Source of the DNA: Mangrovimonas xylaniphaga
GTDB taxonomy: Bacteria; Bacteroidota; Bacteroidia; Flavobacteriales; Flavobacteriaceae
Reading direction: 5' to 3'
Length of the DNA stretch: 64,000 nt
Assembly (NCBI RefSeq): GCF_001280435.1
Contig: NZ_LBIP01000013.1
Location: forward strand, 1,364,001 to 1,428,000
This document shows, one piece after another, positions 1 to 64,000 of the stretch. Below the pieces are notes generated by a model. That model was not told where the DNA came from. It made no database searches and worked only from the letters and a program-made list of their open reading frames with translations. The translations under genes and the position numbers were made by a program. Position 1 is the stretch's first letter; every line of letters begins with the position of its first letter.

Positions 1-326
1 AGATAATAATTGGTATCGGCAATTTCAGAATCCTTCATGGACATCCCCGCATATGGTTTTGTTGTACTGAAATAATAATGCTGTTTTACCGAATTGATAG
101 TATCGAGTCTAACCATTTGCCCCTTAAAATAGATGCTATCCAGATGATCATATTGTTTACGAAATCGCAGCTTCATATGATACTCATTTCCCACAATATT
201 ATATCTGCCAGAAAAGAGTTTCAAGGATTCATTTTGAACAGGTTTATCTAGTTTAGAAGCTTGTCTAGAGCCAGAACAAGCCATAACAAACAAAGACAAA
301 ATGAGGAGGTAGGTTGGTCGTTTCAT
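1..326 (-). CDS. Putative lipoprotein, N-terminal part (cut by window edge)
   Basis: The reading frame starts with ATG at 326 and stays open to the window edge, so only the first 108 residues are visible. It begins MKRPTYLLILSLFVMACSGS, a lipoprotein signal peptide with a lipobox ending in Cys17, so the mature protein is probably lipid-anchored in the envelope. The rest (a short Ser/Gln/Lys-rich linker, then beta-rich sequence with many Tyr and Lys) matches no family that I recognise. It lies downstream of atpG on the same strand, but a terminator-like hairpin at 354-375 separates the two, so it is probably transcribed separately. Function unknown. Confidence 0.7.
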   Translation of the reverse strand, partial: MKRPTYLLILSLFVMACSGSRQASKLDKPVQNESLKLFSGRYNIVGNEYHMKLRFRKQYDHLDSIYFKGQMVRLDTINSVKQHYYFSTTKPYAGMSMKDSEIADTNYY

Positions 327-350
327 AAAGTAAATATAGCGCAAAAAACA

Positions 351-375
351 AAAGCCCCACGAACGTGAGGCTTTT
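351..375 (-). terminator. Intrinsic terminator after the ATP synthase operon
   Basis: A 7-bp stem (354-360 with 365-371) with loop GAAC is flanked by A-runs on one side and T-runs on the other. Read on the minus strand it ends in TTTT and lies 30 bp past the atpG stop, where the ATP synthase transcript should end. One G-T pair is in the stem. The A-rich left arm means it could also act in the other direction. Confidence 0.7.
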
Positions 376-404
376 AATACTATTTATATATAAAACTAAT
401 ATGC

Positions 405-1268
405 TTAGTTGTTCAAAGCTTCTGCTCCACCAACAATTTCTAAAATCTCGTTGGTAATAGCTGCTTGACGCGCTTTGTTATAAGTCAATTTCAATTGGTC
501 TCTTAACTCAGTAGCGTTATCGGTAGCCTTGTGCATTGCCGTCATACGCGCTCCGTGCTCACTGGCAAATGAATCTCTAATAGCTTTGTAAAGCTGTGTT
601 TTCAAAGATTTAGGAATCAATTGCTCCACGATTTCAAGTTTTGAAGGCTCAAAAATGTAATCTAAGTTTACATTGGCATCTGCAGATTCCATTGGTACAA
701 TTGGCAAAAATTGTTCAGTAATTACAATTTGCGTTGCAGCATTTTTAAAGCTGTTGTACACAATTTCTATCTTATCAAATTCACCAGCCACAAACTTATC
801 CATTAAGTTTTGGGCAATTTGAGCTACGTTTTCAAAGGTTAAATCATCAAAAACATCGCTTTCATTGGCAATTACTTTATTGGTCTTTTTAAAAGCATCG
901 TTCGCTTTTTTACCAATGGCCAAATAAGACACATCTTTACCGGCATATTTTTGAGCTACCAAGCCATTAACGGTCTTAATGATGTTTGAATTGAATGCAC
1001 CACACAACCCTCTGTTTGAAGTCAACACCACCACAAGGACTTTGTTTACCTCACGTTGCTCAGAAAACTTACTTCCTGAATCGGCATCCAAAGTGGCACT
1101 CAAGCTTTGTAAAAGCTCGGTTAACTTGTCTGCATAAGGGCGCATAGCCGTAATTGCATCTTGAGCCTTTTTCAACTTGGCAGCAGATACCATTTTCATG
1201 GCACTGGTAATCTGCATCGTTGAAGACACCGATGATATTCTGTTACGTATTTCTTTTAAGTTTGCCAT
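405..1268 (-). CDS. atpG: F1Fo ATP synthase gamma subunit
   Basis: Central rotor shaft of F1, which couples proton flow through Fo to ATP synthesis on alpha/beta; acts at the inner face of the inner membrane. The 287-residue length is normal. The N-terminus (MANLKEIRNRISSVSSTMQI, then TSAMKMVSAAKL) and the C-terminus (RMTAMHKATDNA, then a long helix) are the two conserved helical ends that form the coiled coil of the gamma shaft. The gene is last in the order atpB-E-F-H-A-G. No atpD or atpC follows; beta and epsilon must be encoded elsewhere, which is usual in flavobacteria. A terminator follows directly. Confidence 0.97.
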   Translation of the reverse strand: MANLKEIRNRISSVSSTMQITSAMKMVSAAKLKKAQDAITAMRPYADKLTELLQSLSATLDADSGSKFSEQREVNKVLVVVLTSNRGLCGAFNSNIIKTVNGLVAQKYAGKDVSYLAIGKKANDAFKKTNKVIANESDVFDDLTFENVAQIAQNLMDKFVAGEFDKIEIVYNSFKNAATQIVITEQFLPIVPMESADANVNLDYIFEPSKLEIVEQLIPKSLKTQLYKAIRDSFASEHGARMTAMHKATDNATELRDQLKLTYNKARQAAITNEILEIVGGAEALNN

Positions 1269-1336
1269 TCTATGCTAGAATAAAGTATGAGAATTGAGTA
1301 GTGAAGTACACATCACTACTCAATACTAAAATCTAA

Positions 1337-2917
1337 TTATGCTCTAAATTTTGCTGAAAGATCTTTAGCTACAGCCGTCAATACATCTGTAACTTCGTCT
1401 GTCAATTTACCTGCTTTCAAAGTAGCCAATACATCACTGTGCTTAGCTCTTAAGAACTCAAGGTAATCTCTTTCAAATACCTTAACTTGGTCTACAGGCA
1501 CGTCTTTCAACAAGTTTTTAGATCCAGCATAGATGATCGCAACTTGATCTTCTACAGTAAATGGATCGTTTTGTGCTTGCTTCAAGATTTCTACGTTACG
1601 CTTACCTTTTTCAATTACGTTCAAAGTAACAGCATCAAGGTCTGATCCAAACTTGGCGAAAGCTTCCAATTCACGGAACTGAGCTTGATCCAATTTTAAG
1701 GTACCAGATACTTTCTTCATAGACTTAATCTGAGCGTTACCACCAACACGAGATACAGAGATACCTACGTTAATTGCTGGACGTACCCCAGAATTGAATA
1801 AATCACCATCCAAGAAGATCTGTCCGTCTGTAATAGAGATTACGTTAGTAGGGATATATGCAGAAACGTCTCCCGCTTGAGTTTCAATAATTGGAAGGGC
1901 AGTTAAAGATCCTCCTCCTTTTACTACAGATTTCAAGCTTTCTGGAAGGTCGTTCATTTCTTTAGCAATGGCATCGTTGTTGATGATTTTTGCAGAACGC
2001 TCCAATAAACGGGAGTGTAAGTAGAAAACGTCCCCTGGATACGCCTCACGTCCTGGTGGACGACGTAACAACAATGACACCTCACGGTAAGCTACCGCTT
2101 GCTTAGACAAGTCATCAAATACAATTAATGCAGGACGACCAGTGTCTCTAAAGTACTCACCAATAGCAGCACCTGCCATAGGAGCGTACACTTGCATTGG
2201 AGCAGGATCTGATGCGTTAGCAGCTACGATAGTAGTATAAGCCAAAGCTCCTTTTTCTTCCAATGTTTTAGCAATATTCGCAACAGTAGACGCTTTTTGT
2301 CCTACCGCTACATAAATACAGTAAACCGGGTTTCCTGCATCGTAAAATTCTTTTTGATTCAAGATGGCATCAATACAAACGGTAGTTTTACCAGTTTGAC
2401 GGTCACCAATTACCAACTCACGTTGCCCTCTTCCTACAGGAATCATGGCATCGATAGACTTGATACCAGTTTGCAACGGCTCGGTTACAGGCTCACGGTA
2501 AATAACTCCAGGAGCTTTACGCTCTAATGGCATTTGGTATGTCTCACCAGAGATAGCACCCTTACCATCGATTGGGTTACCCAATGTATCTACAACACGA
2601 CCAACAATACCTTCACCTACATTGATAGATGCGATACGTCCTGTACGCTTTACAGTAGAACCTTCTTTAATTTCTTTAGAAGGGCCTAACAATACAATAC
2701 CTACGTTATCTTCTTCAAGGTTAAGTACGATACCTTCCAATCCGCCTTCAAATTCTACCAACTCTCCGTATTGAGCGTTTGAAAGACCGTAAGCACGTAC
2801 AATACCATCACCCACAGTTAATACTGTTCCTACTTCGTCTAACGAAGCTCCCGCTTCGAAACCTGATAGTTGTTGTTTTAAGATTGCTGATACTTCAGCT
2901 GGATTTACTTCTGCCAT
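1337..2917 (-). CDS. atpA: F1Fo ATP synthase alpha subunit
   Basis: Non-catalytic nucleotide-binding subunit of the F1 hexamer. At 526 residues it is slightly longer than the usual ~510. Visible features are an N-terminal beta-barrel domain (about 25-95), the Walker A motif GDRQTGKT at 171-178, the VFDDLSKQA segment near 265, and the signature [11 protein letters not shown] near 387 with the arginine that reaches into the catalytic site on beta. The gene lies 32 bp after atpH and 68 bp before atpG in the ATP synthase operon. Codon use and GC are slightly richer than in the surface-glycan region, as expected for a highly expressed core gene. Confidence 0.98.
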
Positions 2918-2949
2918 CTTTATTTATTTGTAAATAGATATAGTATATC

Positions 2950-3489
2950 TTAATTTAATGTAAATTCTCTTTTTAGTTTGTTCAAGTTGTTGGCAATGCT
3001 AGCGTTGTACTGCATGTCTCCAACTCGTAAAATGAAACCACCAATGATATCTTCATCGATGATGTTTTGAACCTCAACCTCTGTACCACCGGTAAGCTCT
3101 TTTACTTTAGCCAACACTTGGGCCTTTAAGGCATCCGTTAAAGGAACTGCTGTAGTTACCTTGGCAACTTGAATTCCTTTTAACACATCAAACAAATGTG
3201 TGTACTTATTTGCAACAACCTCTAAAAGGGCAATCCTTTTATTGGTTATCAACGTCTCTATTAAGTTTGTTGTAATTGCATTGGTGTTTTTGAACACTTC
3301 AGACAATACAGCTCTTTTTACAGATGATCTTACCACAGGGCTAAGAAGCATTTCACTTAAGTCCTTGCTTCCCGCAATAGTAGTAGCAATCAATTTCATG
3401 TCGTTGTTTACGGCATCGGCATTGTTGTTATCTGATGCTAAACTTAAAGCTGCCTTGGCGTAACGTACTGCTGCTCTTTCTCCTGCCAT
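2950..3489 (-). CDS. atpH: F1Fo ATP synthase delta subunit (OSCP)
   Basis: Joins the top of F1 to the peripheral stalk (b subunits). The 179-residue length is typical. The sequence starts with the helical N-domain (AVRYAKAALSLA) and ends with the conserved delta signature, where IDEDIIGGFILRVGD at about 143-157 is the family hallmark. It lies between atpF (7 bp upstream) and atpA in the operon, in the normal order. Nothing unusual is seen. Confidence 0.96.
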   Translation of the reverse strand: MAGERAAVRYAKAALSLASDNNNADAVNNDMKLIATTIAGSKDLSEMLLSPVVRSSVKRAVLSEVFKNTNAITTNLIETLITNKRIALLEVVANKYTHLFDVLKGIQVAKVTTAVPLTDALKAQVLAKVKELTGGTEVEVQNIIDEDIIGGFILRVGDMQYNASIANNLNKLKREFTLN

Positions 3490-3496
3490 TGTAATC

Positions 3497-3997
3497 TTAG
3501 TTTAATGTTGCTTCACCCAACATAGACTCTACCAATTGCAATTGGTTGTCGTTGCTAGATAATTCCTTACGCACCACTTTTTCTGCGATTTCAATAGACA
3601 AACCAGCTACTTGGTTTTTCAACTCTTCCATAGCGGCTTTCTTTTCGCTTTCAATAGCAGCCTGAGCTTGCTCGATAATTTTTGTTGCTTGCGCCTGAGC
3701 CTCGTCTTTGGCATCATTAATCATCTTCGTTTTCATGTCGCGAGCATCTTTCAACATAGCTTCGCGCTCAGCACGAGCTTCGTTAAGGATACGCTCATTG
3801 TCTGCCTTAAGGTTTTCCATTTCCTTACGGGCATTGTCTGCTGCAAATAAGGCGTCTTTAATTCCAGTTTCACGCTTTTCAACCGCATCCAAAATTGGTT
3901 TCCAAGCAAACTTCTTTAATAAAAACACTAATCCAACAAACAATAACAATTGCCAGAAAAACAGACCTACTGAAAATTCACTAATTAACTTCTCCAT
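3497..3997 (-). CDS. atpF: F1Fo ATP synthase b subunit
   Basis: Peripheral-stalk subunit of Fo. One membrane segment (about residues 9-28, FSVGLFFWQLLLFVGLVFLL) is followed by the motif KKFAWKPILDAVEKRE and a long charged, Ala- and Glu-rich helix that forms the dimeric coiled coil of the stator. Length 166 is normal. It lies 7 bp upstream of atpH and after atpE. A single b gene is present, so the stalk is expected to be a b2 homodimer. Confidence 0.96.
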   Translation of the reverse strand: MEKLISEFSVGLFFWQLLLFVGLVFLLKKFAWKPILDAVEKRETGIKDALFAADNARKEMENLKADNERILNEARAEREAMLKDARDMKTKMINDAKDEAQAQATKIIEQAQAAIESEKKAAMEELKNQVAGLSIEIAEKVVRKELSSNDNQLQLVESMLGEATLN

Positions 3998-4076
3998 TTA
4001 TATTTATGTTATAATCTAATTCTTTTAATAATTAAACAACAGCTGCAACCAACCGTTACAGCTGTTAGTTTTGTTG

Positions 4077-4268
4077 TTATGCCGCGAAAAGGGCAGCAAA
4101 TCCAATACCTTCAATAAGGGCAGCTGCAATAAGCATAGCTGTTTGGATTTTTCCAGAAGCTTCTGGTTGACGAGCGATAGCGTCCATAGCTTGTCCACCG
4201 ATTCTACCGATACCTAAAGCAGCACCGATAACGATCAATCCAGCTCCTACAATGTTTGGAATAGTCAT
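4077..4268 (-). CDS. atpE: F1Fo ATP synthase c subunit
   Basis: Proteolipid of the c-ring rotor. The 63-residue protein is two hydrophobic hairpin helices joined by the polar loop ARQPE at 32-36. The ion-binding carboxylate is Glu53 in AALIEGIGFAAL on helix 2. The residues after it are Gly-Ile, not the Ser-Thr seen in sodium-binding rings, so proton coupling is inferred. It is short compared with most bacteria (70-80 residues), but similar lengths are usual in flavobacteria. Gly-rich helix 1 (GAALGIGRIGG) shows the expected packing motif. Confidence 0.96.
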   Translation of the reverse strand: MTIPNIVGAGLIVIGAALGIGRIGGQAMDAIARQPEASGKIQTAMLIAAALIEGIGFAALFAA

Positions 4269-4301
4269 AGTATATATATTAAATAATTAAACATTCAAAT
4301 T

Positions 4302-5378
4302 TTAGTGGTCGTGGTGCTCTTCTACAGCCGAACCAAAATACAATGCAGATAACATTGTAAAAATGTACGCTTGTAATGCTGCTACCAACAACTCCAACAA
4401 CGACAACACAAATGCCAAACCAAATGACAAGGTGCTACCAACCCAATTTTTGAAGATGAACATCAACCCGATGATACTCATCAATACAATGTGACCAGCA
4501 GTTATGTTGGCATACAAACGAATCAACAATGAAAACGGCTTGATGAAAGTTCCCAACAATTCAATTGGCGCTAAAATGATTTTCATTGGCACAGGTACAC
4601 CTGGCATCCAGAAAATGTGTTTCCAGTAATTTTTGTTTCCTGAAAAAGTTGTAATTAAATAGGTAATCAAAGCCAAAGCAAAAGTTACCGCAATGTTGTT
4701 GGTTACGTTCACCCCAAGCGGCGTTAACCCTAATAAGTTGATGATCCAGATAAAGAAGAAGATAGTCAACAAGTAACTCATATAACGCTTGTAATGCTTT
4801 TTCCCAATGTTAGGAATTGCAATTTCATCTCTTACATATATAATGATAGGCTCTAAGAAACGACCTATTCCTTTTGTCATTTGACCATTTTTGTAAGTCT
4901 TTGCCATTCTTCCGAAAACGAAAAACATCAACAACCCAACAAGAAATACAGTAAATACGTTTTTAGTGATAGAGAAATCCAACGGTTTTACATTGGTTGC
5001 GTGGTGATGCTCGTCATAAGAAATCGTTCCTTCAGCATCTGTCTTGTAAATTTTACCGTGGTATAATTTGTAATACTCACCTCCTACTTCGGCAACAGAT
5101 TCACCATGGTGCAACTTTGAAGACGAAAACACCTTCAAACCGTTGTCAAATAAAATTACAGGAAGAGGAAACCCAACATATTTGTGCTCTCCAGCGTCAT
5201 TAGTATAAGAGAACAAACTAAAATCATGAGAGTCCAACAAGTGGTGATCAATATACTCCTTGATCTCCGTTTTTAAATCTTTTCCTTCCTCATGATGTCC
5301 TTCTTCTTTAGCAAAAGAAAATGCGGTTACAAAAAAGAACAGTAAACAAATTGTTTTTAACGAAATTACGTTTTGCAT
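4302..5378 (-). CDS. atpB: F1Fo ATP synthase a subunit with extended N-terminus
   Basis: Membrane stator subunit that forms the proton half-channels against the c-ring. The catalytic arginine is Arg287 in FSLLIRLYANITAGH. The C-terminal two thirds has the usual membrane helices and ends in a His-rich tail. The N-terminus is unusual compared with the E. coli protein: a signal-peptide-like segment (about 1-23) is followed by about 115 residues of soluble sequence rich in His and Glu before the first core helix near residue 138. Such extensions are typical of Bacteroidota a subunits; their role is unclear, and the His clusters suggest metal or proton handling. First gene of the core ATP synthase set, with its own promoter at 5412-5439. 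Confidence 0.95.
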   Translation of the reverse strand: MQNVISLKTICLLFFFVTAFSFAKEEGHHEEGKDLKTEIKEYIDHHLLDSHDFSLFSYTNDAGEHKYVGFPLPVILFDNGLKVFSSSKLHHGESVAEVGGEYYKLYHGKIYKTDAEGTISYDEHHHATNVKPLDFSITKNVFTVFLVGLLMFFVFGRMAKTYKNGQMTKGIGRFLEPIIIYVRDEIAIPNIGKKHYKRYMSYLLTIFFFIWIINLLGLTPLGVNVTNNIAVTFALALITYLITTFSGNKNYWKHIFWMPGVPVPMKIILAPIELLGTFIKPFSLLIRLYANITAGHIVLMSIIGLMFIFKNWVGSTLSFGLAFVLSLLELLVAALQAYIFTMLSALYFGSAVEEHHDH

Positions 5379-5411
5379 ATCACTTAATTAATAGTGGCCT
5401 AAAAATTGGTG

Positions 5412-5439
5412 CAAAGGTATGCTTTTCATTCAAAAGCAA
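5412..5439 (-). promoter_or_regulatory. Candidate promoter of the ATP synthase core genes
   Basis: On the minus strand, TTG (5439-5437), a 17-bp spacer and TACCTTTG (5419-5412) match the Bacteroidota pattern TTG-N17-23-TAnnTTTG. The predicted start site is about 25-30 bp upstream of the atpB ATG. The 114-bp gap that precedes atpB is otherwise without a gene. It would let atpB-G be transcribed apart from the sprE-bactofilin-atpZ genes upstream. Confidence 0.6.
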
Positions 5440-5492
5440 AAAACAAAATTTCACAATATTTTTGAATTAATTTGAAGAAGTAAAAAAAGGGG

Positions 5493-5882
5493 TTAATCCA
5501 AATTTTTAAGAAGCTTTAACACACCAAAAGCTTCTGTAACCAAACAAGTTACATAAGGAACGAAAAAAGTGACAAATTCCACTCTGGTAATTTGTCCGTC
5601 CACGGAATATTTTGGATAAAAGACAATAAAAAACACGGCAAACTTCAATAAGCTACCTGCCATGAACAAAAACCCCATTTGGTCTTTAAGTTTTTTCCTA
5701 AAAAAATAGAGCCCATATAAAATGGCCAGAGCCAAAAGGACATTCACCACATAAGCCAAAACAATATAATTGGCAAAGACCTCATAATCCAGTTGCCGCA
5801 ATAACATGGTATGTATAAAAAAAACAATTGCCGAAGCAATTGTTATTTGTATTGTAGATTTTACCAGAATGTCCTTATTCAT
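5493..5882 (-). CDS. Small membrane protein of ATP synthase operon (DUF6168-like)
   Basis: A 129-residue protein with four predicted membrane helices (about 9-28, 38-60, 69-88, 100-120) and few charged residues apart from the KKLKDQ loop. It overlaps the upstream AtpZ-like gene by 8 bp and precedes atpB. The position and topology resemble AtpI/UncI, which helps assemble the c-ring, but the sequence looks like the separate family DUF6168 that occurs here in flavobacteria. A role in ATP synthase assembly is inferred from context only. Confidence 0.7.
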   Translation of the reverse strand: MNKDILVKSTIQITIASAIVFFIHTMLLRQLDYEVFANYIVLAYVVNVLLALAILYGLYFFRKKLKDQMGFLFMAGSLLKFAVFFIVFYPKYSVDGQITRVEFVTFFVPYVTCLVTEAFGVLKLLKNLD

Positions 5883-6108
5883 TTAATTTATTGATTTGCT
5901 TTAGCACGACATACAAAGAAATACCTACCCCCAACAGTGTTCCAACTATTAAAAACAGTTTTCCACCGTCGGTGTATTTTGTATCCAGCCATTTGCCCAA
6001 CATGACAAACAGATAGATAGTAATTCCCATCTGAAAAGCAACCCCGCTTAAAGCTGCAAGGTTCTTAAGCTGATTTTTGGGTTTCTTGGGTGTTTTTTCG
6101 TTCTCCAT
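5875..6108 (-). CDS. AtpZ/AtpI-family ATP synthase accessory protein
   Basis: A 77-residue protein with a basic N-terminus (KTPKKPKNQLKN), then two membrane helices (about 17-38 and 48-68) joined by a polar loop (GKWLDTKYTDGG). This layout fits the AtpZ/AtpI family, thought to act in ATP synthase assembly or Mg/Ca uptake. The start overlaps the end of the bactofilin gene by 44 bp, and the 3' end overlaps the next gene by 8 bp, so translation is probably coupled. Confidence 0.8.
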   Translation of the reverse strand: MENEKTPKKPKNQLKNLAALSGVAFQMGITIYLFVMLGKWLDTKYTDGGKLFLIVGTLLGVGISLYVVLKQINKLNE

Positions 6109-6472
6109 TATTAGAACCTTTCATTGCGCAGGTCGCATTAAACGTAGCACCAGGTTCCACAGCCAACTTACCAACTTCCGCTTCACCTTCTACAACTGCA
6201 GACGATTTTAGCGACAAGGTATCAGTCAACACCAATTTACCAGAAAAGCTACCTTCAATATCGGCGTTGGCGCTCTTTAAAGTACCATTAACAACACCGG
6301 TTCTGCCGATAACAATTTTTCCTGGGGTTTTGATATTACCTTCTACTGTACCTTCAATTCTGAAGTCTCCTTCACCAACAACATCACCTGTGATGGTAGT
6401 GCCTTTAGCAATGGTGTTTTGCTGTGATATACCTTCTATTGCCATTCTTCCTTTTTTTTGTTCCGAAAACAT
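6065..6472 (-). CDS. Bactofilin (polymer-forming cytoskeletal protein)
   Basis: Bactofilins form nucleotide-free filaments that organise envelope synthesis and cell shape. The central part (about 25-105) has the repeating Gly/Val/Ile pattern of a right-handed beta-helix: ITGDVVGEGDFRIEGTVEG, then KIVIGRTGVVNGTL and similar turns. Disordered tails flank the core. Length 135 is typical. The start could be Met1 (6472) or Met10 (6445, MAIEGISQQ). It lies 12 bp after the sprE-like gene and overlaps the AtpZ gene by 44 bp, an unusually long overlap in different frames. Confidence 0.9.
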   Translation of the reverse strand: MFSEQKKGRMAIEGISQQNTIAKGTTITGDVVGEGDFRIEGTVEGNIKTPGKIVIGRTGVVNGTLKSANADIEGSFSGKLVLTDTLSLKSSAVVEGEAEVGKLAVEPGATFNATCAMKGSNNGERKNTQETQKSA

Positions 6473-6484
6473 AGGGTTAAGTTT

Positions 6485-9070
6485 TTATTGGGATTGTAAA
6501 TATTCGTTCACATTTTTATGCATCTGCACAATTCCATAATTAGGTGATGAAATCGCGAAATGCTCACGTTTTATTTTGTATTTCTTGCCTTCCAAAATCT
6601 CCGCCAATCCAAGCGCACCATCTATACTCTTTAAACCGTGGACTACCACAAATTTAGTGTCCAAGGTATACATATCTGTTGAAACGGATAAATTTAGATA
6701 ATTCACTTTTTCAATGGCTTCTTCCAATTTCTTGGCGAATTCTTCCATATCCTCTTGCTCGCTAGCTTCAAAAGAATAGATTAAATTGAAATTAGTTGCA
6801 GACTCATTTGGCACAAACTGCTTATTGGCCAAAACAGGAATCACCTTTTCCATCAATTCCTGGGCACGTTTTCCTTCATCAGAATTTGGATAGGTAAGCG
6901 CTGTATAATTCACTCCTTCTTTATAAGCTTCAAAACCATAGAGCCTTCCCTTGGCCGAAGCCTTTAAAATCTCAAACTTTGGCACCATGGCATCGCCTTC
7001 CAGCTCCCGAATGTATTCGTCACAAAGAGCAATGGTCTCCAAATAATTTTCTGCTTCAAATTCCTTATACGTCTTTTTATAAAGATTCTCCGGACTATTT
7101 TCATCGCTCGCCAATTCCGATCTTGGATTCAGCAATATCTCGGCATAACGAGAATCTGGATGATTGGCAACAATGTCGTTTTTCATAGCCTCAGCTTCCG
7201 GGTTCATTTCCAAGGCTAAATAAATTTTATACAAATTATATTTAGAAGGCAAGATCAAACGCTCCTCAGGATTGCTTTGCAACAAACTTTCCAACTTATT
7301 TTTAGCCAATTCGTTTTCATCAAATTTCTCCTTGTAAATAATTCCCAACTGGTAATACGCAAAGTTGCGCTCCTTGATCAAACTATCAATCACCTTTTGG
7401 TCTGTTGGTATTTTGGACAGGTAGAATTCCGGATCGTAAAGCTCTGATTCGCTTGCGCCTTCAGCTAGAGCCACATCGGCAGCGCCATCTACCTTAGCCA
7501 CTTTATTGGAAGACAACCTCCAATTGTCCTGCAACATTCGGTCTCCCCATATTTTTGAAAACTCATTTTTCCCGTAGGATACCGTTGTAGGGTTGTAAAA
7601 ATAGAACGTTTGCTTTTGTCCGTTGGCATTGCCCCCTGGAGGCATCAAAGAATTCCTTGAAGATGGATTATTAGGGTTATTGGTGGTTACCAAACCTGCA
7701 TTTACGCGATTGGCAATTTCCTCTTGCTTGGCACGCTCCTCTTCCGCCTTTTTCAATTCTTCTATATAAGCACTGAACACCGCCAAACGTTCGGCTTCGC
7801 TCATATTTACCAAGCTAAGAATACTATCATTTGTTTGGGCAATATCTTCATAAAGAATGACATCATCCAAGTTATCACGCTTACGTTTGATAGTGCGATA
7901 CGGTTTGGTTCTTGGCTCCAAATTAATCAAGGTACTATCATAATAGGCCCCTGCATTTTTGTACAACGCCATATCAAAGTTCATATCCCCCAAAATGGAA
8001 TAATCGAAAGCTCTTAATTGTTTATCCGGAGTATTGATTCGTAAGGATTTGTTGTAATTGGCAATCGCCATACTATCTTCACCTTTTCCTCTGTGATATT
8101 CTCCAATTCGGTAATAGATTTTATCCAAAAACGGACGGTTTTCACGATTCTTTTCCAAATCGGCCAGATACTCTTCAAACTCAACCACTTTCAGAGAATC
8201 CGTTACATTTGAATTCTTGATTTTCTCAAGATGTGCATTGATATAATAAGGTCGTGGAATTTTACGGTGCATATCGATAATCTTATCGAAAGCCATATTG
8301 GCACTATCCACTTCACCTAGCGAATTGTATAGCTGCCCAATGATATAGTTATAACGCGCCTGTTCTGTATTCTTTTTGGTAACTGCGGCCGCAATTTGCA
8401 GTTGGGTTATGGCGCTGTCTGGCGATTTTGTATTGATGTAAGCCTGAGCCAAACTGGACGTAGCATCTGCCAGATCCTGATCTTCCAATTCGGTCTGCTC
8501 CAAAAGACGCTTCAGATTTTTAATGGCCAACTCATTATTCTCCAACCTAATGTTGGTCTTCTCTCTCCAAACTTTGGCTGTATTAATTTTGTCACTAGCC
8601 GCATGTTTGTAAAGAATATAGTTGAAGGCTTCCAGCGCAGGAATAAAACGCTGATCGTAATAACGTGCCTGACCAAGCAACAAGTAAGCTTCATCAATTT
8701 GAGGGTTGTATTCTTTCCCCCGAATGTTCATCCCGTGTTTTTGAATGGCCTTGATGGCTTTTTCTTCGGCTCTTTCAAAACTTGGATTTTTGGAATCCCC
8801 AGGCATGATCACCTCTTCAAACACTTCCATGCGCTCCACGGGAAGTAAATTCCAATAATCGTCGGTATAGGCATCGTTGATAGCATCACGTCCTTGTTCC
8901 AAAGCAATCTCCCCATTATAGAGAATATTGTATTTGGTACCCATTGCATGAAAGTTTCGGTTCATGAACTTATCCTTCTTACGGGAACATGAGGTTGCAA
9001 TTACCGAAACACCTAGTAACGCTATTATGATTTTAGAAGTTGTTTTCAACCTTGCCGACATTTGCTTCAT
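6485..9070 (-). CDS. sprE: PorW/SprE-like type IX secretion TPR lipoprotein
   Basis: Large periplasmic lipoprotein (861 residues) of the type IX secretion and gliding machinery; SprE is required for gliding and T9SS secretion in Flavobacterium johnsoniae and PorW is the Porphyromonas counterpart. Signal peptide with lipobox ending at Cys28 (VIATSC), then SRKKDKFMNRNFHAMGTKYN, which is family-typical. Many degenerate TPR helices follow throughout (for example around 110-300, 330-400 and 560-720). No acidic export signal follows Cys28, so it should stay in the periplasm. Gene identity rests on memory of the family and on the neighbouring bactofilin/atp genes. Either Met1 or Met4 could be the start. 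Confidence 0.85.
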   Translation of the reverse strand: MKQMSARLKTTSKIIIALLGVSVIATSCSRKKDKFMNRNFHAMGTKYNILYNGEIALEQGRDAINDAYTDDYWNLLPVERMEVFEEVIMPGDSKNPSFERAEEKAIKAIQKHGMNIRGKEYNPQIDEAYLLLGQARYYDQRFIPALEAFNYILYKHAASDKINTAKVWREKTNIRLENNELAIKNLKRLLEQTELEDQDLADATSSLAQAYINTKSPDSAITQLQIAAAVTKKNTEQARYNYIIGQLYNSLGEVDSANMAFDKIIDMHRKIPRPYYINAHLEKIKNSNVTDSLKVVEFEEYLADLEKNRENRPFLDKIYYRIGEYHRGKGEDSMAIANYNKSLRINTPDKQLRAFDYSILGDMNFDMALYKNAGAYYDSTLINLEPRTKPYRTIKRKRDNLDDVILYEDIAQTNDSILSLVNMSEAERLAVFSAYIEELKKAEEERAKQEEIANRVNAGLVTTNNPNNPSSRNSLMPPGGNANGQKQTFYFYNPTTVSYGKNEFSKIWGDRMLQDNWRLSSNKVAKVDGAADVALAEGASESELYDPEFYLSKIPTDQKVIDSLIKERNFAYYQLGIIYKEKFDENELAKNKLESLLQSNPEERLILPSKYNLYKIYLALEMNPEAEAMKNDIVANHPDSRYAEILLNPRSELASDENSPENLYKKTYKEFEAENYLETIALCDEYIRELEGDAMVPKFEILKASAKGRLYGFEAYKEGVNYTALTYPNSDEGKRAQELMEKVIPVLANKQFVPNESATNFNLIYSFEASEQEDMEEFAKKLEEAIEKVNYLNLSVSTDMYTLDTKFVVVHGLKSIDGALGLAEILEGKKYKIKREHFAISSPNYGIVQMHKNVNEYLQSQ

Positions 9071-9189
9071 AACATAACAGGAATCTAGCCTGCATATTAT
9101 GTGTTGGCTGTAAAAATAAGCATCTTTTTGAATTATTGAAGTCTCTTTAGATGAAATCTGACCTCAACTACTGAAAGTCCAAACTTTCC

Positions 9190-9897
9190 CTACAAGGTGG
9201 CCGAACCTGCAAAATATCCTTCCAATTCCTTAAGGGTTGCTGTGTTGGTAGCCATGTCCTTGATCACTTCTCCTTTTTCCAACACCACAATACGTTCACA
9301 TACATCGGTGACGTGCATTAGGTCATGACTGGAAATAAGCACTGTGACATCTTTGGTTTCGGCAAGATCTTTTACAATGGCCTTTAATCTAATCTGCGTG
9401 GTAGGATCTAAATTGGCAAAGGGCTCATCCAAAATCACCACTTTAGGATCACCAATTAAAGCAGCCACAATCCCCACCTTCTTTTGGTTTCCTTTACTTA
9501 AGTCTCTTAAATACTTCTTCTGATTTAAAATTTCGTCATGGAAAAAATCAACAAACTGCTTCACAAAAGTATCCACATCGGCTTTGTTTTGACCTCTCAA
9601 TTCACCAATGAAATAGAAATACTCTTCCGGCGTTAAATACCCAATCAAGAAACTTTCGTCAATAAAGGCAGACGTAAAAGGTTTCCAATCCTCACTTTGG
9701 CTTACGCGAATATTATTATTCTTGATGTAGCCAGTCGTTGGCTGAATTAAATCCAACAACAGACTAAAATAGGTGGTTTTACCTGCCCCATTATTTCCTA
9801 CCAAACCAAAACTCTGGCCTTTGGAAATATTCAGACTATCAATATTCAATACGGTTTTGTCGCCGTAACGTTTTGTAAGTTGCGATGTTTGAATCAT
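9190..9897 (-). CDS. ABC transporter ATP-binding protein
   Basis: Energy-coupling ATPase of an ABC exporter, 235 residues. Walker A GNNGAGKTT (about 34-42), signature LSKGNQKKVG (about 127-136, a variant of LSGGQ), Walker B VVILDEPFANLD and a switch His in SSHDLMH are visible. The lack of any binding-protein gene and the DUF5687 partner 11 bp upstream point to export or membrane remodelling. It is the last gene of the PadR-led operon. Substrate unknown. Confidence 0.93.
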   Translation of the reverse strand: MIQTSQLTKRYGDKTVLNIDSLNISKGQSFGLVGNNGAGKTTYFSLLLDLIQPTTGYIKNNNIRVSQSEDWKPFTSAFIDESFLIGYLTPEEYFYFIGELRGQNKADVDTFVKQFVDFFHDEILNQKKYLRDLSKGNQKKVGIVAALIGDPKVVILDEPFANLDPTTQIRLKAIVKDLAETKDVTVLISSHDLMHVTDVCERIVVLEKGEVIKDMATNTATLKELEGYFAGSATL

Positions 9898-9908
9898 AAT
9901 CCTTTATG

Positions 9909-11387
9909 TTAACTGTCTTGACTAAAGGCGTCAATCATTTTATACTTCGACTCTAAATATTTTGAGGTGATAAAACCCATCATTTTTTCATGAAACACAA
10001 TTCCTATCAAGCCTAACACTATTAAAACCACACAGGCTATTTCAAAATTGGCCACAAAATAGACCAAGCCAAAAATTGCCAAAGGAAGGAACATAAGCGG
10101 AAAACCAATTATCCACTGAACTGCACCCGTTCCCTGATAATTAAATGCCGCCCGTTGGTTTAGATCTATTTTCTTTCGGTTGAAGGAACCTCCAAACAAC
10201 ATGACATGTGTGTTAATTCCAACGTTATATACCGCTGCCGCAAAATGCGCCAATAGAATCTTCCAGCCAAAATACACGTATGGAATACTCAACACAAACA
10301 GCACAATCACACTGGCCGTCATCAACACATATTTAGACCTCAAATATTGTTCATATTTTATGTTTTGAGCCATCAGCATTTTGTAATAACCACTATCCCA
10401 TGCTGGGATAAACTGTCCAAAATTGATAAGGAAGATTCCCGTAACGAAAATCCCGATAAAAGCATAAAACCAAGGCATATTGGCATAGTCAGGATTCGGG
10501 TAAAAAAACAAGCCATATACTAAACCAATTACCAAAATGAATGCCGACGAGCGTGGACGCTTATTCCTCCATATCAATTTTAAATCCATTTGAATGAAGG
10601 GCGCCGTATCTCCAAAATGCCGGGTCCAAGCCATTGTTGAAGCCTCCACCTGCTGCACTTTGGTTTTTAAAGAATGATCTAAATACAACTGTGCTTTGAG
10701 CAACTTGAAATTATAAGCATAAAGCAAAGCTAAAATCAACAACGGCACTACCGACCAAAGAGGGTTAGAACCCACCACCGTTAAAAATGAAGCAATGAGT
10801 CCGCTTATAGAAACAATGTTGAAATAATTAAGCACAAACAAGCCCCCTACCAGCACCAATATTGGCAGATAGGACAATTCCGTTTCAGAGGAAAGGCTTT
10901 CAATGATAAAGTTTAAAAAATTGACAATAAGTGTAAAAAGCAATATAGCAAAGCCCCAAACAATTACCGAACCCAAGTCATGTCCACTTCTTACCAACAT
11001 AAACCCAAAAGGTACTACAATAAACAAATGCAGAAAATTGAAAAACGACAACGCCGATTTCCCCAACACATAGTTGACTACTTGACGTCGCTTAACCGGC
11101 AACAGCAATAAGGGTTTCACTGCCATTACAGGCAGCTTTTGAAAAAAGAACCGAATGAACAGATCCATTAAAAACCAATAAAACACAAAATTGTTCACGA
11201 TTACAAATGGATACTGATCTGGAAACACCTGTTTTAGACCCGGATATAATGCCAAGCCCGTGGCCAAAAGAGTAACAATCATCCATAATGCCAAAAGCAC
11301 CATGAGTATTTTAAGAACCATTCCTTTTCCAAAACTCGCCGATCTGAAAAAAGATTTAATTTCTAGGGAGACAAAGTGTTTTAGCAT
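9909..11387 (-). CDS. DUF5687 family ABC permease-like membrane protein
   Basis: A 492-residue polytopic protein with about 11-12 predicted membrane helices and a cytoplasmic stretch around 230-270 (KLLKAQLYLDHSLKTK). The family DUF5687 is found in Bacteroidota next to an ABC ATPase, and it is inferred to be the membrane half of that exporter. The ATPase follows after 11 bp. No substrate-specific signature can be read. It lies downstream of a PadR regulator and three small membrane proteins, so the system is probably induced by a membrane-active compound; that is inference. Confidence 0.8.
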   Translation of the reverse strand: MLKHFVSLEIKSFFRSASFGKGMVLKILMVLLALWMIVTLLATGLALYPGLKQVFPDQYPFVIVNNFVFYWFLMDLFIRFFFQKLPVMAVKPLLLLPVKRRQVVNYVLGKSALSFFNFLHLFIVVPFGFMLVRSGHDLGSVIVWGFAILLFTLIVNFLNFIIESLSSETELSYLPILVLVGGLFVLNYFNIVSISGLIASFLTVVGSNPLWSVVPLLILALLYAYNFKLLKAQLYLDHSLKTKVQQVEASTMAWTRHFGDTAPFIQMDLKLIWRNKRPRSSAFILVIGLVYGLFFYPNPDYANMPWFYAFIGIFVTGIFLINFGQFIPAWDSGYYKMLMAQNIKYEQYLRSKYVLMTASVIVLFVLSIPYVYFGWKILLAHFAAAVYNVGINTHVMLFGGSFNRKKIDLNQRAAFNYQGTGAVQWIIGFPLMFLPLAIFGLVYFVANFEIACVVLIVLGLIGIVFHEKMMGFITSKYLESKYKMIDAFSQDS

Positions 11388-11434
11388 CTTTTGTTTGGGT
11401 TAGCGACTCATTAGTAACCAATATACCTAAAATG

Positions 11435-12142
11435 TTACACCAGAGTATATTCCGGGTACATTTTTTTCATGTTTTCTTCCATGTGTTTAGGAATATAAAA
11501 CGCTACCAAATACATTACAAAACCATAAAACACAACAAAGGAAGAGCCAATCCAAAGTACCCATGGATTATCAAAATTTAGTTCAGTACGATTATGAAAA
11601 TGAAGCAAAAACTGTAATGGTATTTGCAATACAAAACCTCCTGTTCCAAGGCTCAAGATAATATCCTCAAACAAGTAGTGTTTTTCCTTGGATTTTCTAC
11701 GTTTTTTAACACGTGATCCAAATCGCCATATTTTAAACACAGGCAACAAAAACAATAAACAAACGAAGCCATAAAAAATAGTTCCACTATAGGGAGAAAA
11801 CTTCAACAACATTTGAACCATTAAAACCAAAGCAACCGTCATGATGATTTTAGGCAACCTAAAATACTGTTTGAACAGCCGCCATACTTCTTTCCAATAA
11901 TATTTTGTCAAGGCTTTGGTTCGTTGTTCCACCACATCCTGAAAACCAAAGACTCCAAACTTCTTAAACTCTATATGCAAAGCATCTTCAAATGTTCTCA
12001 AAGGATGTTCCTCCCATTGCGCTTCTATGCCATTGGCCAAATGATCCACCAACTCAGTTTGTATATCGTAGTGCACCACAAAATGTTGCCGCGTGAAAGC
12101 GTAAAGCTCTTGGATTCTATCTTCTGTAATGATTGGTTTCAT
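11435..12142 (-). CDS. Membrane protein with HAAS-like N-domain, divergent paralogue
   Basis: A 235-residue protein. Residues 1-60 are soluble and helical (EDRIQELYAFTRQHFVVHYD, then VDHLANGIEAQ), recognisably the same domain as in the next two upstream genes. It is followed by four membrane helices. The ATG overlaps the upstream stop as ATGA (4 bp), so it is translationally coupled. The N-domain resembles the HAAS-type domain often encoded beside PadR regulators. Function unknown; probably a sensor or partner of the PadR/ABC system. Confidence 0.75.
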   Translation of the reverse strand: MKPIITEDRIQELYAFTRQHFVVHYDIQTELVDHLANGIEAQWEEHPLRTFEDALHIEFKKFGVFGFQDVVEQRTKALTKYYWKEVWRLFKQYFRLPKIIMTVALVLMVQMLLKFSPYSGTIFYGFVCLLFLLPVFKIWRFGSRVKKRRKSKEKHYLFEDIILSLGTGGFVLQIPLQFLLHFHNRTELNFDNPWVLWIGSSFVVFYGFVMYLVAFYIPKHMEENMKKMYPEYTLV

Positions 12143-12771
12143 GAAATTGTTTCGTATTTCTTTTTATAAAACTGATAATTCTGGAAGCCCAATTGAAGCA
12201 ACAAGAAAGGAACCGCAACTCCAAGGGAAATCTTGAATATTGCCATATCACCTTCACAAGCTAAACACCTAGAAAAAGAAGGAAAAAATGGATTTGCAAT
12301 TTGATAGTAAATTACGACATATAAACCAATTCTTTCCAAATAAGAATAGCGACGTTTATAAACCTTATAATCTATCAAATACAATAATGGCAAAGACACT
12401 GTCAAGAAAATGGGAAAATGTCTTAGATAATTTGAACCATTAACCGCCCACATTATTTTAACTAAAAAGTAACTCCCCAAAACAACCAACACCCCTCGCC
12501 AAGAACAAATATTTTTCGCAAGTTGCTTCAACAATTTTTTATCAGCACTTCGGTAATATTGCCTACTCTCCTTTATCAAACTCTTTTTATTTTCGGCCAT
12601 ATACCATTTAAAAGCGTTGTAAAAATCAATCCCATCTTCAGACATTCTTACCTCTATTTCTGAAGCCACATGGTCCACCATTTCCATACGGATATCGGCA
12701 AAACGCACATCAGAATTCTTTAAATAGGTGTCTATAAATTGTATTTCTTCTATCGATAAGGTTGGTTTCAT
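12139..12771 (-). CDS. Membrane protein with HAAS-like N-domain, tandem paralogue B
   Basis: A 210-residue protein: soluble N-domain (about 1-65) with IQFIDTYLKNSDVRFADIRM and VDHVASEIEVRMSE, then four membrane helices from about 90 onward, ending in the tail FQNYQFYKKKYETIS. The first 58 codons and the last 15 codons are close copies of the neighbouring paralogue, while the membrane part has diverged, a sign of tandem duplication with different rates. 4-bp overlaps at both ends (ATGA) put it in the same transcript. Unusual are two Cys in the loop FSRCLACEGD. Function unknown. Confidence 0.75.
   Translation of the reverse strand: MKPTLSIEEIQFIDTYLKNSDVRFADIRMEMVDHVASEIEVRMSEDGIDFYNAFKWYMAENKKSLIKESRQYYRSADKKLLKQLAKNICSWRGVLVVLGSYFLVKIMWAVNGSNYLRHFPIFLTVSLPLLYLIDYKVYKRRYSYLERIGLYVVIYYQIANPFFPSFSRCLACEGDMAIFKISLGVAVPFLLLQLGFQNYQFYKKKYETIS
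12598..12756 (-). repeat. Direct repeat, copy 1 (5' part of tandem paralogues)
   Basis: About 159 bp encoding the HAAS-like N-domain; it aligns without gaps to 13221-13379 in the next gene and differs mainly at third codon positions, with clusters of change over codons 41-53. It reflects gene duplication and could support recombination that deletes or fuses one copy. Confidence 0.7.
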
Positions 12772-13391
12772 GAAATTGCCTGGTATTTGTTTTTGTAAAA
12801 CTGGAAGTTCTGAAACCCTAATTGAAGTAATAAAACTGGAATCAAAACACTTAGTACAACGAATATATAAGAATAACCTCCCAAAGGCCCGTCAACAAAA
12901 TAATTAAGTGCAATACCAATATACTGAGGTAAAAATATTAAGTAAAAACCTATGCGTTCCAACGATGAGAATCGAACACGCGTCTTTCTAGTTAAACCGA
13001 AATAAACTGTCATCGCCAATATGCATATCGACACGGGAAACATTAGAACATATTTAGAACTCATAAATTCAAAAAGAATTCCTACCAGCCCCAACACCAC
13101 AATTACAAGCAATGAGCCTTGCAAGGAATACAGATTCCTCAACATTTGCTTGAACAGTTTTTTCTCCGATTCCATCAAATAATTTCTGTTCTGTTTTAAC
13201 AGACTCAATTTGTTTTCAGCCATATACCATTTAAAAGTGTCGTAAAAATCACTTCTGGCTTCGGACATTCTTACCTCTATCTCAGAAGCCACATGGTCTA
13301 CCATTTCCATACGGATATCTGCAAAACGCACATCGGAGTTTTTAAGATAGGCATCAATAAACTGAATCTCTTCTTTAGATAGCACTTCCAT
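12768..13391 (-). CDS. Membrane protein with HAAS-like N-domain, tandem paralogue A
   Basis: A 207-residue protein with the layout of its downstream neighbour: soluble N-domain (IQFIDAYLKNSDVRFADIRM, VDHVASEIEVRMSE), four membrane helices, and the tail FQNFQFYKNKYQAIS. The start codon overlaps the padR stop by one base (TAATG), so the regulator and this protein are coupled. Similar small multi-helix proteins with an N-terminal HAAS domain occur beside PadR genes in many bacteria. A role in sensing membrane stress or modulating PadR is an inference. Confidence 0.75.
   Translation of the reverse strand: MEVLSKEEIQFIDAYLKNSDVRFADIRMEMVDHVASEIEVRMSEARSDFYDTFKWYMAENKLSLLKQNRNYLMESEKKLFKQMLRNLYSLQGSLLVIVVLGLVGILFEFMSSKYVLMFPVSICILAMTVYFGLTRKTRVRFSSLERIGFYLIFLPQYIGIALNYFVDGPLGGYSYIFVVLSVLIPVLLLQLGFQNFQFYKNKYQAIS
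13221..13379 (-). repeat. Direct repeat, copy 2 (5' part of tandem paralogues)
   Basis: Partner of the repeat at 12598-12756, same orientation, spaced 623 bp start to start. Most differences are synonymous, so the encoded N-domain is under protein-level constraint. Confidence 0.7.
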
Positions 13392-13729
13392 TACTCCAAA
13401 CTAAATTTAGGATTCACCAAAGCCTGCATGGTTTTAATGTAGTTTTCCAATTCCGATAATTTATTGGCTGTTTCCTTGGTGCCAGACTCCGTAAGCTTAT
13501 AGTACTTTCGCATACGGTTGTCCACTTTTGCCACTTCAACATCCAACAAACCATCCGCTTCCAACTTATGAAGCGATGGATACAAAGCTCCTTCGGTAAT
13601 TTTAAGTTCTCCGTTAGTTAGCTCCTTTACCTTTTGGGTAATTTCGTAACCATACATCTTATCATTTTCACTCAACAATTTTAAAATGATGGTGGTCAAA
13701 CTCCCTTTATATAATTTTGAATTGCTCAT
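13391..13729 (-). CDS. PadR-family transcriptional regulator
   Basis: A 112-residue winged-helix repressor. The N-terminus (SNSKLYKGSLTTIILKLLSE) and GYEITQKVKELTNGELKITE, then GALYPSLHKLEADGLL, are the PadR recognition-helix and wing motifs; the C-terminal helix provides dimerisation. PadR proteins usually repress an adjacent transporter and respond to phenolic or membrane-active ligands. Here it leads an operon with three membrane proteins, a DUF5687 permease and an ABC ATPase. A palindrome at 13756-13767 upstream is a candidate autoregulatory operator. Confidence 0.92.
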   Translation of the reverse strand: MSNSKLYKGSLTTIILKLLSENDKMYGYEITQKVKELTNGELKITEGALYPSLHKLEADGLLDVEVAKVDNRMRKYYKLTESGTKETANKLSELENYIKTMQALVNPKFSLE

Positions 13730-13755
13730 AACATTTCAAATATATACATAAATTT

Positions 13756-13767
13756 CTTATGCATAAG
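13756..13767. promoter_or_regulatory. Candidate PadR operator palindrome
   Basis: CTTATGCATAAG is a perfect 12-bp inverted repeat, in a wider AT-rich symmetric setting (ATAAATTT before, TTTTAT after). It lies 27 bp upstream of the padR start in the 115-bp divergent region between padR and the flavoprotein gene. PadR-type repressors bind such inverted repeats. The position would overlap the padR promoter, consistent with autorepression. Binding is inferred. Confidence 0.45.
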
Positions 13768-13844
13768 TTTTATAGGTATATATTTTTTGTTGAATTACAT
13801 TTTAAAGTGTAGCGGCTTCACTATTTTTGTAAAAAACAAATTTC

Positions 13845-14900
13845 ATGTCTCAATTTCATAAACTCACCATAAAAGAGGTTCAACGCATCACGGATGCTTC
13901 TGTAGCCATCAGTTTTATTGTTCCTGAAGAACTAAAAACCGAATACACCTTTAAAGCAGGACAATACATCACCCTAAAAACCACCATTGACGGAAATGAA
14001 ATACGACGTGACTATTCCATCTGTTCGTCTCCAAAAAGTGGCGAACTTAAAGTAGCTGTTAAAGAGGTGGAAGACGGTACGTTTTCTTCTTATGCTAACA
14101 AAGAACTAAAAACTGGAGATGTTTTGGACGTTGCGCCTCCAAAGGGACGTTTTGTATTCGAACCGAATGACAAAAAGACCAAAAACATAGCCTTATTTGC
14201 TGCAGGAAGTGGGATTACCCCAATCTTGAGCATTGTAAAATGTGCTTTGGAAGAGGAAATCCATAGTGAAATCATTTTGGTTTATGGCAACAAGACCTCC
14301 AAGGACACCATGTTCCTTGAAGAACTATTGGAACTGCAACACCAATACAGCAAGCGCTTGTCACTTCAGTTTGTGTTCAGTCAAGCCGATGAGGACGATG
14401 CTATTTTTGGACGTATTGAAAAGAGCACCGTAAACTACGTAATGAAAAACAAATACAAACACGTAGATGTAGATGCTTATTATTTATGTGGACCAGAAGG
14501 TATGATCCACACCGTAAAAGATGTACTTACGGACCATGACATTGATGCTGATAGAATCCACTTTGAACTTTTCAAAGCGGCAAAGCCTACAGAAATTGTG
14601 GATACAGCCGTTGCCAGCGGAAAAACACAAATCACCATTATTGTGGACGAGGAAGAATCCACTTTTGAAATGTCTCAAAAGCAGACCATTTTGGAAGCTG
14701 CATTAGATGAAGATGTCGACGCCCCTTATTCCTGTCAAGGAGGTATTTGCAGTAGCTGTTTGGCCCGTATCACGGAAGGTGAAGCCACTATGCGTCAAAA
14801 CAATATTTTAACCGATAGTGAGGTTGCTGAAGGCTTGATATTGACTTGTCAGGCACAGCCAACCACACCTACCATAACAGTCGATTACGACGATGTTTAA
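13845..14900 (+). CDS. Ferredoxin-NADP reductase-like flavoprotein with 2Fe-2S domain (PaaE-like)
   Basis: Electron-transfer reductase, 351 residues, three domains: FAD-binding barrel (about 1-105; RRDYSICSSP binds flavin), NAD(P)-binding domain (about 110-235; AAGSGITPI and YLCGPEGMI), and C-terminal plant-type 2Fe-2S domain (about 260-351) with ligands Cys297, Cys302, Cys305 and Cys335. This order matches PaaE, the reductase of phenylacetyl-CoA epoxidase, but no paaABCD genes are nearby, so here it is better called a ferredoxin-NADP-reductase-like enzyme. Monocistronic, with a terminator at its 3' end. Confidence 0.9.
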   Translation: MSQFHKLTIKEVQRITDASVAISFIVPEELKTEYTFKAGQYITLKTTIDGNEIRRDYSICSSPKSGELKVAVKEVEDGTFSSYANKELKTGDVLDVAPPKGRFVFEPNDKKTKNIALFAAGSGITPILSIVKCALEEEIHSEIILVYGNKTSKDTMFLEELLELQHQYSKRLSLQFVFSQADEDDAIFGRIEKSTVNYVMKNKYKHVDVDAYYLCGPEGMIHTVKDVLTDHDIDADRIHFELFKAAKPTEIVDTAVASGKTQITIIVDEEESTFEMSQKQTILEAALDEDVDAPYSCQGGICSSCLARITEGEATMRQNNILTDSEVAEGLILTCQAQPTTPTITVDYDDV

Positions 14901-14911
14901 AACAAAAATAA

Positions 14912-14935
14912 AGCGGTTACTGAGTAACCGCTTTT
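14912..14935. terminator. Bidirectional terminator shared by convergent genes
   Basis: A perfect 9-bp stem (14912-14920 with 14924-14932) and a TGA loop, with A-rich sequence on the left and TTTTATTTT on the right. It serves the plus-strand flavoprotein (stop at 14900) and the minus-strand GT9 gene, whose TAA stop (14919-14917) lies inside the left arm. Confidence 0.8.
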
Positions 14936-15945
14936 ATTTTATATATCACTTCTTGAGGCGAAATACTTCCGGCCGCCTCCTCATAACCTTCTGGATATTT
15001 GTTCCCGTAGATAGAAGTTGGGATTAAAGGAAATTTAGTTCGATCTGCCAACAACAAATAGTTTTCAGGTTGGTTGAAAGGCGCAAACCCAGCATAAGGA
15101 TGGGTGACCCCCCAAATGCTAATTGTTTTCACTCCCAACATAGCCGCCATATGCCCATTCCCAGAATCCATAGAAACCATTGCATCCAAATTGGAAACCA
15201 CATCCAACTCCTCTTCCAAAGTGAGTTTTCCTGCAATACTAACCACATTTTTATGAGCATCCTGAATACGCTGTAATTGTTCTATCTCAGAAGCACCGCC
15301 ACCAAACAAGACAATCTTGTAATCTTCAGACAAGGACTGAATTACTTCCTCCATCAAGTCCAAAGGATACATTTTTCCTTTGTGTGCCGCGAAAGGTGCA
15401 ATCCCAATCCATTTTTGGGTGTCTGCTCCCAAGAGTTCCAAAACCTCGGGATTTAAAGGTGTTCTTTCCGGAAAGTTAGGATTGGAAAGCTCTAATGGGA
15501 ATCCCATATTTCGAAAAACATCAGCATAGCGCTCATGGGTGGTTTTCAATTGTTGAAACACTTCACCACTTACCAAGGCCTTCTTATCAGAACGTCCTTT
15601 ATCCAATTGCTTTGTTGGTGTTCTTAAAAGGAAAAATCTCAGAATTTTGGAACGCAGGACATTGTGCAAATCGGCTACAGCATCAATACCCAATTGCTTT
15701 AATTCCCTCGACAATCTAAACAGCCCAAAAACTCCCTTGTGCCTGCCTTTAACATCCACAGGAAACACCTCAACATTTTCAATATCCCTAAAAAAGGGCG
15801 CAAAAAAACCGCGTGTAAGCACGGTAAGTTTTACATCGGGATATTGCTGCACAAAGGCTCTTAACACAGGAACGGTCATTGCCACATCTCCCATTGCCGA
15901 AAGACGGATAACTAAAATATGTTTGGGTGCTTTTCTAGACTTCAT
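14917..15945 (-). CDS. Glycosyltransferase family 9 (heptosyltransferase-like)
   Basis: Adds a sugar from an ADP-heptose-type donor to the inner core of lipopolysaccharide, at the cytoplasmic face. The N-terminus HILVIRLSAMGDVAMTVPV is the GT9 signature; the second Rossmann domain shows IGIAPFAAHKGKMYPLD (about 180-200) and the C-terminal SMDSGNGHMAAMLGVKTISIWG motif split over donor-binding loops. I chose the ATG at 15945 (MKSRKAPK) rather than an upstream in-frame TTG at 15957. The DUF4254 gene directly upstream is a frequent partner of such GT9 genes in Bacteroidota. Confidence 0.88.
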   Translation of the reverse strand: MKSRKAPKHILVIRLSAMGDVAMTVPVLRAFVQQYPDVKLTVLTRGFFAPFFRDIENVEVFPVDVKGRHKGVFGLFRLSRELKQLGIDAVADLHNVLRSKILRFFLLRTPTKQLDKGRSDKKALVSGEVFQQLKTTHERYADVFRNMGFPLELSNPNFPERTPLNPEVLELLGADTQKWIGIAPFAAHKGKMYPLDLMEEVIQSLSEDYKIVLFGGGASEIEQLQRIQDAHKNVVSIAGKLTLEEELDVVSNLDAMVSMDSGNGHMAAMLGVKTISIWGVTHPYAGFAPFNQPENYLLLADRTKFPLIPTSIYGNKYPEGYEEAAGSISPQEVIYKIKAVTQ

Positions 15946-15975
15946 CAATGGATACAAACGAAATGTAATGAGTTC

Positions 15976-16584
15976 CTATTTTTGCGAACGCAACACAGGA
16001 TTCAGTTCATCATCATTGTACATCTTCATTTGCTTGTATACTTTCATGTACTTATCGCCATTGGAAATATCTTCCAATAACGTATCGATAGCGGTAGAAA
16101 GATCCACACGTTGCTCCAACAAAATGTCCAACTTCTTTTGGCAAGCCTCTCTATGCGCTTCGGTAGCATCTGTTCTGGTAGCCTCCTCGTTCATATGATA
16201 GATTTTAAGGGCCAAAATAGACAAACGGTCAACTCCCCAAGCTGGGCTTTCGGTATTGATAGTCGCATCTGCTTTAGGTGTTACATCCTTGTATTGCTCT
16301 AAAAAATAGCTATCGATGTATTCTACCATATCCGTTCTGTCCTGATTGGAAGCATCAATTTGACGCTTCAAGGCCAAAGCTGCCACCGGATCAATTTGTG
16401 GATCACGGATAATATCTTCATAGTGCCACTGCACTGTATCAATCCAGCATTTACTGTATAGCAAATGTTCAATCAAGTTCGTTTCCTGAGCGTACGGATT
16501 ACTAAAAGGTTGATCAACTGTATTTATAACGTGATATTTTTCAATTACTTCTTGAAAAATTTTATTGGCTTTGCTTGTAAACAT
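15976..16584 (-). CDS. DUF4254 family protein
   Basis: A 202-residue all-helical soluble protein that starts MFTSKANKIFQEVIEKYHV and contains the conserved LIEHLLYSKCWIDTVQWHYE and RIDEWGVDRLS-like segment (here PAWGVDRLSILALKIYHM). DUF4254 is almost always beside a GT9 transferase in this phylum; its function is unknown, and a helper role in LPS core assembly is inferred. A longer frame begins with TTG at 16605, but that codon is part of the -7 element, so the ATG at 16584 is chosen. Confidence 0.85.
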   Translation of the reverse strand: MFTSKANKIFQEVIEKYHVINTVDQPFSNPYAQETNLIEHLLYSKCWIDTVQWHYEDIIRDPQIDPVAALALKRQIDASNQDRTDMVEYIDSYFLEQYKDVTPKADATINTESPAWGVDRLSILALKIYHMNEEATRTDATEAHREACQKKLDILLEQRVDLSTAIDTLLEDISNGDKYMKVYKQMKMYNDDELNPVLRSQK

Positions 16585-16602
16585 GATCTTAAATTTAGGG
16601 CA

Positions 16603-16637
16603 CAAAGTTACGCAATTTTAAGAGAACTCGATTCCAA
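16603..16637 (-). promoter_or_regulatory. Candidate promoter of the DUF4254-GT9 operon
   Basis: TTG (16637-16635), 24-bp spacer, then TAACTTTG (16610-16603) on the minus strand match the TAnnTTTG promoter class. The start codon at 16584 lies 18 bp after the -7 element. Confidence 0.5.
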
Positions 16638-16721
16638 ACCCACTGCAGAAATTCCTACATAAGAGCATTGCATTGTTTTCAACCAACCATTGTTCAACTA
16701 GTAAACACGCTTAGACAAAAA

Positions 16722-16755
16722 CAAAAGGCTCTTGTAATTACTCAAGAGCCTTTTG
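16722..16755 (-). terminator. Intrinsic terminator after the siderophore module
   Basis: A 12-bp stem (16723-16734 with 16743-16754), AAAAGGCTCTTG and its complement, with an 8-base loop, followed on the minus strand by TTTTTGT. It lies just past the stop of the PepSY protein gene and, being symmetric, could also act on plus-strand transcripts. The rest of the 16606-16761 gap shows no gene. Confidence 0.8.
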
Positions 16756-16761
16756 TTTGTA

Positions 16762-17940
16762 CTATATTTTTTTGGGTGCCTTCTTCTTTTTATGCCACCA
16801 AACCAAAAATCCGGTCACTGGTAAACTGGCACAAATTAAACTGATGAGGAATGCAAATACTTTTCCCGCCAAACCAAAAACAGAACCAATATGGATGTCG
16901 TAATTCATCATGGATAACTGATCTGCAAAAGACGCTTCAGAAAATTTACTTCCCTCCTGCTCTAGAGGTTCTAAACTGTACCTATCGTAAAAATATTCGT
17001 TATGGTCGTACCAAGAACCCGCTTTATGATATACCGTAATTTCTACAGGATCATCTTCATCTTCCAAAATTGGTGTCATGTACATCCCTTTTACCTGCTT
17101 GTCAATTTCAAGGGTTTTATACCAGGCCTTATCCAATGGGGACAAGCTATCATTCCAAACCAAGGATTTATTTTCTAAATTGGAATGTGGATGGTGATGC
17201 CCCATCTCTTTTATTTCACCTCCCGAAGCAACAAAATACACCGCTTGGTCAAACCATTGAAAGCTCCAGACCAATCCTGTAATTCCCAAAATCAACCCAA
17301 ACAACAATGCATAAAAGCCTAAAACATTATGTAAATCGTAATTAAGGCGCTTAAACTTTGCTGTCCATTTTATCTTAAAGCTTTTATCACGATTGCTTTT
17401 CTTCCAGTTTTTAGGCCACCACATTACCAGTCCAGTTATAAGCAGCAATAAAAACACCAAGGTAGACACCCCAACGATAGGGCGCCCAATTTCGTATGGT
17501 AACCAAAGTGCTCTATGACCATCTATAATAAAGTGAAAGAAGTCAAATTCGTCACTGCCCAGCGGTTGCTGTTTCTTTAAAAACTCACCGGTATAGGGAT
17601 TCATAAATACAACCGAAAATGCATGCTTGCCATCTACCTCTGACTCATACCCCACGGCCGCTGCACCATTTGCATCGGCATAAGTCAAGCCTGTTGGCTT
17701 ACCATTTGGCATATGCACCCTAGCGGTATCCAATAACTGACTTGGGGGCACATAGGGCTTATTCTGAATTTCAACAAAGCGCCAAGGTTCCAAGCTGTCT
17801 TTAATTTCCTGCTGAAAAGCATAAAAACATCCGGTAATACTCACAATAAACACCACAATACCGGAAATTAATCCCAGCCACAAATGAAGCCAGTTATTTA
17901 ACTGCCTTAATTTACTCGGGTTTTTACGCTTTTTACTCAT
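16762..17940 (-). CDS. PepSY-domain inner-membrane protein (siderophore reductase-like)
   Basis: A 392-residue protein with four membrane helices (about 16-40, 150-172, 200-225, 360-385) and two periplasmic PepSY regions. His in the helix-loop borders (NNWLHLWLGLISG, LNYDLHNVLGFYALLFG) fit haem or Fe handling. Such PepSY_TM proteins act as inner-membrane ferric-siderophore reductases. It forms one operon with a DUF4374 lipoprotein and a TonB receptor, the composition of the Bacteroides Xus xenosiderophore system, in which the PepSY protein is XusC. Equivalence is inferred from gene content. Confidence 0.88.
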   Translation of the reverse strand: MSKKRKNPSKLRQLNNWLHLWLGLISGIVVFIVSITGCFYAFQQEIKDSLEPWRFVEIQNKPYVPPSQLLDTARVHMPNGKPTGLTYADANGAAAVGYESEVDGKHAFSVVFMNPYTGEFLKKQQPLGSDEFDFFHFIIDGHRALWLPYEIGRPIVGVSTLVFLLLLITGLVMWWPKNWKKSNRDKSFKIKWTAKFKRLNYDLHNVLGFYALLFGLILGITGLVWSFQWFDQAVYFVASGGEIKEMGHHHPHSNLENKSLVWNDSLSPLDKAWYKTLEIDKQVKGMYMTPILEDEDDPVEITVYHKAGSWYDHNEYFYDRYSLEPLEQEGSKFSEASFADQLSMMNYDIHIGSVFGLAGKVFAFLISLICASLPVTGFLVWWHKKKKAPKKI

Positions 17941-18001
17941 TAGCCTCTAAAAAAGGAACCGGCTTTGCACAAATAGTACTAAAGCCGGTATATTTTATAA
18001 A

Positions 18002-19228
18002 TTAAAATTTGAAGAATCCTGCTACGAAGTTAGCTTGAATTTGAGCTCCTTTGGTAGACGTATAATTAGTTGTATCCATTCTGTACACGTGAATACTACT
18101 CTCTTCAGGAATACATAAATATACATAACCATTGTTATACAATGCTGCCAAACGACGACCGTCACCATTATGTACTGGTACACCGTCTATATAATTTACT
18201 GTGAAGTTATTTAAATCCACAACAGCCGAACGTAACGGACTATCGGACCAAGTCCCCTGCTCGCTTCTAGCTGCTGTATTTACTTCTACAAAAGCCTTTC
18301 CGTTTCCAATATATTTTAAATGGGAAATATTATGACCATCGGCAGCTGCTTCAACATCGAAGAAATACTCCTGATCGAATTCAGTTTCTCCTGCATTAAT
18401 TTTTAAAATTCCAGCAGGTTTGGTTGATTGACTAAATCCGTTTGCAGGATTGGAGTGAGAAATAGCATAAATATTTCCAGCTTCGTCCACTTCCAAACCA
18501 GACTTAATGTTAAATCCACCAATTGGTCCAACACGGTCATCTGTAATAACTTTAATGAACTCCAATTCTGGGTAAGAATATACCGCAACTTGTGCTTGAT
18601 CAGTATATTCTGTTGCCCAAGTTGTTGGATTGCTCATATAGTAGCTTAAAAATACATGGTTGCCCACGACGCGTAACCCTGAATATGCAGGAACAGCATC
18701 TGTTGCAGAGTGTAAATCGCTGGATGGCAATTCTACAGTCTCGGTAATACTTACGGTATTTGCATCAAACAAACGGAAGGTAACCACACCTCCAACTGTA
18801 GAAGGTAGAGACACAGAAATCAACGTCTCATCATCAGCCTTCACCAAATCCAAAATACTTTCATTTAAAGATACATTCCCTTCTGTTGAAAGGGTTTGAT
18901 CGGCATTTTGAGTGATGGCAGACACATCGGTGTTGTCCAATCCTCCAATACTATAAACAGTATTGTCTACTTTAGTAAAATCGTAATATCCTGGTTGCTC
19001 TATACCTTGGCCTGAAGCCGAAAGCGTTCCTTCCATAACATCTTCAAAAGGCACAGTATAATAGGTAAACCCGCCTTCACTTCCCTGTATGGCTAATGAT
19101 AAGGCGAATGGTTTTTCGGTTACCGAACTACCAGAATCGTTACTATCATCGTCCGAGCTACAAGACATCATAGACACTGCTGCCATAAGTCCTAAACTCC
19201 ATGCTGAAATTTTTCTTGATATTTTCAT
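18002..19228 (-). CDS. DUF4374 lipoprotein, probable surface siderophore-binding protein
   Basis: A 408-residue lipoprotein. Signal peptide with lipobox ending at Cys23 (SMMSC), followed by SSDDDSNDSG; acidic residues just after the Cys are the export signal that sends Bacteroidota lipoproteins to the cell surface. The mature part is beta-rich with repeated blades (for example NTVYSIGGLDN, GNIYAISHSN, NGYVYLCIPEES), fitting a beta-propeller. DUF4374 proteins pair with TonB receptors; XusB of Bacteroides is of this kind and binds ferric enterobactin-type siderophores. It lies between the receptor (30 bp) and the PepSY gene (61 bp). Confidence 0.87.
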   Translation of the reverse strand: MKISRKISAWSLGLMAAVSMMSCSSDDDSNDSGSSVTEKPFALSLAIQGSEGGFTYYTVPFEDVMEGTLSASGQGIEQPGYYDFTKVDNTVYSIGGLDNTDVSAITQNADQTLSTEGNVSLNESILDLVKADDETLISVSLPSTVGGVVTFRLFDANTVSITETVELPSSDLHSATDAVPAYSGLRVVGNHVFLSYYMSNPTTWATEYTDQAQVAVYSYPELEFIKVITDDRVGPIGGFNIKSGLEVDEAGNIYAISHSNPANGFSQSTKPAGILKINAGETEFDQEYFFDVEAAADGHNISHLKYIGNGKAFVEVNTAARSEQGTWSDSPLRSAVVDLNNFTVNYIDGVPVHNGDGRRLAALYNNGYVYLCIPEESSIHVYRMDTTNYTSTKGAQIQANFVAGFFKF

Positions 19229-19258
19229 AGTATAAAGTATTTAATTATTGTTCTGTAT

Positions 19259-21643
19259 TTATAAAGCGTATCTGAATTTTAAATAGAATGCCCTCCCCGG
19301 TTTTTGTAATTTATATTGGTCAAACAGCATCTGATCTGTTAGGTTTTTACATTCTAAAGTGAAATTGTATTTGCCATCTTTGAGGCTATAGCTAACGGCC
19401 AAGTCGTGTGAAGACTGCTCAGGAATAATTTTCTTGGAATCCTCCGATCCATATTCCGCCCAACTTAAAAAGTATTCGTTGATGTAGTTGAAAAAATAAT
19501 TGACACTTAAATGCGATTGCTTTATTACAACATCCTTAAAATCAACACCAGCATTTACATTACCAAACAAATAAGGCGTGTTAGGAATTCGGAAGCCTTT
19601 CTGGAAATTTGTTTGCTGGCCTGCATAATCGTTATAGACAAAATCTGCCTGATCTGTAATATCCTGATAGGTAATATTTCCTCCCAATCGCAACCAATCT
19701 TTAAATTTATAATTAAGCGTCCCGGCGTAACCAAGGGTTCTCACTTCAGCTAAATTTGCAAAACTGGTTTGCGGATTCGCTACCGTTACTCTCTGATAAA
19801 TTAAATCGGAGGCATTTCTATAAATAAAACTACCTTCCAACTGTACATTGTGGTTTTCTGCAGGCTCAAAATCCCATTTCGCATTAAAATTAAAATTGTC
19901 ACTTTGCTCAGGCCCCAACTCTGGATTAGCCGTTACAAACAGGTTGTCCCCAAATATTTCTTCTGGAGCAGGCATTCTGTAAGTGTGCTCATAAGACGCT
20001 TTTAACTGTAGGTTTTCCAACAAGAAATAAGTGGTCGCCAAACCATATCCAAAAGCATTTTTCGAATTTTTATAAGAATCTATTCTTACGTTAGGAGTAC
20101 CAAAATCATATTGTTTACTGGTTTCAACATTTAAAAAATACCCTTTTCCAAACAGCGTGGCATTCCATTTTTTGTTTGGACTAAAAGTGTAGGAAACCCC
20201 TAGGTTATTTTTGTAATAAGACTTTGGAAACTGATTTTCCGGTTTGTCAGGATTTAAAACATCATCTATTTCACGATGGAAATACTGAAGCGCATGGTTA
20301 AAAGCTAAAGTATGGGATTCGCTTATTTGATACCCGAGATTTAACTGGGTATTGAATTCGTTATCTGTTAAAGTCTCATCATTTCTATTTCCCTGCTCAC
20401 CTTCTGTGCTCCCAGTATTAATAGGAGTGCCCAACCAATTGTAACGCACACCCGTTAAGGTGTCTAAATTATGTGTTCGAGTAGCATTATAGGCCGCATA
20501 AAAGCTAGCATCCAAATGCTCTGTAAACAATCCCGACTTTCTATATTTTAAAGTAGAAATTACCGATTCGCTATTTTGCTCTATACCTCCGTATACGGTT
20601 TCCATGGTTGCGCCAGTTTGCACATCGTTCTCATCTTTGGCCGCTGTTATCCCAATTAACAATTGATCAGCATAGCTTTTATCTACCACTCCAACTTCTA
20701 CTTTAGCCATTCCCGATTTATAAGTATCGTGGAAACGTTCTACCCAACGCGTATCTTCTATATTCCCGTTGACATCAGTTATATCTGCTAAAACCTCATA
20801 ATCATTATCGGAATAATTAAAGTTGAAATTTCCACGTACCGTAAATCCAGTCTCGCTGTTGGTGTACGCTCCGTTTACTGCTGCGCGATGGGTGTTGAAA
20901 GAACCAAAAGAATAGGCGGCATCTAAGAAATTACTATTCTGTTTGGTGATAATATTTACAGCACCGCCCAAAGCATCCGTACCCAAATACACCGGAACAA
21001 CGCCATTATACACTTCTATCCTTTCAATGGAAGTTACAGGAATGGTATTTAAACCCAAGGACGAACCATAATTATCCATAGGAATCCCATCAATGAAAAA
21101 TTTTATTTGATTTCCAGAAAAACCGAACAACGAAAATTGAGAGTCCGACCCTAAACCACCTTCCTCGCGAATATTAACCCCTTCTACACGGCCCAAAATA
21201 CTCTGAACATCAGTTGAAAGGTTATAATAGGTTTCCGCTGAAATTGCTTTAACGCTATAAGGCTCTTGTTTTACTTTTTGAACTTTAGATAAGCCCTTAA
21301 CTGTAACCTCATCGATTTGTGTTACGTCTTCCGTTAACACAATCGCCTTTGTCAACGCTTCACCTGACTGTAGCTCGACAATTACGGTCTGTGTTGTAAA
21401 ACCAACATAACTAAACTGAACACTGTATATCCCCGTAGGGATATTGGTTAACTTATAGAATCCGTCAACATCCGTATAAGTGCCAATCCCGGCCTTCAAC
21501 ACAACCACACTCACACCTACAAGAGGCTCTCCATCATCAGCAGTCACCTGACCAGATAAGTTGGCTGTCTCGGAAATTTGAGCCCAACTATTTGTTGTTA
21601 ACAACACAAAAACAATCGACATGAGATACAGCAGATGTTTCAT
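19259..21643 (-). CDS. TonB-dependent outer-membrane receptor (siderophore type)
   Basis: A 794-residue receptor. Signal peptide (about 1-21, ending NSWAQ), carboxypeptidase-D-like beta-sandwich (about 27-110, GEPLVGVSVVVLKAGIGTYT), plug domain (about 120-235, with IRSEEG-like loops and GALGGAVNIITK), then a 22-strand barrel that ends in LKFRYAL. The plug and barrel resemble siderophore/haem receptors rather than SusC. It leads the operon with the DUF4374 and PepSY genes, so it is the probable XusA-like ferric siderophore importer. A Fur-like palindrome lies 20 bp upstream of the ATG. Confidence 0.92.
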   Translation of the reverse strand: MKHLLYLMSIVFVLLTTNSWAQISETANLSGQVTADDGEPLVGVSVVVLKAGIGTYTDVDGFYKLTNIPTGIYSVQFSYVGFTTQTVIVELQSGEALTKAIVLTEDVTQIDEVTVKGLSKVQKVKQEPYSVKAISAETYYNLSTDVQSILGRVEGVNIREEGGLGSDSQFSLFGFSGNQIKFFIDGIPMDNYGSSLGLNTIPVTSIERIEVYNGVVPVYLGTDALGGAVNIITKQNSNFLDAAYSFGSFNTHRAAVNGAYTNSETGFTVRGNFNFNYSDNDYEVLADITDVNGNIEDTRWVERFHDTYKSGMAKVEVGVVDKSYADQLLIGITAAKDENDVQTGATMETVYGGIEQNSESVISTLKYRKSGLFTEHLDASFYAAYNATRTHNLDTLTGVRYNWLGTPINTGSTEGEQGNRNDETLTDNEFNTQLNLGYQISESHTLAFNHALQYFHREIDDVLNPDKPENQFPKSYYKNNLGVSYTFSPNKKWNATLFGKGYFLNVETSKQYDFGTPNVRIDSYKNSKNAFGYGLATTYFLLENLQLKASYEHTYRMPAPEEIFGDNLFVTANPELGPEQSDNFNFNAKWDFEPAENHNVQLEGSFIYRNASDLIYQRVTVANPQTSFANLAEVRTLGYAGTLNYKFKDWLRLGGNITYQDITDQADFVYNDYAGQQTNFQKGFRIPNTPYLFGNVNAGVDFKDVVIKQSHLSVNYFFNYINEYFLSWAEYGSEDSKKIIPEQSSHDLAVSYSLKDGKYNFTLECKNLTDQMLFDQYKLQKPGRAFYLKFRYAL

Positions 21644-21662
21644 ATCAAAAATTCTTATTCTT

Positions 21663-21681
21663 ATTTAGATTAATTTTAAAT
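21663..21681. promoter_or_regulatory. Candidate Fur-type iron operator
   Basis: ATTTAGATTAATTTTAAAT is a 19-bp imperfect inverted repeat; 7 of 10 bases in each arm pair. It lies 20-38 bp upstream of the TonB receptor start, close to the predicted transcription start. The size and AT-rich symmetry fit a Fur-family site, and the operon's apparent role in iron uptake supports it. The exact Fur consensus of this organism is unknown to me. Confidence 0.35.
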
Positions 21682-21687
21682 GAGGTG

Positions 21688-21722
21688 CAAATTAACGCAA
21701 TTTTACACACTTAATTAACCAA
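21688..21722 (-). promoter_or_regulatory. Weak candidate promoter of the siderophore operon
   Basis: On the minus strand TTG (21722-21720), a 25-bp spacer and TAATTTG (21694-21688) approximate the Bacteroidota promoter; the -7 element lacks one base of TAnnTTTG. The 204-bp divergent gap to upp holds no other feature that I can support. Confidence 0.3.
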
Positions 21723-21847
21723 AATCTGTTAAAAAAACCTCAAAGAAAACCGCGTCCCCTCCAAAAAACTGGAAGTAGCAATTTTGGAACAAAACCCTTA
21801 TTTTTATACGACAGTATCGAATCAAGAAACACCTTAGAAAACACCCT

Positions 21848-22507
21848 ATGCAAATCCACGATTTTTCAAAAGAGAATTCCATTTTGAACAGCTTTATTGC
21901 CGAAATGAGGAATGTAGACATCCAAAAAGATCCTATGCGCTTTAGACGCAATATTGAACGTACTGGGGAAATTTTGGGTTATGAATTAAGCAAAATCCTG
22001 AACTATGAACCAAAAACTATTACGACCCCATTAGGTAATTCCAAAAACAACCTATTGAGTAACGACATTGTTCTATGTTCCGTCCTTCGCGCTGGAGTTC
22101 CTTTGCACAATGGCCTTCTAAACTATTTTGACAAGGCCGAAAATGCTTTTATTTCTGCCTATAGACATCATAAAGCAAATCCTGAAAGCTTTGAAATTAT
22201 TGTGGAATATTTGGCCTGCCCAGATTTGAACAACAAAACCCTGATTCTAGCCGACCCTATGTTGGCCACAGGACAATCTATGGTAGCCACTTATGAAGCC
22301 CTAAAACCTTTCGGCACTCCAAAAGAAGTGCACCTGGTAAGTGTTATTGGCGCCAAAGAAGGAGTCCATTACGTCACTGAGCACTTTTCTGAAAACACAC
22401 ATTTATGGATCGCAGCCGTTGATGATCAACTAAACAGTCATGGATATATAGTACCGGGATTAGGCGATGCCGGGGATTTGGCTTTTGGGCAGAAATTACA
22501 GAATTAA
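21848..22507 (+). CDS. upp: Uracil phosphoribosyltransferase
   Basis: Salvage enzyme: uracil + PRPP to UMP + PPi, in the cytosol. The 219-residue length is normal. The PRPP loop is LADPMLATGQSM at about 137-148, the flexible loop is CSVLRAGVPLHNG, and the C-terminal uracil-binding part is HGYIVPGLGDAGDLAFG. Transcribed alone on the plus strand; the 3' end overlaps the convergent DUF6427 gene by 12 bp, so no room exists for a separate terminator. Confidence 0.96.
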   Translation: MQIHDFSKENSILNSFIAEMRNVDIQKDPMRFRRNIERTGEILGYELSKILNYEPKTITTPLGNSKNNLLSNDIVLCSVLRAGVPLHNGLLNYFDKAENAFISAYRHHKANPESFEIIVEYLACPDLNNKTLILADPMLATGQSMVATYEALKPFGTPKEVHLVSVIGAKEGVHYVTEHFSENTHLWIAAVDDQLNSHGYIVPGLGDAGDLAFGQKLQN

Positions 22508-23422
22508 ACCTACTACTGGGGTCAATATTAAAATCCACAGAAAAATTTCCTTAAACCATTTTTCGGTTACTACATCCATATAATTGGAAAGGATAATGGA
22601 CAATGGCGCAAATAAGAAAATAAACTCAGCTCCTGTCTTCTTTGGAGCGATTACCAAAATTGTCAAAGCAATGATGGTAGCAATAAAAACCAATATATAC
22701 GCCGACTTGTAACTTTTGGCCTTTGTAGCAATATTTTTAAGGTAATACACAGACCCCCACACAAAACAGGACAGCATCATGGTAGCCGCCACAATAATGT
22801 GCTTTGAATTCAGACTTGAAAAATCAAAGCTTATGGACATATCCATATCTGCTATGTAAGAGAGCAAATCGGTGTTGAAAAGTACCAATACACTTGCCGT
22901 TATCATAGCTACAGTAATAACGGCGACCAAAGGTATGATCCAATCCCTTAGATCTGCTATGGAGTACAAAAACAAGGCAGCAAAAATCAAAATGTAAAAA
23001 AGAGAAGACCAGAAATACAACAGTGTGGCCAGACTAATCCAAAAAGCCCCATCAAATAGTTTCTTTTTCACATCCTTTTTGGAACGCAAACTTATAATCC
23101 GTCTCATAGCCAAGAGGATAAACAAATTCGCCAAAAGGATTTTTGAATTCAAAAACGTTTCGGGCAACATCATGAAGAACAGCGTAAAAAACAAGATTTT
23201 AAAACTGTTCTTTTTGGTCAGATCGTTTTTACCCGACAAAAAATCGAATATAAAAATGGAGAACAGGCACACCCCGAAAATTAGGACTTGCTTGAGCACA
23301 TCCCATACCCCAAAAGGCTCATGAACCATGAACAGTTTTGTCATCACAAAGGCAATACACAAGGCCGTACTTACCACCACAAAATGTATGGGTTTTGCTT
23401 TGCTAAAAAAACTGGATACCAT
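22496..23422 (-). CDS. DUF6427-like multi-helix membrane protein
   Basis: A 308-residue protein with nine to ten predicted membrane helices and basic cytoplasmic loops (RSKKDVKKKL, KNIATKAKSYKS). It matches the flavobacterial family DUF6427, usually encoded between upp and a DUF6341/purD pair, as here. No catalytic motif is visible. The start is taken at the ATG at 23422; a TTG lies one codon earlier. Function unknown. Confidence 0.75.
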   Translation of the reverse strand: MVSSFFSKAKPIHFVVVSTALCIAFVMTKLFMVHEPFGVWDVLKQVLIFGVCLFSIFIFDFLSGKNDLTKKNSFKILFFTLFFMMLPETFLNSKILLANLFILLAMRRIISLRSKKDVKKKLFDGAFWISLATLLYFWSSLFYILIFAALFLYSIADLRDWIIPLVAVITVAMITASVLVLFNTDLLSYIADMDMSISFDFSSLNSKHIIVAATMMLSCFVWGSVYYLKNIATKAKSYKSAYILVFIATIIALTILVIAPKKTGAEFIFLFAPLSIILSNYMDVVTEKWFKEIFLWILILTPVVGLIL

Positions 23423-23516
23423 CAATAATGTTCGTGTTTCCTTTTCGGTTAATGAGTATTAGATTGACCTTTTCAACATTCTTTTCTTATTTTTTAAAAT
23501 TAAAATGAAAAAAATG

Positions 23517-23524
23517 TAATTTTG
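23517..23524 (+). promoter_or_regulatory. -7 promoter element of the DUF6341 gene
   Basis: TAATTTTG matches TAnnTTTG, 55 bp upstream of the start at 23580. No TTG is found at the right distance; only a T-run occurs there. The rest of the 157-bp divergent gap is AT-rich with no other clear signal. Confidence 0.35.
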
Positions 23525-23579
23525 TCCCGTAAATATATTGATAATCTTTTAAGCTCTCTCGAGTTTTAAACTATACCAC

Positions 23580-23807
23580 ATGAAAGACTTTTTTTACGCA
23601 ATTCAGGATTTATTCGTTAACGTGCTTTTCAAGCCATTAGATGCTTTAAGAGCTCTAGAATTGGATAACTGGTTCGCAGCCAACACAATGTCCTGGATTT
23701 TTATCCTTATTGGTTTTGTTGCTTTTGGTTACTGGATGAAACAATTGAAATCCTTTAACGACAACAACGAAGAAGATAAGAGCATCAGCTCTCACTCCTT
23801 CCTATAA
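23580..23807 (+). CDS. Small membrane protein, DUF6341-like
   Basis: A 75-residue protein with an amphipathic N-terminus (MKDFFYAIQDLFVNVLFKPL), the segment ALRALELDNWFAANTMSW, one membrane helix (about 37-55, IFILIGFVAFGYWM) and an acidic tail (NDNNEEDKSIS). This fits the flavobacterial family DUF6341, which sits next to DUF6427 and purD. The 3' end overlaps the purD stop by 6 bp in convergent orientation. Function unknown. Confidence 0.8.
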   Translation: MKDFFYAIQDLFVNVLFKPLDALRALELDNWFAANTMSWIFILIGFVAFGYWMKQLKSFNDNNEEDKSISSHSFL

Positions 23808-25073
23808 GTCGAAACCAATATCTTTACGATAGTTCATCTTATCAAAATGTAGTTTATCTATATTTTGATAAGATTTTTTTAGTGCCTCACTGTACGTATT
23901 TCCATAGCTGGTAATAGCCATCACACGCCCTCCAGTAGTCACTACTTTTCCATCTTTATAGTCAGCTCCAGCATGAAACGGAATAGAATCTTCTACTTGG
24001 TCTAAACCAGTAATTTCCTTTCCTTTTTCATATCCTTCTGGATATCCACCAGACACCAACATTACGGTTGTCGCTGCACGTTCATCAATCTCGATGGTAA
24101 TTTCATTCAAGGTTTGGTTGGCAATGGCATTGAAAATTTCAACCATATCATTTTTTAGCCTTGGCAACACCACTTCGGTTTCTGGGTCTCCCATACGCAC
24201 ATTGTATTCAATCACTTTTGGATCGTCCCCAACTTTTATCAAACCGATAAAGATAAATCCTTTATAAGGCAAGTTATCTTTTTGAAGACCTTCTACAGTA
24301 GGCTTAACAATTCGTTCTTCTATTTTGCTTAAGAATTCTTCGGTAGCAAACGGCACTGGCGACACGGCTCCCATACCTCCGGTATTAAGTCCGGTATCCC
24401 CTTCTCCAATACGCTTATAATCTTTTGCAGTTGGAAGAATTTTGTAATTCTTTCCATCGGTCAAAACGAAACAGCTCAATTCTATACCATCCAAAAATTC
24501 CTCAATCACCACCTTAGCACTGGCATTTCCAAATTTGGCATCTACCAACATACTCTTCAATTCGGCTTTGGCTTCATCAAGGTCGTTTAAAATCAACACA
24601 CCTTTTCCGGCTGCCAATCCATCAGCTTTCAATACATAAGGAGCTTGCAAGGATTCCAAGAATTTGAAACCTTCCTCAACAGTACTAGCATCGAAACTTT
24701 GGTAAGCTGCCGTTGGAATGTTGTGACGCATCATAAATTCTTTGGCAAATTCCTTACTGCCTTCCAATTCTGCTGCCGCTTTTTCAGGACCAATTACTGG
24801 CACATTTTTAAGTTCCTCATCATTCAAAAAGAAATCATGGACACCTTGTACCAATGGGTCTTCTGGACCAACAACTACCATTTCGATTCCTTTGGAAAGC
24901 ACCAATTCCTTAATGGCCGGAAAATCGGTGACACCAATGTTTATGTTTTCTGCAATATCGGCAGTTCCAGAGTTACCTGGCGCTACATAAAGTTTTGTAC
25001 ATAAAGGGCTTTGGGCTGTTTTCCAGGCAAAGGTATGTTCTCTCCCGCCTGAACCGAGAATTAAAATAGTCAT
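23802..25073 (-). CDS. purD: Phosphoribosylamine-glycine ligase (GARS)
   Basis: Second step of purine synthesis: ATP + 5-phosphoribosylamine + glycine to GAR. Starting at ATG 25073 (MTILILGSGGREHTFAWK, the family's exact N-terminus) the protein has 423 residues, the normal size. ATP-grasp signatures include KADGLAAGKGVLI, EEFLDGIELSCFVLTDG and the C-terminal EYNVRMGDPETEVVLPRL. A longer frame starts seven codons upstream but lacks support. No other purine genes are adjacent. A TATTTTTG -7-like element occurs at 25099-25092, without a matching -33 element. Confidence 0.97.
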   Translation of the reverse strand: MTILILGSGGREHTFAWKTAQSPLCTKLYVAPGNSGTADIAENINIGVTDFPAIKELVLSKGIEMVVVGPEDPLVQGVHDFFLNDEELKNVPVIGPEKAAAELEGSKEFAKEFMMRHNIPTAAYQSFDASTVEEGFKFLESLQAPYVLKADGLAAGKGVLILNDLDEAKAELKSMLVDAKFGNASAKVVIEEFLDGIELSCFVLTDGKNYKILPTAKDYKRIGEGDTGLNTGGMGAVSPVPFATEEFLSKIEERIVKPTVEGLQKDNLPYKGFIFIGLIKVGDDPKVIEYNVRMGDPETEVVLPRLKNDMVEIFNAIANQTLNEITIEIDERAATTVMLVSGGYPEGYEKGKEITGLDQVEDSIPFHAGADYKDGKVVTTGGRVMAITSYGNTYSEALKKSYQNIDKLHFDKMNYRKDIGFDL

Positions 25074-25156
25074 GATCTTTGTTGTTTGCCGCAAAAATAA
25101 TTGCTTTTGCGCTTAAAAAATAATTATTTTACAAAAACATCTAAGGCGCCTTTCGT

Positions 25157-26476
25157 TTGAATTTATTTGATCTTTCCCTGCAACTTAACGGATTTCCCAT
25201 TCAAAGGGCACGTATGACCCTAAGAGAAATTCAACAGTACAGCGAACCTGAATTCGAAGCCTATTTGGACCATAGAAAGCAAGCCATTTTTGAATATCAT
25301 GTAAAGCACAATCCATTTTATCGTTCATTTGCCAAAAGAGCTTCTGGCAATTATTGGAACACAGTGCCAATCATAACCAAAAGAGATCTACAACAACCTT
25401 TGGAAGACCGCTTATCTAAAGGATTTGCCATAAAAGATGTTTATGTGAACAAGACCTCAGGATCTTCGGGGGATCCCTTCATTTTTGCCAAGGACAAATT
25501 CTGTCATGCACTAACTTGGGCGGTAATTCAAAATAGGTTTGGATGGCATGGATTGGATTTCAACTCTTCGAAACAGGCTAGGTTTTATGGTATTCCATTG
25601 GACAAAAAAAATTATTACAAAGAACGCTTTAAGGATTATCTTGGAAATCGTTACCGTTTTTCGGTTTTCGACATGAGTGATCAGGCTTTGGAAGCCTGTC
25701 TGAAAAAATTTGAACATACCAAATTTGAATACATCAACGGCTACACCAGCCCCATTGTGCAATTTGCCAAGTTCCTTCAACGAAAAAACATCAATTTGAA
25801 ATCTGTTTGTCCATCACTAAATGCCTGTGTGGTCACTTCAGAGATGCTATTTGATTTAGACAAAACCTTGTTGGAAACGCAATTTGGTGTTCCAGTGGTA
25901 AACGAATATGGCGCTTCGGAATTGGATTTAATTGCCTTTCAAAATCCAAAAGGAGAATGGCAGGTGAATAGCGAAACCCTTTTTGTAGAAATTTTGGATG
26001 AAAACAACCAAAATGTACCTTTAGGAGAAGAAGGACGCATCGTCATCACCTCTCTTTACAACAAGGCACATCCCTTTATCAGATACGATATTGGTGACAT
26101 TGGCGCACTTTCTCCTGAATCCACCATTCAAAAACCCATTTTAAAACAGTTAACAGGAAGAACCAATGATTTTGCCATTTTACCTAGTGGGAAGGTAGCG
26201 GCAGGTTTGACTTTTTATTATATCACCAAAAGTATTATCGAAGATGATGGCAACGTCAAGGAATTTGTCATAGAACAGATAACCCCTGAAACTTTCAAAA
26301 TACTTTATGTTAGTAGCAATCCATTATCAACTGAAAAAACCAAAATTATCAGAACGCAAATGGAGCGTTATTTGGAAAAAGGACTCCATATCCAATTTGA
26401 AAGAAAGGAACGCTTGGAACGCTCCAAAAGCGGCAAACTCAAACAATTTACATCACAAGTAAAGCAACACGCATGA
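25157..26476 (+). CDS. Phenylacetate-CoA ligase-like (adenylate-forming) protein
   Basis: A 439-residue member of the PaaK-like adenylate-forming family that is common in surface-polysaccharide loci, where it probably activates an acyl group for sugar modification. Motifs: KTSGSSGDPF (phosphate loop, about 97-106), NEYGASELD (about 250-258), RYDIGDIG (about 317-324) and SGKLKQF near the C-terminus with the catalytic Lys. The start appears to be TTG at 25157; an in-frame TAA lies five codons upstream and the next ATG would remove the conserved first 20 residues. It is followed by wecB with a 4-bp overlap. Confidence 0.85.
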   Translation: MNLFDLSLQLNGFPIQRARMTLREIQQYSEPEFEAYLDHRKQAIFEYHVKHNPFYRSFAKRASGNYWNTVPIITKRDLQQPLEDRLSKGFAIKDVYVNKTSGSSGDPFIFAKDKFCHALTWAVIQNRFGWHGLDFNSSKQARFYGIPLDKKNYYKERFKDYLGNRYRFSVFDMSDQALEACLKKFEHTKFEYINGYTSPIVQFAKFLQRKNINLKSVCPSLNACVVTSEMLFDLDKTLLETQFGVPVVNEYGASELDLIAFQNPKGEWQVNSETLFVEILDENNQNVPLGEEGRIVITSLYNKAHPFIRYDIGDIGALSPESTIQKPILKQLTGRTNDFAILPSGKVAAGLTFYYITKSIIEDDGNVKEFVIEQITPETFKILYVSSNPLSTEKTKIIRTQMERYLEKGLHIQFERKERLERSKSGKLKQFTSQVKQHA

Positions 26477-27567
26477 TAATTACCATAGTGGCGGGAGCCC
26501 GCCCTAATTTTATGAAAATAGCCCCAATTATTGCGGCCATTCAAAAGAGCAAGCAATCAGGAAAAGATATCCATTACCGTTTGGTACATACTGGGCAACA
26601 CTACGACAAAAATTTGAGTGACACTTTTTTTGAATCGCTTAACATACCTTTTCCCGACAGCAACTTGGAAGTTAAAAGTGGTACCCAAGCAGAGCAAACT
26701 GCCGCCATTATGATTGGTTTTGAAAAGGAACTAAAAGAGCATCCATGTGATTTAGTTTTGGTTGTGGGAGACGTTACCTCAACCATGGCTTGTACCATTG
26801 TGGCAAAAAAAGCACATATTAGTGTGGCCCATGTAGAGGCAGGTATCCGATCTGGAGACATGACCATGCCAGAGGAAATCAATCGTATTGTCACCGACAG
26901 TTTAACCGATTACTTTTTTACTACTTCAAAACACGCCAATAACAACCTAAAACAATTAGGGGTTCCAAAGGAAAAAATCTATTTTGTAGGGAATGTGATG
27001 ATTGATACGCTTCTAAAAAATGAAGCTCGATTTCAAAAGCCAGAATTATGGGACCAATTACATCTAGGAGCTAAAAAGTATTTGGCTTTAACCCTTCACA
27101 GACCGAGCAATGTTGACGAACAAGCAGAACTAAAGAACTTGCTTTCCCTTATTACAAATTTGGGAAAAAATTACCCTATCATTTTTCCAGTACACCCACG
27201 AACAAAACAGGTTTTGGAAGCCATGCACATTAACGCTCCCAACCTTCACTTTGTGGAACCCTTGGGATATTTGGAATTTAATTTTTTGGTAAAACATGCT
27301 TTGGCCGTTTTAACAGACTCCGGTGGCATCACGGAAGAAACCACTGTAATGAACGTTCCCTGTATAACCTTGCGAGAAAATACTGAACGTCCCGAAACCT
27401 GTGAACTTGGCACTAATGTATTAGCGGGAAAAGATCCTAAAAAAATTGAAACTGCCTTCCAAACCCTTCTTTCTGGCAAATGGAAAAACACAACCATTCC
27501 AGAATTATGGGATGGCAAAACCGCTGAACGTATCATCGAGCACCTTATCAACATTTACCAGCTTTGA
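26473..27567 (+). CDS. wecB: UDP-N-acetylglucosamine 2-epimerase (non-hydrolysing)
   Basis: Interconverts UDP-GlcNAc and UDP-ManNAc. The 364-residue length is normal; motifs include VAGARPNFMKIAPI, HTGQHYDKNLSD, VVGDVTSTMA, HVEAGIRSGDMTMPEE (catalytic Glu), LHRPSNVD and LTDSGGITEET. No wecC dehydrogenase is present in the window, so UDP-ManNAc may be used directly, or an oxidase may be encoded elsewhere. The start overlaps the upstream stop as ATGA and the end overlaps the next gene by 4 bp, so the three plus-strand genes form one operon. Confidence 0.93.
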   Translation: MIITIVAGARPNFMKIAPIIAAIQKSKQSGKDIHYRLVHTGQHYDKNLSDTFFESLNIPFPDSNLEVKSGTQAEQTAAIMIGFEKELKEHPCDLVLVVGDVTSTMACTIVAKKAHISVAHVEAGIRSGDMTMPEEINRIVTDSLTDYFFTTSKHANNNLKQLGVPKEKIYFVGNVMIDTLLKNEARFQKPELWDQLHLGAKKYLALTLHRPSNVDEQAELKNLLSLITNLGKNYPIIFPVHPRTKQVLEAMHINAPNLHFVEPLGYLEFNFLVKHALAVLTDSGGITEETTVMNVPCITLRENTERPETCELGTNVLAGKDPKKIETAFQTLLSGKWKNTTIPELWDGKTAERIIEHLINIYQL

Positions 27568-28730
27568 GCAAAGACATTTTAATTATTACCAACTACTTCC
27601 CTCCCGAAACCGGAGCCGCTTCCAACAGGATTTTTCATTTGGCAGAAGGACTTCAAAAAAGAGGATTTCATATATCAGTTTTAACCCCGCTACCCAACTA
27701 CCCCAAAGGCAAGATCTTTGAAGGCTACAAAGGGCATTTTAAGCACACTTCAAAAGAAAACGGAATAACAGTACACAGACTGTGGATTTACGCCAGCAAT
27801 TCCAAGAATAAACTCTTACGGTTGTTTGCCATGCTTTCCTATAGTTTTAGTCTGATATGGTTTTTCATTTGGAACAAGATTCCCCAAAGGGTAATTGTTC
27901 AATCCCCTCCATTATTAGTAGCCTTCACTTGCATGTTTTTTCTTCGTAACAAAAAACGTCAATTGATTTTAAATGTTAGTGATTTATGGCCTATCGCAGG
28001 TTTGGAACTGGGAGCATTTAAAAAGAATTGGAGCTACAGGCTATTAGAATGGATAGAGCACTTTAATTATAGAAATGCCAATTTCATATTAGGGCAGAGC
28101 AATGAAATTCTAACACATATCACTTCTATATATCCGATTAAAAAAACATTTCTATATCGAAACTACCCGGATTTTATTCCTCCTAAAATACCGATCAATT
28201 CCTATGAAAGTCCAAAGATAAAAATGGTCTATGCGGGTTTATTGGGTATTGCTCAAGGCATTCATAAACTTTGTGCCAATTTGGATTATACCAATATCGA
28301 GTTTCACATCTACGGGGCCGGTGCCGAACAGGAAGCTATTGAAACTTTTATCAAAAACAACCCAAAATTACCTATTACATTCCACGGAGAAATTGAACGA
28401 AGCCTTTTGCATCAGGAACTTTTGAAATACGATATCACCATCATCCCGCTTCTCAATAGGATTTATGGTTCTGTACCTTCAAAAATCTTCGAATATGCCA
28501 GGTTGGGGCTTCCAATGCTATATTTTGGTGGAGGTGAAGGAGAAGCTGTAATTAGCAAAAATAATTTGGGATGGATTGCGCCCTCAGGCAACTACGAAAC
28601 ATTGAACAATGTCCTTTCAACTCTAAAAAAGGACAACCTTACACTTGATCATAAAGTCAGCATCCAACAACAAGCAATCAGTGCCTTTGATTTTAGCACA
28701 CAATTAAACCAATTAAGCAAGATCCTTTAA
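27564..28730 (+). CDS. Glycosyltransferase family 4 (WbuB-like)
   Basis: A 388-residue GT-B transferase that adds a sugar during surface-polysaccharide assembly. N-domain: ITNYFPPETGAASNRIFHLA, TPLPNYPKGKIF, NVSDLWPIAGLELG. C-domain: MVYAGLLGIAQGIHKL, HIYGAGAEQEAI, and the donor-binding PSKIFEYARLGLPMLYFGGGE. The WbuB-like group often uses N-acetylated amino sugars, which suits the preceding wecB. Start is TTG (27564-27566) overlapping the wecB TGA. The stop shares the palindrome TTAA with the stop of the convergent sugar transferase gene. Confidence 0.9.
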   Translation: MSKDILIITNYFPPETGAASNRIFHLAEGLQKRGFHISVLTPLPNYPKGKIFEGYKGHFKHTSKENGITVHRLWIYASNSKNKLLRLFAMLSYSFSLIWFFIWNKIPQRVIVQSPPLLVAFTCMFFLRNKKRQLILNVSDLWPIAGLELGAFKKNWSYRLLEWIEHFNYRNANFILGQSNEILTHITSIYPIKKTFLYRNYPDFIPPKIPINSYESPKIKMVYAGLLGIAQGIHKLCANLDYTNIEFHIYGAGAEQEAIETFIKNNPKLPITFHGEIERSLLHQELLKYDITIIPLLNRIYGSVPSKIFEYARLGLPMLYFGGGEGEAVISKNNLGWIAPSGNYETLNNVLSTLKKDNLTLDHKVSIQQQAISAFDFSTQLNQLSKIL

Positions 28731-30085
28731 TAGGCCTTTTCTTCTCCCTGTATAGCGTTTAAAAATGTTCTAAAGATAATTTTCAAGTCCAAGAAAATCG
28801 ACCAGTTCTCAATATAGAATATATCGTATTTAACACGTCCAATAATGTCCTTGTCAGTCTCCACTTCACCTCTATACCCACTTATTTGAGCCAGGCCCGT
28901 AATACCAGGTTTCACAAAATGGCGTACCATGAATTTATCGATTCTTTTGGCGTACATATTGGTATGGCTTACCATATGTGGTCTTGGTCCAACCACCGAC
29001 ATATCTCCAAACAATACATTAAAAAACTGAGGTAATTCGTCAATACTAGTTTTCCGAATAAATTTTCCAACCTTAGTTACGCGTTGATCTCCTCTAGTGG
29101 CCTGATACAAATGTGCATCAGAATTTGGCATCATCGACCTAAACTTATAACAATCGAATTCCCTATAATTAAATCCATTTCTCGACTGCTTAAAAAATAC
29201 AGGTCCTTTGGATTCCAATTTTATTAAAATGGCTATTAATGGAGTTAACCAAGAAAGGATAAAGACAATCACTAAACTTGAGAATAGGATATCAAACCCA
29301 CGTTTTACAAACATATTTATAGACTCTTCCAAAGGGATATTCCGCAAGGACAAAATAGGGATGTAATCATAATATTCGTACTTTAATTTCTTAGAGTATA
29401 TTTCCTTATTGTCTGGTAAAAATTTGAGGATTTTAAGATTGTTATCCGCAAAATCTACGACTTCATTAATTTGGTTATTGCTCAATTCCGAAATAGAACA
29501 ATAAATCTCATCAATCCCCTCATCTAACACATATTGAAAACTTTCCTCTAATGCATTTGCATTTTTCTCCTTGAAAGAAAAGGTTTTTTTATGCTTATAA
29601 CCATATTCTGGATTTTTATTAAAAAACCCCTCAAGTGCCAAGGTTTTTTTATTGGCTCCAAAAATGACTGTATTTCTAAAATTTCCTCCAAACGACACAC
29701 GATACTTTTGCAGCAAGTAATAAATCGTGAATTTAAATACTGATATCAACAAAAACACGATAAAGACATAGGATATAATTGTTTTTGGGTGCAAATTGAA
29801 TTCATAATTATATCCTGAAAAAGCAAACATCAATAATCCAAACAACACTAATTGTTTGATGATCATTGACAAAATAGTCACCTCCCTAGTATAGCGATAT
29901 ACTTCATAAAACCTTGAAGCAACAGACAAAATCACCCATGAAAGAGAAATTATGATTGTAAAAAAAAATGGATCGATATGCCTAAAAAAGATAGATATGG
30001 CAAATCCATTAATAATAGTCAAATCTATTATGTATGAGATTGGTCTAAGATAGCCTGAATATCGTCCTTGTTTAAATGTGTTCAA
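28727..30085 (-). CDS. Polyprenyl-phosphate sugar-1-phosphate transferase (initiating enzyme)
   Basis: Starts repeat-unit synthesis by moving sugar-1-phosphate to undecaprenyl phosphate on the inner membrane. Layout (452 residues): four N-terminal membrane helices, CoA-binding-like Rossmann domain (about 130-250, TVIFGANKKTLALEG), then helix-break-helix near 270-295 and the catalytic bacterial sugar transferase domain with KRGFDILFSS, CYKFRSM, KTSIDELPQFFNVLFGDMS, VGPRPH and KPGITGLAQISG. WcaJ/WbaP type; donor not readable. The start appears to be TTG at 30085 (an in-frame TGA lies 14 codons upstream and no ATG fits). It ends by sharing TTAA with the plus-strand gene. Confidence 0.92.
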   Translation of the reverse strand: MNTFKQGRYSGYLRPISYIIDLTIINGFAISIFFRHIDPFFFTIIISLSWVILSVASRFYEVYRYTREVTILSMIIKQLVLFGLLMFAFSGYNYEFNLHPKTIISYVFIVFLLISVFKFTIYYLLQKYRVSFGGNFRNTVIFGANKKTLALEGFFNKNPEYGYKHKKTFSFKEKNANALEESFQYVLDEGIDEIYCSISELSNNQINEVVDFADNNLKILKFLPDNKEIYSKKLKYEYYDYIPILSLRNIPLEESINMFVKRGFDILFSSLVIVFILSWLTPLIAILIKLESKGPVFFKQSRNGFNYREFDCYKFRSMMPNSDAHLYQATRGDQRVTKVGKFIRKTSIDELPQFFNVLFGDMSVVGPRPHMVSHTNMYAKRIDKFMVRHFVKPGITGLAQISGYRGEVETDKDIIGRVKYDIFYIENWSIFLDLKIIFRTFLNAIQGEEKAY

Positions 30086-30240
30086 ATTATTTAAGTACTT
30101 AAATATTTCACAAAAATAATTAATTCAGCCAACCATGAAGCTTATGATTTAAAAATTAAATTTCTCTTCCATAACAAAAACAGATTGATATTTCCGTATA
30201 ATTCGCGATATAGCAACTAAACTATTTAACAAATTAGGTT

Positions 30241-31002
30241 TTAACTTTTAAAATAACTTATGTTCCACTTCAATATAAATTTGACTATACTCGAAATATT
30301 CCATAAGTTATATTTACTAAAAATATTTTTAGCACTTGTTTCATTAAGATGATGAGTAATTTCAGCCCCTGAGAAACCAATTACTTTTAAACCCCTTTGA
30401 TGTGATTCAAAACATATATCAATATCTTCACAATATAATCGATACCTTTCATCCAATAATGTCTTATCACTTTTCAAAAGACGACTACTTATTAACATAC
30501 AGGCTCCAAGACACCAATCAATATTTGGTCCCTCCATAAATTTTTCATTTTTTGATTTGAGCACACCTGTTCTTTTTAAAATAACTTGTCTAAAATTAGG
30601 AAAGCTCTTCCAAGAAATTTGCAATTCTCCGCTTGGGTATTTTATAACCGGACATATAATACCTATGGATTCATTCTTTTCCATCTCTTCATAAAGAGGA
30701 CTTATAAAGTCTTCTTCAAAATAAGTGTCTGGATTTAACAACAAATAACATTTTGAATCTAAATTAAAATGTCTAATTAAATCATTATTGTTTCTTGAAA
30801 AACTTTCTAACTTATCCTTTTTTAAAACATTAGAAGCATATGGGCTATCTAGTAAAATCTCCGCTGTTCCATCTGTGGATAATGCATCACAAAAAAATAC
30901 TTTATCGACACCTATCCTCAATAAAGAATCTATCAGCTTTTGAATGTATTCTACATGATTATGAGTTACAACTAAAACATTCACATCCTTATTAAAACTC
31001 AT
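30241..31002 (-). CDS. Glycosyltransferase family 2 (rhamnosyltransferase-like)
   Basis: A 253-residue GT-A transferase, short and without membrane segments. NVLVVTHNHVEYIQKLIDSL opens the fold, DALSTDGT is the nucleotide-binding turn, LLLNPDTYFEEDF has the DXD-like metal site and CEDIDICFESHQRG the catalytic ED motif. The pattern resembles WbbL-type rhamnosyltransferases, which fits the rfbBACD genes in the same locus, but donor identity is inferred. It overlaps the upstream GT4 by 11 bp. The 155-bp gap downstream (30086-30240) is AT-rich and holds only a possible TATTTTTG element for the next gene. Confidence 0.85.
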   Translation of the reverse strand: MSFNKDVNVLVVTHNHVEYIQKLIDSLLRIGVDKVFFCDALSTDGTAEILLDSPYASNVLKKDKLESFSRNNNDLIRHFNLDSKCYLLLNPDTYFEEDFISPLYEEMEKNESIGIICPVIKYPSGELQISWKSFPNFRQVILKRTGVLKSKNEKFMEGPNIDWCLGACMLISSRLLKSDKTLLDERYRLYCEDIDICFESHQRGLKVIGFSGAEITHHLNETSAKNIFSKYNLWNISSIVKFILKWNISYFKS

Positions 31003-32041
31003 GAACTATAATATTTTCAATTTTATTCATAAAACCCTCAAAACAATAATTTTTCAAATAAGTTTCTCTACATTTTTCTTTTAAACTAATAAGCTCTTCA
31101 TTTTGACCCAACCAACTCAAGGCTTTGTCAAACCCACTCAAATCCTCACCTATCACACTTGCTACTCCCAAATTCAGTAAATCTTCAATAACCACTTGGT
31201 TGGTACTTATAATTGGAAGCCCATTCATTAATGCTTCAATATAAACCAAAGGATAAACTTCATAATTTTCATCACTTAAAAAAAGTAAAACATCACTTTC
31301 TTTTAAGATTTCATTTTTTTCCTTTTCATCAGATATAGGACCATTATATTTAAAGAAGGAATATCTCAAACCCAATTCCCTGACATCCAAGAGATCATTT
31401 TCAGAAAGTGCGCCTCCAAACACATTCAATTCACAATGAACATTTTTATCGGATAATTCCTTACATATATCTCTTAATCTACCAACTCCCTTTTCCTTTG
31501 AAAGGTTAGATATAAAAATAAAACGAATTCCTAATTCTTTTTTCACTGATAGTCTATCACCACAATAATTATCAGGAAGTGCATTGGGCACTAAAAAAAC
31601 ATTATCACAAAATGGAGATATTAATTCCATTTGCCTTTTATTGATAACGATAATTTTGGACTTAGCAAACAAATGCCTGTTATAAAAGCTTATTTTCTTT
31701 TCCAACCCATTAGCATGGATATGAAGTGTAATATTCTCAGTTCTTTTAAAACAACAAAACAAAAGTATCAAGTCCCTATAATACGCAAATCCTTTAGGTG
31801 TGATATTTAAATAGACAACATCTTCGTTTGAAATACTATATATTTTCTTGAGAAGAGAAAATATATTCATCACCTTTTTAAAACTGAATTTCCCAAAACT
31901 ATTAAAGTTGTTTGCTTGAGCAGTATCAATTTTCCTCAAGATAAATTTATACCTTTCCAAAAACCCATGAAAAATAAAGTTTGAAATAACCTTTACACCA
32001 TTATTAGGTCCAGACAAAGGAAAGACAAAAAACAACTTCAT
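30992..32041 (-). CDS. Glycosyltransferase family 4
   Basis: A 349-residue GT-B transferase. The N-domain begins KLFFVFPLSGPNNGVKVISN; the C-domain has FIFISNLSKEKGVGRLRDI, LNVFGGALSENDLL and the donor site EVYPLVYIEALMNGLPIIST with the EX7E pattern. The protein is rather divergent and very Lys/Asn/Ile-rich because of the low GC. I chose ATG at 32041 rather than a TTG two codons upstream (32047). A good promoter lies at 32151-32184, so this gene may start a transcription unit. Confidence 0.87.
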   Translation of the reverse strand: MKLFFVFPLSGPNNGVKVISNFIFHGFLERYKFILRKIDTAQANNFNSFGKFSFKKVMNIFSLLKKIYSISNEDVVYLNITPKGFAYYRDLILLFCCFKRTENITLHIHANGLEKKISFYNRHLFAKSKIIVINKRQMELISPFCDNVFLVPNALPDNYCGDRLSVKKELGIRFIFISNLSKEKGVGRLRDICKELSDKNVHCELNVFGGALSENDLLDVRELGLRYSFFKYNGPISDEKEKNEILKESDVLLFLSDENYEVYPLVYIEALMNGLPIISTNQVVIEDLLNLGVASVIGEDLSGFDKALSWLGQNEELISLKEKCRETYLKNYCFEGFMNKIENIIVHEF

Positions 32042-32150
32042 ATTCAACTATTTAAAAAATCAGATAACAAAAATTCTTTTATATAGTGAGTAAGAAAGAT
32101 GATATCATGTTTTGGCTATAATTTCGTGGCAATTTATTACAAATTTTAAG

Positions 32151-32184
32151 CAAATTTACATTTATTAAATTTTTAAGCTAACAA
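32151..32184 (-). promoter_or_regulatory. Candidate promoter inside the polysaccharide locus
   Basis: On the minus strand TTTG/TTG (ending at 32182), a 23-bp spacer and a perfect TAAATTTG (32158-32151) match the Bacteroidota consensus. The 168-bp gap 32048-32215 has no gene. It would drive the GT4 and GT2 genes downstream with a leader of about 100 bases. Confidence 0.5.
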
Positions 32185-32215
32185 AGCCGTTTAAAAACTT
32201 TTGATATTAACTCAG

Positions 32216-33442
32216 CTAATAACAAACTTTATTTGAAATTTTCAATTTACTCAAAATAGGAACAATTAAAAAAAACAGCAAATTAACACTTGGCTCATAA
32301 AAGAAGCCTCCAGATATAAATGCCATAGTGAAAATAGTCACCACAAAAAGAATATTGAAACTATCTTTAAAATCAAACCTTAAAAACCTTCTATAAATAA
32401 TAGCGTAAATACATAAGCCCACAACTCCAAAAAAAAGATATAGGTCAATCAAATCCATTCCAGAAATGTATAAGTAATCTTGAAAACTACCGCCTCCAAT
32501 AAAATAATTAGATAAACTCCAATGTGGACCAACATAAGATTTGAATGTTTCCACCAACTTATCATTCCTATATGACGTCAAACTGGATAAAAAACCGTTC
32601 TCTTCATATATCTTATAAAATAACCTAAAAATCTCTATTGCAAAGACCTTAAGCTTCTCATAAAATAAAATAGTAAATATAGAACCAGCTATACCAATAA
32701 ATACAAGAACCTTTTTTCTAGTGAGTTTCGAGGTTAACAGATGATAAATTAAAAAGACAGGGATAAAAAAGAATATCTTCTTAGTGCCTACTAAGAATGA
32801 AGATAAAATCAATATGGATAGTTTAATTAAATCCAATTTATTGAAATTTATCATTAACCTTCTATAATAGTAAAACAATAAAATAATAAAGTAGTAGCTT
32901 GTTTGACCACTCTTACCGAAAAAACCATTGTACCCTAATCTTGAGCCATAATAATAAGTTTTAAAAAGATCTGACCCCGTTAGAAATCCATAGAATATAA
33001 AAAAAACATTAATAAAGAAGATAACTTCAAAAACAACTAAGGCTTTATTTAAATAATCACCCTTTCCAATTAGTGGATAAAAAACAACACAGAAGATTGG
33101 AAAGTATAAGTATTTTCCCAAAAATTCCAAATTTTGTGTAAAGTTTTCAATTCTATCAAGCCCTATTAAAAAAAATTGTCCTAAGACATATATACCAATT
33201 AAAATTAAAATATATAAAACCAGCTTTTTTTGATTGATATAATTTTTCCAATAAATAAACACAAAGGATATCATTAAAACTAGAGCAATTATTTTAGATA
33301 ATGTCGTGTATTTATAAAATACCCATTCAAAATGATGAGCAATCTTTCTTAAAGCATCCCCTAAATAAAAGAATATTATTATAAAAATAAATAAGGTGTA
33401 ATTCCATATCTCAAATTGACATCTAAACTTAGTCTCCATCAT
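32216..33442 (-). CDS. Polytopic membrane protein, polysaccharide polymerase-like
   Basis: A 408-residue protein with about 11-12 membrane helices and a large periplasmic loop near 280-340 (SLTSYRNDKLVETFKSYVG, GGGSFQDYLYISGMDLIDLY). The short loop pattern RND near a Gly-rich stretch and LIDLYLFFGVVG is typical of Wzy/O-antigen-polymerase-like proteins. Sequence too divergent for a firm family; EpsG/Wzy or ligase are the options. Two further proteins of the same general type follow upstream on the same strand. Confidence 0.65.
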   Translation of the reverse strand: MMETKFRCQFEIWNYTLFIFIIIFFYLGDALRKIAHHFEWVFYKYTTLSKIIALVLMISFVFIYWKNYINQKKLVLYILILIGIYVLGQFFLIGLDRIENFTQNLEFLGKYLYFPIFCVVFYPLIGKGDYLNKALVVFEVIFFINVFFIFYGFLTGSDLFKTYYYGSRLGYNGFFGKSGQTSYYFIILLFYYYRRLMINFNKLDLIKLSILILSSFLVGTKKIFFFIPVFLIYHLLTSKLTRKKVLVFIGIAGSIFTILFYEKLKVFAIEIFRLFYKIYEENGFLSSLTSYRNDKLVETFKSYVGPHWSLSNYFIGGGSFQDYLYISGMDLIDLYLFFGVVGLCIYAIIYRRFLRFDFKDSFNILFVVTIFTMAFISGGFFYEPSVNLLFFLIVPILSKLKISNKVCY

Positions 33443-33459
33443 TTACTAATAAAATATCT

Positions 33460-34728
33460 CTAATTATTAAGCACATTGGTTTGACTTTTTGACAAATCTT
33501 TCCAAACCAAAGGCAAAAAAAAGGAAAAAAATACGATACCCTTATTTAACTCTAGAATTGTTTCTGTTATTGAAACACCAAAAAGAATAAACACCAAAAA
33601 TAGACCAAGAAAATTTTTATTTTTAAGAAACACCCAACTAGACAATAACAATATAAATAAGAAATACATACCTATAATGACTCCAAACTTGAGTATTTCC
33701 TCTAAATATTGGTTATGAGGGTTGAAAACTTTACCAAGCTTATTCATCATATACAGTAAAGGGCCATAATCCTTTTCAATATATAGCTTATTAAGTTCAT
33801 TCTGAACCATTTTTGATGACCCATAACCAAACAAAGGCTTGCTTTTTAGTAAATCAATACAACTATCCCATATTAAAAATCTAACACCTCTACCACCCCA
33901 GACTTTTTCAATATTATAGTTATTGTTATAATTAAAAGATTCAAGTAATCTTTGATTTAATGGTTTTGTAAAGAACAAAATTAGGGACAGCCCTGTTATG
34001 GTTATGGCAACCAATAGAACTTTCTTTCTTAAGTATGGAAATTTCCATACCAAATGAACCAATAAAACTACCAATGTAATAAAGGTCAATAGCCATACAA
34101 TTCTGGATGACAATAAAATAATGTAAAAAAATGTTACTGCACTCATAAACAAAAGGATTCTCCTAATTCTTAGTTCAGTAACACTTCGATAATAAAATAT
34201 TGGATATGACAAGGAAAACAACAAATACATGCTCAAATAAGTTGCATGTAAATTTATGTGCATAGAAAATCCGTGATTTACAAACGTGGATGTATCATTA
34301 ACTGATAAATAATCTTTGATTGCAAATAAAAAACATATAGAAGCTGCGACAAAGCCTGCATAAAAGAAAACCATTAATATCTTTCTCCTGGCTAGATAAT
34401 CTGGTTTTATGAAAACCATTGCAATAGGGATAATAACAAAGGATAACTTCTTTTCAAGATCATTGGTAATTCCATTTATTGGAATGTCATAAAAAAAACC
34501 TAGAAAAATTAAAGCATAGAAAAAAAGAAAAAGTAATACGTAATCTTGTCTTAAAATAAAACTCCATCTAGAAAAGCTACTCTCTTTAATAATCATTACT
34601 AACATCAAAATAGTTAAGATATTAGTAAAAATCATTGGAAGAAATATTGCTAAAGGAAACAAATAAAATAAATTTTCATATTTGAAAACTATACCTTTCC
34701 AAAAATCAATCTTAATTGCCCATTTCAT
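33460..34728 (-). CDS. O-antigen ligase/polymerase family protein (Wzy_C-like)
   Basis: A 422-residue protein with about 12 membrane helices. The large periplasmic loop (about 255-340) carries GGRGVRFLIWDSCIDLLKSKP, GYGSSKMVQNEL and NPHNQYLEEILKFGVIIGMY, which is the O-antigen ligase (Wzy_C) pattern with the conserved His in PHNQYL. It probably joins the finished glycan to lipid A core or polymerises repeat units. It overlaps the next upstream gene by 17 bp. Confidence 0.82.
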   Translation of the reverse strand: MKWAIKIDFWKGIVFKYENLFYLFPLAIFLPMIFTNILTILMLVMIIKESSFSRWSFILRQDYVLLFLFFYALIFLGFFYDIPINGITNDLEKKLSFVIIPIAMVFIKPDYLARRKILMVFFYAGFVAASICFLFAIKDYLSVNDTSTFVNHGFSMHINLHATYLSMYLLFSLSYPIFYYRSVTELRIRRILLFMSAVTFFYIILLSSRIVWLLTFITLVVLLVHLVWKFPYLRKKVLLVAITITGLSLILFFTKPLNQRLLESFNYNNNYNIEKVWGGRGVRFLIWDSCIDLLKSKPLFGYGSSKMVQNELNKLYIEKDYGPLLYMMNKLGKVFNPHNQYLEEILKFGVIIGMYFLFILLLSSWVFLKNKNFLGLFLVFILFGVSITETILELNKGIVFFSFFLPLVWKDLSKSQTNVLNN

Positions 34729-36031
34729 AATTTATCTTCGATTTAGAACCTTTATTCAAATAATAATCATTGAATACCAATAATTCAAAAATTATGATTA
34801 TCGAGAAATATTCATACCAGTAATCTAACAAGAAATACCCTAGTAAAACAATCAGCATAAACTTAGAATAGGTAAGATACTTACCATTTCTAACAAAAAA
34901 ATTAATATAAAAAACCAAGAATAAGCATATCCCAACCAGACCATACTCTCCAATAATTTTATTATAGAATGAAAATGGTTGGTTTGCAGTATTATTAATA
35001 TTATCCCAGGGATTTCTAAAATCATGTTTCCATATTCCAAAATGATGATCTCCAAACTCGGGTGATACATAGCTTATAGAGTTAGGATACCAACTTACAT
35101 AATCACCGGAAGTTATAAATGCAGTTCTTGAAGAAAAATTCCCCCCCCCCGCACCAAAGATAAAGGAGTCAACAGAGCTAGTCCAATAATCAAAGGTTTG
35201 CCAAAACGATTTTATTTTATATGGTGTATTTTCATCATTTTTAATAATTCTCGTTATATATCTCGAAGCATATGTAACATTGGTTGGGGATATCTCTTTA
35301 AAAATAAATAAAAAACCTATTCCAAAAAGAAGAATTAAAAATTTGTATTTCAATTGTATCTTAGAAAAGAAATAAATACTAACCAATAGCAGACCTAAAA
35401 AAATAACTAAACCACTCATATAGGTAGTCATTATTAGAACAATTGTAGCAGCCAAAGCTTTCTTCCATTCCTTTTTCATGAAATACATTAAACAGAAGAA
35501 AGACATGACTATTAAATTAACAGATGAGTTACTATAAATAGATTTAATAAAGTCTCCTGCCGAATTAGAAACACTATATGGGTTAATCGATTTAAATTCG
35601 AAAACAATTAAAATATATTGTATTACAACAAAAAAAATATTGAAATAAAAGAACAAATTAATTGTTTTTTCAATTTTAATCGGGTCATTTATTTTAAAGA
35701 AAAAACTTATTTGAGCCAAGGCACAAAAACTAAAAACCCAGAAAAAAAGCACCATCAAATAACTAGGTAAATATGAAAAAGTTTCAAAAAACAAATTGAA
35801 ACTCCCATATAAAATATGATAGAGAATTATTGTGAAATAAAATAAATTAAGATAATGAACTGTTAAAAAAGCTTTTGTTCTATATAAAAGGATAAAAATT
35901 AAACCTAGAAGTTTCAATTGAAGATTTCCTTGTACGGCCAAAATCAAAAAAATTAGAAAAGGAAAATCTATTTGCCAATTCTTAGGACTTTTGTGAACTT
36001 TGGAAAACTTATTTATTACATTCAAAGTCAT
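34712..36031 (-). CDS. Wzy-like polysaccharide polymerase with poly-G tract
   Basis: A 439-residue protein with about 11 membrane helices and a long periplasmic loop (about 255-350) containing YASRYITRIIKNDENTPYK, FGAGGGNFSSRTAF and the segment PFSFYNKIIGEYGLVG. The topology and loop motifs fit Wzy-type polymerases, which link repeat units in the periplasm. Codons 294-297 are encoded by ten consecutive G (35141-35150), in frame in this sequence; a change of one base would truncate the last third. The gene overlaps its neighbours by 17 bp and 23 bp, so such a shift would also affect coupled translation. Confidence 0.75.
   Translation of the reverse strand: MTLNVINKFSKVHKSPKNWQIDFPFLIFLILAVQGNLQLKLLGLIFILLYRTKAFLTVHYLNLFYFTIILYHILYGSFNLFFETFSYLPSYLMVLFFWVFSFCALAQISFFFKINDPIKIEKTINLFFYFNIFFVVIQYILIVFEFKSINPYSVSNSAGDFIKSIYSNSSVNLIVMSFFCLMYFMKKEWKKALAATIVLIMTTYMSGLVIFLGLLLVSIYFFSKIQLKYKFLILLFGIGFLFIFKEISPTNVTYASRYITRIIKNDENTPYKIKSFWQTFDYWTSSVDSFIFGAGGGNFSSRTAFITSGDYVSWYPNSISYVSPEFGDHHFGIWKHDFRNPWDNINNTANQPFSFYNKIIGEYGLVGICLFLVFYINFFVRNGKYLTYSKFMLIVLLGYFLLDYWYEYFSIIIIFELLVFNDYYLNKGSKSKINYEMGN
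35141..35150. repeat. Homopolymer of ten C (ten G in coding strand)
   Basis: Exactly ten C on the plus strand, flanked by T and G, in a gene and region with very low GC. It encodes the last base of Ala294 and three GGG glycine codons, which are rare elsewhere in these genes. Long G:C runs are prone to slipped-strand mispairing. Confidence 0.95.
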
Positions 36032-36995
36032 AAACTGGTAGTATTTTAGCTAAAGTTGAATTGTGACTACCAACATACAAGTGACAATTGGAATTTCTTA
36101 AAATAACATTTTGATAAACCTTAAAATAGTCCTCCATTGTCACCCCTCCCCTATCTTTCATCAGGTTTTTATCTACCGTTGGGTGTATGTTATTTTTGAA
36201 TTCCTTAACGTTATCAAAATGCCGTGTCCTTAAAATATTTATTTTATCATATATTTTCTCATGTGGATAACAATCACTTTTAATTTCAGAGTTAGTAAAG
36301 TAGTTTCCTCCATTCAAATCGATTCCAAGCATTACAATTTTTTTGTAACCTAAAGCCTGGGCAAACATTACAGCACAGCCTATATGACTATTATGGTGGA
36401 CAAGAGATTGCATTGTTAATCCCCCCTTTTTAGAAAAGAGATTATTTAAATACTTTTCAAGAACACCTGGATAAATAGTTGGTAGTAATTTAGGTATATG
36501 CACATACATATTTTTTTTATGTCCATATGTACTCAAATCAAATCCACTTTTAATTACATGCTTGTATTGAAAAAACATATCTACATTTGTAAACCTATCT
36601 TTAGTCACATCACAAAAGAAAGATTGCATCTCCCTTAATGGTATCATCTCCATTAAATGGTAATCAGGAATAACAGGATGGACAAAAGAATAATTAAGTC
36701 CTATTATATTATTTCTTTTAATTTCTTCCCAGTCCTTTTTTGTTAATTCATTAATAGATTCTCCACTACCTAGAATGAATACGGTATCAGATTTCTTCTT
36801 CTTATCAACATAACTAGTTACATTCTTATACCTTTTCAATTTAGCATGCACCTTAAAAAACAGCTGCTTTACCTCAGATTCAGAATACATTTGTAAAAAT
36901 TCCCTCCCTTCTTTGGTTCCAAAAATATTTTGATTCTTTATCAAAAATAGAAGAGATGAAAGTCTGCCTAGGTAATGAAAAATAATGTTTGTCAT
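36009..36995 (-). CDS. GT42/MptE-like protein, candidate CMP-sugar transferase
   Basis: A 328-residue protein. VFILGSGESINELT (72-85) is the glycine loop, followed by IIGLNYSFV and PDYHLMEM. Residues 201-229 (HNSHIGCAVMFAQALG, YKKIVMLGIDLNG) closely resemble the central motif of Campylobacter Cst sialyltransferases (GT42; also the related DUF115/MptE-like fold). His271 in NNIHPTVDK may match the GT42 catalytic His, and CHLYVGSHNSTLAKILP resembles the C-terminal motif. A CMP-sugar synthetase lies three genes away. Thus a transferase that uses a CMP-activated acidic sugar is inferred. Family placement is from recalled sequence patterns, not a search. Confidence 0.6.
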   Translation of the reverse strand: MTNIIFHYLGRLSSLLFLIKNQNIFGTKEGREFLQMYSESEVKQLFFKVHAKLKRYKNVTSYVDKKKKSDTVFILGSGESINELTKKDWEEIKRNNIIGLNYSFVHPVIPDYHLMEMIPLREMQSFFCDVTKDRFTNVDMFFQYKHVIKSGFDLSTYGHKKNMYVHIPKLLPTIYPGVLEKYLNNLFSKKGGLTMQSLVHHNSHIGCAVMFAQALGYKKIVMLGIDLNGGNYFTNSEIKSDCYPHEKIYDKINILRTRHFDNVKEFKNNIHPTVDKNLMKDRGGVTMEDYFKVYQNVILRNSNCHLYVGSHNSTLAKILPVYDFECNK

Positions 36996-38404
36996 TAAAG
37001 CCTCTTTAAAATTTTAAAAGTATTTATTAATGTGAATATTAAAACTAGCATAGTTAATAGTGCTTTTGTTACAACCCCAGAATCTTTAAATAAATAACAA
37101 GTTACCAATAGTAAACACGTATAAAAAATCCACCTCAATGGGTAAAATTCATAGGGGTACAGTTCTTTAAATTTAGTAATATAAAAACCTGCATAACCTA
37201 TAAATAAGAATGCAAAAAATGTTGTAATGACTGCTACTTCATAACCATAAATTGGAATCAAAATAACGTTAAGAATAATATTTACTATTCCTGCAATAAA
37301 TGAAATTTTCCAAAATTCCTTTGTTTTTTCATAATAATAAAAAACAGCTGCCATTGCTGTATACATAGGTTTATAAGCATATGACATAGTTAAAATTACC
37401 CCTATTCTATATGAATTAACCAAATCATCATTTTTTACCATTAAATGAAAAATTTCCTTTAGCCATAAGGCTAATAAAAATGAAACAAACATGACAACAT
37501 AGTTTTCTAGAAAGATTATGCTTTTTAAAAAATCTGTTTTATTATTTCTCTTAAAATCTTTTATCAAGAGAGGTGTTGACGCTTGATGGATACTTTCTGA
37601 AAAAACTCGAGCATAGCCAGCAAATTTATAAGCAAAATCATAAGCACCAATATTCGCTGTACTTACATTCAATTTTAACATAACTAACCTATCTGAAAAA
37701 TCGAGTAAGAAAAAAGCACTGGTATGTGGCACTAAAGGCAATGATAACTTTAAATGCTTTTTAAGAGCGGCTTTTCGAAACAAAAAATTAGGTAACAACC
37801 TTAATTTTATCCATATAGGATATATCAAAGAAAGAAACATAAAGGTTTCAGAAATAAAATTACTCCATATCCAACCTAAATATCCTAACCTTAAAATTGC
37901 TATAAAATAATAATTAAGACCAACTGTCATAATTCCAAAAAATAAGGCTCTAATACCTATCTGAATTGGTTGCTCTGCTAACTGATAATATTTTTGAGAA
38001 ATGATTTGAATTGAAGAATAAAATATTATTGGAGCTATCGTTAGAGCTATTACTTTTCCAATATTTTTAGCCGCTTCAACAGGAAGGATAAAATACAACA
38101 AGAAACTTGTTATTACTCCTAATACAATAGCCCAGCAAAAAATAAACCCTTGTATTTCATTCCAAATAATTTTGAATCCTCTCCCGTGAGAATGATGAAT
38201 AAAACTATTCATTAGAATTATTTCTAAACCTAAAGTCTTAATAACCGTGATTCCTGTAACTAAAGAAAAGATTATACCATATATTCCATAATCTACATTT
38301 GTTAGAAAAGGTGTTATAAATGGTAATATTAAAAACCCCATTAAAATGGGAAGTTTTGGTAAAATAGCGTAAATGAAGGAATGACTAATTATTTTTTTGA
38401 TCAA
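36995..38404 (-). CDS. Polysaccharide flippase (Wzx-like)
   Basis: A 469-residue MATE/MOP-type transporter with 12-14 membrane helices that moves undecaprenyl-linked repeat units across the inner membrane. It opens IKKIISHSFIYAILPKLPIL, has the conserved LSLPLVPHTSAFFLLDFSDR near the middle and GAYDFAYKFAGYARVF after it. The start is TTG at 38404: a TAG lies three codons upstream and no ATG occurs before residue 22. It overlaps the next gene by one base and lies 14 bp after the HAD gene. Confidence 0.88.
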   Translation of the reverse strand: MIKKIISHSFIYAILPKLPILMGFLILPFITPFLTNVDYGIYGIIFSLVTGITVIKTLGLEIILMNSFIHHSHGRGFKIIWNEIQGFIFCWAIVLGVITSFLLYFILPVEAAKNIGKVIALTIAPIIFYSSIQIISQKYYQLAEQPIQIGIRALFFGIMTVGLNYYFIAILRLGYLGWIWSNFISETFMFLSLIYPIWIKLRLLPNFLFRKAALKKHLKLSLPLVPHTSAFFLLDFSDRLVMLKLNVSTANIGAYDFAYKFAGYARVFSESIHQASTPLLIKDFKRNNKTDFLKSIIFLENYVVMFVSFLLALWLKEIFHLMVKNDDLVNSYRIGVILTMSYAYKPMYTAMAAVFYYYEKTKEFWKISFIAGIVNIILNVILIPIYGYEVAVITTFFAFLFIGYAGFYITKFKELYPYEFYPLRWIFYTCLLLVTCYLFKDSGVVTKALLTMLVLIFTLINTFKILKRL

Positions 38405-38418
38405 AACGAGCTATTCTT

Positions 38419-39048
38419 TTAAATGACAACCTCACTAAAGGCCTCTATATAGTTATGGGCTCTCGCCTTTAAAGATATATTGTTATATGCATAAAAGGTA
38501 ATATCATTGCTTTGAGCAGCTTCCAAATCATTTATAGAATCTCCTATCAAACAAATGCAGCTTCTTTGATATCTGTATTGTTCTAACAAATTTTTAACTA
38601 ATTGCTTTTTTGGAGTGGGAGAACCGTGAATAGAAATAAAATAAGGAGTTAAACCCAATTCTTTGCATAGAAATCTAAGCTCTTCTTGATCTGATCCAGA
38701 AACAATATGAAAATTATATTTTTGGTAATTCTCTTTGATAAAATTTACCGAATCCACTATCAAATTCTTAGGGTTGGTCAGCTCTTGCTTCATTAATCCA
38801 GAAAACTCCTTTGCATATGCCATGACTCCTGCTTCCGAAATCTCTTTACCTAAAATTTCTTCATAGAAGTGCCTAATTTTCACATAACGAGAAAGCCCTC
38901 CATTGATTCTATGATATTTCATTAATTGCGATACCTGATCACTTGAGAAGTCTTTAAATATTTCTTCAAACCCCCAATCCCTAACTGACATAGAATCTAA
39001 AATAACACCATCAAAATCCCACAATATAGTCTTCATTATAGTCTTCAT
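38419..39048 (-). CDS. HAD-superfamily phosphatase of the ulosonate cassette
   Basis: A 209-residue Cof/PGP-type HAD hydrolase with a helical cap. Catalytic Asp motif DFDGVILDS (about 10-18), motif II FHIVSGSDQEELR, Lys in SPTPKKQLV and motif IV IGDSINDLEAA. The likely substrate is a phosphorylated sugar acid, by analogy with KdsC or NeuB-pathway phosphatases; this rests on position between the CMP-transferase and the flippase. Met1 (39048) or Met5 (39036) could be the start. Confidence 0.87.
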   Translation of the reverse strand: MKTIMKTILWDFDGVILDSMSVRDWGFEEIFKDFSSDQVSQLMKYHRINGGLSRYVKIRHFYEEILGKEISEAGVMAYAKEFSGLMKQELTNPKNLIVDSVNFIKENYQKYNFHIVSGSDQEELRFLCKELGLTPYFISIHGSPTPKKQLVKNLLEQYRYQRSCICLIGDSINDLEAAQSNDITFYAYNNISLKARAHNYIEAFSEVVI

Positions 39049-39058
39049 TTAATTCTGC

Positions 39059-39730
39059 CTAGTTTACAAATTTGTGCCTATAAATCATTTCTCCCAATAA
39101 AAAGTCATCCGGCCAATCTATATCCACACTTTCAAAACCATTAGTCACATACAAAAAAGGGTGTTTTCCTATTCTATCCCCATATTTAATATAATTTTGT
39201 CGTGTATTTATAAAAAATCCACTATTGACTTCAAAAATCAATGGAAGTGTTTGAGTTCTTGGCCATTTTTCAACATCTCTATCATAGTTTATAGGTCCAT
39301 TCTCATCCCATAAAAAAGTCTGAATTTTATTGACTGTCATCAAACTGTCAAACTGATCTTCAATAAAAAACTTCTCTATAGCTCTTTCAAAAGTAACTTC
39401 CGCAATAAAAGGAGATGTTACATGTGTCCAAAGAATATGTTCATCATCTATAATAGTAGGCACATAATTTATTAATTCATCGGTACTTGTTTCAGAAGTC
39501 GCCAAGTGCTCTGGTCGAAAATCTATTTCGATTTTCGAACTATTAAATGATTTCGCAATTCTAATTACTTCAAAATCGTTACTAGACACTACTATTTTAT
39601 CAATATTTGAAACATTCAAAAGCGTTTTAAGCTTAATCGTTAACAAGCCTCCTTTTATTCCTGCAAAATCCTTAGTGTTTTTATTGGGAATTCTTTGACT
39701 GCCAGATCTACATGGAAGAAATACCGTCAT
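39059..39730 (-). CDS. CMP-sugar synthetase (acylneuraminate cytidylyltransferase family)
   Basis: Activates a 2-keto sugar acid with CTP to CMP-sugar + PPi. The 223 residues match the NeuA/KdsB-like fold: FLPCRSGSQRIPNKNTKDFA (P-loop-like CTP site with the conserved Arg and Lys), IVVSSNDFEV, LWTHVTSPF, WPRTQTLPLIFEVNSGFFI and VDIDWPDDF (metal-binding Asp). Sialic acid, legionaminate, pseudaminate or Kdo-like substrates are all possible; no NeuB-type synthase is nearby. It lies 1 bp from the aldolase fusion gene and 10 bp from the HAD gene, clearly one unit. Confidence 0.85.
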   Translation of the reverse strand: MTVFLPCRSGSQRIPNKNTKDFAGIKGGLLTIKLKTLLNVSNIDKIVVSSNDFEVIRIAKSFNSSKIEIDFRPEHLATSETSTDELINYVPTIIDDEHILWTHVTSPFIAEVTFERAIEKFFIEDQFDSLMTVNKIQTFLWDENGPINYDRDVEKWPRTQTLPLIFEVNSGFFINTRQNYIKYGDRIGKHPFLYVTNGFESVDIDWPDDFLLGEMIYRHKFVN

Positions 39731-39731
39731 T

Positions 39732-41273
39732 TCACAAAAAACTATATAATGAAACTACTTCCAAATTTTGATATTTTGTAGGCGTAAAAGTCTTTATTGT
39801 AACACTTTCAATATTGACGGCATCATCAATGACTTGTTGATTTTCATTAGCAATCACGAATTGGTTTTGATTCATGTTCACATCGTATCCATCAAACCCT
39901 ACAAAGTATAACTCCTCTGCTCCTAAATCTATGGCCGCTTGTATAGCAATTGCCATAGGAGAATCGGTAGTAACTTTCGTAAATTCAATACTGTGAAGTT
40001 CCTTGGCCAACTTATAAATATCTTCTGAAATCGAGGTTCCCATAGGTCTTGGAAATGGGGGATACACACAAGTGATTGTAGCAGTAGCACCGTTTGGAAT
40101 CTCCTTTAAAATTTTATCACTTTCAGAACCTACCAAACCAAAAACTTGGTCACAAGCTACACTAGCATATTCTTTAATATTTCTTGCCCCTGCATGAATG
40201 AGTATTGCCTCATTTTGTGGGTTTTCAAGAAATTTCTGAATAGCCACTTTATGGTCTCTAGCTGTTTTCCCTCCACCAAGAATAATTGCCTTTGCATAAC
40301 TATTAGACTTTTCTAAAACCGGTAATTTCAAGTTATCCTCTAACTCCTGTTTTTGATTATTCAATGCGTTAATAATATGGCCAAGTGGGTATCGGTTCAT
40401 CCCCACCCATTCCATCACTTGTTTTTGAGGTAACGATTTGGCACCAGAAAACATATACGGCAAACTAGTCCCCCATTGATATTGCTTTCTAAGTTCTTCA
40501 AACTCATGAACCACTTTACTTAAATATCTATAAGAAACCGGTAATTTTCTTGAGCTCTCAAGATATGTCAGCAATAACTCTGTTTTTAGGTTACCTGCTC
40601 CTCTACCCATTCCTGTAATCGTGGCATCTACAATTTCACATCCTTCCTGCAAAGCTGTAATGGTATTAATCAAAGCCATTTCTAAATTATCATGGCCATG
40701 AAACCCTAAAGGCACTTGAGTTTTAGACTTTACCAACTGAACTATTTCCTTAACATCCTCTGGCATTACACCTCCATAAGAGTCTACCATATAAAAATAA
40801 TCAACAGTATTCTCCAAACCTTCGAGCGAATCCAAAAAAGAACCGTCATTCTTCCAATTGGACATATACATAACATTGAATGCTACTTTAAATCCTTCAG
40901 CTTTCACCACCTTAGCCAATTCAATTGCCCTTAAAATATTTTTTGGATCAATTGCCATTCTCACCATGGACACGTATGGTTTTGCACTTTCCAACAAACC
41001 ATTTTGCACATGCTCAACTCGAATATCCTTCTCATTTAAAATGATTGTCAACTCCTTAGATGGCATTAATGTTTTCAGCTGCCTTAATACATATTCAGGA
41101 CAATAATAATACTGGCCTAAATATCCTTTCAAAGGAATGCTTCTGTAGCCAACTTCAACATAATTTATTGGTAAATTTTCCATGGCAATGGCATATTCCT
41201 CGACCAATGCTTCATCAAAATCCCAATTAGTATAATACCCCCCATCTCGAAGGGTACATTCGAGTAAAATCAT
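39732..41273 (-). CDS. HMGL-type aldolase fused to GT42/MptE-like domain
   Basis: A 513-residue two-domain protein. Residues 1-315 form a DRE-TIM metallolyase/aldolase: LLECTLRDGGYYTNWDF (3-19, catalytic Arg9 and metal ligand Asp10), GFHGHDN with metal-binding His192 and His194, and GMGRGAGN at 221-228. It is closest in pattern to 4-hydroxy-2-oxovalerate aldolase and HMG-CoA lyase, which make or break C-C bonds of pyruvate or acyl-CoA. Residues 325-513 are a separate Rossmann-like domain: AIILGGGKTARDHK, then DSPMAIAIQAAIDLGAEELY and FVGFDGYD (437-464), the same pattern as the GT42/MptE-like protein at 36009. Inferred role: condensing pyruvate with a sugar aldehyde to give a 2-keto-3-deoxy acid for the CMP-transferase. 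Confidence 0.7.
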   Translation of the reverse strand: MILLECTLRDGGYYTNWDFDEALVEEYAIAMENLPINYVEVGYRSIPLKGYLGQYYYCPEYVLRQLKTLMPSKELTIILNEKDIRVEHVQNGLLESAKPYVSMVRMAIDPKNILRAIELAKVVKAEGFKVAFNVMYMSNWKNDGSFLDSLEGLENTVDYFYMVDSYGGVMPEDVKEIVQLVKSKTQVPLGFHGHDNLEMALINTITALQEGCEIVDATITGMGRGAGNLKTELLLTYLESSRKLPVSYRYLSKVVHEFEELRKQYQWGTSLPYMFSGAKSLPQKQVMEWVGMNRYPLGHIINALNNQKQELEDNLKLPVLEKSNSYAKAIILGGGKTARDHKVAIQKFLENPQNEAILIHAGARNIKEYASVACDQVFGLVGSESDKILKEIPNGATATITCVYPPFPRPMGTSISEDIYKLAKELHSIEFTKVTTDSPMAIAIQAAIDLGAEELYFVGFDGYDVNMNQNQFVIANENQQVIDDAVNIESVTIKTFTPTKYQNLEVVSLYSFL

Positions 41274-41385
41274 ACAATTTTCTAATAATTCTAAGGAATT
41301 ATACTTTCAATCACAAAAAACAATATGATAAGTGTAATCCCTTTCTAAAAACAAAACCCTTTAACTCAATCAAAAAAACTACATC

Positions 41386-42642
41386 CTACACCACCATCCC
41401 GGCAGCAACAGTTTCATTGGTTGCATCATCTACTAAAATGATGCTTCCTGTTGCTCTATTTTCCCGATAAGAATCCACCATTAAAGGCTTTGTAGTACGT
41501 ATTTTAACTTTGGATATATCATTCATATTTAGCTCCTTGTCCTCTTCGTTTCTCGCCAAGGTATTGATGTCTATTTTATAAACAATTTCCTTGATCATTG
41601 CCTTTTGGTCATTTGAGGTGTGTTTAATTGTGTATTTCGCCCTTGGTTTGGCTGCACTATTGTTTAACCAACAAAGCATCACCTCGATGTCCTGAGAGGC
41701 CTCAGGCATATTATTGGAACGTACAATCATATCTCCTCTACTAATATCAATATCATCTTCCAAAGTCATAGAAATGGACATAGGCGCAAAGGCCTCTTCT
41801 ACGGAACCATCAAATGTATCCAAGCTTTTGATTTTAGAAGTAAATCCAGAAGGCATCACTGTAACCTCATCTCCTGCTCTAAATACACCACTGGCAACAC
41901 GACCAGCATAGCCTCTATAATCTCTATTGTCATCATCACTCTGTGGCCTCAAAACAGTCTGTACCGGGAAGCGGGCATCCACTTTATTCACATCGCTACT
42001 GATGTGCAAGGTTTCCAAGGTATGCAACAAAGGGGCACCTTGATACCAATCCATATTCTCAGATCTATTCACAACATTATCTCCTAAAAGCGCAGAAATT
42101 GGAATAAAACGAACATCCTTTACCAACATTTTAGAAGAGAAATCTTCAAACTGAGTAATAACATTATTATACGCCTCTTCAGAATAATCCACCAGATCCA
42201 TTTTGTTAATACAAACAATCACATGCGGAATCTGTAATAGTGAAGCAATGAATGAATGACGTCTCGTCTGCTCAATAACACCATGTCTGGCATCCACCAA
42301 AATAATGGCCGCATTGGCTGTTGAAGCTCCCGTAACCATATTTCGAGTGTATTGAATATGCCCTGGTGTGTCAGCGATAATAAACTTACGCTTTGGTGTA
42401 GTAAAATATCTATAGGCTACATCAATGGTAATTCCTTGCTCGCGTTCGTCGCGTAATCCATCAGTAAACAAGGCTAAGTCAACACCTTCATGTCCCTTCT
42501 TCCTACTTGTATTTTCAATGGCTTCCAGCTGGTCTTCAAAAATGGATTTTGAATCGTACAAAAGTCTTCCTATCAAGGTACTTTTCCCATCATCTACACT
42601 TCCAGCAGTTGTAAAACGTAATAATTGATTGCTATCTAACAT
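41386..42642 (-). CDS. cysN: Sulfate adenylyltransferase, GTPase subunit
   Basis: With CysD, converts ATP + sulfate to APS, driven by GTP hydrolysis. The 418-residue EF-Tu-like protein has G1 GSVDDGKS (14-21), G3 DTPGH in FIIADTPGHIQYTRNM, G4 NKMD and two beta-barrel domains. It is not fused to CysC, and is shorter than the E. coli protein (475). It lies 54 bp after cysD; a 112-bp gap with a small inverted repeat (41286-41301) separates it from the aldolase gene. Confidence 0.95.
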   Translation of the reverse strand: MLDSNQLLRFTTAGSVDDGKSTLIGRLLYDSKSIFEDQLEAIENTSRKKGHEGVDLALFTDGLRDEREQGITIDVAYRYFTTPKRKFIIADTPGHIQYTRNMVTGASTANAAIILVDARHGVIEQTRRHSFIASLLQIPHVIVCINKMDLVDYSEEAYNNVITQFEDFSSKMLVKDVRFIPISALLGDNVVNRSENMDWYQGAPLLHTLETLHISSDVNKVDARFPVQTVLRPQSDDDNRDYRGYAGRVASGVFRAGDEVTVMPSGFTSKIKSLDTFDGSVEEAFAPMSISMTLEDDIDISRGDMIVRSNNMPEASQDIEVMLCWLNNSAAKPRAKYTIKHTSNDQKAMIKEIVYKIDINTLARNEEDKELNMNDISKVKIRTTKPLMVDSYRENRATGSIILVDDATNETVAAGMVV

Positions 42643-42696
42643 CTTTTATTGTTTCTTTATTTGAATACTGAATTTTCTTCAGTAATACTTTAATTT

Positions 42697-43602
42697 TTAA
42701 AAATATCCTTGACGTTTACGGTCTTCCATAGCCGTTTCGGAACGCTTATCGTCACTTCGGTTACCTCTTTCTGTTTGGCGCATAGCCGAAACTTCCAAAG
42801 CAATTTTTTCCAACGTATCCGCATCACTTTCAATACCTCCCGTAATGGTAATATCTCCTAAAGTTCTAAAACGGATTTTCTTGGTTACAATTTCTTCGTG
42901 TTCTTCAACAATCAAAAATTCAGAATTAGGAATCCAAGAATTATTACGCCAAATCACCTCTCTTTCATGAGCATAGTACAATGACGGAATTTCAATATTT
43001 TCTCGCTTGATGTAATTCCAAACATCCATTTCAGTCCAGTTACTAATTGGAAACGCTCTAAAATGTTCTCCTTCGAAGTACTTTCCATTGAAAATGTTCC
43101 ACAGCTCTGGACGTTGGTTCTTAGGGTCCCATTGTCCAAAATCATCTCTATGTGAAAAGAAACGCTCCTTAGCTCTTGCCTTTTCTTCATCACGACGTCC
43201 ACCTCCAATAGCACAGTCTACTTTGTGTTCTTCTATGGCATCCAACAAAGTGGTTATTTGAAGGGCATTTCTAGTGGCATTTTTACCACGTTCTTCTGCA
43301 ACGCGTCCTTGGTCAATAGATTCCTGTACTGATCCTACAATCAGGTTTACACCCAATTCTTTTATTAAATCGTCTCGGAATTTTATGGTTTCAGGAAAGT
43401 TGTGTCCTGTATCAACGTGCATTAAAGAAAATGGCACCTTACAGGGGTGAAATGCCTTTCGTGCCAAATGGGTTACCACTATGGAATCCTTTCCTCCAGA
43501 AAATAAAATTACTGGGTTCTGAAATTGTGCCCAAACTTCACGTAGCACAAAAATGGCTTCACTTTCTAATTCGTCCAGGTAATTTAAATAGTACTTACTC
43601 AT
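42697..43602 (-). CDS. cysD: Sulfate adenylyltransferase, catalytic subunit
   Basis: Catalytic ATP-PPase partner of CysN. PP-loop SGGKDS at 35-40, then HVDTGHNFPETI, GGGRRDEEKARAKER and the conserved C-terminal GNRSDDKRSETAMEDRKRQG with the typical final GYF. The 301-residue length is normal. It overlaps cysC by 8 bp. No cysH, cysI or cysJ is adjacent, so the APS/PAPS produced here may serve sulfation rather than cysteine synthesis. Confidence 0.97.
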   Translation of the reverse strand: MSKYYLNYLDELESEAIFVLREVWAQFQNPVILFSGGKDSIVVTHLARKAFHPCKVPFSLMHVDTGHNFPETIKFRDDLIKELGVNLIVGSVQESIDQGRVAEERGKNATRNALQITTLLDAIEEHKVDCAIGGGRRDEEKARAKERFFSHRDDFGQWDPKNQRPELWNIFNGKYFEGEHFRAFPISNWTEMDVWNYIKRENIEIPSLYYAHEREVIWRNNSWIPNSEFLIVEEHEEIVTKKIRFRTLGDITITGGIESDADTLEKIALEVSAMRQTERGNRSDDKRSETAMEDRKRQGYF

Positions 43603-44197
43603 TGTTGAGCTGTAATTTAGGTGTTATGTAATCAATAATCCGTTGGGCGGCTGCTTCAACTGATTCTTTTTCTGTTAATATTTCAATATCCGGATTTTCT
43701 GGAGCTTCATAAGGAGCTGAAATTCCGGTCATATTTTTGATTTCTCCTGCCCTCGCCTTTTTATAAAGTCCCTTAACATCACGGCGTTCACATTCTTCAA
43801 CGCTAGTGTTGATATAAACCTCAACAAAGTTAACATCTTTGAGGACTCTCTTGATGTTTTCCCTATCTTTTTTATAGGGTGATACAAAGGCTGCTAAAAC
43901 CACTAAACCGGCATCCACCATTAAATTGGCTGCCTCGGCTATTCGGCGAATATTTTCGGTTCGGTCTTCAGGTGAAAAAGTAAGGTCATTATTCAAGCCT
44001 TTTCTAATGTTATCACCATCCAATGTATAGGTTTTGATTCCATTTTTAAACAATCGCTGTTCAACTACATTAGCAATGGTAGATTTTCCTGAGCCTGACA
44101 GTCCCGTGAACCACAATAAAAAAGAATTATGGTTATTAGAATTTCTTCTGTCTTCAACTGAAATCTGATAATCGTGGGCAATGATGTTCTCTTTCAT
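43595..44197 (-). CDS. cysC: Adenylyl-sulfate kinase
   Basis: APS + ATP to PAPS, the universal sulfate donor. The 200 residues have Walker A GLSGSGKS (32-39), DGDNIRKGLNNDLTFSPEDR (APS site), FVSPYKKDRE, EVYINTSVEECERRDVKGLY and the ISAPYEAPENPDI loop. It lies 3 bp after the DUF2061 gene and overlaps cysD by 8 bp. Presence of the kinase makes PAPS, not APS, the end product of this cassette. Confidence 0.96.
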   Translation of the reverse strand: MKENIIAHDYQISVEDRRNSNNHNSFLLWFTGLSGSGKSTIANVVEQRLFKNGIKTYTLDGDNIRKGLNNDLTFSPEDRTENIRRIAEAANLMVDAGLVVLAAFVSPYKKDRENIKRVLKDVNFVEVYINTSVEECERRDVKGLYKKARAGEIKNMTGISAPYEAPENPDIEILTEKESVEAAAQRIIDYITPKLQLNNE

Positions 44198-44200
44198 ATC

Positions 44201-44629
44201 CTATTCATTAGTTCTTTTTGGAAGTCCAAAATTAATTTTGTACCAAGTACGCTCATGCAAATAATACAATAGCATTTTGGTAACAACTTCAACAGACGCA
44301 ATTTTAAAACCTGTTAGGGGATTTCCAGTTACTATCCAAGCTAATGTCATTGTATCTATAGTCCCAACCATGCGCCAAGTAATCGTCTTTGCTATATGAC
44401 GCTTTCTGCTCTCTAGAATCTTCCCATCTTTGGAAAGGTTAACTTTAAACCAAACCCGTTCATGTAAAAAGTACAAGACCATTTTGGTAATAACTTCATA
44501 AATACCAATCTGTAGACCAATTAAAGGGTCTCCAGAGATAATCCATGATAGTAGTATCGTATCAATGGTACCAACAAGTCTCCAAGTAACCGTTTTAGCT
44601 ATATGTCTTTTGTATGAGGTGTCCTTCAT
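44201..44629 (-). CDS. Tandem DUF2061 membrane protein
   Basis: A 142-residue protein made of two similar halves of about 63 residues. Each half has a K/R-HIAKT(V/I)TWR start, (L/M)VGTIDT, two membrane helices, and a YFLHER or YYLHER end. DUF2061 genes are often seen beside sulfate-activation genes. The short spacing to cysQ (adjacent codons) and cysC suggests a role in sulfate transport or in holding the PAPS enzymes at the membrane, but no function is established. Confidence 0.85.
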   Translation of the reverse strand: MKDTSYKRHIAKTVTWRLVGTIDTILLSWIISGDPLIGLQIGIYEVITKMVLYFLHERVWFKVNLSKDGKILESRKRHIAKTITWRMVGTIDTMTLAWIVTGNPLTGFKIASVEVVTKMLLYYLHERTWYKINFGLPKRTNE

Positions 44630-45424
44630 CTATTTGCTAACCAAGAAATAGCTATTTAACAAATTTTCCTTGTTATACTGCAAAGACTCATTGGTTTCCT
44701 TTGAAATGACCTGCAATCCTACAGCATTGCAAATGGCCTGTCCCGCCGCTGTATCCCACTCCATTGTTGGAGCATAACGAGGATAAACATCCGCCGCTCC
44801 CTCTGCAACCAAACAAAACTTTAATGAACTTCCCTTTGAAACTATCTCCACATTTATACCTTCAGCCTTTAAACTTTCAACAAAATCCAAAGTATCTTGA
44901 TTCATATGCGATCGACTTCCTACAACCTCAACAACATCCGAATCTTTAGTTTTAGGTTTTAAAGGAGTGGCCAATTCAAACACTGTTTCAACATCGGTAA
45001 TATGGGATTCCAGTTTTGCCTTAAAGGCCTTTTTGGAATCTACATCGGCATAGTAAATGGTTTGTTCTGCAGGAACATAAATAACTCCCAACACAGGCTT
45101 TCCTTCCTTTACCAATGCAATATTCACAGTAAACTCACCATTACGCTTTATAAACTCTTTGGTGCCATCTACAGGATCAACCACCCAACAAGTAGACCAA
45201 TCCTTTCTTATTTCAAAGTCAACTTGTTTATTCTCTTCACTGATAATAGGAATTTGGGTAGGTATCAAAAATGAATTGATAACACTATTGGAACGTTTAT
45301 CAGCCTCCGTAAGGGGAGATTCGTCTTCCTTGTATTCAACTTCAATTTTGGAATCGTAAATTTCCATAATTGCTTTACCTGCTTTCAAGGAAGCTTTTAT
45401 TGCTGTTTCTAAAAGTTCTTTCAT
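44630..45424 (-). CDS. cysQ: 3'(2'),5'-bisphosphate nucleotidase
   Basis: Removes the 3' phosphate of PAP, the by-product of PAPS-dependent sulfation or reduction. The 264-residue inositol-monophosphatase fold shows metal-site motifs ISEENK, WVVDPVDGTKEF (DPxDGT) and MEWDTAAGQAI near the C-terminus. It overlaps the rfbD stop by one base, so rhamnose and sulfate genes share a transcript. Its presence matches heavy use of PAPS. Confidence 0.94.
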   Translation of the reverse strand: MKELLETAIKASLKAGKAIMEIYDSKIEVEYKEDESPLTEADKRSNSVINSFLIPTQIPIISEENKQVDFEIRKDWSTCWVVDPVDGTKEFIKRNGEFTVNIALVKEGKPVLGVIYVPAEQTIYYADVDSKKAFKAKLESHITDVETVFELATPLKPKTKDSDVVEVVGSRSHMNQDTLDFVESLKAEGINVEIVSKGSSLKFCLVAEGAADVYPRYAPTMEWDTAAGQAICNAVGLQVISKETNESLQYNKENLLNSYFLVSK

Positions 45425-46278
45425 TAATCTATTTGTTTTATAGCTTCTTTTAAACTATCCCTCCAATGAGGTATTTTTATGTTGAATGTACTCTTCACCT
45501 TAGTCTTATCCAAAACACTAAAATGAGGCCGTTTGGCTGGCGTTGGATAATCTTCAGATTTGATTGGAAAAACCTCAATTTCTCTTTCACTAATGTCAAA
45601 AATAGCGTGTGCAAAATCATACCAACTAGTTACACCTTCATTGCTAAAATGATATAAACCGTAGGCTTCACTATTAGAAGAAACTACTTCCAAAAGTACT
45701 GCAGCCAAATCCTTAGCGTATGTTGGAGTTCCAATTTGATCTGCAACTATATTCAATTCCGTTTTGGATTCTGAAAGACGCAACATCGTTTTCATGAAAT
45801 TATGTCCATGTTCCGAATACAGCCAAGAAGTTCTAAAAATGAAATGTCTTTCAAGAAGCTTTTCTAATTCTTGTTCCCCTTGAAGCTTTGTCGCTCCATA
45901 AACACCTATGGGGTTTGTTGCATTAGTTTCACAATAGCCAAAGCAAGCATCACCACCAAACACAAAATCGGTTGAAATATGAATAATCTTTGCACCGTGC
46001 TCTTCACAAGCCCTAGCCAAATATTTTGTTCCCAAAACGTTAACTTCAAATGCCTTGTCTTTATCATTTTCCGCTTTATCAACAGCTGTATAGGCTGCAC
46101 AATTGATACACCAATCAATTGTATTTTCTGAAAAGAAACAATTTACTTGATCTTCTTTCGAAATATCCAACTCCGAACTATCTACATAAATGAATTCAAA
46201 ACCATTTATTGATTGTTCTAAATCTTTAATGCATGTTGCCAATTGTCCATTACCTCCCGTAACCAAAATGGTTTTCAT
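45424..46278 (-). CDS. rfbD: dTDP-4-dehydrorhamnose reductase
   Basis: Last step of dTDP-L-rhamnose synthesis (NADPH-dependent reduction of the 4-keto sugar). SDR fold of 284 residues: TGGNGQLATCIKDLE NAD(P) loop, INCAAYTAVDKAE, STDFVFGG, YGATKLQGE (catalytic Tyr/Lys) and RTSWLYSEHGHNFMKTM. It overlaps rfbC by 4 bp. Confidence 0.96.
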   Translation of the reverse strand: MKTILVTGGNGQLATCIKDLEQSINGFEFIYVDSSELDISKEDQVNCFFSENTIDWCINCAAYTAVDKAENDKDKAFEVNVLGTKYLARACEEHGAKIIHISTDFVFGGDACFGYCETNATNPIGVYGATKLQGEQELEKLLERHFIFRTSWLYSEHGHNFMKTMLRLSESKTELNIVADQIGTPTYAKDLAAVLLEVVSSNSEAYGLYHFSNEGVTSWYDFAHAIFDISEREIEVFPIKSEDYPTPAKRPHFSVLDKTKVKSTFNIKIPHWRDSLKEAIKQID

Positions 46279-46820
46279 ATCAACGCCTTTTCTAAAATTG
46301 GTAAAACAGCATCCTTTTCAGATACAATCAATTCTTCATTGGATAATTGCCAATCTATATTTAAACTAGGATCATTGTAAATTATTCCTCCCTCGGAAGC
46401 CTTATTATAAAAATTATCGCACTTGTATGAGAAAATAGCGGTTTCGCTTAACACCACAAAGCCATGGGCAAACCCTCTTGGCACAAAAAGTTGTGTTTTG
46501 TTCTCTTCTGACAATTCAACAGCTACATGTTCTCCGTAAGTTGGAGAATCTAGCCTAATATCAACTGCCACATCCAACACTCTACCTTTTATAACACGTA
46601 CCAATTTGGCCTGTGCATGATCTCCTGTTTGATAGTGTAATCCTCTTAATACACCTTTTGTAGAAAAAGATTCATTATCCTGAACAAAGGTTATATTTTT
46701 ACCAATAGCCTTATTAAACCTTTCTTGATTAAAACTCTCTAAGAAAAATCCCCTTTTATCTTCAAATACTGTTGGATGAATTATAAAACATCCCTTCAAA
46801 TTGGTTTCCTCTACCCTCAT
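46275..46820 (-). CDS. rfbC: dTDP-4-dehydrorhamnose 3,5-epimerase
   Basis: Epimerises dTDP-4-keto-6-deoxyglucose at C3 and C5. The 181-residue cupin has PTVFEDKRGFFLESF, VQDNESFSTKGVLRGLHYQ (catalytic His), VAVDIRLDSPTYG and FVPRGFAHGFVVLSE. Overlaps the neighbours by 1 and 4 bp in the operon. Confidence 0.96.
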   Translation of the reverse strand: MRVEETNLKGCFIIHPTVFEDKRGFFLESFNQERFNKAIGKNITFVQDNESFSTKGVLRGLHYQTGDHAQAKLVRVIKGRVLDVAVDIRLDSPTYGEHVAVELSEENKTQLFVPRGFAHGFVVLSETAIFSYKCDNFYNKASEGGIIYNDPSLNIDWQLSNEELIVSEKDAVLPILEKALI

Positions 46821-47686
46821 TATTTTCTATTAAGCAATCCCAATAAATTCTTTCCATAGCCACTCTTTAAAAGAGGCTCAGCCAATGCCTTGAATTGTGT
46901 TTCATCAATAAATCCCATTTCAAAAGTAGCAGCCTCTATAGACCCTATTTTTAGCCCTTGTCGTTCCTCTATAACCTCAACAAATTGCGAAGCCTGCATC
47001 AAGGATTGGAATGTTCCTGTATCCAACCACGCAGTGCCTCTATCCAAAATACTTACATTTAAACGTCCTTGTTCCAAATACACTTTGTTGACATCAGTTA
47101 TTTCTAATTCTCCTCGGGCACTTGGCTTAATGTTTTTGGCAATATCTACAACATGGTTGTCATAAAAATATATCCCAGGAACAGCGTAATTCGATTTTGG
47201 CTCATTGGGTTTTTCTTCAATTGAAATAGCCTGACCTTCTTCATCAAACTCAACTACACCATAACGCTCCGGATCATGAACTCTATAGGCATAAATAATG
47301 CCCCCATCGGGATCATTATTGTTTTGTAATAGTTGCGACAAGCCTGTTCCATAAAAAATATTATCTCCAAGAATCAAAGCAACTTTATCTTCACCAATAA
47401 AATCTTCGCCAATGATGAATGCTTCAGCTAAGCCATTAGGTTCCTCCTGAACAGCATATTCGAAATGACATCCGTACTTTTCACCATTACCTAGTAAATC
47501 TTGAAACAACGGCAAATCTTTAGGAGTTGAAATAATTAATATTTCATTGATGCCTGCATATATTAACGTAGACAATGGATAATATATCATTGGTTTATCA
47601 TAAATAGGCATTAACTGCTTACTTACCGACAATGTTAACGGATGAAGTCTTGTGCCTGAACCACCTGCTAAAATAATTCCTTTCAT
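46820..47686 (-). CDS. rfbA: Glucose-1-phosphate thymidylyltransferase
   Basis: Makes dTDP-glucose from Glc-1-P and dTTP, the first step of the rhamnose pathway and its feedback point. 288 residues; [20 protein letters not shown] is the nucleotide-binding loop, with [35 protein letters not shown] and WLDTGT. It follows rfbB after 2 bp. Confidence 0.97.
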
Positions 47687-47688
47687 AT

Positions 47689-48732
47689 CTAGTTATATTG
47701 AGTTTGATAATAGGTTTGATATTCGCCACTAGTAACATGATTTAACCACTCGTCATTATTCAAATACCAATCAATAGTCTTACTCAACCCTTCCTCAAAA
47801 GTTACACTAGGTTTCCATCCCAATTCTTTATTAATTTTAGAGGCATCAATGGCATAACGTAAATCATGCCCAGGACGGTCTTTTACAAAAGTAATAAGCT
47901 GCTCTGAAGTTCCTTTAGGCTTGTTCAATTTCTCATCCATTTGTTGGCATAGCAATTTTACCAAATCAATATTCTTCCATTCATTAAAGCCGCCAATGTT
48001 ATAAGTTTCACCCAAGGCACATTTATGGAATACCAAATCGATGGCCTTTGCATGATCTTGAACATATAACCAATCCCTAGTATAGTTTCCATCTCCATAT
48101 ACAGGAAGCGGTTTTTCTTCTAAAATATTGTTGATAAACAATGGAATGAGTTTCTCTGGAAATTGGTTCTGTCCATAATTGTTAGAACAGTTAGTAATAA
48201 CATAAGGAATACCATAAGTTTCCCCATAAGCTCTTACAAAATGGTCGGAACTGGCTTTTGAAGCTGAATATGGAGAATTAGGATCGTAAGATGTGTTTTC
48301 TGTAAAAAGCCCTGTTACTCCTAATGTACCATAAACCTCATCAGTACTGACATGATAGAATAATTTCCCTTCATAGTTATTACTCCATAATTTTTTAAAG
48401 GAATTCAAAAGTATCATCGTACCAATTACATTGGTCTTTACAAATGCCAATGGATCCGTAATAGATCTATCAACATGTGATTCCGCCGCTAAATGAATTA
48501 CTCTTTCAAACTTATAGGTCTCAAACAATTCATTAATATGGGTCTCGTCCGTAATGTCTGCCTTAAGAAATGTATAGTTTGATTGCCTTTCAATATCCTT
48601 CAGGTTTTCAAGGTTTCCAGCATAAGTTAAGTTATCCAAATTATAAATATGATACTCAGGATAATTTTCCACAAAAAGTCTGACAACATGAGATCCTATA
48701 AACCCAGCACCCCCAGTGATTAATACATTCAT
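47689..48732 (-). CDS. rfbB: dTDP-glucose 4,6-dehydratase
   Basis: Second enzyme of dTDP-rhamnose synthesis. 347-residue [21 protein letters not shown] loop, [37 protein letters not shown] (Tyr/Lys), and [17 protein letters not shown]. First of the four rhamnose genes, 6 bp after the Wzz-like gene. Confidence 0.97.
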
Positions 48733-48738
48733 TATTAT

Positions 48739-49809
48739 TTATATTTTGTCTTTAAATCGATCTAAGTAATTTAGGAATCTTAACCCAATTAACACCAAAA
48801 AAGTCAACAATAGCAATAAGACACTATAAAAACTTTTATATCCAAGATTATATTTAAAGAGTTCTTTAGAATTTGTCAATATCCCCTCGTCCTGTTGACT
48901 CGAAATAACCTCTACAATCTTATTAATTTCATCCTTTTCCCTTTTTATTCTCACCAACTCCCTTCTCAATTTAATGTCATCACTAAACAATTCATATTCT
49001 TTTGTTGAATTCTTATCTCCCGTATTATCAATCAAAATACTTGTTTGAGAATTCGGATTTTCATTCATCTTTTCAAGAACTTTATGATAAACTTTCTGCA
49101 ATGAATCGGATTCACGCAAAGACTCCATGATTACTTCCTCCTGATATTTCAATTCATCTAAATCCTTTTTTTGTTCATTTTTAAAGAATTCTATGGACTC
49201 TATATTTTTTATAATCTCTGGCAGCACCTTTTTTAGTAAATTTTTTTGGGTAGAACTTACTGTAAGACGCTGATATTCATAATCGTAATCATAAGAATTA
49301 TCCAAAAACCTTTCAAAATCAATATAATCTGCTAATGTTGAATCTATTTCCTTTTTAAACTCATCATAGACCTTTAACTTTTGGTTATTGTTCAAGACTG
49401 ATTCCATTTTAAAGAATACCATATTTCTTGCTTCTTCAATTGTTATATTCAATGCTTCTGATAAAGATTGAAAATCCTTATCCATTATGAGATCATTGTA
49501 ATAATTTAAAAGATTGAATAAACTTTCCCCTGTATCATAATTTTGTTTGATGACGGCATTCGACGAGTATACGGGCGTCTTTGTTTTTTCTTTAAAAATT
49601 CCAAAACCGAGTCCAATAACACCAGCACTGATTAAGATTAAAATATTTTTCTTAATAAAAAATACTAAAGCCACAAATAGATAAAATAATTTAGTGAAAA
49701 TGGAACCAATAAAGTTAAAGAGCTTTGTAAATAGACTGCCTATAAGAGTAAACAATTGTCCTAAATCCACTTCTTCAGAAGTGTTAGTTTCCGGTAGGTT
49801 TTTATTCAT
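48739..49809 (-). CDS. Wzz-like chain-length regulator
   Basis: Controls polysaccharide chain length with the Wzy polymerase. The 356 residues show an N-terminal soluble part with EEVDLGQLFTLIGSLF, a membrane segment (about 45-68, FFIKKNILILISAGVIGLGF), a long periplasmic alpha-helical region with Glu/Lys-rich coiled coils (about 200-300), and a C-terminal membrane helix (about 328-348). This two-helix hairpin layout is diagnostic of Wzz; no kinase domain is attached. It is the first gene of the glycan block on this strand, 12 bp after the DUF6909 gene. Confidence 0.83.
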   Translation of the reverse strand: MNKNLPETNTSEEVDLGQLFTLIGSLFTKLFNFIGSIFTKLFYLFVALVFFIKKNILILISAGVIGLGFGIFKEKTKTPVYSSNAVIKQNYDTGESLFNLLNYYNDLIMDKDFQSLSEALNITIEEARNMVFFKMESVLNNNQKLKVYDEFKKEIDSTLADYIDFERFLDNSYDYDYEYQRLTVSSTQKNLLKKVLPEIIKNIESIEFFKNEQKKDLDELKYQEEVIMESLRESDSLQKVYHKVLEKMNENPNSQTSILIDNTGDKNSTKEYELFSDDIKLRRELVRIKREKDEINKIVEVISSQQDEGILTNSKELFKYNLGYKSFYSVLLLLLTFLVLIGLRFLNYLDRFKDKI

Positions 49810-49821
49810 TAGTTAGATATG

Positions 49822-51513
49822 TTAATTTAAAATTTGTTCCAGTATTTTTCTTGTTATTAAATAAGTTGGTTTGACTCCTGAGGTTCCTAATCCTCCAGAA
49901 GCCAAAGTACTCCCTGTCTCTAAAGGGTTATCACTTGCATAGTAAGCATACGTTACTTTGACATCCTTGCCAATATTCCCTCTTACTTTAGATGCTGATT
50001 GAATGGCTTTTTGATAATGAGCCCCTTCCATTTCCAAACCAATCACATTCCATGTGGAATTGTAAAAGAATTTCAAAATCTCTTTGTTCTGAAGAGAGGT
50101 TCCCAATACGGTAATCATAGAGCCTTCGTAAATGCTAATACCATGTCCTTCCAAATCCTTTTTACATAATTCATTGTCAAAAGGATAATTATCAGCAGTT
50201 CCTTCAAATATATGAGCCGATGGTATCATGATATCACCTTTTCCGCCTTCCAAAATCCCAGCTTTCCCCATTATGGAGATGGATTCAACTTTAAGATGCT
50301 TCTTATAATCCTCTATAATAACTGGCTTCAAGAGTTCATCCATAGTTTCGTAAGCCTGCTCTCCAAAGGCATAATCCATAACCACAATCACAGGTTTATC
50401 CCGTTGGAGCTTCTGCTCATCTAATTGCATATCCACCTTTGATAAATCCATCTTGGAAGTATCAAATATCTGAACATCAATATTGGTTCCTGAACTATCA
50501 GGTATGTATAACATCCCTTGATGCAACGCCTCCTTATTCACTTTATTGCGTAGGGATTCATTGTCTTTCTTACTCAGTTCTTGATAAATCTCGAAAATGT
50601 CCTTTTTGGCCAAACTTCCTTTTAAAACACTCGGGGTAAACAGGGAATTCATCACACTGTGCATATTGGCACTTATGATGTGAATAGGGCGATCCAACAA
50701 TTCGTTTTCTATCAAAACCGCCTTGATATCATCTGCCCAAATTTCGCCATGAATATGGTGTCCCAAACGCTCTCTCAGAACAGGAGAAAATGTTACTGTT
50801 CTTTTGGTATCACTTACCGTTTCTTCAATAGCCAATTTCCCCAACCAATAGACGATATGCAACAGTCGGTCTGGTTGCTTAGATGTAGCAAATTGATTAT
50901 AGATTTCAGTAATCTCATTAAAGGTCCTTCCTAAAATATTGGCCGTATGCGTAATGGCAATTTCCCTTTCCTTTTGAGACAGTTTTTCTTCAGACAAAAC
51001 AGCCTTTTCCAATTTCACCCAATCCCTAGTAGTCGTTCCTTGTTCATCGACAAGCACCCGATTACTAATCTTATGGGATTCAACGAATAAAAAAGTTAAG
51101 TGAGTGAGAATATCATATATTTCGGATCGTCCTCTAGTAATCTCAATGTTCATCTGCTCCTCATCAATTCGGTAACAGTTCCGTCTTCTTTTGACTGGAA
51201 TGATCGCTTTAAAATGTGAATTTCCATAACCTTCATCACTGGTCAAATTTATAAAGGAACACTCTTCAATTCCTAAAGGCAATCTATCGATTACATAAAG
51301 CAAGCCTTCCAACTCTGCCTTTTCGTCGGCAATAGAACCATAAATTTCTGGACGCAACAACAGCAGAGACTCCCTAAGAGTTTCTCCAGAAACTCCCATA
51401 GGCTTATAGAAGCCCCTATTGAACAAATGCCGCATCGTGATGTACATTTTTTCAATAGCGCTGGAACTCTCCTGAGCCCTAGTTCTTTCGTGTCTTTTTG
51501 CTGTGTTTGCCAT
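49822..51513 (-). CDS. DUF6909-like protein with nucleoside-phosphorylase-like C-terminus
   Basis: A 563-residue soluble protein. The N-terminal part (about 1-330) is helical with YDILTHLTFLFVESHKISNR and VHYWLGKLAIEE-like segments; it resembles the flavobacterial family DUF6909. Residues about 370-563 look like the nucleoside phosphorylase/MTAN fold: GKAGILEGGKGDIMIPSAHI at 416-435, and VIGLEMEGAHYQKAI with the MEG motif at 495-497, typical of ribose binding. A ligand of nucleoside type is therefore inferred; function unknown. In the same run as the M23 and GH3 genes upstream and Wzz downstream. Confidence 0.7.
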   Translation of the reverse strand: MANTAKRHERTRAQESSSAIEKMYITMRHLFNRGFYKPMGVSGETLRESLLLLRPEIYGSIADEKAELEGLLYVIDRLPLGIEECSFINLTSDEGYGNSHFKAIIPVKRRRNCYRIDEEQMNIEITRGRSEIYDILTHLTFLFVESHKISNRVLVDEQGTTTRDWVKLEKAVLSEEKLSQKEREIAITHTANILGRTFNEITEIYNQFATSKQPDRLLHIVYWLGKLAIEETVSDTKRTVTFSPVLRERLGHHIHGEIWADDIKAVLIENELLDRPIHIISANMHSVMNSLFTPSVLKGSLAKKDIFEIYQELSKKDNESLRNKVNKEALHQGMLYIPDSSGTNIDVQIFDTSKMDLSKVDMQLDEQKLQRDKPVIVVMDYAFGEQAYETMDELLKPVIIEDYKKHLKVESISIMGKAGILEGGKGDIMIPSAHIFEGTADNYPFDNELCKKDLEGHGISIYEGSMITVLGTSLQNKEILKFFYNSTWNVIGLEMEGAHYQKAIQSASKVRGNIGKDVKVTYAYYASDNPLETGSTLASGGLGTSGVKPTYLITRKILEQILN

Positions 51514-51537
51514 ACTTGTTAACCTACAAATATAGGA

Positions 51538-53040
51538 CTATTTAGTTAATCCCTGCCCATACAAGGCATCCGCAATTTTCCGATCATTGGCCAATCTTGG
51601 AATTTTATTCTGGCCTCCCAACTTCCCAATGGACTTCATATATTCTGTAAACCCATTCTTTTTGACAGCGGTTATCTTAAGAGGCCTTAGTACTTTACCC
51701 TCAATTAAATCGAAATAATAGGTGTTTTGCTGCTGAAGGGATTGATCTATTTTAGCTTCCAAAGAAGTTAAATCCTCTGGAATAGTTTCGAATTCAATAA
51801 ACCATTCATGATAAGGCAATCCATTTTCTGGATTAATTTGAGGTGCAACCGTAAATTCTGAAATTTCAAAGGAAGTTCCTTCCATTCCCTCTTTCAGCGC
51901 CTGCTCCACTTCCTTACCGATAACATGCTCTCCAAAGGCCGAAATAAAATGCTTAATCCTTCCCGAAACAATAACGCGATAAGGTTTTAAAGAGGTAAAC
52001 GTTACTGTATCTCCCACATTATAGGCCCAAAGCCCGGCATTCGTAGACACAATCATCACATAATTCACTCCCAATTCCACATCGGCAATGCTGATACGTT
52101 CTGGATTGTCATTAAAAAAATCATCCGCTTTAATGAATTCATAGAATATTCCCGAATTCAGTTGGAGTAACATCCCCCTTTCCTTCTGGCTATCCTGAAA
52201 AGCAAAAAAGCCTTCGCTGGCTGGGAACAGTTCAATGCTGTCCACCTTTCTACCTATTAAATTTTCAAACTTTGCTCTGTAAGGTTCATAGTTGACGCCA
52301 CCATGAATAAAGAGCTCAAAGTTTTTGAATACATCTCCAACCTTTTTTCCTGTCTTTTCCTGAATCTTCTCAAAATACATCTGTACCCAAGAAGGAATCC
52401 CTGAAATGACCGTCATATTTTCAGGAAGCGTTTCTTCCACAATAGCATTGACCTTAGTTTCCCAATCGTCTATACAATTGGTTTCCCATGAAGGCATGCG
52501 GTTTTTTTGCAAATATTTTGGTACATAGTGCGCAACAATTCCAGACAATCTTCCCAACTGAATACCATTTTGTTCCTTAAGAATTGGGCTACCCTGTAAA
52601 AAGATCATCTTGCCATCCACAAATTTGGCATTGCCCGTCTCAGCAATATACATGAGGATAGCGTTTCTAGCCGCCTCGATATGACTTGGCATACTTTCCT
52701 TTGTTAATGGAATATATTTTGCCCCCGAAGTCGTTCCTGAAGTTTTTGCAAAATAGAGCGGCTTTCCCTTCCAAAGTACATTTTCTTCTCCCGCAACTAC
52801 TTTATCTACATAGCTCTTTAAGGCTTCATAATCCCGAATAGGCACTCTTTTCTTAAAGTCATTATAAGAATTGATACTGACGAAATCATGGTCTTTCCCA
52901 AATTGGGTTCCAGCAGCTTCCGAAATCAATTCATTAAACACCTTTTGTTGCGTTTCAATGGGATTGTTAGCCCATTTCAACACAGATTTTTTGACTCTTT
53001 TTGCAAATGGTTTGGCTAAGGCAGATTTTATTGAAAGCAT
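51538..53040 (-). CDS. GH3-family acyl-acid amido synthetase-like protein
   Basis: A 500-residue adenylate-forming enzyme of the GH3 type, known in plants for joining amino acids to auxin or jasmonate. TSGTTSGAKYIP (phosphate loop, about 108-119), FIHGGVNYEPYRAKFENLIG, FPASEGFFAFQ and YNVGDTVTFTSLKPYRVIVSGR, with a C-terminal AFGEHVIGKEVEQAL. Bacteroidota members are widespread and their acid and amine substrates are unknown. It overlaps the M23 gene by one base. Confidence 0.88.
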   Translation of the reverse strand: MLSIKSALAKPFAKRVKKSVLKWANNPIETQQKVFNELISEAAGTQFGKDHDFVSINSYNDFKKRVPIRDYEALKSYVDKVVAGEENVLWKGKPLYFAKTSGTTSGAKYIPLTKESMPSHIEAARNAILMYIAETGNAKFVDGKMIFLQGSPILKEQNGIQLGRLSGIVAHYVPKYLQKNRMPSWETNCIDDWETKVNAIVEETLPENMTVISGIPSWVQMYFEKIQEKTGKKVGDVFKNFELFIHGGVNYEPYRAKFENLIGRKVDSIELFPASEGFFAFQDSQKERGMLLQLNSGIFYEFIKADDFFNDNPERISIADVELGVNYVMIVSTNAGLWAYNVGDTVTFTSLKPYRVIVSGRIKHFISAFGEHVIGKEVEQALKEGMEGTSFEISEFTVAPQINPENGLPYHEWFIEFETIPEDLTSLEAKIDQSLQQQNTYYFDLIEGKVLRPLKITAVKKNGFTEYMKSIGKLGGQNKIPRLANDRKIADALYGQGLTK

Positions 53041-53906
53041 TAGTTAAAATCGATAAAGTTAGTTGGGTTCACCGGATACCCTCTGTTCCATAATTCAAAA
53101 TGTAAATGGGGCCCCGTGGAGTATTCTCCCATATTTCCGGCCATAGCAATCACTTCTCCCCCTTTCACCAAATCCCCTTGTTCTTTGGTAATCGCACCAT
53201 TGTGTTTGTAAACCGAAATCAATTCATGGCTATGTTCCAAGACAACCACATAACCCGTTTCTGCCGTCCATTCAGCAAAAATTACGGTGCCATCTGCAGC
53301 GGCCTTCACCGGGGTATCTTTAGCTACAACAATATCTACAGCATAATGCTTTTTCTCCACATCATAACCATCGGAAATTGTTCCGCTCACGGGAGGAAAC
53401 AGCACAAAATTGGTAGCCGAAATAGCCGACTCAAACAAATTGTATTTGTCTTCCTTTGCTACTTTTTCCCTTAAAAGAGAATCTTCTTTACTCGGCACCA
53501 ATCTTTCAGTGTTCACTTCATTTTGTACCGCGTTGATAATAGAATCCTTATTCAGCTCTTCCGTTTTCACATCTCCTGTCAAGACCTTTTTGATAGAGCT
53601 ATAATAGCGCTCGTTCATGGTAATAACCTGTTGCAAAGAATCGGTTTTGTAATGAAGCTCTGTAGCCTCTTTCTTTAAGGCTGCTGAAGAATATCCGGGG
53701 ATAAATTCTCTTAAGGACGTAAAGGCAATTAATAAAGTCGTCGCCGCTATTAACAAAATTGAGGAAATAGCCACAATCACAAACACATTCAAACGTGTTA
53801 GCTTGATAGCAAAACGCTCTTCAAAAGTATCCTCGTTTAATATGACCAAACGGTACTTGTGCAGTAGCTTTTTGGTGAATTTCTTTTCTTTCTTTTTCGT
53901 AGTCAT
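53040..53906 (-). CDS. M23-family murein endopeptidase
   Basis: Envelope peptidase that cleaves peptidoglycan cross-links or activates amidases. Cytoplasmic N-terminus of 40 residues, membrane segment (41-63), a short helical stretch, and a LytM domain (about 165-288) with zinc ligands His187 and Asp191 in HYAVDI and His269 in GPHLHFELW with His267. All four catalytic residues are present, so it should be active rather than a degenerate activator. A TAATTTTG -7-like element lies at 53921-53914, only 7 bp before the start. Confidence 0.92.
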   Translation of the reverse strand: MTTKKKEKKFTKKLLHKYRLVILNEDTFEERFAIKLTRLNVFVIVAISSILLIAATTLLIAFTSLREFIPGYSSAALKKEATELHYKTDSLQQVITMNERYYSSIKKVLTGDVKTEELNKDSIINAVQNEVNTERLVPSKEDSLLREKVAKEDKYNLFESAISATNFVLFPPVSGTISDGYDVEKKHYAVDIVVAKDTPVKAAADGTVIFAEWTAETGYVVVLEHSHELISVYKHNGAITKEQGDLVKGGEVIAMAGNMGEYSTGPHLHFELWNRGYPVNPTNFIDFN

Positions 53907-53994
53907 TATGACACAAAATTAAATAAAATAAGTGCAAGTCTTTTTGCTTAATCTTAAAGTTTAGTTTAAAACGTACAATTTGAAGTTTAATTAT

Positions 53995-54002
53995 TAAATT
54001 TG
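53995..54002 (+). promoter_or_regulatory. -7 promoter element of tatA
   Basis: TAAATTTG fits TAnnTTTG exactly and lies 19 bp upstream of the tatA start. The nearest TTG gives a 12-bp spacer, shorter than usual. Confidence 0.4.
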
Positions 54003-54021
54003 CAGTTCTAAATATTATGTT

Positions 54022-54195
54022 ATGAGTTTACTTATGTTACCATTAGTTGTTGGATGGCCACAAATAGTTTTAATTGCGGTGGTAGTTTTATTAATTTTTG
54101 GTGGTAAAAAGATTCCTGAGTTAATGAGAGGTTTAGGAAGTGGGATTAAGGAATTTAAAGATGCCAGCAAAGAGGACGAGGATAAAACAACCTAA
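54022..54195 (+). CDS. tatA: Sec-independent translocase TatA subunit
   Basis: A 57-residue protein that I translated directly: one membrane helix ([15 protein letters not shown], about 12-26), the hinge [20 protein letters not shown], which is the TatA signature with an amphipathic helix, and an acidic tail (EDEDK). TatA oligomers form the pore for folded proteins with twin-arginine signals. No tatC is adjacent. It stands alone, with a strong terminator 37 bp downstream. The start at 54022 leaves four residues before a second in-frame ATG (54034). Confidence 0.93.
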
Positions 54196-54231
54196 GTTAT
54201 TCTTAGTGATAATTTAATCTTATTATAATTC

Positions 54232-54265
54232 AAAAAAAGCCAACTTCTTCAAGTTGGCTTTTTTT
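54232..54265. terminator. Bidirectional terminator between tatA and DUF4837 gene
   Basis: Stem of 8 bp (54239-54246 with 54251-54258, GCCAACTT and complement), CTTC loop, seven A on the left and seven T on the right. Serves tatA on plus and the DUF4837 operon on minus. Confidence 0.85.
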
Positions 54266-54284
54266 GTAAGCTATAGTTTCTTTT

Positions 54285-55259
54285 CTATTGAATTTTGGCC
54301 GACCTGATGATTGCCTCCAATTCAAACATATAATCTCTCTTATCTACCGAAGGCGCAAAAGCATACCCTTCAATAATTACGTATCTGTTTTTAGCCCTAT
54401 CCTCGATAGCGTAGTTGATAAATGGACCTGCCATAAAATCATTTTTAACCTCCCAGATCCCTTTGGTTTCAATCGTCGGTTTCTTGTCTATTTGAGATTC
54501 AAAAACAAAAGGTGCATATTTATTTTCAGTACTCATGTAAGAGCCCTCCAAACGTCCTTCAATGTGGGTTTTCCCAACCGAATCCCGCATTCTCACTACA
54601 TCCATCGCCAAACTATCGCCTGGTCTTAAAATACTTAATGGCACTGCATAAACCATTAAATCCATAGTTCCGGTAGTAATGTCCTTACGAATCCAGAAGA
54701 AACCATCTTCATCCTTGGCCATTCTATACACAGATGGCAGCTTTAAGGACACCCCCAATTCTTCCTTAAGTCTAGTATCATCAAACAAGGATAAATTAAT
54801 ACGTCGTTGCTTTTCCTTTATTTCCTCATCTTTTAAGGCTTTGACAATTTCTTCGGAATGGGATTGCAATTGCTCAATAATTTCATCATTGGTTGTGCCT
54901 GTAACGTAAACCACCGTTTGAGGCTTTGCAAACACATCATGCCCCACTTTTATACCCGCTTCTTTCCCCTTTTCAACCTTAACAATAATCCTACTTTTAG
55001 TTGTAAACCCAGAAAAGACCTGAGTTGGCAATTGATTGATTGTAAACAAGGGTTCGTCAATGGCAAGTCCTGGAACCGGTGCTGCCAAAACATCACGCAT
55101 GGCTTCACCAACTTTATCTTCCCAAAGAAGATTGTCTACAACAACGGTAAGATGATTAAGATTTCCTGATGATGCTGGTACTAAACGTTGGTTTTTTGAA
55201 GCGTCCTTACACCCAAAAAAAAGGGTGGCTAAAACAGCTACAATGGCTAAGTGTTTCAT
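54285..55259 (-). CDS. DUF4837 family lipoprotein
   Basis: A 324-residue lipoprotein: signal peptide with lipobox ending at Cys17 (LFFGC), then a beta/alpha fold with LTVVVDNLLWEDKVGEAMRD, LPSVYRMAKDEDGFFWIRKD and the conserved GLWEVKNDFMAGPF-like motif (here GIWEVKNDFMAGPF). DUF4837 is common in Bacteroidota; role unknown. It follows the LysM transglycosylase gene after 16 bp, so it may act in cell-wall turnover, but this is only context. Confidence 0.85.
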   Translation of the reverse strand: MKHLAIVAVLATLFFGCKDASKNQRLVPASSGNLNHLTVVVDNLLWEDKVGEAMRDVLAAPVPGLAIDEPLFTINQLPTQVFSGFTTKSRIIVKVEKGKEAGIKVGHDVFAKPQTVVYVTGTTNDEIIEQLQSHSEEIVKALKDEEIKEKQRRINLSLFDDTRLKEELGVSLKLPSVYRMAKDEDGFFWIRKDITTGTMDLMVYAVPLSILRPGDSLAMDVVRMRDSVGKTHIEGRLEGSYMSTENKYAPFVFESQIDKKPTIETKGIWEVKNDFMAGPFINYAIEDRAKNRYVIIEGYAFAPSVDKRDYMFELEAIIRSAKIQ

Positions 55260-55275
55260 TTATTATTTTTTAGTT

Positions 55276-56862
55276 TTAGTTAGATACAATAAGCTTCATG
55301 CCTACTTTTAATTGTGTACCACTAATACCGTTCCAATCTTTAATATTTTGGACAGAAATTCCAGGAAATTTTTGGGAAATGCCCCAAAGTGTATCTCCTT
55401 GCTGTACCAAATACGTTTGTTTTCCTTCAACCTCAACGGTTTTCACAGCACTTTTTGTTTTGGCCGGCGGATCTGTAAACACAGGTTTCCTTGGGTAGAT
55501 ACTCAAGCGTTGACCTATTCTAAGATCGTTGCTTCGCAAACCATTCCATTGTTTGATTTGGCTTACCCTAACGCCATACTTTCTTGCAATTTTTCCAAGA
55601 TAATCGCCACTCCTAACCCTATAGGTAATCTTCACATCCGACTCAAAAAACTGAGGCAATGGTTTTTCGCGCTTGTCAAACTCAGTCTGAGCATAAGCAT
55701 AAATATCATTTTCATTGGCCACAAACCTGCCCACTGCGTGCATTGGCAGTCTTAAGGTATAGTTTTCATCCTTGATATATGGAATGATATCCAATTTATA
55801 AGAAGGGTTTAAAAACTGTAGCTCCTCTATAGGCAAATCCAAAACCTCAGACACCTGATCCAAGGTAATCATTTGTTTCACGTGGATCGTATCGGTTTCA
55901 ATATAGTGAAATTCTGGTTTGATTCTGTTGAAACCATGTTCTTCCGCATATTCAAAAATATACATGGTAGCGAAAAAGGCAGGAACATAACCCGCTGTTT
56001 CACGTGGAAGAAACGGTCTGATGTTCCAATAGTTCTGATAACCACCCGAACGTCGAATTGCCTTGCTCACGTTTCCAGGACCCGAATTATAGGCCGCTAA
56101 AGCCAAATCCCAGTCACCGAAAATCTCGTATAATTTAGCAAGATATTTACTGGCAGCTTCAGTAGATTTAATAGGATCGCTACGTTCGTCTACATAACTG
56201 CTTACATTAAGCCCGTACATTTTTCCGGTACCAAACATAAACTGCCACAATCCCGTGGCGCCTACTCTAGATTTAGCCTTCGGCTTTAAAGCAGATTCCA
56301 CAATGGCCAAGTACTTCATCTCCAAAGGCAAATTATAACTGTCTAAAGTCGTCTCAAAAAGAGGAAAATAATATTCACTCAAAGACATGAGTCTATCTAA
56401 AGACTCTCGTCTGTTTTTTAAATACGACTTGATGACATTCTCCAAAGAGGGGTTGTACTCAATATTGAAAGGTGTTCTAGCATTTAGCTCCTTTAAACGC
56501 GCCTTTAAGGTATCTGTAGGCAACTCAGGATATTCAACATCCTCATAAGTCAGCTCTGTAACCGACTTATAAATAGTATCGAATAATGAATTACTGTACA
56601 ATTCGTCCAGCCATTTCTGGTCTATATCGGCAGCTTGTTTATGGTCTTCATAAACCATAAGAGCGGTAGAATCAGCCACAGGGGTGATTGCTTTAATTTC
56701 AGCGCTTTTTCCATCAATCAAGGAATCAACCTGTTTTGGGACAACGGTCTCAACCTTGACAGAATCTTCTTTAATATGCGTTTCCTGCTTTTTATTTTCT
56801 TGAGCGAAAGAAACTCCACAACATAACAAAGCGCCTACAACTAAGGTAATAGGTTTGTTCAT
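55276..56862 (-). CDS. Membrane-bound lytic murein transglycosylase with LysM (MltD-like)
   Basis: Cleaves peptidoglycan glycan strands with 1,6-anhydro product. Signal peptide (1-20, ending VSFAQ), a linker rich in charged residues, then a GH23 lysozyme-like domain (about 165-330) with catalytic Glu189 in LAIVESALKPKA, GATGLWQFM and AAYNSGPGNVSKAIR. Two clear LysM repeats at the C-terminus (about 410-455 and 482-526) bind GlcNAc; a third, weaker one may lie near 340-390. No lipobox, so it is probably periplasmic rather than lipid-anchored. Confidence 0.92.
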   Translation of the reverse strand: MNKPITLVVGALLCCGVSFAQENKKQETHIKEDSVKVETVVPKQVDSLIDGKSAEIKAITPVADSTALMVYEDHKQAADIDQKWLDELYSNSLFDTIYKSVTELTYEDVEYPELPTDTLKARLKELNARTPFNIEYNPSLENVIKSYLKNRRESLDRLMSLSEYYFPLFETTLDSYNLPLEMKYLAIVESALKPKAKSRVGATGLWQFMFGTGKMYGLNVSSYVDERSDPIKSTEAASKYLAKLYEIFGDWDLALAAYNSGPGNVSKAIRRSGGYQNYWNIRPFLPRETAGYVPAFFATMYIFEYAEEHGFNRIKPEFHYIETDTIHVKQMITLDQVSEVLDLPIEELQFLNPSYKLDIIPYIKDENYTLRLPMHAVGRFVANENDIYAYAQTEFDKREKPLPQFFESDVKITYRVRSGDYLGKIARKYGVRVSQIKQWNGLRSNDLRIGQRLSIYPRKPVFTDPPAKTKSAVKTVEVEGKQTYLVQQGDTLWGISQKFPGISVQNIKDWNGISGTQLKVGMKLIVSN

Positions 56863-56987
56863 TTGTAAAAATTATCTGTACTATCAACGATAGATGGCGC
56901 TAAAATCGTATTTTTTTGAAACATATAAAAGACGAAGCTCTTCTTTTAACAGAAATATAGGCTTTTAAACGACTGATTTTGTATGAA

Positions 56988-58175
56988 TTACTCTAAAATT
57001 GCAGCAATTCCAGGTAGCGTTTTTCCTTCCAAACTTTCCAACATAGCACCACCACCTGTACTCACGTAGCTCACTTTGTCTTCAAACCCAAATTGTTTCA
57101 CGGCTGCCACAGAATCACCTCCCCCAACAAGAGAAAACGCACCCTTTTTCGTCGCTTCAGCTATAGAGTTTCCTAAAGCAATGGTTCCTTTAGAGAAGTT
57201 TTCCATTTCAAACACACCTAATGGACCGTTCCAAAGAATGGTTTTGCACTGCATTACCACATCGTGGAAATTGGCCAAAGATTTTGGACCCGCGTCCAAA
57301 CCTTGCCATCCGTCAGGAATTTTGGTAACATCAACAATTTGTGTAGCAGCATCGTTGCTAAAGCTATCGGCAGCCACCACATCAACAGGAATATGTACTT
57401 GTACATTTTTGGCTTTGGCATTCTTCAAGATTTCAAGGGCCATATCCAATTTATCATCTTCACAGATAGACTCGCCGATAGAACCACCTTGTGCTTTGAT
57501 AAAGGTAAAGGTCATTCCCCCACCAATGATCAAGTGGTCTACCTTGTCCAAAATGTTTTCAATAATTGTAATTTTTGAAGATACTTTAGCACCTCCCAAT
57601 ACAGCCAATACAGGTTTTTCACCTGTTTTCATCACTTTTTCGATGCTTTCAATTTCTTCAGCCAACAGGTATCCAAAACATTTATGCTCTGGGAAAAATT
57701 GTGCCACAATGGTAGTAGAAGCATGGGCACGGTGAGCTGTACCAAAGGCATCATTCACATAAATATCTCCCAATTTTGAAAGTCCTTCCGCAAAGGCTAC
57801 ATCACCTGCAGTTTCTTCGGAGTGGAATCTTAAGTTTTCCAACAACAACACTTCGCCTGGTTGTAGTGCTTTGGCCGCTGCTTCAGCTTCAGCTCCCACA
57901 CAATTGTCCACAAATTTTACTTCAACACCAATAACCTCAGAAACCTTATCTACAATATGACGCAATGAAAACGTATCGTCAACGCCTTTTGGCCTTCCTA
58001 AGTGCGACATCAACACACAGCTTCCGCCATCTTCCAAAATTTTGATGATGGTTGGCTTTGCCGACACAATTCTGGTATCGTCCGTTACCTCAAACTGCTC
58101 ATTTAAAGGCACGTTAAAATCTACTCTAATTAAGGCTTTTTTATCTTTAAAATTGAAGTCGTTAATCGTTTTCAT
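56988..58175 (-). CDS. pgk: Phosphoglycerate kinase
   Basis: Glycolytic enzyme, 1,3-BPG + ADP to 3-PG + ATP. From ATG 58175 ([20 protein letters not shown]) it has 395 residues, the normal length; nine extra codons upstream in the open frame lack support. Substrate-site [32 protein letters not shown]-site [11 protein letters not shown] and [13 protein letters not shown] are all present. Intact and single-gene. Confidence 0.98.
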
Positions 58176-58199
58176 AATGTGATGTTTTTTAGTGTAACA

Positions 58200-58207
58200 C
58201 AAAAGTA
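58200..58207 (-). promoter_or_regulatory. -7 promoter element of pgk
   Basis: On the minus strand TACTTTTG matches TAnnTTTG, 24 bp upstream of the ATG at 58175. No TTG is seen at 17-24 bp beyond it; a T-rich stretch lies there. Rest of the 158-bp divergent gap to holB contains only a TAGTTTTG at 58322-58329, four bases before the holB ATG. Confidence 0.4.
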
Positions 58208-58333
58208 ATTAAATAAACAATGCCATAAAATGCGTTTTCCAACCGAAATCGTTATAGGTTGAAAAATATTTTGCCTTCTTGGATTATAAAGTCCTCCTCT
58301 TCTTTATAAGAGAAATTTACATAGTTTTGCCGT

Positions 58334-59482
58334 ATGTTATTTTCAGATATTTTAGGACAGGAACATTTAAAGAGCCATCTCACACAAAGTGTGGACAATG
58401 GCCGTATTGCACATGCACAATTATTCATTGGACCGGAAGGCTGCGGTACCTTGCCCATGGCCATTGCCTATGCGCAGTATATTTTATGCAAAAACCAAAA
58501 TTCTGAAAACGAAGGAGGCAACGAGGCTTGTAATTTGAAGTTTAAAAACCTTTCGCATCCCGATTTGCACTTTGCCTTTCCTGTAGCTACCAACGACAAG
58601 GTAAAAAGTCACCCAGTGTCCTCGCATTTCTTGGAAGAATGGCGTCAATTGGTCGCCGAGCAACCTTATGGAAACCTGTTTGATTGGTACAAACTTTTGG
58701 GAATTGACAACAAGCAGGGACAAATTGGTGTGGACGAAGCACAAGATATTGTAAAAGCGCTTTCCTTAAAATCATACGAAGGAGGTTACAAGGTCATGTT
58801 GATTTGGATGGCAGATAAAATGAATACCGCCGCCGCCAACAAACTACTAAAATTGATTGAAGAGCCGCCTAGCAAAACCATTTTCATCTTGATAGCTGAA
58901 GACGAGGAACAGATTATCAATACCATCAAATCGCGTTGTCAAATTTTGCACTTTCCCCCTTTGGCCGAAGAAGTAATCAAACAGGCTTTGATGAAGCAGT
59001 ACGATCTCAACGAAGGAGAAGCCACCAAAATTGCACATCAAGCCAACGGCAACTACAATAAAGCCTGCGATATTGTATATCAAGATTCTGAAGATTTACA
59101 GTTTGAAGAATGGTTTGTATTCTGGATTCGATCTGCATTTAAAGCCAAAGGCAATAAAGGTGCTATCTTGGATTTAATAACGTGGAGCGAGGACATTGCC
59201 AAAACAGGGAGGGAAACCCAAAAGCAGTTTTTGCATTTCTGCATCGACTTTTTCAGGCAAGCGCTACTGATGAATTATGGCGCTGATGATTTAGTGTACA
59301 TGGAACCAAAAACCAATAATTTCAAGCTTGAAAAGTTTGCACCCTTTGTGCACAATGCAAACATTTTGGAGATTAGCGAAGAGCTGCAGGATGCCATTTA
59401 CCACATTGAGCGCAACGGAAATTCGAAAATTATCCTAACGGATTTATCCATTAAACTCACACGATTGCTTCACAAAAAATAA
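58334..59482 (+). CDS. holB: DNA polymerase III delta' subunit
   Basis: Clamp-loader subunit at the replication fork. 382 residues. It begins MLFSDILGQEHLKSHLTQSV; the Walker A site is degenerate, GPEGCGTL (33-40, no GKT), so it should not bind ATP, as expected for delta'. The SRC motif (IKSRCQILHF, about 194-203) has the trans-acting arginine, and NTAAANKLLKLIEEPPSKTI is family-typical. The zinc module is reduced: only two Cys (about 53 and 65) are evident instead of four. Convergent with the DUF4249 gene 24 bp away. Confidence 0.9.
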   Translation: MLFSDILGQEHLKSHLTQSVDNGRIAHAQLFIGPEGCGTLPMAIAYAQYILCKNQNSENEGGNEACNLKFKNLSHPDLHFAFPVATNDKVKSHPVSSHFLEEWRQLVAEQPYGNLFDWYKLLGIDNKQGQIGVDEAQDIVKALSLKSYEGGYKVMLIWMADKMNTAAANKLLKLIEEPPSKTIFILIAEDEEQIINTIKSRCQILHFPPLAEEVIKQALMKQYDLNEGEATKIAHQANGNYNKACDIVYQDSEDLQFEEWFVFWIRSAFKAKGNKGAILDLITWSEDIAKTGRETQKQFLHFCIDFFRQALLMNYGADDLVYMEPKTNNFKLEKFAPFVHNANILEISEELQDAIYHIERNGNSKIILTDLSIKLTRLLHKK

Positions 59483-59506
59483 ACTCAAACTTTTCAAGCC
59501 TTAAAT

Positions 59507-60352
59507 TTATTCAAACGTATATGACGCTTTTACAAATTCTGTCACCCTGAAATATCCAAATGGATAGTTGTTTGGATTGGTTTGGTTGACACAATTGCCT
59601 CGTAATTGCGCAGCATTGGAACTAAAAGGATCACCACCAGAGTAATATTGTTCTATCAACAAACGCACATAATTGTAGTAGCGTTCTGAAATTCCATATA
59701 GGCTAACTTCAACTGTATCCCCAGGTTCGAAAGCTTCCTCGTTGTTATCTTCATCATCCTGCTTTTCCCAGAAATCGTGGACTTCATTCCCATTGAAAAA
59801 TTCATCTGACAAATCTGCCAACAATGGGAACAAATCCCCTTCCTCATAATACCTGAAAAAATAATAATTTTCTTCATCTGCAGGATCATTGAAATACACG
59901 TTAAGTTCCAATAATTCGTCATCAAAACCTCCTTCAACAGACTGGGTCACATTGGTAATATCTGTTACCGGCATCAAGGTTTCACTACCCAAATAAGTTT
60001 GGTTATTATAAACTACTTCCAAAGTATACGAATCATTTAAAACAGGAACAAAATTGGACGTTGTGTAGGTTCCGTCATTTTGGTCCTCAAACAAAAATTC
60101 TTCTCCTGAATTTGTATTGGTCACTTTCACCGAAGCTCCAGATACGCCACTATCCGAAGTAACATCAAAATACGGTGTGGACATGCTGAGTTTTATAAGC
60201 TGCTCATTGCCTAAAGTACCCTTCTCCCAATCCAAGGATGCTTCAATTACCAATCTAGGCGTGGCTGTTGTTACTTCAACATCAATAACATCTTCACAAG
60301 ACATGAAGATTCCAAAAATAGCTAGTAGAATTACGTATATATTGATTTTCAT
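59507..60352 (-). CDS. DUF4249 family lipoprotein
   Basis: A 281-residue lipoprotein with signal peptide and lipobox ending at Cys19 (GIFMSC), followed by EDVIDVEV, an acidic start that suggests surface export. The fold is beta-rich (Ig-like repeats: LVIEASLDWEKG, ASVKVTNTNSGEEFLFED, YTLEVVYNNQTYLG). DUF4249 genes almost always follow a TonB receptor gene, as here (5 bp). The substrate is unknown. Confidence 0.88.
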   Translation of the reverse strand: MKINIYVILLAIFGIFMSCEDVIDVEVTTATPRLVIEASLDWEKGTLGNEQLIKLSMSTPYFDVTSDSGVSGASVKVTNTNSGEEFLFEDQNDGTYTTSNFVPVLNDSYTLEVVYNNQTYLGSETLMPVTDITNVTQSVEGGFDDELLELNVYFNDPADEENYYFFRYYEEGDLFPLLADLSDEFFNGNEVHDFWEKQDDEDNNEEAFEPGDTVEVSLYGISERYYNYVRLLIEQYYSGGDPFSSNAAQLRGNCVNQTNPNNYPFGYFRVTEFVKASYTFE

Positions 60353-60357
60353 TTTTT

Positions 60358-62733
60358 TTAGAATTTAAAGTTATACGTTACCGAAGGAATAATTCCGAAA
60401 ATAGACAATCTAGTAGCTTCATTGAGACCAGACACCTTACTTTGACCAAACGAAATAGAGGCCGCATTTCGCCTATTATAGACGTTATAGATACCAAACA
60501 CCCATTCGCCCTTTAAACGTCTCTCAGGATGCTTATTTGGTTTGTAAACAGCCGATATATCTAAACGATGATATTGCGGCAATCGATCCCTATTTCTATT
60601 GGAATAACTCGCTATAGAAAGTCCTTCGTATTCATACTGCCCATTTGGATACGTTACGGGACGTCCTGTTTGAAACACAAAATTGGAACTGAAACTCCAT
60701 TTATCATTCAGTTGATAAGCAGCTGTAACAGATACATCGTGCGTTCTATCATAAGGTGTATTATACCAATTACCACCGTTAATTCCAGGCCCTCCGGCCT
60801 TTCCACCCAAAGTACGTTGTTCCGATTTTGAAAGTGTATAAGCTAGCCAACCGGTAAATTTACCCTTGGTTTTTCTCAATAACACCTCCATACCATAGGC
60901 TCGAGCTTCACCATTTAGGATTTCGGTTTCAATGTTGTTGTTCCCAATCAAATCTGAACCATCGATATAATCGATTCGGTTTTTAATGGTTTTATAGTAG
61001 GTTTCCAACTCCAAAGCATAACCTTTCTCTGAAAAATTTCTGTAATATCCCACAGCATATTGTGTTGAACGCTGTGGTTTAATGTATTGACCACTTGGCG
61101 TCCAAACATCCAAAGGTGTGACGGAAGCAGTGTTTGATAACAGATGTAAATATTGGGTAGATTTGGTAAAACTGGCTTTTAAGGAAGAAGCACTGTTAAG
61201 CTCATAAGAAAGCCCCAGCCTAGGTTCCAAACCATTATAATCCTTAATAGTTTCACCCTTACTGTAATAGATTTCATCTAAAGCTTCTCCCCTTTCGTAA
61301 ATTTCCAATTCATCATTGAATATCACAGGTTGATCATTCACATAGGTAGTCATGGCCTGTCCCCCAAGACGCATGAATTGGCTAAATCGCAAGCCATATT
61401 GAGCCGTCAATTTTTTACTAATTTGATGTTCCGCACTTATATAGGCCGCCCCTTCAAAAGCACGTTTGTCGTCCAATTTTAAATAGTTGATTGGAGACTC
61501 GCTTGATGTTGGACTAACCTCTCCGGGATTTAATAAATAAGAAATTCCACTAACCCCAAAATCCAAATCAAGCTTATCATTCAAGTAATACTTTAAATCA
61601 TATTTTAGGTTATAATTGGCAATATCTGCAATCCAATCCAACTCGATAAAATCCAGCACAATTTGATAATCATATTTACTATAAATCATAGATAAATTAG
61701 AAAACAAACGATCCGTAAATACATGATTCCAACGCAAGTTTCCAGAAACATTACCGTAGCCATTTTCAATGATTTTGTTCAAGTTGAACACATCTCTCCC
61801 AAAATATCCAGAGAGATAAATCTTGTTATTACTATTAATCTCATAATTAGCCTTCAGGTTGAGATCATAAAAGGAAATCTTATCATCCTTAAAGTCCTCG
61901 ACAGCCTTAAGAAACAGATGCGCATAAGAGGTTCTACCTGCAATCAAGAAAGAGCCTTTATCCTTAAAAATTGGAGATTCAGCAGTTAATCTACTAGAAA
62001 TCAAACCAATACCTCCAGTTAAATTAAAATTTTTACGGTTTCCTTCCTTTTGGCGAACATCTAAAACGGAAGATACACGGCCACCAAATTTCGAAGGAAT
62101 ATCTCCCTTGTAAAGTTTGATATCCTTTATGGCATCACTATTAAACACAGAGAAAAAACCGAAAAAATGCGAGGTATTATAAATAATTGCCTCATCCAAA
62201 AGCACCAGATTCTGGTCTGCCGCACCACCACGTACATTAAAGCCTGAAGAACCTTCACCATTATTGGTTACCCCAGGCAGCATTTGAATGGATTTTACAA
62301 CATCTACCTCTCCCAAAACGGCAGGCATTTGCTTAATGGTGGCCGCATTAAGTTTAGCCACACTCATTTCAGGCTTTTTAATATTGATTTGTTCCGATTC
62401 TTCGGCCGTAATTACAACCTCATCTAGAGCAGTTGCGGATTCACTCAATTCAAAATTGATAGTTTGATCCTTATCCAAACTAATTTGTTTAGTCTGGGTT
62501 TCGTAGCCCATATAGGAAATGATTAAAGTGTAATTTCCTTTAATAGCCGTTAAGGAATAAAAGCCATATTCGTTGGTAACAGAGCCATTATCCGTTCCCT
62601 GCAAAAATGCCGTGGCACCCATTAAGGTTTCCCCATTGGAAGCATCAGTTATAGTTCCTCTAATCGTAAATTTTTCTTGGGCAAAAACAGAAAAACTAAA
62701 AAGAAAGTAAGCAATACATAGTAAATGCTTCAT
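60358..62733 (-). CDS. TonB-dependent receptor with carboxypeptidase-like domain
   Basis: A 791-residue outer-membrane receptor. Signal peptide (1-18, SFSVFAQ), beta-sandwich (about 22-105, GTITDASNGETLMGATAFLQ), plug (about 120-235; LGEVDVVKSIQMLPGVTNNG and GGAADQNLVLLDEAIIYN) and a 22-strand barrel ending VTYNFKF. Its partner DUF4249 lipoprotein follows in the same transcript. This type is distinct from SusC/D starch systems and has unknown substrates, often thought to be peptides or metals. Confidence 0.93.
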   Translation of the reverse strand: MKHLLCIAYFLFSFSVFAQEKFTIRGTITDASNGETLMGATAFLQGTDNGSVTNEYGFYSLTAIKGNYTLIISYMGYETQTKQISLDKDQTINFELSESATALDEVVITAEESEQINIKKPEMSVAKLNAATIKQMPAVLGEVDVVKSIQMLPGVTNNGEGSSGFNVRGGAADQNLVLLDEAIIYNTSHFFGFFSVFNSDAIKDIKLYKGDIPSKFGGRVSSVLDVRQKEGNRKNFNLTGGIGLISSRLTAESPIFKDKGSFLIAGRTSYAHLFLKAVEDFKDDKISFYDLNLKANYEINSNNKIYLSGYFGRDVFNLNKIIENGYGNVSGNLRWNHVFTDRLFSNLSMIYSKYDYQIVLDFIELDWIADIANYNLKYDLKYYLNDKLDLDFGVSGISYLLNPGEVSPTSSESPINYLKLDDKRAFEGAAYISAEHQISKKLTAQYGLRFSQFMRLGGQAMTTYVNDQPVIFNDELEIYERGEALDEIYYSKGETIKDYNGLEPRLGLSYELNSASSLKASFTKSTQYLHLLSNTASVTPLDVWTPSGQYIKPQRSTQYAVGYYRNFSEKGYALELETYYKTIKNRIDYIDGSDLIGNNNIETEILNGEARAYGMEVLLRKTKGKFTGWLAYTLSKSEQRTLGGKAGGPGINGGNWYNTPYDRTHDVSVTAAYQLNDKWSFSSNFVFQTGRPVTYPNGQYEYEGLSIASYSNRNRDRLPQYHRLDISAVYKPNKHPERRLKGEWVFGIYNVYNRRNAASISFGQSKVSGLNEATRLSIFGIIPSVTYNFKF

Positions 62734-62795
62734 GCAGTAATGATTTAGTTATATTGATTGATGAAAATAATTTGGAAAGGTTACACCGTAGTCAA

Positions 62796-62822
62796 ACAAA
62801 AAGCCAGTCACTTTAACTGGCC
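62796..62822 (-). terminator. Intrinsic terminator after the OmpH-like gene
   Basis: Stem of 6 bp (62803-62808 with 62816-62821, GCCAGT/ACTGGC), 7-base loop, and on the minus strand a TTTTTG tail. It lies 17 bp past the OmpH-like stop and would keep that transcript from reading into the TonB receptor. Confidence 0.65.
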
Positions 62823-62838
62823 AATATGATAAGTAAAA

Positions 62839-63360
62839 CTACTCTTTTGCTTTGTAAGCTTCATTGAGAGCTTCTGTAATGGTTTCGGTAAGATCGTTAT
62901 CTTCTTTTCCATATAAAACACTAGCAGCAACCTCGCTAGTACCTAATATATAGGTATAATCGTTCTTTTTGCCGTATTCTTTTACAAACTCTTTAACTTC
63001 AACAATTACAGAATCAATTTCCGTTTGAAACTCCTGGGTCATTTGCTCCTGCTCCATTTTGATTTGTTGGATCAATTGCTGTTCTTTCATCCCCAATTCC
63101 TGTGACAATTTTTGAACATCATTATCAGACATTCCTCTTGCCTTGTCTTGAGCCGATTTATATTCCAATTGATATTTGGCAATCAAACTATCTCTCAACT
63201 TTTGAAATTCTAAGTCCTTCAACTTAAATTTTTCTTCAACATCAATTTTAGCTTGATAATCGTTAATTACTTTCCCGTTATCCACGAAAGCAATTTTTTG
63301 TTGGTTTTGACATGACAACAATCCAAGTCCCAAACCAAAAAGCAACGCAATTTTTTTCAT
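62839..63360 (-). CDS. OmpH/Skp-like periplasmic chaperone lipoprotein
   Basis: A 173-residue protein with lipobox ending at Cys17 (GLLSC). KIAFVDNGKVINDYQAKID is the OmpH N-terminus, followed by a long charged coiled coil (about 50-120, EQQLIQQIKMEQEQMTQ) and a final YILGTSEVAASVLYG strand that closes the fold. Skp holds outer-membrane proteins during transport; a lipid anchor is different from soluble E. coli Skp, but occurs in Bacteroidota. It has its own promoter and a terminator. Confidence 0.87.
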   Translation of the reverse strand: MKKIALLFGLGLGLLSCQNQQKIAFVDNGKVINDYQAKIDVEEKFKLKDLEFQKLRDSLIAKYQLEYKSAQDKARGMSDNDVQKLSQELGMKEQQLIQQIKMEQEQMTQEFQTEIDSVIVEVKEFVKEYGKKNDYTYILGTSEVAASVLYGKEDNDLTETITEALNEAYKAKE

Positions 63361-63385
63361 TTTATGTATCCAATTAAATTTTTCG

Positions 63386-63417
63386 CAAATGTATCAACTT
63401 AGGCCATTATTTCTCAA
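63386..63417 (-). promoter_or_regulatory. Candidate promoter of the OmpH-like gene
   Basis: TTTTG/TTG (ending at 63415 on the minus strand), 21-bp spacer and TACATTTG (63393-63386) match the Bacteroidota consensus well. The start codon at 63360 gives a leader of about 18-20 bases. The remaining part of the 219-bp gap (63418-63579) has no gene; only a weak 7-bp hairpin (63564-63579) without a T-run lies by the methyltransferase stop. Confidence 0.6.
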
Positions 63418-63579
63418 AACAACCTTCTATAAAATAATCTTATAATAATTACAATCTACTATTAAAAATCCCTATCAAAAACAACGCGTTTTAAAGCGAT
63501 TTAAGCCACTTTCAAAAAAAGGGAAGGTAATCCAACAATACAGCTCCTAAAATCCAATTTCAGAACCTTATTTAAGGTT

Positions 63580-64000
63580 TTACTTGTTTTTCAGCACATA
63601 AATTAGAGAAGAATACTCTCCGGAGCCCTTCGCCTTCATATTCGACTGAAATCCCACCCAAAACGCTTTAAAAAAATTCATATTGCCATTTTTATATTTT
63701 TCCGAAAGCAGACTCACATAAAACGCATCAAATGGCATTGGCAAAATATTTTTCACAACCATATCCTGTTCCAAAAACAATTTTGAAATAGCTGTTCTAG
63801 AAAAATGCCACAAATGTCTTGGCACATCATAGGCAGCCCAATAGGATTTGTAATAATTGGCATCGTAACTCTTAAAATTGGGAACAGCAATAATCAAAGT
63901 ACCGTTTGGACGCAACAAACGCTTCAATTGTTCTATTTCCTTTTTCAAATCTGGTAAATGTTCCAAAACATGCCACAAGGTAATCACATCAAAGCTTTGA
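63580..64000 (-). CDS. Class I SAM-dependent methyltransferase, C-terminal part
   Basis: The frame is open to the right edge, so only the last 140 residues are visible. It contains FDVITLWHVLEHL (motif with Asp that follows SAM-binding motif I), LLRPNGTLIIAVPNFKSYDA (motif III) and YKSYWAAYDVPRHLWHFSR, which is the Methyltransf_23/UbiG-like group. The glycine-rich SAM loop lies outside the window. An internal GTG at 63985-63987 should not be taken as the start. Substrate unknown; such genes often act on sugars or quinones. Confidence 0.85.
   Translation of the reverse strand, partial: QSFDVITLWHVLEHLPDLKKEIEQLKRLLRPNGTLIIAVPNFKSYDANYYKSYWAAYDVPRHLWHFSRTAISKLFLEQDMVVKNILPMPFDAFYVSLLSEKYKNGNMNFFKAFWVGFQSNMKAKGSGEYSSLIYVLKNK

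Follow-up and report, generated by a model that had tools for sequence, protein, structure and literature searches.

CMP-ulosonates (Kdo, sialic, legionaminic and pseudaminic acids) decorate bacterial surfaces, and to our knowledge all known routes to them start with a PEP-dependent synthase. Their 2-ulosonates are activated by cytidylyltransferases of both the KdsB and the NeuA types. The CMP-Kdo pathway uses KdsA, KdsC and KdsB, and the nonulosonic acid pathways (sialic, legionaminic, pseudaminic) use NeuB and NeuA/PseF; according to an excerpt of PMC7371886, NeuB is the only gene conserved across the latter. In the laboratory, a one-pot synthesis of CMP-sialic acid described in an excerpt of PMC7729866 combines an aldolase with CMP-sialic acid synthetase, and hence also places a pyruvate aldolase before CTP-dependent activation. 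The cassette that we describe here differs from this method in being a genomic arrangement and in having, in place of the sialic acid aldolase of that excerpt, an aldolase of another superfamily. It resembles the nonulosonic acid pathways in its predicted NeuA/PseF-like, CTP-dependent activation beside flippase and glycosyltransferase genes, but a DRE-TIM aldolase stands in the place of NeuB, which was not detected in the genome of the window (the whole stretch of 64,000 nucleotides of Mangrovimonas xylaniphaga that was analysed). With the CMP-Kdo pathway it has in common the proposed order of synthase, phosphatase and cytidylyltransferase, and many cassettes carry a KdsB-type enzyme. It differs from that pathway in that KdsA was found at none of 86 bacterial cassette loci, that the cassette KdsBs fall below the kdsB equivalog cut-off and that the HAD enzyme of the window scores 17.8 bits with the KdsC model (cut-off 106.95). 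Judging by the listed entries and the beginnings of abstracts, we found no description of the cassette in the openly licensed literature.

The original prediction had described five adjacent genes, and all five open reading frames were confirmed on the minus strand, nearly back to back inside a polysaccharide locus. The features are as follows.

39732..41273, minus strand: aldolase-MptE/GT42-like fusion, 513 aa; residues 1-308 HMGL/DRE-TIM aldolase, residues ~322-513 MptE/GT42-like
39059..39730, minus strand: CMP-sugar cytidylyltransferase, NeuA/PseF-like, 223 aa; PF02348 3.5e-13
38419..39048, minus strand: HAD-family phosphatase, 209 aa; PF00702 2.1e-15, PF13419 1.5e-14; translation contains DFDG and GDS motifs
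36995..38404, minus strand: Wzx-type flippase, 469 aa; Polysacc_synt PF01943 9.3e-11
36009..36995, minus strand: stand-alone MptE/GT42-like protein, candidate CMP-ulosonate transferase, 328 aa; MptE-like 0.0045, below cut-off
32216..36031, minus strand: three large hydrophobic proteins in tandem, in polysaccharide-locus context; one Wzy_C, the other two with no Pfam match

The intergenic gaps across the five-gene set are -1, 14, 10 and 1 bp, a cysN-like gene lies 112 bp upstream, and the operon neighbours are Wzx, Wzy and glycosyltransferase genes.

The 513-aa protein matches the HMGL-like family (PF00682, 4.5e-23). In its AF2 model (pLDDT 94.2) the closest fold match of the aldolase is 3dxi (Z 44.7), followed by DmpG-type aldolases (Z 30.5-31.7) and, after these, by homocitrate and isopropylmalate synthases (Z up to 26.7). 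3dxi is the aldolase N-terminal domain of BVU_2661, the only part of that protein deposited; it belongs to the same family, with 51-52 % identity over the aldolase domain, and no paper with this locus tag was found in the open-access literature. By profile and by fold, the nearest enzymes with a known reaction are pyruvate aldolases. The TLRDGG, H192/H194 and GMGRGAGN motifs lie where they had been predicted and are invariant or nearly so across 50 homologues, all of which have R9, D10, H192 and H194. Fold and metal-site residues (R-D and HxH) are those of an HMGL-like/DRE-TIM metalloenzyme, and we take D10, H192 and H194 to be the metal ligands by analogy with DmpG-type enzymes. The cassette enzyme shares the TIM-barrel fold and this residue set with DmpG-type 4-hydroxy-2-oxovalerate aldolases, but it scores 83.9 bits against a family cut-off of 286 and has a different C-terminal domain, and no acetaldehyde dehydrogenase was seen among the genes scanned around it. 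Furthermore, the His that follows RDG in DmpG-type enzymes (the aligned position in 8ih7), a catalytic residue, is Tyr13 in 50/50 homologues. With this invariant tyrosine in place of the His, the mechanism of the cassette aldolase may differ from that of the DmpG type.

The cytidylyltransferase of the window lies above the PF02348 cut-off and matches PseF (TIGR03584) at 4.9e-19, although its 68.8 bits do not reach the cut-off of that model (205.7). Across cassettes, the partner of the aldolase alternates between NeuA/PseF-like and KdsB-like enzymes. We counted 19 changes of partner type on a quick aldolase tree of 82 rows, in which long branches meet (L054, L083), and well-supported branches force at least 11 when these two labels alone are considered. 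The window aldolase, with its NeuA-type partner, is sister (branch support 99) to that of L003, which is 72 % identical to it and has a KdsB-type partner. Partner labels are less scattered on the tree than in most shuffles (5/500 as low). The tree includes one viral-contig locus (L088) and omits aldolases shorter than 480 aa (L021, L061) as well as L047, L048 and L051, where a longer frame hides the ORF. Seven of seven cassette KdsBs (six bacterial and one from a phage fusion) score above the CMP-Kdo synthetase subfamily cut-off (PRK13368) and below the kdsB equivalog cut-off, which all five separate, non-cassette KdsBs exceed.

The prediction that no PEP-dependent synthase is present held for NeuB, for which no match (PF03102) was found in the window's genome, but needs correcting for KdsA, of which this genome has a single copy (C5:462595), about 0.94 Mb from the cassette and with a separate KdsB on contig C10. 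A separate KdsB was present in 5/5 genomes examined. In three further genomes (G049, G033 and G111), each NeuB adjoins a cytidylyltransferase, KdsA has its KdsB and the aldolase has a cytidylyltransferase of its own. This one-to-one bookkeeping, with KdsA at 0/86 loci, does not support a NeuB or KdsA encoded elsewhere as the partner of the cassette, a pairing that would have spoken against the prediction. NeuB occurs somewhere in 22 of 32 aldolase-bearing genomes (G111 and G166 both counted), which speaks against the pathway proposed here.

The original prediction had also proposed a neighbourhood search for aldolase and cytidylyltransferase without NeuB. In a first sample of 86 bacterial loci, picked by aldolase similarity, a cytidylyltransferase was found near the aldolase in 77 (73/83, plus L047, L048, L051 and L073), and NeuB in 13 of the 86. 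Four of the nine misses stop at a contig end, and no cytidylyltransferase was seen at loci L050, L059, L063 and L064; the identical aldolases of L006 and L043 were both counted. HAD is the recurrent third gene of the cassette, lying near at least 47 of 82 aldolases by models (the one at L060, missed by its model, was found by Pfam), with none labelled near 35/82. Aldolase and cytidylyltransferase are directly adjacent in 59/83 loci, and in 56 of these 59 they overlap or are at most 12 bp apart. As a control, a cytidylyltransferase likewise lies within -2 to +4 genes of 300 among 903 unlabelled ORFs of these loci. The loci have the cassette at their centre, which biases this control, and we therefore rely on direct adjacency, on fusions and on a second sample drawn evenly from the phylum. 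The latter yielded 11 aldolase matches in 10/395 genomes, and 10/10 intact copies have both a cytidylyltransferase and a HAD gene at most four genes away (the weak cytidylyltransferase match of L207 was confirmed as CTP_transf_3). Seven of these copies are new, the rest being the window itself and identical duplicates of L022 and L032. Judging by record titles, cassette bearers include Bacteroidota, Proteobacteria, Pelagibacteraceae and others. A second aldolase, of the HpcH/HpaI type, adjoins the HMGL aldolase at five loci (four genomes), where for this reason the HMGL enzyme may not form the key bond. The only two bacterial controls, single-domain relatives encoded on plasmids of Priestia (H8) and Mesorhizobium (H4), have no cytidylyltransferase within 5 kb. 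The plasmid copy examined is annotated merely as 'aldolase catalytic domain-containing protein'.

Aldolase and KdsB form one polypeptide in 40/62 viral contigs, corresponding to 22 of 39 clusters formed at 90 %. Not every member of the wider family shows the association, since 11/62 viral loci have the aldolase with neither a cytidylyltransferase nor a GT domain. Among named phages, neither the aldolase nor the aldolase-KdsB fusion was matched over 80 % of its length, and the phage claim hence rests on IMG/VR contigs, two of which were checked for phage genes (a DNA polymerase in L112, an exonuclease in L091). A role of the aldolase in central metabolism, the other finding that would have gone against the prediction, was rejected given its cytidylyltransferase and HAD neighbours in many lineages and the KdsB fusions in viral contigs.

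A Pfam scan gave no match on the C-terminus of the aldolase and, among the proteins of the locus, none to the GT42 model (PF06002), which also found nothing above its cut-off in 296 genomes of the phylum. The 328-aa protein reaches 17.2 bits with MptE-like PF01973 (E 0.0045), below the cut-off of 34.6, and a plain search with it gave clear matches only at L017 (4e-16) and L018 (6e-7). Comparison of alignments by hhalign shows that the fused and stand-alone domains are homologous (97.4 %) and relates the fused domain to MptE-like relatives (95.8 %); values among all three alignments are 95.8-99.8 %, against 1.5 % or less for six control alignments. Iterated searching of the study loci, a procedure open to drift, provided the stand-alone set (A3). 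Against the PDB, the C-terminal profile places CstI/CstII on top (0.042-0.052), then malate dehydrogenase (0.14) and MptE (0.2), none significant alone. As TIM-barrel matches filled the full-length Foldseek and VIA lists, this domain was assigned by profiles. By profile homology, and in the 328-aa model by fold rank as well, both domains belong to a broad MptE/GT42-like superfamily, so that the C-terminal domain did not turn out to be unrelated to GT42/MptE. Both are candidate transferases. They have the G-x-G-P-S and G-x-D motifs and a predicted fold in common with GT42 sialyltransferases (CstI, CstII), Maf and MptE, but differ from GT42 in lacking a PF06002 match. The motif predicted to be common to both domains is real, but direct reading of both sequences gives its spacing as A-x-x-L-G-x7-G-x-D, not x4.

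We consider it likely that a surface polysaccharide receives a 2-keto-3-deoxy sugar acid that this cassette both synthesizes and activates. None of the findings named beforehand as contrary to the prediction was encountered, and its interpretation is supported. In the synthetic direction that we favour, the aldolase domain, with a divalent metal, would form an enolate of pyruvate, the presumed donor, and add it to a sugar aldehyde that is probably phosphorylated. Next, the HAD enzyme would remove the phosphate and the NeuA/PseF-like enzyme (elsewhere KdsB-like) would produce the CMP-ulosonate. The GT42-like protein may move the ulosonate onto a lipid-linked repeat unit, to be exported by Wzx, and the fused C-terminal domain could either transfer the sugar itself or hold the labile CMP-sugar or its precursor. 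More tentatively, and with slightly less than even confidence, we suggest that this is a widespread modular route, not described before, in which a metal-dependent pyruvate aldolase and not a PEP-dependent synthase makes the sugar acid, and whose aldolase, CMP-transferase and GT42-like modules are variously permuted among bacteria and phages, an arrangement by which a labile CMP-ulosonate would be made and handed over in one assembly. Surveys keyed on NeuB or KdsA would overlook such a cassette. If the proposal is true, acidic surface sugars of a whole class have been overlooked in Bacteroidota, Proteobacteria, Pelagibacteraceae and others, as well as in the viral contigs with aldolase-KdsB fusions, and a PEP-free enzymatic route to CMP-activated sugar acids would be available for synthesis.

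Aldolases are reversible, and the enzyme could instead cleave an ulosonate, running in reverse or as salvage or quality control, while the CMP-activated sugar was a KdsA product or of extracellular origin. The KdsA of the window's genome would fit this, as would the PfkB neighbour at L024 (the sole one tested), which is nearest to KDG/KDGal kinases, catabolic elsewhere. We nevertheless hold it to be quite improbable: none of the 86 bacterial loci has KdsA, KdsB is separate in all five genomes examined, the operon lies among Wzx, Wzy and glycosyltransferase genes, and viral aldolase-KdsB fusions fit CMP-sugar synthesis better than degradation. It is also unlikely that the HMGL domain is another C-C enzyme (for instance a synthase of the Claisen type, or an aldolase with a different 2-oxo acid as substrate) whose product is a branched ulosonate or a 2-oxo acid that is not a sugar. 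The structural rank of homocitrate and isopropylmalate synthases after the DmpG type, the replacement of the DmpG His by Tyr13 and the HpcH/HpaI-type aldolase at five loci point that way, but the nearest enzymes of known reaction are pyruvate aldolases, and the HMGL aldolase is partnered by both KdsB and NeuA types, each ulosonate-activating.

A further alternative bears on the last step only and is compatible with the synthesis of a CMP-ulosonate by the cassette. The C-terminal domain and the 328-aa protein could be MptE-like nucleotide-binding or diphosphotransfer proteins (MptE transfers diphosphate) and not glycosyltransferases, which we regard as a substantial possibility, if the less probable one. 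By profile against the PDB, the stand-alone family comes no less near to MptE (3.4e-6) than to CstII (7.7e-6), and in hhalign its match with the MptE-like relatives from Pfam reaches 99.5 %. The tyrosine through which CstII contacts CMP has Y463 as its counterpart in the fused domain (Tyr in 43/50, Phe in 6), but the stand-alone family does not retain it. On the other hand, bacterial sialyltransferases take all ten top places among the VIA matches of the 328-aa model, a poor one (pLDDT 58.8), with Z 10.6-11.5 where MptE reaches 6.5, and in the studied loci the domain is found with CMP-sugar genes.

All five adjacent genes predicted at window 36009-41273 were found. Transcribed from the minus strand, they span 41273 down to 36009; from the first gene to the last, the intergenic gaps are 1, 10, 14 and -1 bp:

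Gene 1, minus strand: 513-aa HMGL-type aldolase carrying an additional C-terminal domain
Gene 2, minus strand: 223-aa cytidylyltransferase
Gene 3, minus strand: 209-aa HAD phosphatase
Gene 4, minus strand: 469-aa Wzx-like flippase
Gene 5, minus strand: 328-aa protein, weakly matching MptE-like

Several lines of evidence support the view that this cassette is a putative CMP-ulosonate pathway whose synthase comes from another superfamily. Judged by titles and abstract openings, no name or description of the route was found in a collection of openly licensed papers. Its parts have already been recorded, as shown by the annotations of the copy on a Leisingera plasmid ('aldolase catalytic domain-containing protein', '3-deoxy-manno-octulosonate cytidylyltransferase' and 'HAD family hydrolase').

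The AlphaFold model of the 513-aa protein is good over its whole length (pLDDT 94.2, pTM 0.88). For residues 1-308 the best match is 3dxi (Bacteroides vulgatus 'putative aldolase', N-terminal domain; Z 44.7, 51 % identity), followed by DmpG-type (4-hydroxy-2-oxovalerate) aldolases (Z 30.5-31.7) and then homocitrate/isopropylmalate synthases (Z up to 26.7). R9, D10, H192, H194 and N228 are invariant in 50 homologues. The position of the catalytic His of DmpG-type aldolases is occupied here by Tyr13, invariant in the same 50 homologues. The DmpG family model gives 83.9 bits against a cut-off of 286; this domain is a DRE-TIM aldolase-like enzyme outside the named DmpG family.

The original prediction also held that NeuB and KdsA, the PEP-dependent synthases, were missing. 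This stands for the cassette, and NeuB was not found in the window's genome (estimated completeness 100), but the genome does carry one KdsA, at C5:462595, together with one DAHP-synthase-like gene. No NeuB or KdsA partner for the cassette cytidylyltransferase was found elsewhere in this genome, where the two CTP_transf_3 genes are the cassette enzyme and a separate KdsB on contig C10. Likewise, in three other aldolase-bearing genomes (G049, G033 and G111) every NeuB has an adjoining cytidylyltransferase, KdsA is matched by a KdsB, and the aldolase too has a cytidylyltransferase to itself. Among 32 aldolase-bearing genomes, counting G111 and G166, which appear to be one genome, 10 lack a NeuB match. 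According to PMC7371886, NeuB is the sole gene shared by all nonulosonic acid pathways; the window's genome gave no match to it.

To gauge recurrence, a species-genome collection was scanned and the best 80 of at least 563 aldolase relatives were kept; adding five family loci and the window brings the set to 86 bacterial loci. Of these, 77 have a cytidylyltransferase close to the aldolase, 13 contain NeuB and none contains KdsA (five loci had 1.5 kb of flank only); a NeuB-like gene occurs in 5 of 62 viral loci. As for the nine misses, the contig ends at or just past the aldolase in L021, L025, L053 and L061, KdsB lies 3.3 kb away in L078, and L050, L059, L063 and L064 have no cytidylyltransferase near the aldolase. 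Both genes are direct neighbours in 59 of 83 loci, and 56 of these 59 pairs overlap or lie within 12 bp. In a second sample of 395 genomes drawn evenly from the phylum, 10 genomes gave 11 aldolase matches; all 10 intact copies have a cytidylyltransferase and a HAD gene within 4 genes, while the eleventh, L202, is broken and sits close to the edge of its contig. Since both samples contain the window, and L195 is identical to L032 and L199 to L022, 7 of these copies are new. Among the 149 genomes of the family sample, 6 gave a match, the weakest (L007) by BLAST over the aldolase domain only. A sub-group (L060, L075, L082) departs from the usual order and has aldolase, 336-342-aa, 256-aa, 261-273-aa, KdsB and 604-609-aa genes; L060 has an LdpA-like iron-sulfur protein in second place and a HAD enzyme in third.

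The partner cytidylyltransferase is NeuA/PseF-like in 39, KdsB-like in 35 and unlabelled in 8 of 82 aldolase loci. On a quick maximum-likelihood tree the labels need 19 changes, at least 11 being forced by starred branches. Shuffled labels need a mean of 25, with 5 of 500 shuffles as low as 19, so the partner tracks the aldolase tree only loosely. The window, with a NeuA-type partner, and L003, with a KdsB-type one, form a sister pair (support 99) whose aldolases are 72 % identical. Both enzyme types activate 2-ulosonates, so their mutual replacement points to an ulosonate product, probably one other than Kdo. The cassette KdsB-type partners examined (6 bacterial, 1 phage fusion) all exceed the PRK13368 CMP-Kdo synthetase cut-off of 255 bits. 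On the kdsB equivalog the same seven reach 127-152 bits, under the cut-off of 155.2, whereas separate KdsBs from five genomes reach 180-200, which argues that the cassette enzymes are related to, yet distinct from, the KdsBs paired with KdsA.

The two MptE/GT42-like domains are homologous. Hhalign of the fused-domain family (residues about 322-513) against that of the 328-aa protein gave 97.4 %, and nine MptE-like relatives from the phylum, gathered separately with the Pfam model, gave 95.8 % to the fused domain and 99.5 % to the stand-alone family; six control alignments gave at most 1.5 %. This supports membership of both putative transferases in the MptE/GT42-like superfamily. In the profile search of the fused domain against solved structures, the GT42 sialyltransferases CstI and CstII fill the top three rows at E 0.042-0.052, a suggestive likeness that is not significant, ahead of malate dehydrogenase (0.14), MptE (0.2) and Maf (0.96). 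The stand-alone family profile matched MptE (3.4e-6), CstII (7.7e-6), CstI (1e-3) and Maf (1.1e-3). With a poor model of the 328-aa protein (pLDDT 58.8), the top Foldseek match was CstI (E 0.03), and the VIA top ten (Z 10.6-11.5) were all bacterial sialyltransferases, including nine CstI/CstII entries, with Maf at Z 7.1 and MptE at Z 6.5.

In 40 of the 62 viral contigs, or 22 of 39 clusters when grouped at 90 % identity, aldolase and KdsB domain form a single polypeptide, mostly of 537-589 aa:

L089-L094, L096-L118, L120-L127, L129, L135, L148 (viral contigs): aldolase-KdsB fusions

A stand-alone MptE/GT42-like gene shares the locus in 26 of the 40. L128 and L133 instead have three genes in a row for GT-like domain, aldolase and KdsB; L131 has the same series with one further gene between GT-like domain and aldolase. 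The module of aldolase, CMP-transferase and MptE/GT42-like domain is joined differently among hosts. CMP-Kdo is unstable (PMC12887879), from which we infer that channelling would be useful. In the two loci examined, phage genes lie near the fusion (DNA polymerase in L112, exonuclease in L091); the named-phage collection held no record covering 80 % of its length. Phages may have a route of their own for making a CMP-activated sugar acid. Glycosyltransferase genes stand beside the fusion in the three loci inspected (L091, L105, L112). L112-L114 and L135 (11033-11881 and neighbours) carry NeuA-like and NeuB-like genes besides the fusion, which would place two putative CMP-ulosonate routes side by side. 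The viral contigs L139-L147 (around 8000-12200) carry a distant single-domain HMGL aldolase beside a ~600-aa and a 424-470-aa gene (in L139, a thiamine-diphosphate enzyme and a phosphoribosyltransferase match) and no cytidylyltransferase; this is apparently another system.

A PfkB kinase adjoins the aldolase-cytidylyltransferase pair in L007, L024, L031, L077 and L130. The one examined (L024, 10240-11268) is closest to KDPG-aldolase/kinase fusions and KDG/KDGal kinases, under their cut-offs. The kinase occupies the place where the HAD phosphatase often sits. In five other loci, two of them (L206, L207) from one genome, a second aldolase gene separates that of the HMGL aldolase from that of the cytidylyltransferase:

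L014, 9537-10247: HpcH/HpaI aldolase
L018, 9547-10266: HpcH/HpaI aldolase
L204, 9760-10476: HpcH/HpaI aldolase
L206, 7889-8599: HpcH/HpaI aldolase
L207, 8343-9119: HpcH/HpaI aldolase

HpcH/HpaI enzymes also use pyruvate, and both kinds of neighbour fit 2-keto-3-deoxy acid chemistry. In the loci with this second aldolase, the HMGL enzyme may therefore not be the sole C-C bond former.

The surroundings of the window cassette include a Wzy_C protein, two glycosyltransferases, a WcaJ-type transferase, an rml set, an inositol-monophosphatase-family gene and sulfate-activation-type genes (GTP_EFTU GTPase, PAPS_reduct-domain protein, APS kinase). The latter, of cysN/cysD/cysC type, lie with the inositol-monophosphatase-family gene directly upstream (41386-45424), which suggests that PAPS is supplied and that the polysaccharide may be sulfated. 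By eye, L004 has a comparable cysN-like gene end ahead of its aldolase. Window 30-38 kb is AT-rich (GC 27-29 % against 31-42 % elsewhere, 2-kb bins), and this low GC resembles that of exchangeable polysaccharide regions. Two further features were noted:

32216-36031: three large hydrophobic proteins in tandem
44201-44629: 142-aa protein with two DUF2061 domains in tandem
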